Notes under the pieces: generated by a model
Databases searched by the model: none
Seen by the model: only the letters and a program-made list of their open reading frames with translations
What the model was told of the DNA's origin: nothing
DNA from: an uncultured Spartobacteria bacterium
GTDB taxonomy: Bacteria; Verrucomicrobiota; Verrucomicrobiia; Chthoniobacterales; UBA6821
Reading direction: 5' to 3'
Length of the DNA: 43,563 bases
Assembly: GCA_903847935.1 (NCBI GenBank)
Contig: CAINEX010000023.1
Location: 1-43,563, forward strand
Part shown: positions 1 through 43,563 of the stretch, in pieces
Position numbering within the stretch: position 1 is the stretch's first letter
Layout: each line of letters starts with the position of its first letter
Program-made: the position numbers and the translations under genes

Positions 1-993
1 AAGAAATCCGTTGGGGTCATCGGGCTCGGGATTATCGGCTGTCGGGTTGCGGCCTCATTGCGCCGCGCAGATTATCCCGTGGTTGTCTGGAACCGTTCAC
101 CTCGTCCCGAGCCGAACTTCCTGTCCTCCGCCAGAGAAGTCGCTGAGTCAGCCGATGTCATCCAGCTTTTTGTAAGGGATGGCGAGGCCCTCCTGGAAGT
201 GGTGCGCACCATCCTGCCGACACTGGGTGCCGATCATCTGGTGATGAACCACGCGACGGTTGGTCCAGATGAGACGATGGAGGCTGCCCGCCTAGTCTCT
301 GAAGCAGGCGCCACTTTTCTCGACGCCCCTTTCACGGGAAGCCGTGATGCGGCGGCAGAGGGAGAGTTGGTCTACTACGTGGGAGGAGAGGAATCTGCCC
401 TTGAGGCCGCCCGTGCAGTCCTTGAGGCCTCCTCGAAGGTCATCCTGCACACGGGACCTGTGGGATCGGCGACCTATGTCAAGTTGGCGACCAACATGAT
501 CAGTGCCGCCCAAGTCGAGGCGCTTGCGGAGGCTCTTGCTCTGTTGGAGTGTGGTGGTGTTCCGCTCGCATCGCTCAAGGAGGCACTGACTCACAATGTG
601 GCGAACTCGGGCGTGATCGCTGCTAAGTTACCCCTGATGTTGGGGGGAGATTTCACACCCCGGTTCTCTGTAAAAAACATGCTCAAGGACCTGCGCTTGG
701 CGCTCCTGTCGATGAAGGGGAGAGGAATCGATATGCCGGCTACAGCGGCGACCGCCGGGGCACTCATGGGAGCCGTCCAGTCGGGGTGGGCCGAGGATGA
801 CTTTGCCTCCCTCTCGCGCCACTATTCTTATTCCGGAAGCCAGCAGGAGATCCAAACTCTTGATCCCGATGCTTCTCCTGCAAGTGTGCCGACCGTCCCT
901 GCGCTCCACTCAAAGGAAAAGAGGAAGGGCACGCAGGCCACTTCCAAACCCTGGTTCGCTTTCTTTCAACGATCCAAATCCTCCGTATCTTGA
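1..993 (+). CDS. NAD(P)-dependent beta-hydroxyacid dehydrogenase (3-hydroxyisobutyrate dehydrogenase / glyoxylate reductase-like), 5' partial
   Basis: The open frame runs in from the window edge and reads 330 residues to a TGA. A Rossmann dinucleotide motif GLGIIG lies at visible residues 8-13, so only a few N-terminal residues are missing. A substrate-loop segment of the form APFTGSRDAAAEGEL and a conserved catalytic lysine (about residue 161, in GxxGxxxxxxKLxxN) are typical of the beta-hydroxyacid dehydrogenase family. The SGS/TGSR form of the loop resembles glyoxylate/succinic semialdehyde reductases more than true 3-hydroxyisobutyrate dehydrogenases, so these enzymes reducing small aldehydes are the closer guess. 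The last 50 or so residues form a charged, Pro/Ser-rich tail that the family normally lacks. The stop overlaps a possible TTG start of ygfZ, suggesting co-transcription. Family is secure; the exact substrate is not. Confidence 0.85.
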   Translation, partial: KKSVGVIGLGIIGCRVAASLRRADYPVVVWNRSPRPEPNFLSSAREVAESADVIQLFVRDGEALLEVVRTILPTLGADHLVMNHATVGPDETMEAARLVSEAGATFLDAPFTGSRDAAAEGELVYYVGGEESALEAARAVLEASSKVILHTGPVGSATYVKLATNMISAAQVEALAEALALLECGGVPLASLKEALTHNVANSGVIAAKLPLMLGGDFTPRFSVKNMLKDLRLALLSMKGRGIDMPATAATAGALMGAVQSGWAEDDFASLSRHYSYSGSQQEIQTLDPDASPASVPTVPALHSKEKRKGTQATSKPWFAFFQRSKSSVS

Positions 994-1004
994 AAAGCGC
1001 TCCC

Positions 1005-1901
1005 ATGGATGAGGAAAAACTCGGGGAGCAACTCCGGTTAGCCCGATCCGAGGGAGGATGCTTCCTTCTACCACGGCGGTTGCTAATCCGTCTCAGCGGA
1101 ACGGATGCTTTCCGCTATCTCCATGGGCAGGTCACCAGGGATCTCACCCGCCTTGTGCCCGGAGAGGCCCTCGCCGCCTGCATTCTTACCCCCAAGGGGA
1201 AGCTCGCTGCTCCCCTCCTGATCTGGCGTGAAGGGGAGGATTTCCTGCTGGAATCTGCTTCCGAGATCGAGGAGGCATTGCTCGCGCGCTTGGAACGCTA
1301 CATCGTAGCGGATGATGTCTCCATCACCTTGGAGAAACCGAGGCAGGTGGTGCATTGCTTCGGCAAGGTGGCCTTTGAGGGCTCAATATCAAATCAGGCC
1401 GGTCTCCATGTCAGCCGCCTTGGGATGCCCGGTATCGATCGTGAAGTGGGGGAGGGAGACTCATTATGCCAGGTGAGCCTGCTGGATCCTGCCGTCGTGG
1501 AGGCACTCAGAATCGAGAGGTCCCTGCCTGCTTGGGGGTCGGAGTTGAACGGAGAGTTGCTTCCTCCCGAGGCGGGTCTTGACCTGACGCACATTGACTA
1601 CGATCGGGGATGCTACCCGGGGCAGGAGGTTATCTCGCGCATCAAAAGTGTCGGCAAGGTCAACCGCAACCTTCACCTCCTTGTTGCAGCACCGGGAGGG
1701 GGACTCCATCCCGGTCAGGCCGTGCTGAGTCGTGACGGGACTGAGTCTGGCGCCCTGACCAGTGTGACCACCCAGTTTGATACGGGCTCTGTGCTGGCCC
1801 TTTGTTTTTTGAAAAGAGGGGTTGAAGAGCCTCTTTTTGCCTTCGATCCCTTGACCGGATTGAAGAGAGACCTCACCATCTCTAGGAATTCCGGCACATG
1901 A
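1005..1901 (+). CDS. ygfZ: YgfZ/GcvT-like folate-binding protein (Fe-S cluster maintenance, tRNA modification)
   Basis: The 298-residue product has the YgfZ signature DRGCYPGQE near residue 203, including the conserved cysteine, followed by the usual SRIKSVGKVNR segment. YgfZ (COG0354) is a GcvT-fold protein that binds folate and supports repair or assembly of Fe-S enzymes such as the tRNA methylthiotransferase MiaB. It differs from glycine-cleavage T protein by its shorter length and this cysteine motif. I chose the ATG at 1005. A TTG at 990 in the same frame would overlap the upstream stop and add five residues, and neither has a clear Shine-Dalgarno. The stop codon overlaps the ATG of the following cyclophilin gene (ATGA), so the two are probably translationally coupled. 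Confidence 0.88.
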   Translation: MDEEKLGEQLRLARSEGGCFLLPRRLLIRLSGTDAFRYLHGQVTRDLTRLVPGEALAACILTPKGKLAAPLLIWREGEDFLLESASEIEEALLARLERYIVADDVSITLEKPRQVVHCFGKVAFEGSISNQAGLHVSRLGMPGIDREVGEGDSLCQVSLLDPAVVEALRIERSLPAWGSELNGELLPPEAGLDLTHIDYDRGCYPGQEVISRIKSVGKVNRNLHLLVAAPGGGLHPGQAVLSRDGTESGALTSVTTQFDTGSVLALCFLKRGVEEPLFAFDPLTGLKRDLTISRNSGT

Positions 1902-2548
1902 ACATCCGCCCATTTTTCTCCAGCCTCGCCTTGACCGCCTTTTCAGGGATCGCTCTTCTGAGCGGTTGTGCGACCTCGCCACGAGTGGTGGGTAGCGGTC
2001 CTCAGGTAGCCGTGATGCTTGTGAAGGTAGGCAAGGAAAAGAAGCCCCAGCGGATCGTGATCGAGTTGAATGATGGGGCTGCTCCCCAGACGGTCTCAAA
2101 CTTCCGGGACCTTGTCAGCCGTCACTATTACGACGGCATGAGCTTCCACCGTCTGCTTCCGCATCACCTTGTCCAGACCGGAGATCCGAAGACGCGCCAA
2201 TCGCTTCCGGCCAATCTTCTCCAGAAGATTGGAATCGACTTCGGGGACCTTGACCGTGAGGGAACCGGAGGTCCGGGGTACACAATCCCAGCGGAGATTC
2301 GCCTGAAGCTGGAGAAAGGAGCTGTTGCCACAGCACGGCTGCCTGACACGATCAATCCGACACGCGCCTCAAATGGTAGCCAGTTCTTTGTCTGCATCGA
2401 CGCCCTGCCACAACTCAATGGTCAGTATACCGTCTTTGGCCATGTCATCGAAGGACTCAACGTGCTTGATGTCATCAGCGGGCTTCCCGCCAACAGCAAT
2501 GACTATCCCTCCGAGAAAGTGGTGATTCAGTCGATCCGCTTGGAGTAA
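1898..2548 (+). CDS. Cyclophilin-type peptidyl-prolyl cis-trans isomerase, lipoprotein
   Basis: The 216-residue product begins with a lipoprotein signal peptide ending in the lipobox LLSGC (lipidated Cys24), so it should sit on the periplasmic side of a membrane. The remainder is a cyclophilin domain. It has FHRLLPHHLVQTGDP with the catalytic Arg, then GGPGYTIPAEI, then GSQFFVCID, then LNGQYTVFGHVIEG. These are the usual cyclophilin blocks in the usual order. Such enzymes speed proline isomerisation in exported proteins. The start overlaps the ygfZ stop by 4 bp and the gene ends just before a hairpin, so it closes the rightward operon. A segment around residues 145-155 (RLPDTINPTRAS) replaces the more common LAMART-type active-site strand but keeps the following GSQFF block, so activity is still expected. 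Confidence 0.9.
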   Translation: MNIRPFFSSLALTAFSGIALLSGCATSPRVVGSGPQVAVMLVKVGKEKKPQRIVIELNDGAAPQTVSNFRDLVSRHYYDGMSFHRLLPHHLVQTGDPKTRQSLPANLLQKIGIDFGDLDREGTGGPGYTIPAEIRLKLEKGAVATARLPDTINPTRASNGSQFFVCIDALPQLNGQYTVFGHVIEGLNVLDVISGLPANSNDYPSEKVVIQSIRLE

Positions 2549-2585
2549 CACACCCCCCAGCAGGCTTGCTAGGGGATGTGCTTTT
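2549..2585 (+). terminator. Rho-independent-type terminator after the cyclophilin gene
   Basis: Immediately after the stop, CACACCCCCCAGCA and TGCTAGGGGATGTG form a 14-bp stem with two mismatches around a 4-base loop, followed by CTTTT. It separates the rightward operon from the convergent dehydrogenase remnant. The T run is short, so efficiency is uncertain. Confidence 0.6.
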
Positions 2586-2621
2586 GAAGTTGGAGGCGGT
2601 TTCGGATGAAACTCAAAACGG

Positions 2622-3203
2622 CTAGGAAGAGAGTGTCTCCTTCACCGGAGTCAGAGCTCCCTTTCCATTTTTCCAAGAGAGCAGGTTATTGACCAATAGC
2701 CTCGCCATGGCGTTGCGGGTCTCCACGGAAGCTGAACCCACATGGGGCAGGAGGACGACATTCTCCATCTCGAGCAACTCCTTGGGCACTTGCGGCTCAT
2801 CGGTGAAGACATCCAGACCGGCTGCCAGGATTGTCTTGGATTTCAGAGCTCTGATGAGAGCCGCTTCATCAACAGAGGTTCCCCGCCCGATGTTGATCAG
2901 GATGCCGCATGGCCCCAAAGCTTCCAAGATCTCGAAGTTGACCAGCGAAGTAGTTTCAGGCCCTCCCGGGGTGACGACGATTAGGATATCGACCTCACGG
3001 GCCAAGGATAGGAGGCTGGCGTGATAGATGTAGGGAACATCACGTTTGGTTCTATTGTGGTAGGAGAGGGAGACTCCGAAGCCCTCAAGCCTTCGGGCGA
3101 TGGCACTCCCGATACGTCCCAGACCGAGTCCCGTCAGAAGTGAGAGACAATCAGGCTTTTCTCTGTAAAGCGACTTGCTGTTTACTTGCCAGATAGACTG
3201 CAT
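2622..3203 (-). pseudogene. N-terminally truncated D-isomer-specific 2-hydroxyacid dehydrogenase (NAD-binding domain only)
   Basis: The 193-residue frame contains only the nucleotide-binding half of a D-2-hydroxyacid dehydrogenase. It has GLGRIGSAIARRL (Rossmann), then NIGRGTSVDE with the catalytic Arg, then DVFTDEP, then LLPHVGSAS with the catalytic His. Family members are about 310-330 residues, with a split N-terminal catalytic domain of about 100 residues before the Rossmann fold. Here the roughly 30 residues before GLGRIG do not resemble that domain. An in-frame TAA lies about 15 codons upstream of the ATG, and a tRNA-Tyr gene begins less than 90 bp upstream. The N-terminal domain has therefore probably been lost by deletion or rearrangement. 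A functional shortened protein cannot be excluded because the remaining frame is intact. Confidence 0.7.
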
Positions 3204-3291
3204 TTCTTTGCAAAAGCTAGCATAGTCGTGCGTGAAGCTAAAATCACAAGATTACCTCTAGAGCCTTTATTTTACTGGCTGTAAGAGGAAC

Positions 3292-3373
3292 TGGGCAGGA
3301 GTGGATTCGAACCACTGAAGGCGATGCCAGCGGATTTACAGTCCGCCCCGTTTGGCCACTTCGGTACCTACCC
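3292..3373 (-). tRNA. tRNA-Tyr (anticodon GTA)
   Basis: On the minus strand the acceptor GGGTAGG pairs with CCTGCCC (one T-G pair), with discriminator A. The anticodon arm reads GGACTGTAAATCC, giving GTA (plus-strand positions 3337-3339). It has a long variable arm, as expected for a bacterial class II tRNA-Tyr, and a T arm containing GGTTCGAATCC. Length is 82 nt. The 3' CCA is not encoded, since CAGTTCC follows. Confidence 0.95.
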
Positions 3374-3485
3374 GTTTTCCTTTGCTCTAAGAGCAATGGG
3401 GGATGAAAGGATGCAATCTCTTGTTCCAAGCGTCCATCAGAAAGTGCATTGAAATTTCTTGGGAAACGTCCCGATTTAAAACGGA

Positions 3486-5810
3486 TCAGAAATTATCGAT
3501 TTTTGGAGCTCCAAAGAGCTGGAAGCGCTTCTTCCTGGGCGAAGGAGTTGGTGAGGGTTTGAGATTTTCCACCAGGGAGGAGGCTTTGTCACCGAGATCG
3601 GATGATCCTCCTTCCACGGAACTCGCCTTCATAATCGACTCATTGGAATCGACAACTATGGGCTGGATCATGACAACCAACTCGCTTCTGGTTCTATTGT
3701 TTGCGTTATGACCGCCAAGCAGTCCTCCGACCAAGGGTATTTTGCTGAGGTATGGTATGCCCTCATCGGAAGTTGTTTTGTTATCCGTGATCAACCCCCC
3801 CAGAACAATGGTGGATCCACTGGGAACCCGGACCGTCGTTGTCAGTTCCTGAGTATTGATGACAGGAACCTCATTCCCCCCAACGTTGTTGGTCTGGCCA
3901 AGGGTATCGTTCTTCTGGGCGATTACCAAGTTGACCTCCTTGTCGGAGTTAATCAGGGGGATGACTTCCAACTTCAGAACGACCGGTTGATAGACGACCG
4001 TCGTGTTGATGGAGGTCAGGGGATTGGTTCCCGTGCCGCCAACCTGTTGGGAGGAGCTGTTGCCGGGAACAGGCACGTTTTGTCCCGAGAAGATCGTCGC
4101 CTTCTTGTTGTTACTTGTGTAAATGCAGGGTCTGGAGAGGATCCGGAATTTTCCGGTCGTTTCAAGAAAGTGGGCGTAGGTCAGAACATTTTTGGCAACG
4201 TACCCGAAGACATTGAGTCCATTGATTCCCTGAATGAGCCCTGCGGCATTCGTGGCCCCGCCAATCCCGGCCGTAATAAGGCTATTCAAGTTAGGGGTAG
4301 TTGCGGCGACATTGAGATTGTTTGTTCCCGTAGTCCCTATTTTTGCAAACCAGTTAGCCCCGTAGTCGACCCCGTTATCGAGTTCGAGGTTGCCGATGAT
4401 GGCGGCCAGATAGACCTGTTTGGGCCGTTGGTCGAGGAGATCAATGATTTGCTTGGCCTTCGCCTTACTCTCGGGTGGGCCATAGACAATGATGCTATTG
4501 GCGCTGGCGTCCGCAATGATGCTGGTGGAGCCGATCGTCACCGACTGAGGAGCACTCTGCTTTGCCTCCTCGGTGAGTCTATCGGGTGTGTTGGCAACAC
4601 CTCCGGAGGTAGTTGAGGTCGAGGAGTTTTGAGTTTGGCTCTGACTCTGAGGTGTTGGCTGAGACTGAGATTTTGCCGAGCTGCCCGAATTGGAGCCAGC
4701 CTCCTCATCCTTGCCCTTGAGCATGTCCTCCAGCACGGGAAAGAGATCGGTAACCGAGAGATAATTAAGAGGGCGGACAAGCGGTTGGTCAACATCCATG
4801 GGCTGATCAAGCTTCGCGATGAGTTCCCGGAGATACTTGTAATTCTCGGCCTTCACGATCACCAGGATCCTGTTGGTGCGCTTATCAGCGATGAACTGGG
4901 CCTTGCCAGAAAGCAGGTGAGCATCTCCGCCTCCGCTTGAGACGACAGCCCCCTGATTTGCTTGCGGCTGGCCGGCAGGACGAGGTGCTGACGACGTTCC
5001 TCCCTCCTTGCCGAACATCTGATTGAGGGTTTCAACGACTTTGTCGGCACTCGCTCTTTGGAGTTGAATGAATTCCGTGATGATCTGGCTCGGTTCGTGA
5101 TCCACGACCTCAAGCAGGCTGAGCGCCTTGCGGATGACCGGAGTCTTGTCGGTGATGACAATGGCCCCTGTATTGGGAACGCCCACGAGTGAGCCATAGG
5201 CATTGAACTGAACGACTCCCTGAAGGATCTGCACCGCCTCGTCTGGAGCCAGAAAGCGCAGTGGCTTGTAAAAGCTCACCAGCTTATCTCCATCCTGAGG
5301 GAGCTGTGATTCCTCCAGATAGAGCGGCAGTCCTTCAGATCGCGGTGGTCGGCTTGGACCAAGGATCTTGACCGTCTTGCCGTCGACGGGGACGAGTGTG
5401 TAGCCGTTGAGGAGCAGGGAGCTTTCAATGAGGGAAATGGCCTCCGGCTGAGGGATGGGATCGTTGACCATGATGGAGAGCTCAGGGCCGGCAAGATTGG
5501 AATCCCTGATAATCCGTTTGCCGGTAAGCTTCTCATAAACAGTGAGGACTTCAGCTACCGAGGTATGAGGAAACTGGATCGAGATGGGATCGCCGGAAGT
5601 AGCTGTCGGCGTGGTGAGGGTGGCGGCGGGGGTAGCGGAAGCGGGAGCCGCAGTGGACGGCATTAGTGGCTGGTTACGACTTGCCGGAGCCTGGGATGGG
5701 GGGGGGGGAAGCTGAGCTAGCAGGGAGACAGATGTCATCAGGAGGGCTAGGGAGATTGTGGCCGACCCTAAAGATCGAGGTCGAAGCATTCTGATGGTTG
5801 AATCATTCAT
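3486..5810 (-). CDS. gspD: Type II secretion system secretin GspD
   Basis: The 774-residue product should form the outer-membrane gate of the T2SS. After a signal peptide (about 1-32) and a Pro/Ala/Thr-rich linker come N0 (about 76-150), N1 (about 176-238) and N2/N3 repeats. These include the secretin repeat ADKRTNRILVIV and an inserted Gln/Ser/Thr-rich linker at about 370-405. The C-terminal secretin domain follows, with VPSGSTIVLGGL and GIPYLSKIPLVGGLLGG. It is the last gene of the gsp operon, 18 bp after the GspC-position gene. The start at 5810 follows the usual layout, and a second ATG lies seven codons in. An 11-C tract encoding four prolines (residues 35-38) sits just after the signal peptide. 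Slippage there would frameshift the whole secretin. Confidence 0.95.
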   Translation of the reverse strand: MNDSTIRMLRPRSLGSATISLALLMTSVSLLAQLPPPPSQAPASRNQPLMPSTAAPASATPAATLTTPTATSGDPISIQFPHTSVAEVLTVYEKLTGKRIIRDSNLAGPELSIMVNDPIPQPEAISLIESSLLLNGYTLVPVDGKTVKILGPSRPPRSEGLPLYLEESQLPQDGDKLVSFYKPLRFLAPDEAVQILQGVVQFNAYGSLVGVPNTGAIVITDKTPVIRKALSLLEVVDHEPSQIITEFIQLQRASADKVVETLNQMFGKEGGTSSAPRPAGQPQANQGAVVSSGGGDAHLLSGKAQFIADKRTNRILVIVKAENYKYLRELIAKLDQPMDVDQPLVRPLNYLSVTDLFPVLEDMLKGKDEEAGSNSGSSAKSQSQPTPQSQSQTQNSSTSTTSGGVANTPDRLTEEAKQSAPQSVTIGSTSIIADASANSIIVYGPPESKAKAKQIIDLLDQRPKQVYLAAIIGNLELDNGVDYGANWFAKIGTTGTNNLNVAATTPNLNSLITAGIGGATNAAGLIQGINGLNVFGYVAKNVLTYAHFLETTGKFRILSRPCIYTSNNKKATIFSGQNVPVPGNSSSQQVGGTGTNPLTSINTTVVYQPVVLKLEVIPLINSDKEVNLVIAQKNDTLGQTNNVGGNEVPVINTQELTTTVRVPSGSTIVLGGLITDNKTTSDEGIPYLSKIPLVGGLLGGHNANNRTRSELVVMIQPIVVDSNESIMKASSVEGGSSDLGDKASSLVENLKPSPTPSPRKKRFQLFGAPKIDNF
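5698..5708. repeat. 11-base homopolymer (G11 on +, C11 in gspD coding strand)
   Basis: Eleven consecutive G on the plus strand encode part of Pro35-Pro38 of GspD, directly after the signal peptide. It is the longest mononucleotide run I noticed in the window and lies early in a 774-codon gene, where slippage of one or two bases would truncate the product. Confidence 0.9.
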
Positions 5811-5828
5811 GAGGTGGTAGGATTTAGC

Positions 5829-6473
5829 CTATTTGGGTGCTGCGTTCTGTTGGGGAGCAATCACGGGACGGCGGATGATGCGGCGTGTCGGTGGTATGGT
5901 GGGCTGCTGGCCTGGTTGACCCTGTGCCGTAATGGGTTGTTTCGGCAAGGATGGAAGAGGGGGAAGTTGAACAGGGCCTCTGCCCGGCGTCTGGGGAGCG
6001 CCGGCGACAGGGGATCCGGGTGCGGGTTGTGGTGCAGCCTCAAGGTAGGAAATCGTTCCTGTTTCGGTGCCGACCCTGATCGTGGCCTTGGTGGGTTGCG
6101 TTGTTCCTTCGCGTTGAATGGAGACCAACATCATGTTCTTTGCATTCGGGGTGCTGGTCAGAAGCTCTCGACTCTGATCTGTGCGGTCAAAGACAAAAAT
6201 CTGCTCCTTTCCCCCGATCGTGATCATCCCCGTGATGGCATAGCGCTCGCTGAGGGGGGAACTTTCCTCAGCCGTTGGAAGCGCAAACGGGGATTTCGAA
6301 ATCAGGGACTGGAATCGGGAGATCTCTCGGGGCCTCTCCCAAGCGGCAGGATTATCCGCAGCAGAGGCCTCGGGTTGATGGGTGAGTAGGAGCAGGGCAA
6401 TGCCGAGCATCCCCATCGGGAAGGATGGTCTCGTACGAGAGAGGAGATCTGGAATTTTCAGGGAGCTCGTCAT
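5829..6473 (-). CDS. Exported T2SS-associated protein in the GspC position
   Basis: The 214-residue product has a hydrophobic N-terminal segment (about residues 19-31), ending in a possible signal-peptidase site (EASA-AD) or acting as an anchor. A short globular region follows (about 50-145), then a Pro/Gln-rich tail with RRIIRRP near the end. The region ITGMITIGGKEQIFVFDR resembles in outline the small beta homology region of GspC, which contacts the N0 domain of GspD. In classical operons gspC lies directly before gspD, as this gene does. That is positional inference; sequence similarity is weak and I see no PDZ domain or coiled coil. It overlaps the GspM-like gene by 4 bp (ATGA), so it belongs to the same operon. 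Confidence 0.55.
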   Translation of the reverse strand: MTSSLKIPDLLSRTRPSFPMGMLGIALLLLTHQPEASAADNPAAWERPREISRFQSLISKSPFALPTAEESSPLSERYAITGMITIGGKEQIFVFDRTDQSRELLTSTPNAKNMMLVSIQREGTTQPTKATIRVGTETGTISYLEAAPQPAPGSPVAGAPQTPGRGPVQLPPLPSLPKQPITAQGQPGQQPTIPPTRRIIRRPVIAPQQNAAPK

Positions 6474-7030
6474 GGCGCGGTGGAATGAGCGGAACCGGAC
6501 GATCCTCCCTCTGATCTAAAAAACTGTTTCAGCTCCAGCTCAACGATCACATTCGGGGGTTGGGCATCGCTCTTTATGACTAGCTTCTCGATGGAGCGCC
6601 ATGCGGTCGGGGTCTGGAGGGCAAAAAGCATCCTGACAACCCCTTCAAAGGGACCTGCAAATTTGGCCTGCAGAGAGACGGTCTTGCCCTGAGGAGTCTC
6701 CTCGGGCGGGGTAAGGTTCTCTTCCGTCACCTTGAGTCCGGCTTTTTCGGCCTCGTTGCGCTCCGTTTTTAGCAATTCGGCGCTGGCATCATCTGTGGAC
6801 ATCTCCTGCATGGGATGAGAGTTGATCCATTTCTCCGCAGGTTGGAGGGCCTGTTCCGTAACTAGCCAGGCTTGTTGGGAAGCAAGTTGATTTTTTGCGC
6901 TCTGAATGGAACGCTGAAGGTCAGCTCTCGCTTGAAAAAAGGCATGCAGTCCGAGCATGTTCAGGGCGAAAAAAACCAACCCGGACAGGATTAGCAAAAG
7001 TTTTTTCTCACTCGGGGCCAGTTGGCGCAT
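6470..7030 (-). CDS. GspM/PilO-like T2SS inner-membrane assembly protein
   Basis: The 186-residue product has a cytoplasmic N-terminus (MRQLAPSEKKLLL) and one membrane helix at about 10-31. A helical, probably coiled-coil stretch spans about 32-60, and the C-terminal periplasmic domain looks ferredoxin-like (about 95-175). This is the architecture of GspM and PilO. The AxSEKxLLL pre-membrane motif is common in GspM. It overlaps the GspL-like gene by 23 nt and the following gene by 4 nt. GspM pairs with GspL in the inner-membrane platform, which this order supports. Sequence conservation in the family is low, so the name rests on topology and position. Confidence 0.7.
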   Translation of the reverse strand: MRQLAPSEKKLLLILSGLVFFALNMLGLHAFFQARADLQRSIQSAKNQLASQQAWLVTEQALQPAEKWINSHPMQEMSTDDASAELLKTERNEAEKAGLKVTEENLTPPEETPQGKTVSLQAKFAGPFEGVVRMLFALQTPTAWRSIEKLVIKSDAQPPNVIVELELKQFFRSEGGSSGSAHSTAP

Positions 7031-8369
7031 TGTGTCGGGTTCCTTCCATGTCGAATCGAACGCTGTTCTTCCCGGCCAACTGAGGTTGGCCCGCGTTCCA
7101 TTCGTATTCCTGAAGAAGGGGGTTGGCCTTCAGTTGTTCGATAAAGCGGTAGGCCTGACTCACGTCGGTAGCCTCTCCGGAGATTTGGAGGCGTCCCTGT
7201 TCGAGAGAGAAAAGCGTCAACCTGACCTTCCCCTCCTCCGTGGGTGTGGCGACCGCAGAGAGAAGATCAAGTGCATAAGTAGCGGGATCGACTGATCGCC
7301 TGAGAGTCTGCCACTGCTCCGATTCCAATTTGGCTTTTTTAGCCAAAGGATCCAGAAGAGCCGTTTCCGAGCGGATCTTTTTCAAGGCATGATGCCGAAT
7401 CATCAGGTCCCCACTCCCCCAGATCAGGAGAATAAGGTAAAGAAGAACAACCCCCTTCACCAAGGAGAGGAGCCTCGCATTTTTTTGGAACTGCAGGCGG
7501 AGGGCAACAGCTTCAAGCGGCGGTAAGTCCATCGCCTCCTGGGGAAGATCAGGCGTTGGATCTGAGCCCGTCCCCGGAAGTTGGCTTTTCTGAACATTAG
7601 CATTTGGAAATGCCTGGTGCAGTTCCTTGGAGCACCTCTCCAGCAGCGTACTCGGAACGCTTTTCATGGTGATGACGGCCGGCGGGTGCTCGATTATTTG
7701 TTCGGCGGTCAACCTCAAGGCCACCCGCTTGGCAAGCGCTCCCAAACTTCCCTCCCTGACTCCGCAGAACCAGACCGGTTTCCCATTCCGGAAAAAGGCG
7801 AGATGAAGGGTTCCCCACTCTCTCCAGAGCACCAGATCAGCTGAGGGATCGGCACCCAGGGTGCGGATCGGTAGTTCAAAACGATCGGCCTTTCTCCAGT
7901 CCTCGGGCAATCCTACTCCGTTGAATGGTTCCTCAACCGCCACGGCAAGCACCAACCGGCGATCCTCCCGTTCACAGACCGGTATGACGAGGAGGGAATC
8001 CTCCATCCCTTTGCGGAGTAGGTGCCTTCCGGAGAGTTCCAGGAGGACCAACTCCCTGACATTCCCCCCGGTTGCGATCCAAAGCGGCCAGGCAAAGAGG
8101 AACGTCGAGGGAATGGCAATGACCCGTTCCGAGAGGGGAGGGACCCGATCCTGAGTGAGAAGGGGAGAGAATGTACCGTCTGGTGATCTCAACCATCGCT
8201 CCCAAGTCAGAGGCTCTGAGCCAGGTCGTTCCACAACAAGGCAGCCTTTGCCCTTCTTGGGGATATCACGGGAACTGCCGCCGATGTCAGGGGGCTGATT
8301 ACCCCCAGATAAGATGTCCGGTTCTTCTTCCCCGGAGGCATGGTTCGCTTGTTCCTTAAGGAGGCTCAT
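7008..8369 (-). CDS. GspL-like (PilM-PilN-type) T2SS assembly-platform protein
   Basis: The 453-residue product has a long soluble N-terminal region (about 1-305) without a signal peptide. One membrane helix follows (about 308-328, rich in V/L/I), then a helical stretch and a periplasmic ferredoxin-like domain (about 365-435, ending QAYRFIEQLKANPLLQEYEW). That is the layout of GspL, whose cytoplasmic actin-like domain recruits the ATPase GspE and whose periplasmic part pairs with GspM. The C-terminal part reads like a PilN/fimbrial assembly domain. The cytoplasmic half shows no motif I can recognise beyond its place in the chain. It overlaps gspK by 4 bp and the GspM-like gene by 23 bp. Confidence 0.75.
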   Translation of the reverse strand: MSLLKEQANHASGEEEPDILSGGNQPPDIGGSSRDIPKKGKGCLVVERPGSEPLTWERWLRSPDGTFSPLLTQDRVPPLSERVIAIPSTFLFAWPLWIATGGNVRELVLLELSGRHLLRKGMEDSLLVIPVCEREDRRLVLAVAVEEPFNGVGLPEDWRKADRFELPIRTLGADPSADLVLWREWGTLHLAFFRNGKPVWFCGVREGSLGALAKRVALRLTAEQIIEHPPAVITMKSVPSTLLERCSKELHQAFPNANVQKSQLPGTGSDPTPDLPQEAMDLPPLEAVALRLQFQKNARLLSLVKGVVLLYLILLIWGSGDLMIRHHALKKIRSETALLDPLAKKAKLESEQWQTLRRSVDPATYALDLLSAVATPTEEGKVRLTLFSLEQGRLQISGEATDVSQAYRFIEQLKANPLLQEYEWNAGQPQLAGKNSVRFDMEGTRHNAPTGPE

Positions 8370-9274
8370 TGCTCACTCCACCCTAGCAGAGTTCCTTCGC
8401 TCGTCACGATAGTGATGCGGTGTTTGACGCCGTTACAGTAGCCCGTGCTTTCGATCCGGCGGATACTTCCGGTTATATCGCAGGTATCAGAGATGATTGC
8501 TTTTTGGGCATTGTTTGCTGCCAAATATATCCTCTCAACTTGTTCTATGTTACTTGGTTTAAGATCATCTTCCGTGCCTTCGATACCATCTTTGCCATTG
8601 CGCTGCGTGATCCAAGCATCTGCTTGTGCGGGCGTCAGTCCTAAGAGATCAGTAAGAATATCTTTAGGAGCATGCAGGATATTAATTTTTGGAAGATTAT
8701 TGAGAGTGCTGAAATAGCTCTTCCAAGTAGGTTTGGCCTGCATAACCGGCCCAAAGCCGATAGCAAGCGACATCTCCTCCGGGGAGACGAAGGGGGCTCC
8801 TGGAGGAAGCCCGGATTTGCCAGCGGCCTCATACTCTGGTTGCTTGGCTCCATGGGGGGAGCGAAAAGGGTTGGGACTCTGCCAATCATAGAGTCCGTCG
8901 GCAGCGGCGGCACACTGGTTCATGTCGAGGCCCCAAGCGGTGAAAAGTTTCTGGAAGAGGTCTCGGCGATCCGGAGTCATCCGGAGCCATGTGTTGGGAT
9001 TGATCAGTCCCGACTCATCCTTGATGACGACGCTATAGCCTTCGGCCCCACCCTCCGTAGAGTGCTGAAGAATGGGATCTCCTGGTTGCACGGCTTGCCC
9101 CACAGCAATGCCCGAAAGGGCCTGTTGGCGAGCCTGAAAAATTTTTCCCGCGCGGGTCTCTTCAGAGATCCATCCATCCAAGACTCCGACCAAGAGAACA
9201 ACGATCCCGGCAAGGAGTGCGATCGTCCAGAGCACCATCGGGAGCGCCATGCCTGATTCCTTTTCCTTCATCAT
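8366..9274 (-). CDS. gspK: T2SS minor pseudopilin GspK
   Basis: The 302-residue product starts with a short charged leader and the segment SGMALPMVLWTIALLAGIV, a pilin-type helix lacking the Glu at position 5 of the mature protein. That lack is characteristic of GspK. The large periplasmic part contains GLINPNTW, NINILHAP-like and LTPAQADAWITQRNGKDGIEG segments typical of the GspK alpha domain and its helix-hairpin-helix subdomain. GspK caps the pseudopilus together with GspI and GspJ. Two adjacent ATGs exist at 9274 and 9271. The gene lies 47 bp after gspJ, the widest gap in the H-D block, and overlaps gspL by 4 bp. Confidence 0.9.
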   Translation of the reverse strand: MMKEKESGMALPMVLWTIALLAGIVVLLVGVLDGWISEETRAGKIFQARQQALSGIAVGQAVQPGDPILQHSTEGGAEGYSVVIKDESGLINPNTWLRMTPDRRDLFQKLFTAWGLDMNQCAAAADGLYDWQSPNPFRSPHGAKQPEYEAAGKSGLPPGAPFVSPEEMSLAIGFGPVMQAKPTWKSYFSTLNNLPKINILHAPKDILTDLLGLTPAQADAWITQRNGKDGIEGTEDDLKPSNIEQVERIYLAANNAQKAIISDTCDITGSIRRIESTGYCNGVKHRITIVTSEGTLLGWSEQ

Positions 9275-9321
9275 CCTGGGGGTGGGTTAGGGTTTGCTGG
9301 CTGGGTTGAGGGTGTTGGTGT

Positions 9322-9951
9322 TTACGGGGCCGTGACAGGCGGCACTTGGAAGATCGACTCAATCGGATCGGGAAGGTCGTTGAGTTCAAATTGAAGTTTT
9401 ACTAGAGAAGGCCTGCTTCCCTCGGGACATTCCTCAGTCCAGTTTCCATTGGCATAGAAATAGAAACTCCATCGAGGTTTGATCACTCCGGGAAGCAGTG
9501 GGATGCCCGGAGCCTCGAGTGCATGCGTGATGTCGAGAGGTTGTGCATTCGGAGGAATACGTAGCAGGGTGATGGTGCGGGTCCCATCAGACTGCGGGCG
9601 TGCTGCGAGGACCAATTTCCCTCCCCCCAGGCTGGGAAGGCCAAAGAGATTTCTCGCTTTTTCAAGGATGATCCGTTGCTCGGCCTGTCCTCCTGCTCCC
9701 TTTCCTATTTCGTAGCTCACAGATCCCTCGGCGGGGAGATTGAGAAAGGCATCACGGGTTACCGTGAGGAAGGCATCCACGCGTCGGAGAACAAGCTGCT
9801 GATCCATGGCTATTCTGGAGGCGGTGATCGAAGATCCGACGATTGCATAAACCGAGGCTGCCAGAAGTGCCAGGATCCCCATCGAGACAACCACTTCAAT
9901 CAGGGTGAATGCCTGAGTCTCCCTTCTTGATCTGGCAGAGTTGAAGATCAT
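9322..9951 (-). CDS. gspJ: T2SS minor pseudopilin GspJ
   Basis: The 209-residue product has a prepilin leader and cleavage site QA/FTLIEVVVS with Glu5, followed by the pilin helix (MGILALLAASVYAIVG). The C-terminal half includes RWSFYFYANGNWTEECPE and LPDPIESIFQVPP. These parallel the GspJ pattern of calculated scores followed by a hydrophobic strand. GspJ joins GspI and GspK in the tip complex that initiates pseudopilus assembly. Its ATG overlaps the gspI stop (ATGA), indicating translational coupling and tight stoichiometry. Confidence 0.88.
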   Translation of the reverse strand: MIFNSARSRRETQAFTLIEVVVSMGILALLAASVYAIVGSSITASRIAMDQQLVLRRVDAFLTVTRDAFLNLPAEGSVSYEIGKGAGGQAEQRIILEKARNLFGLPSLGGGKLVLAARPQSDGTRTITLLRIPPNAQPLDITHALEAPGIPLLPGVIKPRWSFYFYANGNWTEECPEGSRPSLVKLQFELNDLPDPIESIFQVPPVTAP

Positions 9952-10385
9952 GGCTTTTGATACATCAAGATTTCGGCCCGATCGGTCTGGTCGGCGGCTT
10001 TGGTGATAATGGTGAGCTTTTTAAGCCCGGGGATCTCGGCCCCCTTGGCGTCTTTGGCAAGGAAAGGAGTGAGTGACTCCTCGACCCTTACGCCATGATT
10101 CTCCCGCGCCTCAATCACGCGGGGTGTGCCTTCGGGGGGGGGATCTGCCTGACAGTAGGCAAGGCGCGATTCCAGGAGTTCACGGGATGCGGCTCGTTGG
10201 CGTGCCTGAATGATGACCTGAAGTCCAGTATCGATGGCGATCACAAGACCTGTTACGGCGATCATGAAGACGCCGAGGGCAATCAGCACTTCAAAGAGAG
10301 TGAAGGCACCGATCCGACTGCCCTGCTTGCCCGAGGTGTGATCGAGGCGCGATCCGAAAGAGGAGGGCTCATGCGGCTTCATCAT
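9948..10385 (-). CDS. gspI: T2SS minor pseudopilin GspI
   Basis: The product is about 145 residues with the prepilin site GA/FTLFEVLIALGVF and Glu5. A short periplasmic domain follows with LLESRLAYCQADPPPEG and a beta-rich end (KKLTIITKAADQ), fitting GspI. I chose the ATG at 10385 because AGGG lies about 8-10 bases upstream and the gene then follows gspH after 7 bp. An ATG at 10403 in the same frame would add six residues and overlap gspH. A 9-C tract lies mid-gene. The stop overlaps the gspJ ATG. Confidence 0.88.
   Translation of the reverse strand: MMKPHEPSSFGSRLDHTSGKQGSRIGAFTLFEVLIALGVFMIAVTGLVIAIDTGLQVIIQARQRAASRELLESRLAYCQADPPPEGTPRVIEARENHGVRVEESLTPFLAKDAKGAEIPGLKKLTIITKAADQTDRAEILMYQKP
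10134..10142. repeat. 9-base homopolymer (G9 on +, C9 in gspI)
   Basis: Nine consecutive G on the plus strand encode three prolines in GspI (context ADPPPEG). It is a second possible slippage site in the same operon as the gspD tract. Confidence 0.85.
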
Positions 10386-10392
10386 CTTTACC

Positions 10393-10881
10393 CTAGTGAT
10401 CATGGAGCACCTGTCCCGTCAGCGCATCGAAGGAGAGCGTGATCGTCTTTTCGCCGTTGCTGAGACGCAGCTCCAAGGGTTGGCAAATTCCCTCCGGGCT
10501 GAATGTCCAAGTCTCTCCACGCTGCGGAGGATGGAAAGCGGAGTCGTTGATTCCCTTGAGTTGCAGGCTCCAACCGCCGGGCAGGGGAAGTCCTGCGATC
10601 CCGTTGGACGAGAGTTGCAACTCCTTCGCGACTCCTGACTCCATCGACTCTTTCCTGATCTCCTGCACCCGGGTAACCATGGCGTCTGATGTTCGATCCG
10701 CTTCTGAACTTCCCTGAGCATCATAGAGATAGGGGAGTGAGGCAGCGATCAGGATCGCCACCAAGGCCAGAGCGATCAGGATTTCCAGCAAGGTGAAGGC
10801 CTCCATTCCCCTTGGCTGGGCATCAGGATTTCCAGGAGTTCCCTTCCGCGTTACCGAATAGAAGACATCATGGGAGTCCAC
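10393..10881 (-). CDS. gspH: T2SS minor pseudopilin GspH
   Basis: The 162-residue product has the prepilin site MEA/FTLLEILIALALVAILIAASLPYL with Glu5. A helix follows, then a beta domain with LPGGWSLQLKG and TWTFSPEGICQPLELRLSNG, the usual GspH/FimT-like arrangement. GspH links the tip complex to the GspG shaft. The frame begins at a GTG (10881), giving a 25-residue leader. An internal ATG at 10806 would leave only a three-residue leader and has poor ribosome-binding spacing. The gene lies 18 bp after gspG and 7 bp before gspI. Confidence 0.85.
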   Translation of the reverse strand: MDSHDVFYSVTRKGTPGNPDAQPRGMEAFTLLEILIALALVAILIAASLPYLYDAQGSSEADRTSDAMVTRVQEIRKESMESGVAKELQLSSNGIAGLPLPGGWSLQLKGINDSAFHPPQRGETWTFSPEGICQPLELRLSNGEKTITLSFDALTGQVLHDH

Positions 10882-10899
10882 GATAGGCGGTGCCTCGAC

Positions 10900-11340
10900 T
10901 TATTTGCCGATATTACCGTCCCCCTCGACCCCTTTTGGTCCCAGTGAGTAGAGGTCATATCCGTCCGCCTTGAACTTTCCAGGATTGTGGTAGATGTACT
11001 CATTACCCCACGGATCCAACGGAACTGATTCCATCAGTTTTTTCCAATGCTGGGGTTTTGGGTCACTGGATGGCATTTGCACAAGGGCTTTCAATCCCTG
11101 TTCTGTCGATGGTTTGCGGTAATTAAGCATCTCATAGGTGCGCAACTGCATCGAGATGGCCTGGATGTCGCTCGTGACCCGCTGTTCCTTGGCCACGTCG
11201 ATGTTGCCTGCCAGCATGTAGATCGCGGAACCAACAAGCACCGCAATAATGCCAAGCACCAGCATGATTTCGAAGAGGGTATAGCCCGACTCTTGGCGCA
11301 GGAGAGAGCGGCGATTAAGGGAGTTGGTAAGGAGTGGCAT
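10900..11340 (-). CDS. gspG: T2SS major pseudopilin GspG
   Basis: The 146-residue product carries the prepilin site ESG/YTLFEIMLVLGIIAVL with Glu5. The canonical GspG body follows: QLRTYEMLNYRKPSTEQGLKALV, then DPWGNEYIYHNPG and DGYDLYSLGPKGVEGDGNIG. The DPWG..Y and SxGxDG-type region binds the structural calcium ion in GspG. Length and C-terminus match the family. The residue after cleavage is Tyr rather than the usual Phe, a tolerated change. It is the first pseudopilin gene of the operon. Confidence 0.95.
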   Translation of the reverse strand: MPLLTNSLNRRSLLRQESGYTLFEIMLVLGIIAVLVGSAIYMLAGNIDVAKEQRVTSDIQAISMQLRTYEMLNYRKPSTEQGLKALVQMPSSDPKPQHWKKLMESVPLDPWGNEYIYHNPGKFKADGYDLYSLGPKGVEGDGNIGK

Positions 11341-11468
11341 GGGACGTAGGTGATTTTATGCTAAGGCTTAAAAACCGATATTGATAGATCTCCTCCAGAG
11401 TAGCTTCCGGGTCAAGTGTCACCGGTGCATCATGAGGAAATGAAAAGGAATGTAGGGATTTGGGCTTC

Positions 11469-12752
11469 TTAAGGAGTGATTGTGCCCGGAGTCGCGTGGA
11501 AGAGGGCAGGCGAGGGGTTGCCGTAGAGTGATCCTGTGGAAAGGGCTTCACTGGTGGTGGGGGTAGGGGTGCTCGAAGGCTCCGCGTCCGCCGGAGATAA
11601 TGATGAGGGCGCTGCAGCGGAAGGTGATGATGGGAGCGGGAGGACTGGTGGCGCTTTCTCGGTGGATGTCGAGGGCATGCTCCCGGAGGCGGGCAAGAGA
11701 AGGTCCATGACAGTATTTTGGAGATAGACCGCCTGCCCTTGATCGCCTGTTCCACGCTCTAAAGTGAGCATTACGGAATTTTCCCCCTCTTTCCAGAGCC
11801 CTCTTGGAATGAAAAGGGAGCCGTTACGCCATCCTGCAAAAAGAAGCTGTCCGGAATCGGCAATCACCACGTGGGGGTCATCCAGGGGGAAAGAGGCCAT
11901 TCCGAGGGCACCGCACGGGACACCATTGATCTCCACCTTGATCCAGGAAGAGGGGTCGAGACCAGCTACTTCAGCGTGGAGATAGCTCCCTTGGGGAGTG
12001 GAGGCAAGAGGAACGACGAATTCAAGGGGGCCGTTACCCTGCGTTGTATCAAGGCGTTGGGGTGAGGCTGAGAGTTCGGCCCGAATCATGTTCCCCCGCT
12101 GGGTGTCACCATGCTTGATTGTCTCATCGATTCCGGAAACTGCCGATGCCCCGATCACGTGATCGTTACCCATGAAGAGTGCAGGCTGAACCTCGTCATC
12201 CAAGGTGGCAATACCCAGCTCTTTCGCGGGACGAAGTGAAAGAGAGAGGAGGCGATTGAAGCGTCCTGCAAAGGAGACCCTGATGATGCCTCCATCCAGA
12301 TCCAGAGCCTGAGTCAGCAAGAGGGTCCGGGCATTGAGTCCAAGGGGCAGCCCCATGGTTCCGAGTCCGGGACTTAGCAAGACTCTCCCTCCCTCCTTTG
12401 ATTGCCACTCCACCACCGGGCCTCCATCGCCGTTGTCTTGAAAGATCACTGTCAAAGCAAAGGCTCCGATCTCATTCAGGGTAGCCAGCGCCGGCACAGG
12501 AATGCTCACGGCATCCGACTCGGGTTGAATGGAGATGCCATTGGTGGCTCCTGAGTCCGTAGACCCATCATCCGTGACCCATGAGGGAAGGGGGCTCGTC
12601 GAGACTTGGGGTTGCAAGGTCACGGTGAGAGGAGCAAAGGATTCCCTGTCCGAGGAACTCTCGGCCTCAAGCTTACCGATGCCCAGGATGCACGTGAAGC
12701 CGATCAGCACAACCCATCCGAATCGAGAGAATCTGTGTGATCTGTTACGCAT
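11469..12752 (-). CDS. Exported protein of unknown function ahead of gspG
   Basis: I do not recognise this 427-residue protein. The start at 12752 is supported by AGGAG about eight bases upstream and places a clear signal peptide at the N-terminus, with a hydrophobic stretch WVVLIGFTCILGIG then LEA. A frame extending further upstream adds 28 unlikely residues. The mature part looks beta-rich, with two concanavalin- or jelly-roll-like segments (about 70-190 and 255-355; for example SSWIKVEINGVPCGALGM and GWRNGSLFIPRGLW). These suggest carbohydrate-binding-type folds, which is inference only. The last 70 residues are almost all Ser, Pro, Thr and Ala, a low-complexity tail. It lies 128 bp before gspG on the same strand and may be the first gene of the T2SS operon or a substrate. 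Confidence 0.7.
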   Translation of the reverse strand: MRNRSHRFSRFGWVVLIGFTCILGIGKLEAESSSDRESFAPLTVTLQPQVSTSPLPSWVTDDGSTDSGATNGISIQPESDAVSIPVPALATLNEIGAFALTVIFQDNGDGGPVVEWQSKEGGRVLLSPGLGTMGLPLGLNARTLLLTQALDLDGGIIRVSFAGRFNRLLSLSLRPAKELGIATLDDEVQPALFMGNDHVIGASAVSGIDETIKHGDTQRGNMIRAELSASPQRLDTTQGNGPLEFVVPLASTPQGSYLHAEVAGLDPSSWIKVEINGVPCGALGMASFPLDDPHVVIADSGQLLFAGWRNGSLFIPRGLWKEGENSVMLTLERGTGDQGQAVYLQNTVMDLLLPASGSMPSTSTEKAPPVLPLPSSPSAAAPSSLSPADAEPSSTPTPTTSEALSTGSLYGNPSPALFHATPGTITP

Positions 12753-12817
12753 CAACCTTTCTCCTAGCCTCTGCCAAGAGCGTTTAGAAGAGCAAAAGGG
12801 AATCTTTTGTGGCGGCG

Positions 12818-14071
12818 TCAGGATCCCGCGGCCCAAGCCGCGGGAGTCTCGAGTTGGAAGAGCATTTCTCCCGCCTTGGGAACCAGAAGAATCCCCTCCT
12901 CTTCACGATTGGCGTAATCCTCCATCCTGATGGTGGCGGGGTCACGGTAGCCCATGTTGATGCGTTCACAGACGTCACGTGGAATTCCCGTAGCCAGCGT
13001 CACCTTCACGCGGCACTTCTCGACGCCGTTTTCGTAACTTCCGATTCCACGCACGTGCGTGCTGTGGGCGATGACACCCCACGGGTAGTCCTTGAAGCGA
13101 TCCCATTGCCCCAGGAAATAATCACGGCAGTGGTAACCGAGTTCCTCGATCAGTTTGCCATGAACAACGGAGACCTCATGGATGTGAGGGGCATAGATGA
13201 TCAGTTCCCCCCCGTCAGCCACGACCGGCTCCAGCTTGTACATGCACTTTCCTCCCACCCAGAGCTCGTCATACATCTGCGGAGCGCAGGAGAGCACGGT
13301 GTGGAAAGGATGTTTCTTGTAGGTGATGTGGAGTTGCCGGGAGAGCTCGGAAGCTTCGTCCCATGCCTGCTCCGGGGTGCCTGCAAAAAGTCCAGCCAAG
13401 CCCCCTTTCTCAACCACCATGCAGAGACAGCGCTTGGGAATGGGGATCAGCGCTGCGGCCCGGTCAACGACTCTGCGGACAGGGGTCCACTTGTGGCCGA
13501 TGATCATTGGGTTGGTGACCACGGCTCCGAGCCAGTGGAAGAAGTTCAGGATCTCGGGTCCGGCCACGCCGGGAAAGAGGTACTTGTTTCCGCCGGAGAA
13601 ACCAACGACCTCGTGTGGGAAAACAGGGCCGATGATGAGGAGCTCATCGTAGTCAAAAAGACGCTTGTTGATGTCCACTTTGACTTCCATGGAGAAGAGC
13701 CCGCCTGAAAGTGCGGAAATCTCATCAGCCGTCAGGCTGCCTACCTGCCTCAGGGCCTCGGGGTTGTCCCATTCGTGATTAATGAGGGAGACTCCTGCAT
13801 AGAGGGATTTTCTCTCCTCGGATGAAATTTCCAACCGTTCGCAAATCGCCTCTTCGCTCATGGGGGCATGCGTGCCGAGAGCGATCATCACATCCAGGGC
13901 GGCTGTCTCGTGACCGATCTGGCGGTAGACCTCCTTGAATACCATCCCAAGCGGACAGCTTCGCGTGGAGTCGGGGACAATGAGGAGAACCCTCTTGCCC
14001 TTGAGTTCTGAAACGGGACATCCCCGTGCAATAGTCTCCCTCAGTTCCTCTGTGCTGACCTGCTGGTGCAT
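12818..14071 (-). CDS. LarA-family nickel-pincer racemase/epimerase (DUF2088 type)
   Basis: The 417-residue product matches lactate racemase LarA in length and active-site pattern. GTHAPMSEEE-like sequence surrounds His68. His153, Lys163 (in HEVVGFSGGNKYLFPG) and His179 have the same spacing as His174, Lys184 and His200 of Lactobacillus plantarum LarA. In that enzyme the lysine carries the nickel-pincer nucleotide and the last histidine binds nickel. The family includes racemases of lactate and malate and 2-epimerases of sugar acids such as gluconate. The gene lies 8 bp after an SDR of the mannonate/fructuronate oxidoreductase type, so a sugar-acid substrate is my inference. The larBCE genes needed to make the cofactor are not in this window. 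Confidence 0.85.
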   Translation of the reverse strand: MHQQVSTEELRETIARGCPVSELKGKRVLLIVPDSTRSCPLGMVFKEVYRQIGHETAALDVMIALGTHAPMSEEAICERLEISSEERKSLYAGVSLINHEWDNPEALRQVGSLTADEISALSGGLFSMEVKVDINKRLFDYDELLIIGPVFPHEVVGFSGGNKYLFPGVAGPEILNFFHWLGAVVTNPMIIGHKWTPVRRVVDRAAALIPIPKRCLCMVVEKGGLAGLFAGTPEQAWDEASELSRQLHITYKKHPFHTVLSCAPQMYDELWVGGKCMYKLEPVVADGGELIIYAPHIHEVSVVHGKLIEELGYHCRDYFLGQWDRFKDYPWGVIAHSTHVRGIGSYENGVEKCRVKVTLATGIPRDVCERINMGYRDPATIRMEDYANREEEGILLVPKAGEMLFQLETPAAWAAGS

Positions 14072-14079
14072 GATGCTAA

Positions 14080-14901
14080 TTAAATGGTCTGGCTGAGGAA
14101 GCCGCCGTCAACCCGCAGGTCAATCCCGGTCACGAAAGCACTGGCCTTGTGGCTTGCCAGGAAAACAACGGCGCCAATGAGTTCCTCGGAAGTGCCGAAG
14201 CGCGCCATCGGAGTGTGGGAGAGGATGGATGCCGCCCTGGGTGTCGGTGTGCCATCCTCATTGAAGAGTAACTTGCGGTTCTGTTCGGCAGGGAAGAATC
14301 CCGGGGTGACGGAGTTCACGCGAATTCCTTTGGTGGCCCATTCACGAGAAAGGAATTGGGTCAGATTCAGGACGGCGGCTTTAGCGGCGGAGTAGGCCAC
14401 GACGCGGGAGAGGGGAAGGTGGGCGGAGACGCTTGCAATATTGATGATGCTGGCGCCTCCGTGCTGCGCCATCTTAGGGCCGAAGACTTGGCAGGGAATC
14501 AGGGCTCCGCCGACAAGATTGAGATCAAAGCTGGCCTGCCAGTCCGAGGTCTTGATTTGCTCGAAGGGGTGGTCCGGGGTGACTGTCACGCTGGGGTCAT
14601 TACCGCCAGCGGCATTTACGAGGATGGTCGGGGCGCCAAGGGTCGCTTCGATCACCGAGGCCGCCTTGGTAACGCTCTCCATGGAGGTGGCGTCCGCATT
14701 GATAAATGCGGCTTTCCCACCGGCTTTGGTGATTCTATTAACGCAGGCTTCCCCGCGCTCCGCATTCCTACCAGTTACGGCAACAGTGGCTCCAGCGGCA
14801 GCTAATCCCTCGGCAAGGGCTCCGCCAAGAACGCCTGTTGCGCCGATCACGACGGCAATTTGTCCGGAAAGATCAAAAAGGTTTTTTTCAGTGGAATTCA
14901 T
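14080..14901 (-). CDS. SDR oxidoreductase, D-mannonate/fructuronate or gluconate dehydrogenase type
   Basis: The 273-residue classical SDR has the cofactor motif GATGVLGG (20-27), NAAG (96-99), and the catalytic Ser157, Tyr170 and Lys174 (YSAAK). The distinctive segments ILVNAAGGND, NSVTPGFFPAEQNRKLL and PMARFGTSEELIGAVVFLAS recur in SDRs annotated as D-mannonate oxidoreductase or gluconate 5-dehydrogenase. They are less typical of the fatty-acid FabG branch. It probably interconverts a keto-hexonate and an aldonate with NAD(H). It is transcribed just ahead of the LarA-like gene (8-bp gap), suggesting the two act on the same sugar acid. Confidence 0.82.
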   Translation of the reverse strand: MNSTEKNLFDLSGQIAVVIGATGVLGGALAEGLAAAGATVAVTGRNAERGEACVNRITKAGGKAAFINADATSMESVTKAASVIEATLGAPTILVNAAGGNDPSVTVTPDHPFEQIKTSDWQASFDLNLVGGALIPCQVFGPKMAQHGGASIINIASVSAHLPLSRVVAYSAAKAAVLNLTQFLSREWATKGIRVNSVTPGFFPAEQNRKLLFNEDGTPTPRAASILSHTPMARFGTSEELIGAVVFLASHKASAFVTGIDLRVDGGFLSQTI

Positions 14902-14914
14902 AAGGTTGATATTT

Positions 14915-15388
14915 TCAGTATTGAGGTGGATTAAGCAAGCGAATGGCGGGATCTATCCAGCGTTTGTCTGGAAAAATCAGGGGGGGATTGGTGGAGATGA
15001 CGCTGGCTGATGTCAGGATAAACTCGGGGTAGAACGTATCGCTTGCCGGCTCGTAGACCTTTTCACCTGAGAACCGGCCGGTAAGGCGGTATTCGTAATT
15101 GTTATCTGTTCCAACAGCGTTGCGCTCCCTGTCGGGGGCCAGCTTTTTCTGCTCGTTGAACATGACGAGCCGCGATTGCTTCCACGTCTCGCCTGGACCC
15201 TTGACCCACCCCCACATCTTGTAATCGACCTTATAAAATCTGCGGCCGATAAAGTAATCTCCGGGGGCCTCTCCCTTGATGGTGGCTGTGATGGCTTCCC
15301 GATCCTGAGTGGTCTGAAGAATGAGAGGGGCCTCGCAACCCGGGAGGAGAAGAATAAGAAGGAACGGGAGCAGGAGTGATCTCTTCAT
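14915..15388 (-). CDS. Small predicted lipoprotein, unknown function
   Basis: The 157-residue product begins MKRSLLLPF and has a lipobox LLPGC (Cys18), so it should be a lipoprotein. The body contains ATIKGEAPGDYFIGRRFYK, a KMWGWVKGPGETW segment and a C-terminal NPPLIFPDKRWIDP stretch. I recognise no known domain. The SDR gene starts 13 bp downstream, so they could share a transcript, but nothing in the protein suggests a role in sugar-acid metabolism. It lies 59 bp downstream of dnaN. Confidence 0.7.
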   Translation of the reverse strand: MKRSLLLPFLLILLLPGCEAPLILQTTQDREAITATIKGEAPGDYFIGRRFYKVDYKMWGWVKGPGETWKQSRLVMFNEQKKLAPDRERNAVGTDNNYEYRLTGRFSGEKVYEPASDTFYPEFILTSASVISTNPPLIFPDKRWIDPAIRLLNPPQY

Positions 15389-15447
15389 GCGTGAATGTTT
15401 CCCGGATACGGGAATTCTGGCGGTGTAATCCCCGGGACTACGAGTGA

Positions 15448-16560
15448 TCAGACCGAGACGCGCATCGGCATGAGAACGTAGAGGAAGCGCTGTGCCGAAT
15501 TGATCTTGATCACGCCCGGGCTCATTTCATCAATCAGTTCAAGGGCGATCGTGTCGTCGCTCAAGTTGCGAAGTGGATCAATCACGAATTCCGGATTGAA
15601 GGCGATGGAAAGATCACGTCCCTTGTACTGCACGGCAATGGATTCCTTCGCTTCACCGACTTCGGGGGTGTTCGAGGTGATATCTAGATTGTTTTTCGTG
15701 AAGTTGAGACGTACGGAGCCGCTCTTGTCGCTGCTGAGGAGGGAGACACGGCGAACGGACTGAAGAAGCATTTCCCGTTCCAGGGAGACCCTTTCCTTCG
15801 CCTCGCCGGGAATGACCTGGCGGTAGTTCGGGTAGGTGCCATCGACAAGCTTCGTTGCCAAGACGGTGCTTCCAAGATCAAAAGCCACGAGATTATCCCC
15901 CACATGAAGGCGAACTTCCCGGTCGTCGACGAGGAGTCTCTGGAGTTCGCTGATGGCTTTCGTGGGAACAATGAAATCACGCTCGTGACCGGCCGGGTAC
16001 TTGATCTCCCCGAGCTCTGCATCGCAGAGGGCAAGGCGGCGTCCATCGGTGGCCACCAATGTCAGATGACCGTCACGGAAGGAGAAAAGGATGCCATTAA
16101 GGACATACCTAGTCTCGTCGAGGGAGATGGCATAAGAAGTTTTTTTCAGCCCTTCCCTCAGTTCGCTTTGCTTCATGGAGAAGCCCCGTTTTTCTTCAAG
16201 CGAGGGGAAGGCGGGGTATTCATCCTTGGAAAGCCCGAACACCTTGAAGAAGCTGGGGCCGCTGCGGATGGAGGTGATGTTCTTGGAATCCGTGTCAAAC
16301 TGGATCTCCTCGGCGGGAAGTTCGCGGATGATCGAGAGGAGACGCTTGGCCGGCAGAGTCGTGGATCCGGTCTTTTCAACGGTAGCGGCTGTTTCCGTCC
16401 GTACGCTTACTTCAAGGTCGGTAGCCGTAAGTTGGAGGCCCGATTCCGTGGTTTCCAGCAGGACATTCGAAAGAACGGGCAGGGTTACCCTGCTGGAGAC
16501 GATGTTTTGAATGCGCTGGAGGCCGTCTAGGAGCGCCTGTTTGGTGACCGTGAATTTCAT
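15448..16560 (-). CDS. dnaN: DNA polymerase III beta subunit (sliding clamp)
   Basis: The 370-residue protein starts MKFTVTKQALLDGLQRIQNIV and ends with the C-terminal clamp signature INSAQRFLYVLMPMRV. It spans the three clamp domains at normal length, with TLPVLSNVLLE in domain I and RYVLNGILF and TDGRRLA in domain II. It forms the ring that holds the replicative polymerase on DNA. The frame continues 23 codons upstream of the ATG at 16560, but that ATG gives the family-standard N-terminus. It lies 112 bp after dnaA on the same strand, the usual dnaA-dnaN order. Confidence 0.97.
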   Translation of the reverse strand: MKFTVTKQALLDGLQRIQNIVSSRVTLPVLSNVLLETTESGLQLTATDLEVSVRTETAATVEKTGSTTLPAKRLLSIIRELPAEEIQFDTDSKNITSIRSGPSFFKVFGLSKDEYPAFPSLEEKRGFSMKQSELREGLKKTSYAISLDETRYVLNGILFSFRDGHLTLVATDGRRLALCDAELGEIKYPAGHERDFIVPTKAISELQRLLVDDREVRLHVGDNLVAFDLGSTVLATKLVDGTYPNYRQVIPGEAKERVSLEREMLLQSVRRVSLLSSDKSGSVRLNFTKNNLDITSNTPEVGEAKESIAVQYKGRDLSIAFNPEFVIDPLRNLSDDTIALELIDEMSPGVIKINSAQRFLYVLMPMRVSV

Positions 16561-16598
16561 GGATAAGGAGTGTGCTGCTGAATGCAGAAGATGACCTA

Positions 16599-16607
16599 TG
16601 TGGATAG
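16599..16607 (-). promoter_or_regulatory. Candidate DnaA box in the dnaA-dnaN spacer
   Basis: TGTGGATAG on the plus strand is CTATCCACA on the minus strand, one mismatch from the consensus DnaA box TTATCCACA. It is the only such match I noticed in the 112-bp dnaA-dnaN spacer. A lone box could serve autoregulation; it is not evidence of an origin. Confidence 0.4.
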
Positions 16608-16672
16608 ATTCAGGGGCCTCCCGTGTCAAAGCGATTCTGACGGCACAGGTGCCGAAATCACGCCTTGGACCA

Positions 16673-18154
16673 CTACCGCTGGAGTTGCTGGTCGAGCAGA
16701 CGCACCAGATGTCGGGCCTTTGGGTCCTCCTCGATACGCGATTTGATCAGCTTGCAGGCATGAATCACTGTTCCGTGATCCTTGCCACCGAAGGCATCCC
16801 CGATTTCAACCAAGGTCGAAGGGGTCATTTCCCGGGAAAGGTACATGGCGATCTGCCTGGGGTAGGCGATGCTGGTCGGCCGCCGTTTGCTGGTCATGTC
16901 CGCAAGGCGGATGTCAAAATGTTCGGCCACCTTCTTCTGGATCTGCTCGATGGTCACGGCTTTGCGGGCCTGCTCCTGAAGGACATCACGAAGGAGGTGC
17001 TCCAGGGCGTCGTTGGTGAGGGCGTGGCCGCTGAGGGATTTGTAGGCGGCCACACGCATGAGAGCCCCCTCCAGTCGCCTGATATCGCTGCGGATCTTGT
17101 CAGCAAGGAATTCCAGCACCCAATGCTCGATCTCAATGTGCATGCGCGACGCCTTCCCTTGAAGGATCGCGATACGGGTTTCCATATCTGGCGGCTGGAT
17201 TTCGGCGGTCATGCCCCACTCAAAGCGGGAGACAAGGCGCTGCTCGAGATTGGAAATTTCACTGGCCGGGCGGTCGCTTGAGAGGATGATCTGCTTGTTG
17301 CCATCGTGAAGCGCCCCAAAAGTATGGAAAAACTCCTCTTGGGAGCGCTCTTTACCCGCAAAGAACTGAATGTCATCGATCATCAGGATGTCGGCCTGAC
17401 GATAGCGTTTACGGAAGGCAACCAAGGCATTCTTCTGGATGGCATCGATAAACTCGTTGGTAAACTGTTCGCTTCGCAGATAAACCACGCGTGAGCCCTT
17501 CCTCTCGGCAAGGATCTGATGGCCGATCGACTGGAGAAGGTGGGTTTTGCCTAAACCGCTTCCTCCGTAGATGAAGAGAGGATTGTAGGTACGCGCAGGT
17601 GAATTTGCAACGGCCTGGGACGCAGCATGGGCAAACTGATTGTTGGCCCCCACGATAAAACTTTCAAAAGTGTAGGAAGGATTCATCCCGGTGGGATTTC
17701 CGGCACCTCCCACAGCCTTATTGGTTGCGGCCTGCGGCTTGAATTCAGATTGGGCCTCTACCGGCATCTCTTCGCCGTGGCTTTCCACTCCTTCCGGTGA
17801 GGATTGTGTCTCCTGAACGGAATCGAGAATCAGTTTTCGAGGAGATCCGAAGGCCTCCACAAGTGCCGAAGAGAGAAGTGTCGAGTAGTTGCTTTCGATG
17901 AAAAACTGATGGATCGGGTTTGGAACCCCCAGGGTGACTTCTTCCGACGTAAAGGAAAGAAGGGAGACTCCACTGAACCAGCGGTCGAAGCTATCGGGGC
18001 TGACACGTCCTCTGATCACTTCGGCCAGTTGATCCCACAGTTGGGCCCTCGTTTCGGGAGTCGGTACTGATGAAAGCCCGGAGTGATGTCTGTGAGGGAA
18101 GTTCAAGGCGTAAAAAATTGGCTGGGGGAGGTACACAATAAAAACCGCACCCAT
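16673..18154 (-). CDS. dnaA: Chromosomal replication initiator DnaA
   Basis: The 493-residue protein has domain I (about 34-110) and a variable linker II. The AAA+ domain carries Walker A GGSGLGKT at 197-204 and Walker B ILMIDDIQFF. The C-terminal DNA-binding domain IV has the signature GGKDHGTVIHA. It initiates replication by binding DnaA boxes and melting the origin. The ATG at 18154 has GAGG about six bases upstream. It adds about 30 residues before the usual start of domain I, and no better ATG or GTG lies between. Only 33 bp separate it from the upstream symporter gene, so there is no room for an origin directly before dnaA. Confidence 0.96.
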   Translation of the reverse strand: MGAVFIVYLPQPIFYALNFPHRHHSGLSSVPTPETRAQLWDQLAEVIRGRVSPDSFDRWFSGVSLLSFTSEEVTLGVPNPIHQFFIESNYSTLLSSALVEAFGSPRKLILDSVQETQSSPEGVESHGEEMPVEAQSEFKPQAATNKAVGGAGNPTGMNPSYTFESFIVGANNQFAHAASQAVANSPARTYNPLFIYGGSGLGKTHLLQSIGHQILAERKGSRVVYLRSEQFTNEFIDAIQKNALVAFRKRYRQADILMIDDIQFFAGKERSQEEFFHTFGALHDGNKQIILSSDRPASEISNLEQRLVSRFEWGMTAEIQPPDMETRIAILQGKASRMHIEIEHWVLEFLADKIRSDIRRLEGALMRVAAYKSLSGHALTNDALEHLLRDVLQEQARKAVTIEQIQKKVAEHFDIRLADMTSKRRPTSIAYPRQIAMYLSREMTPSTLVEIGDAFGGKDHGTVIHACKLIKSRIEEDPKARHLVRLLDQQLQR

Positions 18155-18187
18155 GCACCCTCAAGAAAAAACCCCGAAAAGATCATT

Positions 18188-19801
18188 TTAATTTTTTGAT
18201 CTCTCCCGAAAACCCTTGACGCCCTTCATGGTTTGAAAAGGAACAGCCAGGAGGATGGTCACGAGGCAACCGATCAACACATACCAGGGCCAGGCGATCA
18301 CGGGCCACCAGGAGGGCATCAAGCGCCCGAAGTCGACCAATCCGGGAAGATGGACCTTGCCCAGGAAGAGGACGGCAACGATGCCTCCGCACATCGCCGG
18401 CACATTTGTTCGATCCGATCCCCTCGTGGTCGTCAGCATCCCGAGCAGAAAAATGCCGAGCAATGCCCCGTAGGTATATCCGAGGACCCCGATGGCGAGT
18501 GGGATGATCGTGAGTCTTGGATCTTTGAGGACCGAGTAGGCGGCCGCCGTCCCTACAAGCACCATCAGCAATCCGAAAATCAATGTGGCAATTCTTGCCG
18601 CACGCACCGAGGCCTGCGCGTCTGCGCCCCGGTTCATGTAGTGAAGATAAAAGTCGGAGGTGAAGCTGGTGGCCAGGGCGTTGAGCGCCGCCGAGGTGGA
18701 GCCCATCATCGTGGCAAAAACCCCCGCGATGATCAGCCCCCTCAGGCCGGTTGGAAGATCGTGGACAATGAAATGGGCGAAGATCTCGTTATCGGGGATG
18801 TCAGGAACGCCGCCCCCGGGGCCCGTATAATATAAATAGAGAAGGACGCCCACGCCCAGGAAGGCAACCGCGATCGGAATGTCGGCAAACCCGCTGAGGA
18901 TTAGCGATAGTCGGGATTTTTGAGGATCCGGTGCTGTCAGTAACCTCTGGACCATGTCCTGATCGGTACCGTGTGTCGCCATGGTGAAGAACGTCGATCC
19001 GATCACCGCCGCAAAGATTGTGTATGGCTCGGAGAGCATTGCCCCGAGGGCTGAACCGAATGGCAGGGAACGATCCCACCCTAACTGGATCCAGTGAAGG
19101 TGGCTCCATCCCCCCAGGGCCCTGCCCGTGGAGCGGATGCCTCCGAGGTGATGGATCAGGAACCAGAGGACAAAGCAGACCGATCCGAGCATGAGCGCCG
19201 CCTGGATCAGGTCCGTCCAGACGACGGCCTTGATGCCTCCCACCATCGTGTAGGCCGTCGTGATCAGGGTCACGAGCAGAATGCCCCAGAAATAATTGCC
19301 CAGTGTCACCGATGCACCGGGGAAAAGGTGCCTCCACAAAACCACGAGGATAAGGCCGCCAAGGTAGAGTCTCACCCCGATGCCAAGAACGCGGGTAAAA
19401 AGGAAAATCCCGCTGGCAGTGTTTTTTGTGCGCGGCCCGAATCGGACCAGCAGGAACTCATAGATACTGTTGACGCCGTAACGGTAATAGGGGCCGATGA
19501 AGGTGAAGGCGATCACCACACGGGCGATGACCGTTCCGATGGCCAGTTGCCCGTAAAAAAAGGCACGCGTCTTGAAACCCTCGGCCGGGGTTCCCAAGAA
19601 AGTGGCCGCGCTTGTTTCCGCGGCAATAATGGAGGCAAGAACGGCCCACCACGGGATTGATCTTCCTCCAAGGGCGAATTCCTGCAGCGTCGTGCTCCCC
19701 CTTCCTGCCCGGATGCCGATGGCGCAGATGAGGGTAAAATAGACCGCGATCACCAGGGCATCGATCCCGAATCCGTTCAGAAATCCATTGGCAAGGGGCA
19801 T
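18188..19801 (-). CDS. Sodium:solute symporter (SSS family)
   Basis: The product is about 537 residues with 13-14 predicted membrane helices along its length. SSS-family landmarks include EFALGGRSIPWWAV near the N-terminus, ASIIAAETSAATFLG (the unwound sodium-site helix), the ATHGTDQDMVQRLLTA segment, and GLIIAGVFATMMGSTSAALN. These proteins use the sodium gradient to import sugars, organic acids, amino acids or sialic acids; the substrate cannot be told from sequence. I use the ATG at 19801, since a TTG at 19825 adds eight residues. It lies 31 bp downstream of argA and 33 bp before dnaA on the same strand, an unusual neighbour for dnaA. Confidence 0.9.
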   Translation of the reverse strand: MPLANGFLNGFGIDALVIAVYFTLICAIGIRAGRGSTTLQEFALGGRSIPWWAVLASIIAAETSAATFLGTPAEGFKTRAFFYGQLAIGTVIARVVIAFTFIGPYYRYGVNSIYEFLLVRFGPRTKNTASGIFLFTRVLGIGVRLYLGGLILVVLWRHLFPGASVTLGNYFWGILLVTLITTAYTMVGGIKAVVWTDLIQAALMLGSVCFVLWFLIHHLGGIRSTGRALGGWSHLHWIQLGWDRSLPFGSALGAMLSEPYTIFAAVIGSTFFTMATHGTDQDMVQRLLTAPDPQKSRLSLILSGFADIPIAVAFLGVGVLLYLYYTGPGGGVPDIPDNEIFAHFIVHDLPTGLRGLIIAGVFATMMGSTSAALNALATSFTSDFYLHYMNRGADAQASVRAARIATLIFGLLMVLVGTAAAYSVLKDPRLTIIPLAIGVLGYTYGALLGIFLLGMLTTTRGSDRTNVPAMCGGIVAVLFLGKVHLPGLVDFGRLMPSWWPVIAWPWYVLIGCLVTILLAVPFQTMKGVKGFRERSKN

Positions 19802-19832
19802 GGCGAGAGGCGTCAAGCCTTGCAATCCTGAA

Positions 19833-21128
19833 TCAGGAATTCCGCGAGCGGAGTTCTTTCATGAGGATTTTCGAGTTCCTTCGGCTTCCCTCGTATCGGG
19901 AGCGTCTCTCATCGGGAAGCAGTTCGGCATCCGTCTCCACGAAGCCCCCTTTTTGCTGGAGGTAATTTACGGCCCGGGTGGACAGGGCGTAGATCCTCTC
20001 CATCCCCTTCTCCTTTGCAAGATTTTCGGCAAAGGCCATGAGCTTTCGACCAAATCCCTTGTTCTCGTGCGCCTTGCTCACGTAGAGACAGGCCATCTCG
20101 GCCAGTGATTGGTCCGGGTGGGTGTGTAGCGCCACGCAAGCGATGGGGGTGCGGTCGATTTCAAGGATCCAGTAATCCTCGATCCGATCAAGGATGTCGG
20201 CTCTCGTCCTCCGGGTGATTTCCTCATCCTCCACGGACTGCCTGATCAGGGCCATGACCGACCTGACATCCTTTTTGAAGATGCGCCTGATCTGCTGGTA
20301 CTCGTTTGAGTAGATCATGGTGCCGGAGCCTTCGTGGCTGAAGATTTCAGTGAGCAGGGCCTCGTTGATGCGGCCGTCCAGCAGATGAGCTCGCGGCACC
20401 CCTCCCCGACAGGCACGCGAGGAGCACTCCAGTTTCGAGATGAGGCCGGCATTGGCGCCGGAGACCCTCAGCTTCCTGACCATTTCATCGGATTCGTCGA
20501 TCGAGAGTTGGCGGGGCAGGGGGTGAGTGCCTCCGACGACCTCGTCGGCACCGAGAAAGATGATTTTGGCGGCGTGCAGGGATTCCGCCACCTCAAGGGC
20601 GATCCCATCTGAATTGACCCGGTAGGTCCTGCCCTCTCCATCGAATCCCAGTGGAGGGATGACCGGAATGATCCCCTCTTTCAGCAGGAGTTCCAAGGCG
20701 TGGTTGTCGACGCGCTCAACCCGTCCGGTGAAGAGTTGATCGGTCCCGCCGAGGATCCCGGCAGGGTGTGCGATGATGGCATTCGCGTAGGCGGCCCTCA
20801 GGTCGACGGCGGAGAGTCCCTCCATGATGCTGTTGGTAAGTCTGATGGCGGCGTCGATCGCGAGTTCAAGGGTCGTTTCGCTGGTGATGCCCGTTCCGTC
20901 ACTGTTGGTAACCTTGATGCCGCGTTTGGCTGCCAACTCCTCGATCTGGTGGCTTGCCCCATGGACAAGCACCACGCGGATGCTGAGTGAACGCAGGACA
21001 GCAAGATCCAGGAGAATGTTTGGAAAGTTTGCCGAAGCCGCCACCGTTCCATCCACCGCAATGACAAAGATGCGCTCGCGGAAGCGCGGGACATACTGGA
21101 GGATTTCTCTAAGGTCTGAGACGTTCAC
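19833..21128 (-). CDS. argA: N-acetylglutamate synthase (amino-acid kinase fold plus GNAT)
   Basis: The 431-residue protein has an N-terminal amino-acid-kinase-like domain (about 1-280) and a C-terminal GNAT domain (about 285-425). The first contains RVVLVHGASHQIE and ILGGTDQLFTGRVERVD. The second contains CLYVSKAHENKGFGRKLM. This two-domain layout and length are typical of ArgA, which makes N-acetylglutamate from acetyl-CoA and glutamate as the first step of arginine synthesis. In ArgA the kinase-like domain is an allosteric module, usually sensing arginine. A separate acetylglutamate kinase (ArgB) would lack the GNAT half. No other arginine gene is nearby. Confidence 0.93.
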   Translation of the reverse strand: MNVSDLREILQYVPRFRERIFVIAVDGTVAASANFPNILLDLAVLRSLSIRVVLVHGASHQIEELAAKRGIKVTNSDGTGITSETTLELAIDAAIRLTNSIMEGLSAVDLRAAYANAIIAHPAGILGGTDQLFTGRVERVDNHALELLLKEGIIPVIPPLGFDGEGRTYRVNSDGIALEVAESLHAAKIIFLGADEVVGGTHPLPRQLSIDESDEMVRKLRVSGANAGLISKLECSSRACRGGVPRAHLLDGRINEALLTEIFSHEGSGTMIYSNEYQQIRRIFKKDVRSVMALIRQSVEDEEITRRTRADILDRIEDYWILEIDRTPIACVALHTHPDQSLAEMACLYVSKAHENKGFGRKLMAFAENLAKEKGMERIYALSTRAVNYLQQKGGFVETDAELLPDERRSRYEGSRRNSKILMKELRSRNS

Positions 21129-21174
21129 GGATTTGTTTCAATGTGTGACGGAGGCTCCAAGGGGCGCAATCCTT

Positions 21175-22182
21175 TTATGTCATCTCCTCCGAGGGAGGCA
21201 AAAGCTCCCGCTCGATGGCTGAGGCGATGATCTCCGGTTCCGCAAGGGGAGCCAGCGGTCCCTGGGCAGCCACGTCGACAATGCCGAAGCGGTTGAGGAG
21301 TGGTCGCAGATCATTGATCGCCGCGGAGGAGTCCTTGTCAGATCCGATCGCCAGCAGGATGGAAACGGACGAGGAGAGATTACGCAACCCGGTGCGGAGG
21401 CTTCTCCAGTACGCCTTTGAGGACTGGGAGAGGAAGGCGTATTCGGAGCCGTATTGCTGTGCCGTCGAACTGATGACAGCCAAGGATTCCTCAAGCCCGT
21501 TGCCCTCGACCGTGAATCCTGAACGGAGCAACCAGGCGCGCAGGAAAGACTCCGTAGAGAGTTGATAGCGGTAGACCAGGCGTGCCATCCGTGGAAACCA
21601 AGCGAGCCGGTGCCAGCCCCTTGATGGGTTCGCCTTGCCGAGAGCCACGTCGGGCATCCAGAGGATCAGTTTGATGGTTTTCTCCGGATAGCGTGAAGCA
21701 AAGAGGAGGGCTATGTTCGCCGTGAGTCCGGAGGCGATGATCACGGCTGCTTCCCGCGGCGCGGTATGATCCAGAAATTCAGCCAGCGAGCGCACCTGCT
21801 CCTCGGCCGTTGCGGCGGGATTCGGGCGCTGTGACTCTCCGAACCCGATCATATCGGGGACCAAGACACGCCAGGATTCGGCAAACCTCGGGTAGATCTT
21901 TGACCACTCGAAGGAGGAGGCTCCCGGAAAGACTCCGTGAAGGAACAAAAGCGGAGCTCCCGGCGTGTGGCTGTCCGCCGTGTGATAAACGATCTCGCCG
22001 ACCGAGGTGTCTGCCACCCGGGTGGCGAAGACCGCCGGTGAAATGGCATCCGGGATGATCCCCCTTAAGGTGGTGCGCCATCCATATCGCAGGGCCAGTG
22101 CAACCGCACCAAGAAGTCCTGCTCCCAATCCCACGCCGAGCGCTTTCCTTCCGGGTGGAGGATTCTGGGAGGGATCGATCAT
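21175..22182 (-). CDS. Membrane-anchored alpha/beta-hydrolase-fold protein lacking catalytic Ser and His
   Basis: The 335-residue product has a membrane helix at about 14-32 and then an alpha/beta-hydrolase domain. LLFLHGVFPG (78-87) is the usual oxyanion-side loop, LVPDMIGFGES (107-117) the next landmark, and IALLFASRYPEK follows the elbow. The nucleophile elbow itself reads A150-S151-G152-L153-T154, where the family has G-x-S-x-G, so Gly replaces the nucleophile. The usual C-terminal catalytic His falls at Pro309. A possible acid (Asp282 or Asp284) remains. It may be a non-enzymatic descendant. The ATG at 22182 is preferred, since the frame extends further only by overlapping purM. It follows purM by 34 bp. 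Confidence 0.8.
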   Translation of the reverse strand: MIDPSQNPPPGRKALGVGLGAGLLGAVALALRYGWRTTLRGIIPDAISPAVFATRVADTSVGEIVYHTADSHTPGAPLLFLHGVFPGASSFEWSKIYPRFAESWRVLVPDMIGFGESQRPNPAATAEEQVRSLAEFLDHTAPREAAVIIASGLTANIALLFASRYPEKTIKLILWMPDVALGKANPSRGWHRLAWFPRMARLVYRYQLSTESFLRAWLLRSGFTVEGNGLEESLAVISSTAQQYGSEYAFLSQSSKAYWRSLRTGLRNLSSSVSILLAIGSDKDSSAAINDLRPLLNRFGIVDVAAQGPLAPLAEPEIIASAIERELLPPSEEMT

Positions 22183-22216
22183 TCCAACGTGGGAGGGCTT
22201 CCTTGTGAGCGAAACT

Positions 22217-23368
22217 TTATTTTCCGGGTTCCGGAACGAAGCGCACCACGCCGCTTCCTTTGGAGATGCCGCCGATGATCTTGCCTCCAAGACTCCTGGC
22301 GATCCGCTGTCCATCCTTTCCGGGCACAACCAGAACCATGCCGATTCCCATATTGAAGACCTGATACATCTCGAGCGGATCGACATTCCCACCACGCCCG
22401 ATGATCCCGAAGATGGCCGGCACTTTCCAGGAGCGTGGATCGATCACCGCGTCGCAACCTTTAGGAAGGATCCTGGGAAGGTTGTCGATGAGCCCTCCGC
22501 CTGTGATGTGAGCGGCAGCATGCAGGGGATTCCCCTTCATGGCGCGCAGCTTGTCAAAGGCCGGCAGGTAACTGCGGTGAACCTTGAGGAGTTCGGCGGC
22601 AATCGTGGTGCCCAATCCGGCCGGGCGATCCGTAAGCTTCAGTCCGAGGAGTTCGAAGAGCACCTTGCGGGCGAGGGAGTATCCATTGGTGTGAAGCCCG
22701 TTGGAAGGTAGGCCGATCAATGCATCGCCCACCTTGACGCGGCTTCCATCCAGGAGGTCCTTTCGCTCCACCAGTCCAGTGATGGAGCCGGCCAGGTCGT
22801 ACTCTCCCTTGCCGTAAAGTCCCGGCATCTGAGCCGTTTCGCCTCCAATTAAGGCGCATCCGGCCTCCTTGCAGGCACGCGCCAGACCCGAGATGATCTG
22901 CTTGAGAACGTCCGGATCCAATTTTGCCGCCGCGATGTAATCGAGGAAGAACAAGGGGCGGGCCCCCGTCACGGCGATGTCATTGACGCAGTGGTTCACC
23001 AGATCGGCCCCGATCGTGTCATGGCGATCCGTGGCAAAGGCGATCTTCAGCTTCGTTCCGACACCATCCACGCTTGCAACCAGGACGGGATCCTTGACCC
23101 CGCGTTTTTTGAAATCCGGACGGAAGAGTCCCCCGAAACCACCGATGCCCCCCAGTACTTCGGCTCCGTGAGTCGGTCGAACGAGTGCACCGATACCTGA
23201 TTTCACCCGGTTGCCGAGAGCGACATCAACGCCGGCTTTTGCATAAGAGCTTTGCTTTGTACCAAGTGCTGGAATGCTGGATCCTTTTGACGGTTTCATC
23301 GGAATTTTAGCATCCTTGATTACTTTCGGTGCAGTTTTCTTGGAAGAAGTTGTTTTACGGGTACTCAT
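22217..23368 (-). CDS. purM: Phosphoribosylformylglycinamidine cyclo-ligase (AIR synthetase)
   Basis: The 383-residue protein contains the PurM signature SYAKAGVDVALGNRV, then GVGTKLKIAF, the DLVNHCVNDIAVTGA block, LIGGETAQMPG and HITGGGLIDNLPR. These are all in family order. It makes aminoimidazole ribonucleotide, step five of purine synthesis. The first 40 or so residues are a lysine-rich extension (starting MSTRKTTSSKKTAPK) not present in most PurM proteins. An internal ATG at 23299 could be the true start and would shorten it to about 17. It is 54 bp downstream of purF on the same strand, so the two purine genes are likely one unit. Confidence 0.96.
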   Translation of the reverse strand: MSTRKTTSSKKTAPKVIKDAKIPMKPSKGSSIPALGTKQSSYAKAGVDVALGNRVKSGIGALVRPTHGAEVLGGIGGFGGLFRPDFKKRGVKDPVLVASVDGVGTKLKIAFATDRHDTIGADLVNHCVNDIAVTGARPLFFLDYIAAAKLDPDVLKQIISGLARACKEAGCALIGGETAQMPGLYGKGEYDLAGSITGLVERKDLLDGSRVKVGDALIGLPSNGLHTNGYSLARKVLFELLGLKLTDRPAGLGTTIAAELLKVHRSYLPAFDKLRAMKGNPLHAAAHITGGGLIDNLPRILPKGCDAVIDPRSWKVPAIFGIIGRGGNVDPLEMYQVFNMGIGMVLVVPGKDGQRIARSLGGKIIGGISKGSGVVRFVPEPGK

Positions 23369-23422
23369 TGCAGGATGATCGCTTTGGCGTTCTTAATAGT
23401 GATATGTTGGTGAAAGTGGGCC

Positions 23423-24886
23423 TCAGGAGCGTGGAGAGAACAGGGGAGGTTGGGTGCTCTGATCCGGAAGCAGTTGGGCACTCTCCTTGCGTCGCTCCAT
23501 GATCAGTTTGTCAAAGGCGGTATCGAAGGGAACGGGATACTCGCCGGTGAAGCAGGCCATGCAGAAGGAGTTTTTCTCCAACCCGGTTGCACGAACCATC
23601 CCGTCGATATCAAGATATCCGATGCTGTCCGCACCGAGGTAATCGCAGATCTCCTGATGAGTGTACTGGTTGGCGATGAGTTTTTCGGGATCTGGAAAGT
23701 CGATGCCGTAGTAGCAGGCATGCTTGTGCGGAGGGCAACTGATACGCAGGTGTACCTCTTTGGCCCCTGCTTCACGCAGATTGACCACGCGAGCCTTTGC
23801 CGTTGTGCCCCGCACGACGGAATCATCCACGACAACGACACGCTTCCCCTTCACTGCCTCCCCGATCAGGTTCAGCTTCACTCGGACATTAAAATCCCGG
23901 ATGAGCTGAGTCGGTTGGATGAATGTTCGGCCGATGTAATGGTTCCTCACGAAGGCCGGGTCATAAGGGATGCCCAACTCCTCGGCAAGACCAAGCGCCG
24001 CATAGATTCCGGAATCGGGGACGGGGATAACCACATCCGCCTCGACCGGGTGGAGTCGCGCAAGCTCGCGTCCCATGTTGACTCGGGCCTTGCTGACAGT
24101 TACTCCGCGCAGGCGACTGTCGGGCCGTGAGAAGTAGACATACTCGAAAATACAGAATGCCTCACGCGATTGCGTGAAGGGAAACTCCGACCTGATGCCC
24201 TGATCATTGATCACGACGACCTCGCCGGGCTCGATGTCCCGGACAAAAGTGGCCCCGATGAGATCAAAGGCGCAAGTTTCCGAGGAGAGGACCCATCCGC
24301 CATCGAGTTTGCCGAGGGAGAGCGGGCGTAGGCCGCATGGATCGCGCACACCGATGATTTCCTTTTCACCCATCACCACCAGGGAGAAAGCACCCTCAAG
24401 TTTTCGGAACGATCCGATCGGTCCTCCCAAGGAGTCATCCGGCTGGGCGAGGAGATGCAGGATGATCTCGCTGTCGACCGTTGTCTGAAAGATGGACCCC
24501 TTCATTTCAAGCTCGGCACGGAGCGCGGCGGCATTCACCAGGTTGCCGTTGTGGGCCACCCCGATCTGGCCTCGTGCTGTGTCGACCACGAGGGGTTGTG
24601 AATTGAGAAGGGTGCTTGAACCGGTGGTCGAGTAGCGCACATGTCCGATGGCGCGGGTGCCGGTGAGGGATTCCAGATTCTCGGGCGCAAAGATCTGCGA
24701 GACCAGTCCCATCCCCTTGTGCAGATTGAAAGATCCGCCCTCCCCGCTGCTGCTGGCGATGCCCGCACTTTCCTGTCCGCGGTGTTGCAGTGCAAAGAGT
24801 CCGTAGTAGGTCAGTAGGGCCGCGTCCTTGTGGCCATGGACGGCAAAAACGCCGCATTCGTGTTTGGGACGATGTGATTCGGACAA
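23423..24886 (-). CDS. purF: Amidophosphoribosyltransferase
   Basis: The 487-residue protein has Cys11 after a ten-residue propeptide (MSESHRPKHE then CGVFAV), the catalytic glutaminase cysteine exposed by processing. The PRPP-binding loop VVVVDDSVVRGTT lies in the C-terminal half. Cysteines in EAFCIFEYVYF, ISCPPHKHACYYGID and NSFCMACFTGEYP match the Bacillus-type enzyme that carries a 4Fe-4S cluster and a cleaved propeptide, rather than the E. coli type. It catalyses the first committed step of purine synthesis. It is the first gene of the leftward purF-purM run and faces a divergent rightward gene across about 160 bp. Confidence 0.97.
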   Translation of the reverse strand: MSESHRPKHECGVFAVHGHKDAALLTYYGLFALQHRGQESAGIASSSGEGGSFNLHKGMGLVSQIFAPENLESLTGTRAIGHVRYSTTGSSTLLNSQPLVVDTARGQIGVAHNGNLVNAAALRAELEMKGSIFQTTVDSEIILHLLAQPDDSLGGPIGSFRKLEGAFSLVVMGEKEIIGVRDPCGLRPLSLGKLDGGWVLSSETCAFDLIGATFVRDIEPGEVVVINDQGIRSEFPFTQSREAFCIFEYVYFSRPDSRLRGVTVSKARVNMGRELARLHPVEADVVIPVPDSGIYAALGLAEELGIPYDPAFVRNHYIGRTFIQPTQLIRDFNVRVKLNLIGEAVKGKRVVVVDDSVVRGTTAKARVVNLREAGAKEVHLRISCPPHKHACYYGIDFPDPEKLIANQYTHQEICDYLGADSIGYLDIDGMVRATGLEKNSFCMACFTGEYPVPFDTAFDKLIMERRKESAQLLPDQSTQPPLFSPRS

Positions 24887-25048
24887 AGGGTGAATTGTGT
24901 TGAATTAAGAGCGTTGTAAGAATGGAACTTCCCACTTTCCTCCCGCGCGTTCAAACACGATTTGGGAAAAGAACATATTTGATCTTCGGACTTTTCATAA
25001 AATCCGTTGACCTTCCGAATTATTTCGGCTCATTTCACACCCCTCGGA

Positions 25049-25678
25049 ATGCTCCGGCAACCCGAAGACAACTTTCCAATGCCTTTCAACCAAGCGCCTG
25101 CTTCCACTGCAAACCCTCCCGGAAACCGTCCGTCCGGACTCACCCGCGGATTATTCACTCCGCCTTGGGTAAGTTTCACGTGGGATACCGCGCAACTCCC
25201 CTCATCCCTAACCGCCCTCACGGACCCACTGATTCGGCCTGCAACCCGTGAGGAGGGGGAAGAAGTCCTCAAGGTGATCATGCTGTCGCTCTCGATGGAT
25301 TCGGGTTGGAACGATTCGCTGGCCCTAGCCGAGGAGTATCTGAAGCAGGCGATTCAACGGCTTTTCAACGCAGAGGAGCCCCTCTGCCTTGTTGTTCCCA
25401 AGGGAAACAGGCTCATTGCCGCCTCCATCCTTGAAGCGGATCCCTCAGCCCAGAACCAGTTGGTCTGCGGACCTTCCGTTATCATGGAGTATCGCAACCG
25501 GGGAATCGGGAAGCATCTGCTGTTTTCTTCCCTCTTGATGCTCAAGGAACGCGGTCTTGCTTCGGTCACAGGTATCACGCGTGCCAACACTGCGGCCGCC
25601 CGCTACGTTTATCCGAAATTCGGAGGTAAGTCGGAGCCTGTGCAAATCTCGATCACAAAGTCAGGGCCCGCAGCCTGA
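25049..25678 (+). CDS. GNAT-family N-acetyltransferase, substrate unknown
   Basis: The product is about 209 residues, with a GNAT domain in the C-terminal two-thirds. The acetyl-CoA loop is MEYRNRGIGKHLL (Arg/Gln-x-x-Gly-x-Gly/Ala pattern), and TRANTAAARYVYPKFGG follows as the last conserved strand-helix. The domain begins near PLIRPATREEGEEVL, so about 55 residues precede it; they are Pro/Ala-rich and possibly disordered. Start choice is uncertain: TTG 25007, ATG 25049 and ATG 25079 are all in frame and none has a strong ribosome-binding site. The substrate cannot be inferred. It is divergent from purF and lies just before tRNA-Gln. Confidence 0.75.
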   Translation: MLRQPEDNFPMPFNQAPASTANPPGNRPSGLTRGLFTPPWVSFTWDTAQLPSSLTALTDPLIRPATREEGEEVLKVIMLSLSMDSGWNDSLALAEEYLKQAIQRLFNAEEPLCLVVPKGNRLIAASILEADPSAQNQLVCGPSVIMEYRNRGIGKHLLFSSLLMLKERGLASVTGITRANTAAARYVYPKFGGKSEPVQISITKSGPAA

Positions 25679-25751
25679 GCGGTCGGCTAGTAGCAAAGTC
25701 TTGAACAACGCGCCGATCTCCGGCAGTTTGCTCAACCGCGGTTCTTACCAC

Positions 25752-25825
25752 TGCCTTGTGGTGTAACGGTAGCACAGCAGATTCTGGATCTGCTTGTCAT
25801 GGTTCGAATCCATGCGAGGCAGCCA
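25752..25825 (+). tRNA. tRNA-Gln (anticodon CTG)
   Basis: Acceptor TGCCTTG pairs with CGAGGCA (one T-G pair). The anticodon stem GCAGA/TCTGC encloses loop TTCTGGA, giving anticodon CTG for CAG codons. The T arm contains GGTTCGAATCC. Discriminator G is followed by an encoded CCA, unlike the tRNA-Tyr in this window. Confidence 0.95.
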
Positions 25826-25871
25826 TTTCTTACAGAAAAATGGGGAACAGCTCCAAGTTGGAGTTGGTTTT

Positions 25872-26522
25872 TCAAAGGGCCAATTCCGGTTCCTGTTTCT
25901 TCCCGCCCGTCTTGGAATAGCTCAGTACCTTCGCTGGGGGGAAATTATTGATGACTGTTTTTCCACCGTGGTGGTGATGGAAGTGTTCGCTGACCAGGCG
26001 ACGGAAATGTTTTGACCGCGGGCTCAGGGTCGAGAGAAGGTAGGTGAAGGTACGGAAGATCCCGTCGTGGTGCAGCGCCTCGCGCGTGGAGTGGAGAATT
26101 CTTCCCTGCAGGTCGGCCGGCATGTTGGCAAAGGGGAGCCCCGACACCACCAATCTCGCGGGTCGAAGGCGGTGGTGAGAGAGTATTGCGGGGGTTTCCT
26201 CGGCCGATCCGTGATGAAAACGCATCCCTGGAAAGCGTTTTACCAGATTCCTGTGGAGCTCCTGATCATGCTCGATGCCGAGATATTCGACGCCAGAGGG
26301 CATACGCTCCCTGAGTACCCGGGTGAAAGAGCCCGTGCCCGGTCCATACTCGACCACGACATCCCCGGGATTCATCGGGACATTTTCGATCATGGCCTCA
26401 CCGAGTTGTCGGGAGCTGGGCCAGATCGATCCTATGCTGCCGGGCCGTGTTACGAAGCGCCCCAGGAAATGGAGTGCATCCTGAAGCTGTTCGAGAGGAG
26501 TGGTGGGAGAATGAAGATCCAT
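25872..26522 (-). CDS. SAM-dependent methyltransferase, PmtA-like (phospholipid N-methyltransferase type)
   Basis: The product is about 216 residues, with FLGRFVTRPGSIGSIWPSSRQLGEAM at the N-terminus. SAM motif I is VVEYGPGTGSFTRVL, motif II YLGIEHD, and motif IV SGLPFANMP. The RPxSxGxxxPSSxxLxxxM lead-in and SGLPF motif are characteristic of bacterial PmtA-like enzymes that methylate phosphatidylethanolamine, and are also shared with rRNA dimethylases. I favour the PmtA-like group. The C-terminal part is His- and Lys-rich. The frame can start at a TTG (26597), but the extra 25 residues are Pro/Ser-rich and unconvincing, so I use the ATG at 26522. It is alone on the minus strand between tRNA-Gln and rlpA. 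Confidence 0.78.
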   Translation of the reverse strand: MDLHSPTTPLEQLQDALHFLGRFVTRPGSIGSIWPSSRQLGEAMIENVPMNPGDVVVEYGPGTGSFTRVLRERMPSGVEYLGIEHDQELHRNLVKRFPGMRFHHGSAEETPAILSHHRLRPARLVVSGLPFANMPADLQGRILHSTREALHHDGIFRTFTYLLSTLSPRSKHFRRLVSEHFHHHHGGKTVINNFPPAKVLSYSKTGGKKQEPELAL

Positions 26523-26683
26523 GCTGTCGGGGGCATCCGGCGGATGGTAAGAGTTCGGTGAAGAGCGAGGGTAGGGGATTGGGGTGGAGTGAGGCAATCT
26601 GGCGTCTCACTTCCAAGAGCTACATTGAATAAACCACTGATGGGGGCTTGCCCGAAAGCTTTTCCTTTGGCTTGATACTAGAA

Positions 26684-27169
26684 ATGCGCACTTCCCCCGC
26701 GCCCGTTTCCCGTCTCGTCTTGTGCCGTGCGTTGTTCGTAGCGTCTCTCTGCGGCATGGTTCTCTTGAGCGGCTGTGCTTCGATCGGGGATCATTCTCCC
26801 GGCATTGAACTCTATGATTCCAAGCCGGTTTCCACGGAATTCGGGAAGGCCTCCTATTATGGAGGGCGCTGGATCGGACGATTAACGGCCAACGGGGAGC
26901 GTTACCGCGCCTCCGACTGCACGGCGGCTCATAAGAGACTTCCATTCAATACCGTGGTGCGAGTGACCAACATGAAGAATGGGAAAAGCGTGGTCGTCCG
27001 GATTAACAACAGGGGACCCTACGCCAAGGGGAGAATTCTTGACCTGAGCATGGTGGCGGCCCGCAAGATTGATATGATCGGGGATGGGATCGTGAAAGTG
27101 AAGGCTGAGGTACTCAAACCGATCGAGATCATTAGCAAGCCAAACAGACAACTGCCAGAGGTTCAGTAA
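26684..27169 (+). CDS. rlpA: RlpA-like double-psi beta-barrel lipoprotein
   Basis: The 161-residue product has a lipobox LLSGC (Cys31) and an RlpA domain: [37 protein letters not shown], then RINNRGPY and [16 protein letters not shown]. RlpA proteins are septal lytic transglycosylases that cleave peptidoglycan strands lacking stem peptides. Glu72 and His83 occupy catalytic positions, but the Asp expected in RxNDRGP is Asn109 here. There is no SPOR domain, so the protein is a short RlpA form. The ATG at 26684 gives a proper signal peptide, and an in-frame TTG further upstream adds twelve residues that do not fit. Whether it is enzymatically active is open. Confidence 0.85.
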
Positions 27170-27200
27170 CCTGTTTTAGAGGGATTGGCATCAAAGGGCA

Positions 27201-27229
27201 TTGACCGACCTAAAACATATCATCATATT
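27201..27229 (+). promoter_or_regulatory. Candidate sigma70-type promoter for the secreted repeat protein
   Basis: TTGACC (27201-27206), a 17-bp spacer and CATATT (27224-27229) fit the -35/-10 pattern. Transcription would start at about 27235-27238, essentially at the ATG at 27238, implying a leaderless or nearly leaderless mRNA. Confidence 0.4.
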
Positions 27230-27237
27230 TGAATACG

Positions 27238-28437
27238 ATGATCGCAAATTCCAAGTCTCTCACTCTGCTTATTCTGATAGGAATGGTGGGTTTCTTGTGT
27301 CGGTCCACAGCTTCGGTGATCACCAATTCTCCTGTTGTCTATGATGTAGGTGGGAGGGGAGCCAATGTTTCCTATCTGGTTTTTGATGAATCGAGCCTGA
27401 GTGCGAATCCTATTATTTACGCTTGGCACTACAGTGGGGCGACCAATCCGGCGACTGGGACCAACTGGTGCGGGACTGATCTGCTCAATGCCGTGATGTC
27501 TGCCACCAAAGGATCGGCCATGGCCCTCACCTACACAACTGGTGCAGATGGTCTCACGACCAGTTTTTCGATAGGGAGCGCCACTTCTGCCGTCGTGAAC
27601 CCACTTGCCTCGCCCGTCTGGACCTATTGGATCAAGGGGGGGAGCGAGTACGAACCGTATGGAGATAACGTTGCCTTCACCTTCAATGTCCCGACGTTCA
27701 ATTGGATTGTTTCACCAAACACCTCGGACACGCGTTGGCTCACCAATGGATCCTACGACGCCTGGACCATCAGCCCTTTTTCATTCACTGGAGCATTCAG
27801 TGACACCCATTATTATCTCGATACGACGGGAAGTAATCAGCCCGTGACTTTTGGAACATATTCCGGAGCGGCCCCTCTCTCCGCAGTACCCCCGCCGGTC
27901 GTCCCTCTGGCCCAAACAATCACCCCGTTTGCCACGATTGCTAATCATTCCTTCAGCTCAGCACCTTTCAGCATCGCGGCACCAGTATCCAGCTCCGGCC
28001 TTCCTGTAACCATCGTGGCGTCTCCTCCCGGGATCGTCAGCATTAGCAACAGCATGATCACAATGCTGGGCATCGGTACTGTAACCTTGACCGCATCTCA
28101 AGCTGGCAACGCAAACTTCTCTCCCGTCTCACCTGTCACCACGAGTTTTGTGATCAGGAGAGGCTTCCAGACGATCAGTCCGTTTGCCCCCATAGCCAGT
28201 AGGGTCATGAGCAACAGCCCCTTTACCATTTCCCTACCAGTCTCCACTTCGGGTCTTCCGGTGACCATCACTGCAAGTCCAGCGAACCGCGTGAGCATTG
28301 CTGGCAATACGATCACGCTGCTCGGCACGGGACTTGTCACCTTGACTGCCTCCCAAGGTGGCACTCCGAATTTTTATCCAGCCTCACAAGTTAGCACTCG
28401 CTTTCTGATCGCCCCGATCAGAGGAGTTGGCAGATGA
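27238..28437 (+). CDS. Secreted protein with two 81-residue tandem repeats, unknown function
   Basis: I do not recognise this 399-residue protein. A signal peptide (MIANSKSLTLLILIGMVGF then LCRSTAS) leads into a 200-residue N-terminal region rich in Trp, Tyr, Asn and Ser (for example VYDVGGRGANVSYLVFDES). This looks like a secreted beta domain. It contains one cysteine (in TNWCGTDLL). The C-terminal 170 residues are two copies of an 81-residue unit starting QTI(T/S)PFA and ending in F(V/L)I, resembling bacterial Ig-like or MBG-type surface repeats. No cell-wall anchor or PEP-CTERM tail is visible. A pilin-like gene follows 18 bp downstream on the same strand, suggesting joint expression. Confidence 0.75.
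   Translation: MIANSKSLTLLILIGMVGFLCRSTASVITNSPVVYDVGGRGANVSYLVFDESSLSANPIIYAWHYSGATNPATGTNWCGTDLLNAVMSATKGSAMALTYTTGADGLTTSFSIGSATSAVVNPLASPVWTYWIKGGSEYEPYGDNVAFTFNVPTFNWIVSPNTSDTRWLTNGSYDAWTISPFSFTGAFSDTHYYLDTTGSNQPVTFGTYSGAAPLSAVPPPVVPLAQTITPFATIANHSFSSAPFSIAAPVSSSGLPVTIVASPPGIVSISNSMITMLGIGTVTLTASQAGNANFSPVSPVTTSFVIRRGFQTISPFAPIASRVMSNSPFTISLPVSTSGLPVTITASPANRVSIAGNTITLLGTGLVTLTASQGGTPNFYPASQVSTRFLIAPIRGVGR
27913..28410 (+). repeat. Two tandem 243-bp (81-residue) coding repeats
   Basis: Copy one covers 27913-28155 and copy two 28168-28410. Both encode QTI(T/S)PFA, a serine-rich strand, SGLPVTI, then the core (L/V)TLTASQ and NF(S/Y)P, and end in F(V/L)I. They are similar in protein but clearly diverged in DNA, so the duplication is old. 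Confidence 0.85.
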
Positions 28438-28455
28438 TCATCGAATGATGAGGCC

Positions 28456-29214
28456 ATGAGTGTTTGTCTTTCCAGAGAAGGGTCGCGGCAGGGCGCACGG
28501 ATGCAGGCCTTCACCATGATCGAGGTTTTGGTGTCACTCTTCATGGTCACTCTTCTCCTCATGATTGCCGTACCTGCAGCTCGCAGTGTGATGGCCTCGG
28601 CCACGGATGCCACAAGCGCTCATGTCATCGCCCAGCTCAATGCCGCCGCACAATCCTATCTCATGGAAAACAACATGACTTATTGGCCTTATCGGAGTGT
28701 GACGGATGGAGGGGTGCAGTGGTGGTTTGGATTCGAGTCCAGCGATAGCCTGGACGCCGCGGAAGGTGGACGTTGGCTTGATCTCAACAGGGGGCCGCTC
28801 GGACCCTACATCGCGGCTTCCGGTGGAATGATCAGGGACCCCTCCTTCTGTCGCCAAGGGGATGTCTTCAAACCCAAGTATGGCAACACCCACTTTGCCT
28901 ATGGATACAACCTGCTCATGCAGGGGAAGGGGAGCCTTGCTCTTAAGAACCCAGGGAGGGTTCCTGTCTTCGCGACCTGTGCTCAGGTGAATACCTTTCA
29001 ATCCCCGGCCTCCGGATCTCACCCTATGGTGGAGGAGTTTTACTACTTCGATACCTATGAAAAGACCGTACATTTTCGGATCGGAGGGAACGCCATGGTC
29101 GGCTTTGCGGATGGATCTGCAGGATATCTCAAGATGATGCCCGGAACGCTTGACCAGCGCATGCCTAATGCCAACATCGGACGGATCGATCCCTCACTTC
29201 TCGTCCCGAATTAA
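28456..29214 (+). CDS. Type II/IV pilin-like protein with prepilin-type N-terminus
   Basis: The 252-residue product has a prepilin peptidase site MQA/FTMIEVLVSLFMVTLLLMIAV with Glu5. The body contains QLNAAAQSYLMENNMTYWPY and a C-terminal HFRIGGNAMVGFADGSAGYL. That end resembles the H-x9-DG motif of the large pilin-like families in Planctomycetes and Verrucomicrobia (DUF1559-type). Such proteins are thought to be exported by, or built into, type II/IV filament systems. GAGG lies just before the ATG at 28456, and a second ATG at 28501 gives a three-residue leader. It follows the secreted repeat protein by 18 bp and may share its transcript. Confidence 0.85.
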   Translation: MSVCLSREGSRQGARMQAFTMIEVLVSLFMVTLLLMIAVPAARSVMASATDATSAHVIAQLNAAAQSYLMENNMTYWPYRSVTDGGVQWWFGFESSDSLDAAEGGRWLDLNRGPLGPYIAASGGMIRDPSFCRQGDVFKPKYGNTHFAYGYNLLMQGKGSLALKNPGRVPVFATCAQVNTFQSPASGSHPMVEEFYYFDTYEKTVHFRIGGNAMVGFADGSAGYLKMMPGTLDQRMPNANIGRIDPSLLVPN

Positions 29215-29227
29215 CTCCCGTCCCATT

Positions 29228-29845
29228 ATGCGTCCTATCCAATCCCTAACATTTCTCAATCCTCCGAAGAACTCCTCTCCAGCCCTTACCGTGGCCATTC
29301 TCATGATGGTTTTAGGCATCTTCTTCCGCGTGATACGCGCGGATCTGTCACCGGAGACCCTGCCGAATTTTTCCCCGCTCATGGCGGCAGCGCTCTGCGG
29401 TGCAGTCTTCATTCCGGGATGGCTGGGTCTCGCCCTGCCAGTGAGCGCGCTGCTTATTTCCGATGCCTTGCTGAATCTTCATGATGGCCTGGCGACGAAC
29501 TTCCCCCAACTTCTCTGGACCCTTCCCTGCTATCTGGTTGCCGTGGCGATCGGTTGGTCATTGCGTTCCCCAAAGATCGGACTCTGGCCGATTCTTGGCG
29601 GAACCTTTGCTTCCTCCGTGATCTTTTATGTGGTGACCAATACCGGCAGTTGGCTCGGCTTGCCGGCCTATGAGCAGACTCCTGTGGGATGGATACAGGC
29701 GCTGACGATCGGCCTTCCGGGATTCCCTCCCACCTGGACCTTCTTTCTCAATAGTCTTATGAGCGATCTCCTCTTCGCGGCGCTCTTTGTACTGGTGGAG
29801 CGAGCCTTGGCTGCGAAGGGCTCCCGAGAAAACGTTGCCGCCTAA
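29228..29845 (+). CDS. Integral membrane protein, DUF6580-like (putative ECF-type substrate component)
   Basis: The 205-residue product has five or six predicted helices. Landmarks are RVIRADLSPETLPNFSPLMAAALCGAVF near the start, then LALPVSALLISDALLN, and VTNTGSW and the proline-rich GFPPTWTFFLNSLMSDLLF near the end. This pattern (NFSPxxAxALFxGA and SDxxxN and TNxGxW) is that of the DUF6580 family, and its shape resembles S components of ECF vitamin transporters. The substrate is unknown, and no ECF ATPase or T component is nearby. The ATG at 29228 sits 13 bp after the pilin-like gene; the frame's earlier start would overlap it. It converges with the following minus-strand gene. Confidence 0.75.
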   Translation: MRPIQSLTFLNPPKNSSPALTVAILMMVLGIFFRVIRADLSPETLPNFSPLMAAALCGAVFIPGWLGLALPVSALLISDALLNLHDGLATNFPQLLWTLPCYLVAVAIGWSLRSPKIGLWPILGGTFASSVIFYVVTNTGSWLGLPAYEQTPVGWIQALTIGLPGFPPTWTFFLNSLMSDLLFAALFVLVERALAAKGSRENVAA

Positions 29846-29850
29846 AAATG

Positions 29851-30513
29851 TCACCGAACGGCGAGCCAACGAAGCGCCACGCCCAAGCGTGTCTGCCAGG
29901 AAGCGACATCATGGGATCCGCCCTGAACTCGTTGGATGGTGAATTCGCCTCCATCTCTCCATCCCTTGCCACGGAAGATGGCGCCGAGATCCCGATGATA
30001 CGGTTCGTAGCACTCGTCGAGTCCCAGCGTTCCATAATCACAGTAAAGACGGCATCCCTTCGCAAGGGAGCTTCGATCCTCCAGATCCCTAAGAATGATG
30101 GAATGCAGGGGGAGAGCCCCCTCCACTCCCTCGAAGGAGCCCGAAAGACAGGCTCCCCGTCCGAAAAGATAGGGATGGTCGAGCACCGCCCTCAAGGCGG
30201 TGATGCCGTCATGGCCCGCTCCGCAGATCCATCTTGTCTCCGGCGCCTCCAGGAAACGGTATGCCGTGGCAAGATGTGCAAGCAGGGCCGCTGGGGAGAT
30301 CTCAGCAGACCTCTCCGTCCGGATCGGGACGGTCGCCACGATCATCTCGGGGAGAACACCCTCGCCATGCAGGGAATCCGTCCATTTCTTTGCGTCCAAA
30401 TCGCCAAGTTCAAGAAGCAAGGGGTAGCGTCGGGAACTTTCCGGGGCATAACTTTCCGGAAGCCTCACGCTGACATCAGAGAATCCCGCCACAGTTACCC
30501 CTTGTTCCATCAT
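29851..30513 (-). CDS. Esterase-like alpha/beta-hydrolase-fold protein lacking the nucleophile serine
   Basis: The 220-residue product follows the esterase D-type (PF00756) pattern. [20 protein letters not shown] opens it, the region around residues 95-125 corresponds to the nucleophile elbow followed by [15 protein letters not shown], and [20 protein letters not shown] closes it with the catalytic His (His201). At the elbow the sequence is G98-A99-G100-H101-D102-G103, where the family has G-x-S-x-G-G, so the nucleophile serine is replaced by glycine. Hydrolysis by the standard mechanism is therefore not expected. There is no signal peptide. It converges with the DUF6580-like gene, with 5 bp between the stops, and its start is back-to-back with metH across 44 bp. 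Confidence 0.72.
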
Positions 30514-30557
30514 TAGAAGCTAACACGACCCGAACTGCTCTCCAATCCCTGATCATC

Positions 30558-33500
30558 ATGCCCACCATGCTCCCATTTCATGAATCCGAAGCCCTCCTTC
30601 GCGAGCTTTTTACCCGACGCATTGCCCTTCTAGACGGTGCGATGGGGACGATGATCCAGCAGCATCCGCTCACCGAGGCCGACTTCCGGGGTGAGCGATT
30701 CAAGGATCACGGCCACGACCTGAAGGGGAACAACGATCTCCTCTCGATCACGCGCCCCGATGTGATCAGGGGGATCCATCGCGCCTACTTCGAGGCGGGA
30801 AGCGATATCGTGGAGACCAACACCTTCAGCACCACCACGATTTCCCAGGCGGACTATGGTCTTGAAGCCGCGGTGCGCGAGATCAACCTAGCCGGTGCCA
30901 AAGTGGCTCGGGAAGCCGCCGAGGAATACATGACCGCCCATCCCGGTCGTCGCGTCTTTGTGGCCGGGTCGGTGGGCCCGACCAACCGCACGGCGTCAAT
31001 GTCGCCGGACGTGAACAATCCTGGATATCGCGCCGTGACCTTCGACAGTCTTGTGGTCTCCTACGGCGAGCAGATCGAGGCGCTCCTCGATGGCGGCGTT
31101 GATCTGCTCCTGCTCGAGACGGTCTTTGACACATTGAACCTCAAGGCGGCGATTTTTGCCTGCGAGGAGGTCTTTGAGAAAATGGGAATGCGCTGGCCGA
31201 TCATCCTCTCGGTCACGATCACCGATGCCTCGGGTCGTACCCTCTCAGGACAAACCGTCGAGGCCTTCTGGAATTCCGTGCGCCATTGCAAGCCACTCGC
31301 CGTGGGCATCAATTGTGCGTTGGGTGCCTCCGAGATGAGGCCCTACATCGAGGAGCTTTCGAAGATCTCCGACTGCTTTATCAGCTGCTACCCGAACGCG
31401 GGCCTGCCGAATGCCTTTGGCGGCTACGACCAGTCCGCCTCGGAGATGGCGGCTCTTGTAGGGGAGTTTGCCTCCCAGGGGTGGCTGAATGTGGTTGGCG
31501 GTTGCTGCGGATCTACGCCCACCCATATCGCGGCCATTGTCGAGGAGGTGCGTCTTCATCCCCCTCGGAAGCCTTCAAACCCTCCGGCGGCGACTCGATT
31601 GAGCGGTCTCGAAGCGCTCACTATTGAGAAGGGGAGCTCCTTCATGATGGTTGGTGAGAGGACGAATGTCACCGGATCGCCGAGGTTCTCGAAGCTGATC
31701 ATTGCGGGGGATTATGAGACGGCCCTTTCGGTGGCACGACAGCAGGTCGAGAGCGGGGCCAATATCCTCGATGTGAATGTCGATGAAGGAATGCTCGACA
31801 GCGAGGAGGTCATGGTGACCTTCCTGAATCTCCTTGCGGCCGACCCCGAGATCAGTCGTGTGCCCATCATGATCGACAGTTCCAAGTGGTCGGTGCTGGA
31901 GAAGGGGGTGAAGTGCCTCCAGGGCAAGTGTGTGCTGAATTCCATCAGCCTCAAGGATGGCGAGGAGACCTTTCTCAATCGGGCTCGCTTGGCCCAGCGC
32001 TATGGGGCGGCGGTCATAGTCATGGCGTTCGACGAGGAGGGGCAGGCGGCCACCAAGGAGGATAAAGTCCGGATCTGCACCCGCGCCTACCGACTCCTCG
32101 TGGACAAGATCGGATTCGATCCCGAGGACATCATCTTCGATCCAAATATCCTCACGGTTGCCACTGGAATCGAGGAGCACAATAACTACGCCGTCGATTT
32201 CATTGAGGCGGTCCGTGAGATCAAGGCAACGCTCCCCGGTGCCAAGACGAGCGGGGGACTAAGTAACATATCCTTCTCCTTCCGTGGGAATAATCCCGTC
32301 CGTGAGGCGATGCACTCGGCCTTCCTCTACCATGCGATCAAGGCTGGCCTCGATATGGCGATCGTGAATGCGGGGATGCTCGAGGTCTACGAGGAGATCG
32401 AACCGGAGCTCCTCACGATGGTGGAGGATGTGCTGCTGAATCGCCGCCCCGATGCCACCGAGCGACTGGTGGATTTTGCAGAAGGGTTGAAATCTGCGGG
32501 GGATGGGAGCGCCAAGGAACAGAAGACGGAGCAGGCTTGGCGCTCGGGAACAGTGGAGGAGCGTCTTCAGCACGCGTTGATCAAAGGCATCGTCGATTTT
32601 ATCGATGCCGACACGGAAGAGGCGCGGGAGAAGCTCGGACGCCCACTACTTGTCATTGAAGGCCCTCTTATGGATGGCATGCGCGTTGTCGGTGATCTCT
32701 TCGGTGCCGGCAAGATGTTCCTGCCCCAAGTGGTCAAAAGCGCCCGCGTGATGAAGAAGGCTGTCGCTTACCTCACTCCCTTCATGGAGGCCGAAAAAGC
32801 CGCCGCGGCCGACACTTCATCCGCTTCGAAGATCCTCATGGCGACAGTCAAGGGTGATGTCCACGACATCGGCAAGAACATCGTCGGTGTTGTCCTTGCC
32901 TGCAATGGCTACGAGGTGGTCGATCTTGGCGTCATGGTGCCATGCGACAAGATCCTCGCTGCAGCCCGCGAGCATAAGGTGGACATTATCGGCCTCAGCG
33001 GCCTCATCACCCCCTCCCTCGACGAGATGGTTCATGTCGCACGCGAGATGAAGCGCGGAAAATTCGAGATTCCTCTCCTGATCGGTGGAGCCACGACGAG
33101 TCCCGCCCACACCGCGGTGAAGATCGCCGGAGAGTATGACCATCCGGTGATCCATGTGCTCGATGCCTCCCGCGTGGTGGGCGTGGCGGCCGAGTTGCTC
33201 TCGGAAGATCGCAAGGAGTCTTACCACCTCCAGGTGGAGGCAAATCACAAGCGACTTCGTGAGGAGCATGCCGGCAAACGGGCCAAGGGCGAGCTTCTCC
33301 CCCTCGAGGCCGCGCGGGAGAATGTGACTCCGATCGACTGGGCCACTGCAGAGATCGCTGTGCCTGAGAAGACCGGAGTGATCACTTACGATGACATTCC
33401 GCTTGCCGAGCTTGTGGAGTACTTCGATTGGTCTCCTTTCTTTGCCGCTTGGGAAATGAGGGGGCGGTATCCCGGACTCCTCTCGGATCCAGAGATCGGA

Positions 33501-34316
33501 GCTCAGGCCACGGAACTCCATCAGGATGCCCTCAAGGTGCTTGAAACAATCGTGAAGGAGAAGAAGTTCCGGGTCCGTGGAGTCTGTGGTTTCTGGCCCG
33601 CAAATAGGGTCGGTGATGATGTCGAACTCTATGCCGATACAGACCGATCTTCCCTCGTGGGGAACTTCCGGATGTTGCGCCAGCAGAATAAGAAGCCCCA
33701 GGGCCAGCCCAATTACTCCCTTGCCGACTTCATTGCCCCGCGCGACTCGGGGCGCATCGATTACATCGGTGGATTTGCCGTCACGGCTGGACCCGAAGTC
33801 GGCACCTATGCCGAGTCCTTCGAAAAGAATCACGACGACTACACCTCCTTACTGGTGAAGGCGCTCGGGGATCGCTTCGCCGAGGCTGCGGCCGAGTGGT
33901 TGCACAAGCAGGTTCGTGATCTTTGGGGATTCGGCAAGACGGAGAATCTGACCAAGGAAGAATTCATTCGTGAGAAATACCGCGGAATCCGTCCCGCGGC
34001 AGGCTATCCCGCCGGTCCCGATCATACCGAAAAGTGGGAACTTTTTCGCCTGCTCGATGCCACCAAACACACCGGGATTACCTTGACCGAGAGTCTCGCG
34101 ATGAATCCTGCCAGCTCTGTTTCTGGCCTCTACTTTGCCGCTCCCGAATCCCGCTACTTCGCCGTGGGTAAACTGGGACGTGACCAGATCGAAGATTATG
34201 CGAAGCGCAAGGGGATGCCTGTGGCCGAAGTCGAGAAGTGGCTAGGGCCATATCTCCAGTATGATCCTGACAGCGAGTTAGTGGGGGGTTGCATGCCAGG
34301 CGTCCTCAATTCCTAA
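30558..34316 (+). CDS. metH: Cobalamin-dependent methionine synthase
   Basis: The 1252-residue protein is a full four-module MetH. The homocysteine domain carries zinc ligands Cys253 and Cys316-Cys317 ([15 protein letters not shown]). The folate domain starts near [12 protein letters not shown]. The cobalamin domain has [11 protein letters not shown], with His769 as the lower cobalt ligand. The AdoMet-binding reactivation domain contains DDVELYAD and ends with [16 protein letters not shown]. Residue spacing of the zinc site matches E. coli MetH exactly, with an offset of six. It methylates homocysteine using methyltetrahydrofolate. I see no riboswitch in the 44 bp upstream. The ATG at 30558 fits the family start. 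Confidence 0.98.
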
Positions 34317-34326
34317 GGGGGTTAAG

Positions 34327-34761
34327 ATGCTGCCGTCACTCACTTGGTCCAACCGCCAACGCGCGGTGAAGGTCGATCTTGTCAAGATCCGCCGGATTGT
34401 GGAGGTGGCGTTGCCCCTGTGTGTCCGGAAGCCTAGGAAGAATGGGGCGACACTTCCTCCTGAGGTGGAGATTACGCTGCTGGGCGAGGCGGCCATTGCC
34501 AAGGTGCACGGGGAGTTTCTCGAAGATCCGACACCGACGGATGTGATTACCTTTGAGCATGGGGAGATCCTGATCGGAGTGCCTATTGCAGCAACGAATG
34601 CAAAAAAATTCCGCCACCCCGCCGATCACGAGGTTGCTCTCTGTGCAATCCACGGTCTCCTACACCTCCTGGGATACGACGATCTGACTGAAAATGAGCG
34701 GTCGATCATGCATGCCTGTCAGGAAGAGATTTTGAAGGAAGCCCTTCGCTTGGCGTGCTAG
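34327..34761 (+). CDS. ybeY: rRNA maturation endoribonuclease YbeY
   Basis: The 144-residue product has TDVITFEHGEILIGV and the metal site HGLLHLLGYDD, with His109, His113 and Asp119, the YbeY layout. In E. coli the third zinc ligand is His (GYDH). Asp is found at this position in some other phyla, so the change is probably functional. YbeY processes 16S rRNA ends and takes part in ribosome quality control. AGGGGG lies about seven bases before the ATG. It follows metH by 10 bp and probably shares its transcript. Confidence 0.92.
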   Translation: MLPSLTWSNRQRAVKVDLVKIRRIVEVALPLCVRKPRKNGATLPPEVEITLLGEAAIAKVHGEFLEDPTPTDVITFEHGEILIGVPIAATNAKKFRHPADHEVALCAIHGLLHLLGYDDLTENERSIMHACQEEILKEALRLAC

Positions 34762-34771
34762 GATTTTCAGC

Positions 34772-35359
34772 ATGAGCGATGCCGTTATCCAGCAGGAGCA
34801 CGTCGACACCGGGAGTGATCTCGGGGTGATTGTGCGTGCGGCGGAACTTTGCAACCCCTTCCTGGATGCTCTCGGAGAGGTGACGCTCTCTCTGCGCGGA
34901 GCGGTGGCCTCCTCGATCCTGAACTGGAATGCCTCCCTCTATTCGAGGGTGATTCGCCCTGCGATGCTCGATGTGCGGCGGGAATATTCATTGGGGGGAA
35001 ATCTGGAAATAGCCGTGATCGACTGCCGTCTTGAGTCGCTCCTGCCAAAGCATCTTGCCCTCCAGAGTCGTACCGAAGGGAAGCGCCTTACCTGTGGCCT
35101 CCTTCCTCCTCGAGGCGATCGTCTGCTCGAGCGCTACCGTGCGATGGTCCTTTCGGGGGAGTCCCCCGGACATCTTGCCGTGATCCATGCCCTGCGAGCC
35201 GGGCTTTTCAGTCTTCCTCCACGGGTGATGGAAGGATCCTATCTCCTGCAGGAGGGGACTGGGGCTGGACTTGATGGCAGGGATATCTCCCGGTTTCTGA
35301 TCGGAGGGGTCCTCGGACATGTCGAGGCACCTTCGCTCGGCGCGGTCTCCGTGGTCTGA
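34772..35359 (+). CDS. Unrecognised protein between ybeY and clpS
   Basis: I do not recognise this 195-residue protein. It has no signal peptide or membrane helix. It begins MSDAVIQQEHVDTGSDLGVIV and includes EVTLSLRGAVASSILNWNASLY, LDVRREYSLGGNLEIAVIDC and a basic stretch KRLTCGLLPPRGDRLLERYRAMV. The centre looks alpha/beta, with two cysteines well apart (in VIDCRL and LTCGLL). The spacing is tight: 10 bp after ybeY and 2 bp before clpS, so it belongs to the ybeY-recO block. A role linked to ClpS or RNA/protein quality control is only a positional guess. The ATG at 34772 has AGGA upstream. Confidence 0.7.
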   Translation: MSDAVIQQEHVDTGSDLGVIVRAAELCNPFLDALGEVTLSLRGAVASSILNWNASLYSRVIRPAMLDVRREYSLGGNLEIAVIDCRLESLLPKHLALQSRTEGKRLTCGLLPPRGDRLLERYRAMVLSGESPGHLAVIHALRAGLFSLPPRVMEGSYLLQEGTGAGLDGRDISRFLIGGVLGHVEAPSLGAVSVV

Positions 35360-35361
35360 AG

Positions 35362-35655
35362 ATGATGGCAAAACCGGATCTGCTCGAATCGCCCGGGACG
35401 AAGCTCTCCGAATCATTCGATCTGCCGTGGATGGTGGTCGTGCATAACGACCCCGTGAACCTGATGAGCTATGTCAGCATGGTCTTCAGGAGGGTCTTCG
35501 GGTGGTCGCGTGAGCGCTCCGAGCAGCACATGATGGAGGTGCACACCAAGGGAAGATCTGTCGTTTGGAGTGGTGGTCGGGAGAAGGCCGAACTGTATGT
35601 CCAGCAGCTTCATGCCTTTCTGCTGTTGGCCACGCTTGAGAAGCCCCCCCACTGA
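35362..35655 (+). CDS. clpS: ClpS adaptor of the ClpAP/ClpCP protease (N-end rule)
   Basis: The 97-residue product has DLPWMVVVHNDPVNLMSYV, then FRRVFGWSRERSEQHMMEVHTKGRSVVWSG and KAELYVQQLHAFLLLATLE. These are the ClpS core motifs, including the Asn-Asp and Met residues of the N-degron pocket. ClpS delivers proteins with Leu, Phe, Tyr or Trp N-termini to the Clp unfoldase. The NDPVNLMSYV and WATLE-like end resemble the ClpS2 form seen in actinobacteria and cyanobacteria. It sits 2 bp after an unrecognised gene and 30 bp before a DUF2017-like gene. Two ATGs are adjacent at 35362 and 35365. Confidence 0.93.
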   Translation: MMAKPDLLESPGTKLSESFDLPWMVVVHNDPVNLMSYVSMVFRRVFGWSRERSEQHMMEVHTKGRSVVWSGGREKAELYVQQLHAFLLLATLEKPPH

Positions 35656-35685
35656 TCTCCACATCTGGCTTATTCCAAGATCACC

Positions 35686-36204
35686 ATGAACTTTGAAATT
35701 TCCAAACGGGGGAATCCTCTCTTCAGCAGGATCCACCCCTTTCTTGCGGAAATGATCAAGGGCGTGGCGGAGGATCCCTGGGAGGAGTATCCGGAGGGAA
35801 GCTCGCGGCTCCTTCCCCCGCCGGGAACGGATGAGGAACTCCTGACTGATTGGGCTGATCACGTGCAGCCAGATCTGCATCGCCGCTTCGACGAAGATCG
35901 TTCGCAGGTTGCGCAGGACATCGGAACGATGAGGTCGGGTAGGGGTAAGTCACCAGTCTGGTTGCTTGAGATACCGATTGCCCACGTCGATGCCTGGCTC
36001 ACCACGCTCAATGCACTGCGTCTGGCCATTGTCACCGAGCACGGCTTCGGAGAGCAGGAGTTGGCTCACAAGACCTCTCCCGACCTCTCCACGTTCCATG
36101 GGATCGCGCTCCTAAAGGTGAATTTCTATGCTTTCCTGCAGGAGTGCCTGATTCAGGGGTTGGAGTCACGGGAGTCGGAGAGCTGCAATCAGGACTCCGA
36201 CTAG
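35686..36204 (+). CDS. DUF2017-like protein adjacent to clpS
   Basis: The 172-residue product is soluble and mainly helical, with LFSRIHPFLAEMIKGV near the start and HVDAWLTTLNALRLAIVTEHGFG near residue 110. The AWLxxLNxLRLAxxTxxG segment and the leading FxxxExxxL-type helix resemble DUF2017. That family lies next to clpS in many actinobacteria and has no assigned function. The match is by eye and should be confirmed. It follows clpS by 30 bp and precedes recO by 6 bp. A role tied to ClpS-dependent proteolysis is a reasonable guess from context only. Confidence 0.65.
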   Translation: MNFEISKRGNPLFSRIHPFLAEMIKGVAEDPWEEYPEGSSRLLPPPGTDEELLTDWADHVQPDLHRRFDEDRSQVAQDIGTMRSGRGKSPVWLLEIPIAHVDAWLTTLNALRLAIVTEHGFGEQELAHKTSPDLSTFHGIALLKVNFYAFLQECLIQGLESRESESCNQDSD

Positions 36205-36210
36205 AACTTC

Positions 36211-36747
36211 ATGGAGGTTACCCGCGCCATTCTCCTGCGGCGGTACCGTTTTTCGGAAAACAGTCTGGTGGTCGTCTGGCTAACCGAAGGGCATGGCAAG
36301 GTGAAGACAGCGGTCAGGAGTGCCACCAAGCAGGGAAGTCCTTTTGCCGGGAGGTTGGAGCTTTTCACCAAGGCGGAAATTGCGTTCAAGGAGCCGAAGA
36401 GCGGAGATCTCCACCTCCTGTGCGAGGTCGAGGTCGAGGGAGATCCAGCACTCCCTTCTACCTACGCCACGATTCTCTGCGCCTCCTATTTTGCTGAACT
36501 CTGCGACCTCTTCACGGAGACGATGCATCCTGTTCCAGAAATCTATGCACTCCTTGAACGGGCCTGGGGATTTTTGCGAAAGCAGGCACCCAGCAAGCGG
36601 GGAATGGAGCATTTTGAGACCGAGATGGCACGCCTCTTGGGGATCCATGATCCGAGTATTCCGGCCGTTCATTCCCTCTCCTCGGTCGCTCACAAGCTTC
36701 CGATCACACGCTCACTCCTGTTGGAGCACTTGGTCAAGACATCCTAA
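36211..36747 (+). CDS. recO: DNA repair protein RecO, short form
   Basis: The 178-residue product opens with the RecO N-terminal OB-fold pattern: TRAILLRRYRFSENSLVVVWLTEGHGKVKTAVRSA. It continues with GRLELFTKAEIAFKEPKSGDLHLLCEVE and a helical region with ASYFAELCDLF. RecO loads RecA with RecR and anneals SSB-coated DNA. Typical RecO proteins are about 230-260 residues, so this one is about 60 short at the C-terminus and carries no zinc-finger cysteine cluster. No frame continuation was seen past the TAA. It is the last gene of the metH-recO run. Confidence 0.82.
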   Translation: MEVTRAILLRRYRFSENSLVVVWLTEGHGKVKTAVRSATKQGSPFAGRLELFTKAEIAFKEPKSGDLHLLCEVEVEGDPALPSTYATILCASYFAELCDLFTETMHPVPEIYALLERAWGFLRKQAPSKRGMEHFETEMARLLGIHDPSIPAVHSLSSVAHKLPITRSLLLEHLVKTS

Positions 36748-36942
36748 CCTGAACTAAGCCTCAAGAAATTCTCGCGCAGAGTCGCAGAGGCCCACCTCAG
36801 CGGGAGCCCCTTCATTTTTCGAAAGAATTGAGATTTCACCGAATACGATAAGAGCCATATTTGCTGGCTTGTCCTGATTGTGTGGGATTGTCACCACCAC
36901 CATGATGTGGTTTGTTAATCTGTGCTGAAAGAATGCCTCCCC

Positions 36943-37602
36943 ATGACCACGCGACAGCCTTGGAATCTTTCTTATTCTAGGGAAATGAAGGCATTCACCC
37001 TGGTTGAGTTACTGGTGGTGATGGGAGTCATCAGTCTGCTGGCCGCCGCCGCTGTCACCGGGTTCAATGCGATCGGTCGTGCCCGAGGGGTCACGGAGGC
37101 GGCCTATCAGATTGCCTCGGCCGTCGAGTTATGCAGGAGCGAAGCCGTGTCGCGGCAGAGCTATGTCTGGCTTTCCTTCCAACCGCAGACCAACTCTGGA
37201 AGTGCCGATCTTCGACTTGGAATGGTCTATTCGTTGGATGGGTCCTCCACAAACATTAGCTCCACGAATCTCATGCCTTTGGGGAAATCGTTATTGATCC
37301 AAAGCGTCGCTTTGGCTCCGGTGAATACGTCAATCGCGACAAACTTTTCGGGTGTTGATCTGAGCACGAATCTTGCAGGACTAACGTTTACCATAGGAAC
37401 GAATACATTCAACGGAGCGAGCATGACCTTCATGCCCCTTGGGGAGGTTGCCGCCAAACCTTCTCCAACCAATACGGATGGATTTGATCCAATCCTGGGA
37501 TTTGGCCTGCAGCCGACACGTGGCACAACTCTTCTTACCAATAATCTGACCGAACTCTTGATCGATGGCAGTGTCGGGATCCCCACCATCATCAGGCCAT
37601 GA
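36943..37602 (+). CDS. Verru_Chthon cassette protein D (GspH/FimT-like pseudopilin)
   Basis: The 219-residue product has a prepilin site MKA/FTLVELLVVMGVISLLAAAAVTGFNAIG with Glu5. A GspH/FimT-like helix follows with QIASAVELCRSEAVSRQSYVWLSF. The body is a beta-rich domain with many Ser, Thr and Asn residues. It matches the Verru_Chthon cassette protein D family. It opens a four-gene operon in which every junction is a 4-bp ATGA overlap. Start choice is open: GTG 36922, ATG 36943 and ATG 36985 are all in frame, and the last gives a three-residue leader with AGGGA just upstream. About 195 bp without a gene precede it and probably hold its promoter. Confidence 0.85.
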   Translation: MTTRQPWNLSYSREMKAFTLVELLVVMGVISLLAAAAVTGFNAIGRARGVTEAAYQIASAVELCRSEAVSRQSYVWLSFQPQTNSGSADLRLGMVYSLDGSSTNISSTNLMPLGKSLLIQSVALAPVNTSIATNFSGVDLSTNLAGLTFTIGTNTFNGASMTFMPLGEVAAKPSPTNTDGFDPILGFGLQPTRGTTLLTNNLTELLIDGSVGIPTIIRP

Positions 37603-38114
37603 AGTATCCAATCCGAACTCGTTGCTCCGGTTTCTCACTGATCGAGGTGGTGATCGCCATAGGGATCGTCTCCTTTTCGATTCTTGCAGTTGTTGGGCTT
37701 CTCCCGACGGGACTCAAGACGGTCAAGAATGCCAATGAGCAAGCCGGTGCAGCCAATGTGTTGAATGCTATTGCGGAGACTCTTCGGCAGGCTTCCAGTA
37801 GCGATGGTGTAAATTTCAGCAATAGCTTTGCGGGGCAGAGCGTGAGCTACACGATTGGAGGAGGGAGCATGAACTGCTTTTGGACCAATCTCACGCTGGA
37901 GGGGGTCACCAATTCCCAATTCTCCAGAATTGAGGCGCAGTTGATCGGCACATCACCAGCCACTTTGCTTGCCCCCGGGCAGGCGACGATCAGTGTCGCC
38001 TGGTCTGCGAATCCGAATCTAAGTTGGAATTCCTCGTCCAACAACTGGTCGCATGCCGATGGATCAATTACGACGGGCATCCAGTTTCTCCCCCGATACT
38101 TCACGAACCAATGA
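37599..38114 (+). CDS. Verru_Chthon cassette protein B (GspI/PilV-like pseudopilin)
   Basis: The 171-residue product has the prepilin site SG/FSLIEVVIAIGIVSFSILAVVGLLPTGLKTV with Glu5. A helix with NEQAGAANVLNAIAETLR and a small beta domain containing one cysteine (in NCFWTN) follow. The short GspI/PilV-type helix with the LLPxGL segment is characteristic of Verru_Chthon cassette protein B. It overlaps gene D by 4 bp and gene C by 4 bp (ATGA at both ends). By order and shape it corresponds to GspI in the classical H-I-J-K series; that is my inference. Confidence 0.87.
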   Translation: MKYPIRTRCSGFSLIEVVIAIGIVSFSILAVVGLLPTGLKTVKNANEQAGAANVLNAIAETLRQASSSDGVNFSNSFAGQSVSYTIGGGSMNCFWTNLTLEGVTNSQFSRIEAQLIGTSPATLLAPGQATISVAWSANPNLSWNSSSNNWSHADGSITTGIQFLPRYFTNQ

Positions 38115-38965
38115 AGCCTGATCAATTCAGTCCTGCGGGCGTTCACCCCATGGAGCGAAAGGATGCCTTTACCCTGGTTGAGCTCCTGACGGCCACGGCC
38201 ATCCTTTCTCTCCTTCTCGTGCTGATGTTTCAGATCGTGAGTGAGATCCTCCAGTCTACAAAGGTGCAGAATCAGCAGATGGAGTCGGTTGCCGCCGCCA
38301 GACGGGCTCTGGATGTGATGGCCTGCGACCTTCAGAATGCCGTGGTGGGCGAGGATATCTCAATCCTTGTGCCATCGGGCCCCGGCACCAATCTCTTTTC
38401 TCTGTTGGCCTATCGGAAGGGGCCGAATGGGGGAGATGCCACAAACCGATTCCTCGCAGTCTCTTATTCAACGAATGGAAGTGATCAACTCTTTCGATCC
38501 TACGGGAGTGTCGACTATTCACAGACTAATTTTCTCACGGCGTCCTATGCCACGAACACCCCGCCCTACCCCCTTGCCTCTCATATCTTGGGAGTGGAGG
38601 TTCTGGCCGTGACGGAGTCAACGAATTACCCGTTGACGAATGCTCCAGAGGCTAACTGGGCGACGAATGCCTATAATAATACAAATCCAAACACACCGGA
38701 TGGCTTCAATGCGCTCATCACAACGAAACCGAACTTTGCATCTGGGCTAACGAACCGCACCTACGCCCTGCAGGTCTGGATCGCCGCCGTGGATGAGCAG
38801 AATTACGCTCTTCTTACCAACACAGGAAAATTGGATGTTGTGAAAGCCGCCCTCGCCAATGCTAGCGATCCCTCCGGATGGCGAGATGCAGTCGATGCTG
38901 CCTCCATTCCGACTCCTTCAAAATCCGGGATCAGGATTCTTGATAAAACAATCACCCTTCCATGA
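38111..38965 (+). CDS. Verru_Chthon cassette protein C (GspJ-like pseudopilin)
   Basis: The 284-residue product has the prepilin site KDA/FTLVELLTATAILSLLLVLMFQIVSEIL with Glu5. The stretch VAAARRALDVMACDLQNAV then parallels the ARRALDxMxxDLxxA helix of GspJ. The remainder is a long beta-rich domain with many Thr, Asn and Tyr residues and the final segment SIPTPSKSGIRILDKTI. It fits Verru_Chthon cassette protein C. The ATG at 38111 overlaps the gene B stop. The frame is open further upstream, but that part lies inside gene B and is discarded. It overlaps gene A by 4 bp. Confidence 0.87.
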   Translation: MKPDQFSPAGVHPMERKDAFTLVELLTATAILSLLLVLMFQIVSEILQSTKVQNQQMESVAAARRALDVMACDLQNAVVGEDISILVPSGPGTNLFSLLAYRKGPNGGDATNRFLAVSYSTNGSDQLFRSYGSVDYSQTNFLTASYATNTPPYPLASHILGVEVLAVTESTNYPLTNAPEANWATNAYNNTNPNTPDGFNALITTKPNFASGLTNRTYALQVWIAAVDEQNYALLTNTGKLDVVKAALANASDPSGWRDAVDAASIPTPSKSGIRILDKTITLP

Positions 38966-41580
38966 AGAGCCGCCCAAACGATTCACGTCCAATGACTTTA
39001 CGGCGCCAAGATGGAATGGCTTTGGTCCTCACCCTGGCGCTAATCGTTTTGGTGACCGTGGCGGCCGTGGCCTTCCTCACAAGGGCCACTGGGAATCGTA
39101 CGATTGAAGCCTCTCGGTCGAGTCAAGTCCTAGCGGCACAATTGGCCGAAACCGGCGGGGATTATGTCGAGGGGGTTTTTCTACAGGAGATCGCCTCCAA
39201 CTCGGTTCCAATCATCGTCTCTAGTGGCGTGACAAATTATCTTCCTAGCAGTCCCAAGTGGATGATTCCGCAGCAGATTCTTGCCGCCAGCATCAACTCT
39301 AGTGACTACACGAATGCGTTTGCCAATCTGATCCGACAGAGTGTTCCCACCGCGGATACAAATGCCTCGACTGGGGATAGTACGGTGGGGGCATCGCTAA
39401 ATGGTCGGATGATTTCGTCAGATCGCTGGAATGCCCCACTCCTCTTAACCAACGGCTTTGCAACCACCAACCAACTCCCCAACTGGATTTATGTGAATAG
39501 GGATGGGAGCATGACTTCGGCGCCCTCGACCAATGTTATCGGCCGATTTGCCTATAATGCCTACGACATCGGGGGATTATTAGATGCCAATGTGGCAGGG
39601 TATCCGTCATCAGTCACTGCGGGAGATACTAATATTGCGATTCTCAAGGGGACTCTTGCCGGAGCAGACCTGACTCAACTGCCTGGAGTGCAAGCAATTG
39701 ATGTTCAGACCTTTGTGGGATGGAGAAACTCCAATAGCGCGGGGTCTCCCGCCAGCTATGTTATGGATGTCACGAATGCAGCAACGAATGGATTCCTCTT
39801 ACCAGCACCCGGTGACCAACGCTTCACCTCGCGACAGGATCTTATCCGATATGTCCTTTTTCAGTCCAATTCACTGACCAATGCCCTTCCCTACCTGACT
39901 CATTTCACAAGAGAATTGGCGAGACCTTCGCTATACACAAACGGCCTTAATCTGATGATGAGTCGATTTGATATTTCTCAGGTGACGCATCCGACAGGCA
40001 ATACGAATTTTGGTCTTACACAGATTGATACTCATAGTTATGCCTATGATTCAACGCTAGTTCTCTCGAACTCATCCACGAATCCCTCGTTTTTCCAAGT
40101 TCTCTACTCGGCTATTAACCTGACTAATTCGGTCGAAAGCAACGGTCCTACTGGCGCCCTGACTGCTACACCAGCAGCTTGGCCCTCCCTCATGGACTTG
40201 AAGGCCGTAGCGATCGGGGCAAACATCATTGATCAGTTTGATACGAATAATCTCCCGCGTCTTTTTACTTATAATGGAAACACAGTGTCAGGTAAGAAGA
40301 CCCTTCCTTATATCATGCAGATATTTCTTGTGTACAATATCGACACATCAAAGGCGCCAACCAATACAATTAATTTTTCCATTATCCCTCAACTGTGGTG
40401 TGCCACAAATCCACTCGCAACGCCAAACCTTACCGCCTCGGTTTCAGGGGGGAACATCAGTGCTCTTAATTTTGCTTCACAACCATTAAATTCGGGCCAA
40501 GCCAGTGGAGGGGTTTCAGGGATGGGCGCGGGAGTGGCCCCCGTCTTTAATAATTTTTCTACTACTTCGGGTGGTGATGCTGTGAGCAGTGGGTTCTTCC
40601 GTACCTCCTTGCAATCAACAAATCCGATACCACCCACGCTCAGCGTGACAGTTACCGGTTTGTCATTTTCGCTTAGCAGTTCAGGTACAGACTCAAACAC
40701 GTACAGTGCAGTGGGTGCAGTGAATTCAACCAATCCACTGGTTGTCGCAACGATTTCTCCCATCGTTACGAACATTGTGATCGATCCTTCAATTACAACT
40801 GGCAACCTGGCCGGAATTTCTCTGATCACACAGGACCCTCGGACATTGAGGGAGGCGGGATCAACAACCAACGTGGCGGGTATTGCTGCACTTACAACAT
40901 CGCTCCCAAGAAGCATGAGTTACCCGTATCCTAATTCCATTACGGACACCAACTATACGACGCCTTCTGATAGGATTAATAGCGTGGGAGAGTTGGGATA
41001 TGTCTTCCGAGAAATCCCTTGGAGAACCATTGACTTCGTTTCCGGATCTCCCACCGTTAATCCAAGCTCACCGAGTTCAGATTATGCTCTGCTGGATGTC
41101 TTCTCAGCATTCCCAACCCGGCCCAGTGGAGTGCGGGCAGGTGTCATCAATCTGAACACGAGTCAGAGTTGTGTGCTGGCCTCCATGCTATCGGGAGTTT
41201 CTCTTGATGAAGCCATTTCCGGGAGTGTTACCGCCCAACAGGCTGCCGAGATTGCACAACAGATGGTTTCTATGACTTCCTCTAATCCTTGGACCAACCG
41301 CTCTCAAATAGTCGATCTGGCCTTCACCAACACTTCGCTAGGAAGTGAAAAACAAAATAAGGAATCTATTGTAAGGGCTTTGGCAGAAGTCGGTCAGGTT
41401 CGCACCTGGAACCTCCTTATCGATGTCGTGGCGCAAGCGGGGCATTTCTCATCGGGTGCAGGTTCCTCACCCACTGGAAGTCAATTCATCGTCGGCGGAG
41501 AGAATAGGATCTGGGTCAGTACAGCGATCGACCGCTTCACCGGTCAGGTGATCGACCGTCAGGTTGAACAGGTGAAGTAG
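38962..41580 (+). CDS. Verru_Chthon cassette protein A (large GspK/PilX-like protein)
   Basis: The 872-residue product begins with a basic leader and QDGMALVLTLALIVLVTVAAVAFLT. This is a pilin-type helix without Glu5, as in GspK and PilX. It is followed by RTIEASRSSQVLAAQLAETGG. Near residue 729 the motif GVINLNTSQSCVLASML, then AAEIAQQMV and NRSQIVDLAF, mirrors the GspK pattern of INxNTAxxxVLxAL and the helix-hairpin-helix repeat. The central 600 residues are Ser/Thr/Asn-rich, beta-type and poorly conserved. GspK is usually about 300-330 residues, so this is a much enlarged version. It matches Verru_Chthon cassette protein A. Its coding DNA looks AT-richer than its neighbours between about 39900 and 40800. 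Confidence 0.87.
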   Translation: MKSRPNDSRPMTLRRQDGMALVLTLALIVLVTVAAVAFLTRATGNRTIEASRSSQVLAAQLAETGGDYVEGVFLQEIASNSVPIIVSSGVTNYLPSSPKWMIPQQILAASINSSDYTNAFANLIRQSVPTADTNASTGDSTVGASLNGRMISSDRWNAPLLLTNGFATTNQLPNWIYVNRDGSMTSAPSTNVIGRFAYNAYDIGGLLDANVAGYPSSVTAGDTNIAILKGTLAGADLTQLPGVQAIDVQTFVGWRNSNSAGSPASYVMDVTNAATNGFLLPAPGDQRFTSRQDLIRYVLFQSNSLTNALPYLTHFTRELARPSLYTNGLNLMMSRFDISQVTHPTGNTNFGLTQIDTHSYAYDSTLVLSNSSTNPSFFQVLYSAINLTNSVESNGPTGALTATPAAWPSLMDLKAVAIGANIIDQFDTNNLPRLFTYNGNTVSGKKTLPYIMQIFLVYNIDTSKAPTNTINFSIIPQLWCATNPLATPNLTASVSGGNISALNFASQPLNSGQASGGVSGMGAGVAPVFNNFSTTSGGDAVSSGFFRTSLQSTNPIPPTLSVTVTGLSFSLSSSGTDSNTYSAVGAVNSTNPLVVATISPIVTNIVIDPSITTGNLAGISLITQDPRTLREAGSTTNVAGIAALTTSLPRSMSYPYPNSITDTNYTTPSDRINSVGELGYVFREIPWRTIDFVSGSPTVNPSSPSSDYALLDVFSAFPTRPSGVRAGVINLNTSQSCVLASMLSGVSLDEAISGSVTAQQAAEIAQQMVSMTSSNPWTNRSQIVDLAFTNTSLGSEKQNKESIVRALAEVGQVRTWNLLIDVVAQAGHFSSGAGSSPTGSQFIVGGENRIWVSTAIDRFTGQVIDRQVEQVK

Positions 41581-41702
41581 TTTGAAGTAGTTGCTTGGCT
41601 CTACGTTTAAACCTGAGCACCACCAACGTGACGAAACTGTCACATTTAATTCTTTGCCTTACACCAAAATCTGCTTAACCTTGTAAACATCTCCTCGGAG
41701 AC

Positions 41703-41755
41703 ATAACGCAGCCTTAAGGTATCGGGGGGTATTCTTAAGGCTGCGTTATTTTTTT
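41703..41755. terminator. Strong hairpin terminator between the cassette and convergent prmA
   Basis: ATAACGCAGCCTTAAG (41703-41718) and its exact complement (41734-41749) form a perfect 16-bp stem with a 15-base loop, followed by T41750-41755 on the plus strand. The prmA stop codon (41746-41748 on the minus strand) lies inside the right arm. It should stop rightward cassette transcription. It has no A-run on its left side for leftward prmA, so it may work mainly rightward. Confidence 0.9.
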
Positions 41756-42645
41756 GCCCTTTTTACTTTTGCAGAGCTTTGGCCTTTTCTCAGCATGATT
41801 GCCGCCCATTTTCCACGCTTGAGGGTTTTGCAATGAATGAGGCCAAGGGCTGAGAAGGTTTTCAGGATGGCTTTCTCCTCCACAGCGAGGATGCCAGAGA
41901 GGATGAGGATGCCTCCGGGCTTTATAGCATCCGTGATCATTACCGAGGCGGCGGTGAGGATGGTGGAGTAGAGATTCGCCGCGACGATATCGTAGGTGAG
42001 GCTCTTTCCCTTCTGCGTGGGAGGCTTCCAGCGAAGGACATCCGCCTTGAGAAAACGGGAGTGAGGGAGCTTATTCAGCAGGGCATTCTCCTTCGAGATC
42101 CGAACGCAGGCTTCGTCGAAATCACACCCAAGGACTTTGCTGGCACCGAGGAGTTCCGCGGCAAGAGCAAGGATTCCTGAGCCGCAACCAAGATCAAGGA
42201 GAGACCAGGGCTCATCAACCTTGCGAAGCGGATCCGCAGCCTCGACGAGTAACTGGAGGCACCTGGCGGTGGTGGCATGGTCGCCAGTGCCGAAGGCCAT
42301 GCCGCTTGGGATCAGGAGAGGTTTTCCGCGACCTGTTTCTCGTTCTTTGGCAAAAAGGTTTCTATCCCGGTAGATGCGCAACTCCCCTGCAATGCGCAGC
42401 GGGTCGGTGATTTTAGAGGCGGGGGGTTGCCAGCCTACGGCATCAAAAGGGCGTATCGTTCCTCCGAAGGCGGTCTTGAGCTTCTTGGCGGTGACTGCAT
42501 CCGTATAGAGATCGAGCCGGATGGAGCGCGAGGCGGGGAATTTCTTAATGACCAGATTCTGCTCCCCAGCAAAGCGAAGGCGCTCTGCCCATGCGTCCTC
42601 CCATTTTACAGAGGAAATTCGGGTCCAGAGGTGCGTGATGGGCAT
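41746..42645 (-). CDS. prmA: Ribosomal protein L11 methyltransferase
   Basis: The 299-residue product has PSGMAFGTGDHATT (113-126), the SAM motif DLGCGSGILALAA (about 151-163), KVLGCDFDEACVRISKENALLN, and VAANLYSTIL. These are the conserved PrmA blocks in order and at family length. PrmA trimethylates lysines and the N-terminus of ribosomal protein L11. The N-terminal 90 residues form the substrate-recognition domain. It converges with the Verru_Chthon cassette, and its stop lies within the hairpin between them. The ATG at 42645 fits the family start. Confidence 0.95.
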   Translation of the reverse strand: MPITHLWTRISSVKWEDAWAERLRFAGEQNLVIKKFPASRSIRLDLYTDAVTAKKLKTAFGGTIRPFDAVGWQPPASKITDPLRIAGELRIYRDRNLFAKERETGRGKPLLIPSGMAFGTGDHATTARCLQLLVEAADPLRKVDEPWSLLDLGCGSGILALAAELLGASKVLGCDFDEACVRISKENALLNKLPHSRFLKADVLRWKPPTQKGKSLTYDIVAANLYSTILTAASVMITDAIKPGGILILSGILAVEEKAILKTFSALGLIHCKTLKRGKWAAIMLRKGQSSAKVKRAKK

Positions 42646-42714
42646 GGTGGAAAAATGGTAAGGGAAAAGAGTGCGGCAAAAAGGTCGGATTTCGGCAGAC
42701 AGATACCAGTTCTC

Positions 42715-42897
42715 ATGAGTGATACACCTTCAGCTTCTGAAAGACGAGCTGGAGTTACAGCAGGTCAAAATGGGGGGTATTCTTATATCTCACTCAAGGT
42801 GAGTGATTTGTGCTGGTATTATGGGGAAAAAGCAGGAGTCCCCCTGCTATTCATTGCTGGGTTTCTGATCTCCGATCTCCGACCTCTCCCAAACTAA
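42715..42897 (+). CDS. Possible small ORF (60 residues) in the prmA-nuoB spacer
   Basis: The 300-bp spacer between the divergent prmA and nuoB genes (42646-42945) holds one open frame. It starts at ATG 42715 (MSDTPSASERRAGVTAG) and ends with GVPLLFIAGFLISDLRPLPN. There is no clear ribosome-binding site and no recognisable family. A hydrophobic patch (PLLFIAGFLI) near the end could be a partial membrane segment. It may be chance coding. I saw no other strong feature in the spacer. Confidence 0.25.
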   Translation: MSDTPSASERRAGVTAGQNGGYSYISLKVSDLCWYYGEKAGVPLLFIAGFLISDLRPLPN

Positions 42898-42945
42898 TCC
42901 ATTTAATCTTGTTCAGAGTCGGGCCTCTTATAAGCTGTCCCCATT

Positions 42946-43509
42946 ATGTCCACGGGAACTTTGCCCACTATGCACCGCCACGCGACTCCAGTACCGACTC
43001 CGATGGCGTTCGATTCGAAGATCGAGGGGAATATCATCATCACGAAACTCGATGCGGCCATCAACTGGATGAGGAAAAATTCCCTCTGGCCGATGCCGAT
43101 GGGCTTGGCCTGTTGTGCCATCGAACTGATGGCGGCCTCCTCGTCACGATTCGACATCTCCCGCTTCGGTGCGGAGGTGATGCGATTTTCCCCACGTCAG
43201 TCGGACGTGATGATCGTGGCCGGCACGGTGACCTACAAGATGGCCCTCTCCGTAAAGCGCATCTACGAGCAGATGCCGGAACCAAAGTGGGTGATCGCGA
43301 TGGGGGCCTGCGCCTCTTCCGGCGGCATGTTCCGGAGTTATGCGACACTCCAGGGTGTTGATCAGATTATTCCCGTCGATGTCTATGTCTCCGGATGCCC
43401 TCCTCGCCCGGAGGCCCTCCTGGATGGCCTGATGAAACTTCAAAACAAACTGATGACCGAACACTCCGTGCTCGATCAGAAGCGGGCCCTGCTGGATGCC
43501 ATCCGATGA
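42946..43509 (+). CDS. nuoB: NADH-quinone oxidoreductase subunit B
   Basis: The 187-residue product has the N2 cluster ligands Cys56-Cys57 ([10 protein letters not shown]), Cys121 ([11 protein letters not shown]) and Cys150 ([14 protein letters not shown]). These are exactly the NuoB pattern. NuoB carries the 4Fe-4S cluster that hands electrons to quinone in complex I. The first 25 or so residues, before the [10 protein letters not shown] region, are a Thr/Pro-rich leader, common in some phyla. It is followed at a 4-bp ATGA overlap by nuoC, so a nuo operon starts or continues rightward. No nuoA was found before it within the window. Confidence 0.97.
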
Positions 43510-43563
43510 GTGCTTTGGAAGACGCAACCAAGATTGAGGGAGCCTTCGGCCCCGATGTGTTTG
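43506..43563 (+). CDS. nuoC: NADH-quinone oxidoreductase subunit C, 3' partial
   Basis: An ATG overlaps the nuoB stop (ATGA), and the 19 visible residues [19 protein letters not shown] continue to the window edge. The assignment rests on the standard nuoB-nuoC order and on the IxxxFG-type opening seen in many NuoC proteins. Too little is visible for domain evidence. Confidence 0.6.

Follow-up and report, generated by a model that had tools for sequence, protein, structure and literature searches.

The window, which is the whole stretch of 43,563 nucleotides analyzed here, comes from an uncultured Spartobacteria bacterium of the Chthoniobacterales, whose genome comprises 2.18 Mb in 140 contigs. 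It carries a cassette of four genes, D, B, C and A, and, at its other end, a type II secretion system (T2SS). The features considered are the following.

36943..37602, + strand: D, GspH/FimU-like minor pilin, 219 aa (Pfam N_methyl, 26.4 bits; H is the best profile)
37599..38114, + strand: B, GspI/PilV-like minor pilin, 171 aa (TIGR02598, 48.9 bits; I is the best profile)
38111..38965, + strand: C, GspJ/PilW-like minor pilin, 284 aa (TIGR02599, 30.6 bits; gspJ, 27.6 bits; J is the best profile)
38962..41580, + strand: A, giant GspK-like tip subunit, 872 aa, no Glu5 (K is the sole match outside the membrane helix)
39550..39729, + strand: in A, YDIGGLLDANVAGYP...LPGVQAIDVQTFVGW, like the first conserved part of the GspK alpha domain, I-DE-G--N-N (weak hhalign match)
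40960..41190, + strand: in A, second GspK-like part, INSVGELGYVF...AGVINLNTSQSCVLASML (hhalign, P 1.9e-5 without the helix)
41703..41755, no strand assigned: likely terminator, a 16-bp inverted repeat (41703-41718 / 41734-41749) followed by T6 (read from the sequence)
3486..5810, - strand: GspD secretin of the window T2SS (Pfam Secretin, 145 bits; GspD N0)
6470..11340, - strand: T2SS genes M, L, K, J, I, H and G (Pfam T2SSG, T2SSK_1st, T2SSM_b and N_methyl, together with gene order)

The four open reading frames of the cassette are intact, and each adjoining pair shares an ATGA. D, B and C exceed the Pfam N_methyl cut-off, and all four proteins possess a class III signal and an N-terminal pilin helix, which in A begins GMALVLTL, lacks Glu5 and has K as its best N-terminal profile. 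The ARRALDVM motif is located in C, and INLNTSQS and AAEIAQQMV in A. No secretin, ATPase, platform protein, GspG or other major pilin gene was found in the cassette neighborhood within the window. The 4-bp overlaps, the missing Glu5, the three motifs and the lack of an accompanying GspG, secretin or ATPase had all been noted in the original prediction and hold at this locus. Judging from the translations, we take the gene 5' of the cassette to be recO-like and its 3' neighbor to be prmA on the opposite strand. The inverted repeat probably ends the operon after A and would be common to prmA on the other strand; its loop of 15 bases lies beyond the loop limit of the hairpin scan. A search of the + strand near D gave no sigma-70-like promoter.

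The original prediction held that the order D-B-C-A parallels H-I-J-K. Relatives supplied the profiles for D, B, C and A, and T2SS loci within the same taxonomic order supplied those for H, I, J and K (H from three sequences only); the two sets were compared in a 4x4 hhalign matrix, with and without the membrane helix. With the helix, the best matches fall on the diagonal: D with H (P 4.1e-9), B with I (P 1.7e-8, with J near at 2.4e-8), C with J (P 1.1e-9) and A with K (P 2.3e-4). The matrix thus supports the predicted H-I-J-K mapping, each protein being closest to its counterpart, with B-I just over B-J and the assignment of B to I rather than J marginal. Outside the helix, none of B, C and D matches an H, I, J or K profile significantly, and only the A-K match persists (P 1.9e-5 to 2.1e-5, score 50.3; P >=0.32 for A against H, I and J). 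None of 150 column-shuffled K profiles equaled this match (top shuffle score 25.5), and a reversed K profile gave P 0.75 against A. In single-family comparisons, D scored 19.1 bits with GspH PF12019 over residues 53-164 (cut-off 21.0) and B scored 36.2 bits with PilV TIGR02523. The D-B-C-A order recurs in related loci across the bacterial order, and a second, divergent set is present on contig C73 of the same genome; the arrangement is therefore beyond chance.

From these alignments, A is predicted to be a GspK-type protein with two conserved GspK segments split by a very long insert. The stretch aligned with K, NRPF-SV-EL ... AG-INLNT-VL, lies in the C-terminal quarter of A. The I-DE-G--N-N signature was matched weakly near residue 200 in the second and third hhalign alignments, and the segment that bears it is conserved in a 33-row alignment of A relatives. 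The NCBIfam GspK model reaches A with 15 bits, in the helix only. GspK caps the I-J complex and itself has an inserted domain (PMC7248040), and A, by its sequence, looks like an extreme version of this design. A match of the GspK profile on contig C52 was rejected as a third K, being the helix-hairpin-helix of Tex.

The size of A bears on whether the cassette products enter a filament. At 872 aa, A is far above the 307 positions of the GspK model NF037980, and a PDB sequence search with its profile returned nothing meaningful, so that no solved structure is related to it by sequence. One could accordingly picture proteins that retain prepilin-like signals and enter no filament, A being an inner-membrane-anchored surface or periplasmic protein. 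We consider this very unlikely, as the ordered H-I-J-K roles, the split GspK segments and the overlapping genes are hard to explain without co-assembly. Structure models from two-row alignments (the window and locus L096) had a mean pLDDT of 28 for A and 47 for C, too low to be usable.

The cassette had also been assigned to the Verru_Chthon families, and this assignment failed, all four proteins remaining below the NCBI cut-offs. B misses TIGR02598 narrowly (48.9 bits, cut-off 51.4), D and C match TIGR02596 (29.7 bits, cut-off 70) and TIGR02599 (30.6 bits, cut-off 256.5) in the N-terminal part only, and A has no match to TIGR02600 at E<=1 (cut-off 332.3 bits). Genuine TIGR02600 proteins score 787 bits in one genome of the same genus and 764 to 1360 bits elsewhere in the phylum. 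Proteins of the window type (alignment A1, 20 rows) occur at full length in the order and in at least two sampled genomes elsewhere in the class, a lower bound because the phylum scan scored three candidates per genome. Both cassettes combine three N-methyl proteins with a giant fourth. True Verru_Chthon loci, where complete, are ordered B-C-A-D or A-B-C-D, whereas the order here is D-B-C-A, and many relatives of the window cassette, unlike Verru_Chthon loci, have a fifth gene. With the helix excluded, window-type A can be aligned to Verru_Chthon A at either end (P 1.5e-5 and 2.1e-5), and the direct comparison of Verru_Chthon A with GspK is not significant (P 0.039). Since window-type A aligns with both, we regard its family as a bridging sister; judged by profiles, the window cassette belongs to this family, which connects Verru_Chthon A with GspK, and is not Verru_Chthon by the NCBI models. 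Our literature search found no mention of Verru_Chthon.

To which machine the cassette belongs can be approached from the gene inventory. The window T2SS (3486 to about 11340) owns a complete G-H-I-J-K set, and among the 16 N-methyl matches of the genome no H-I-J-K set appears besides this one and the two D-B-C-A cassettes. Three secretins are encoded, one in the window and two in tandem on C119 within a PilM-N-O-like operon. There are also three extension ATPases (a tandem PilB-type pair on C140 and one on C51), two PilT-like proteins on C16, and two GspF-type proteins, on C18 and C132. In the tree, where T2SS identity was set by contig partners in relatives, C18 groups with T2SS GspF and C51 with T2SS GspE, and C132 groups with PilC and C140 with PilB. 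Having two GspF-type proteins, one in each clade, the genome thus contains one T2SS and one pilus.

The surroundings of 36 related cassette loci were searched for secretin, GspL and GspG, none of which was found, and also for GspE and GspF relatives. Motor genes lie near the cassette in six of these loci and are of the E and F types only: PilC in three, PilB-type in one and a third-type ATPase in two. Three genus-mates (G007, G010 and G015) have the F gene in convergent orientation to A; its product is nested within the PilC clade of the genus on a long branch, and by this placement is a predicted diverged duplicate of the pilus platform gene. In G033 a tandem PilB pair lies about 3.4 kb from the cassette. 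In G029 and G056, members of another family, the third-type ATPase gene is divergent from the cassette, and G029 encodes a matching third platform protein elsewhere. The linkages amount to about three independent cases, and none was found in the genome of the window itself.

The partner machine is likely the type IV pilus rather than the T2SS, because the T2SS has its own H-I-J-K and the linked motor genes are PilB/PilC or third-type, never T2SS. The original prediction had instead proposed a swappable tip that gives the T2SS 25 kb away a new cargo; the gap from the T2SS to D is indeed 25.6 kb, and the secretin itself is 31 kb off. GspH, I, J and K have their counterparts in FimU, PilV, PilW and PilX, and minor pilins can be exchanged between the two systems (PMC7248040); this interchangeability, the shared contig and the common H-I-J-K logic speak for a T2SS tip. 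Against it stand the complete G-H-I-J-K set of the window T2SS, the lack of a nearby T2SS gene at any of the 36 related cassettes, the position of cassette-linked platform genes in the PilC clade and not the GspF clade, and the lack of any cargo gene traveling with the cassette apart from the fifth gene of relatives. We thus hold the T2SS link to be unlikely.

The same motor genes raise the question of whether cassettes are part of distinct type IV filament machines, or on the way to becoming such machines, with only some components in common with the pilus. A dedicated system was named beforehand as evidence against the shared-tip idea, and relatives show traces of one, namely the diverged private PilC paralog beside the cassette in three genus-mates and the adjacent third-type ATPase in two genomes, one of them with its matching platform protein; this genome does not. 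Moreover, no private secretin or major pilin was found beside any cassette, and the two platforms and three extension ATPases of this genome are all accounted for by the T2SS and the pilus. Separate machines are therefore, in our estimate, quite improbable.

On balance we favor the view that D-B-C-A is an operon for an alternative set of minor pilins, probably used on the type IV pilus of the cell to provide a different tip. The four proteins would be cut by prepilin peptidase and then form a staggered D-B-C-A complex in the inner membrane, with A as its cap. This complex would prime a filament whose major pilin is encoded elsewhere, and would remain at the filament tip; what the fiber binds may be set there by the large exposed domain of A. 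The machine would consist of the PilB-type pair of C140, PilC of C132, the PilM-N-O-Q-like proteins with the two secretins of C119, and PilT of C16. In many relatives a secreted fifth protein would probably join the tip. Relatives in which no cassette was detected still carry pilus-type secretins, which indicates that the pilus does not need a cassette.

The fifth gene, E, lies directly 3' of A on the same strand in 16 of the 36 related loci, in the position that pilY1 takes after pilX, giving these relatives the order of fimU-pilV-pilW-pilX-pilY1. Its product of about 226-295 aa starts with a signal-like stretch and shows only thin conservation; it has no match in Pfam, NCBIfam or PDB, including the PilY1 family. 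Locus L071 of G023 has two fifth genes in tandem. A PATR (beta-strand-repeat) protein is encoded upstream of the L071 cassette, and a cargo role for it is unsupported. The window cassette has no fifth gene after A, and neither do its nearest relatives (L061 and L062) or three cassettes of another family. In both groups A is short (690-872 aa), and the two are separate on the A tree, a hint that E may dock on a part of A that short A proteins have lost; the hint is weakened by seven or so long A proteins that also occur without E.

Cyanobacterial Hps pseudopilins are thought to work with a shared pilus. C matches HpsC NF038304 weakly (21 bits, N-terminal 64 residues), yet this match is confined to the helix region and no polysaccharide genes occur here. 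The T2SS H-I-J-K set supplies the best profile match for each member and the GspK core signature in A, but the cassette lies apart from any T2SS operon, has a very long insert in K and lacks G. Closer to the proposed role are the fimU-pilV-pilW-pilX-pilY1 operons of the type IVa pili of Pseudomonas and Myxococcus, which share with the cassettes the H-I-J-K order, a K-type protein without Glu5 (both PilX and GspK lack it; PMC7541494), several sets per genome on one machine and, in many relatives, a secreted fifth protein after K. They differ in that A is far larger than the usual K-type protein and in that the fifth protein matches nothing in Pfam or NCBIfam and is absent in the window. Myxococcus has three FimU-PilV-PilW-PilX-PilY1 clusters and one machine, which has been read as tips with differing properties (PMC7541494). 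Exchangeable tips are thus already known there, and as far as we found, what is new is the giant K, the bridge between families, the fifth protein and the number of copies. If correct, our reading would give the Verru_Chthon cassettes and their relatives, named only by occurrence, a function as pilus-tip complexes, tie Verru_Chthon A to GspK with an intermediate family as the link, and add a conserved secreted partner, E, not described in Pfam or NCBIfam. It would also make one order of bacteria available for large-scale tests of tip exchange on a shared filament machine.

A broader possibility, which we advance only tentatively and regard as rather doubtful, is that the Chthoniobacterales hold a large repertoire of exchangeable tips, each made by a D-B-C-A or D-B-C-A-E set, in which the K insert would be an adhesin or receptor, E would replace PilY1, and some sets with a private PilC or PilB would be becoming separate machines. 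Giant K proteins were counted as distinct open reading frames in 58 genomes (the host and 57 relatives), giving lower bounds. The reduced 0.9 Mb genomes G028 and G038 lack platform protein, GspK and cassette alike. We make no claim that cassettes were transferred horizontally (L072 with L070/L073), the branch lengths being like those of PilB. G023, G030 and G057 each encode about four giant-K-like proteins versus three to four secretins, and G037 encodes at least eight of the window type or other giant-K-like kinds versus three secretins.

A second D-B-C-A cassette was identified in the same genome on contig C73, where it includes its own giant GspK-like subunit of 907 aa with an INVNTA motif. 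K-like frames similar in size to this protein are found in many genus-mates.

L018:5470-10055, second D-B-C-A cassette (own genome, contig C73)

Directly 3' of cassette A, 16 related loci (the four below and 12 others) carry a gene for a conserved predicted secreted protein of about 226-295 aa, which had zero matches in Pfam, NCBIfam and PDB and is possibly a fifth member of the cassette.

L096:8534-9313, predicted secreted protein after cassette A
L072:4320-5120, the same
L075:9559-10251, the same
L080:3316-4113, the same

At locus L071, a PEP-CTERM protein with beta-strand (PATR) repeats (10488-13976) is encoded immediately 5' of a cassette.

Three genus-mates possess a diverged PilC duplicate whose gene is convergent with the cassette; these duplicates fall within the PilC clade of the genus.

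L086:7430-8704, diverged PilC duplicate, convergent on cassette
L089:3163-4542, the same
L091:150-1418, the same

In the window's own genome, contig C140 (L129) carries a tandem pair of PilB-type ATPases, a pattern that is conserved across the order, with two separate clades in the ATPase tree. The pilus operon on contig C119 (L128) contains two large secretin genes in tandem, and such pairs are present in many relatives too.

Within the window, a pseudopilin-like gene containing an MVGFADGSAGY segment (28456-29214) stands alone, outside both the T2SS and the cassette, and adjoins a gene for a repeat-containing predicted secreted protein (27229-28437).
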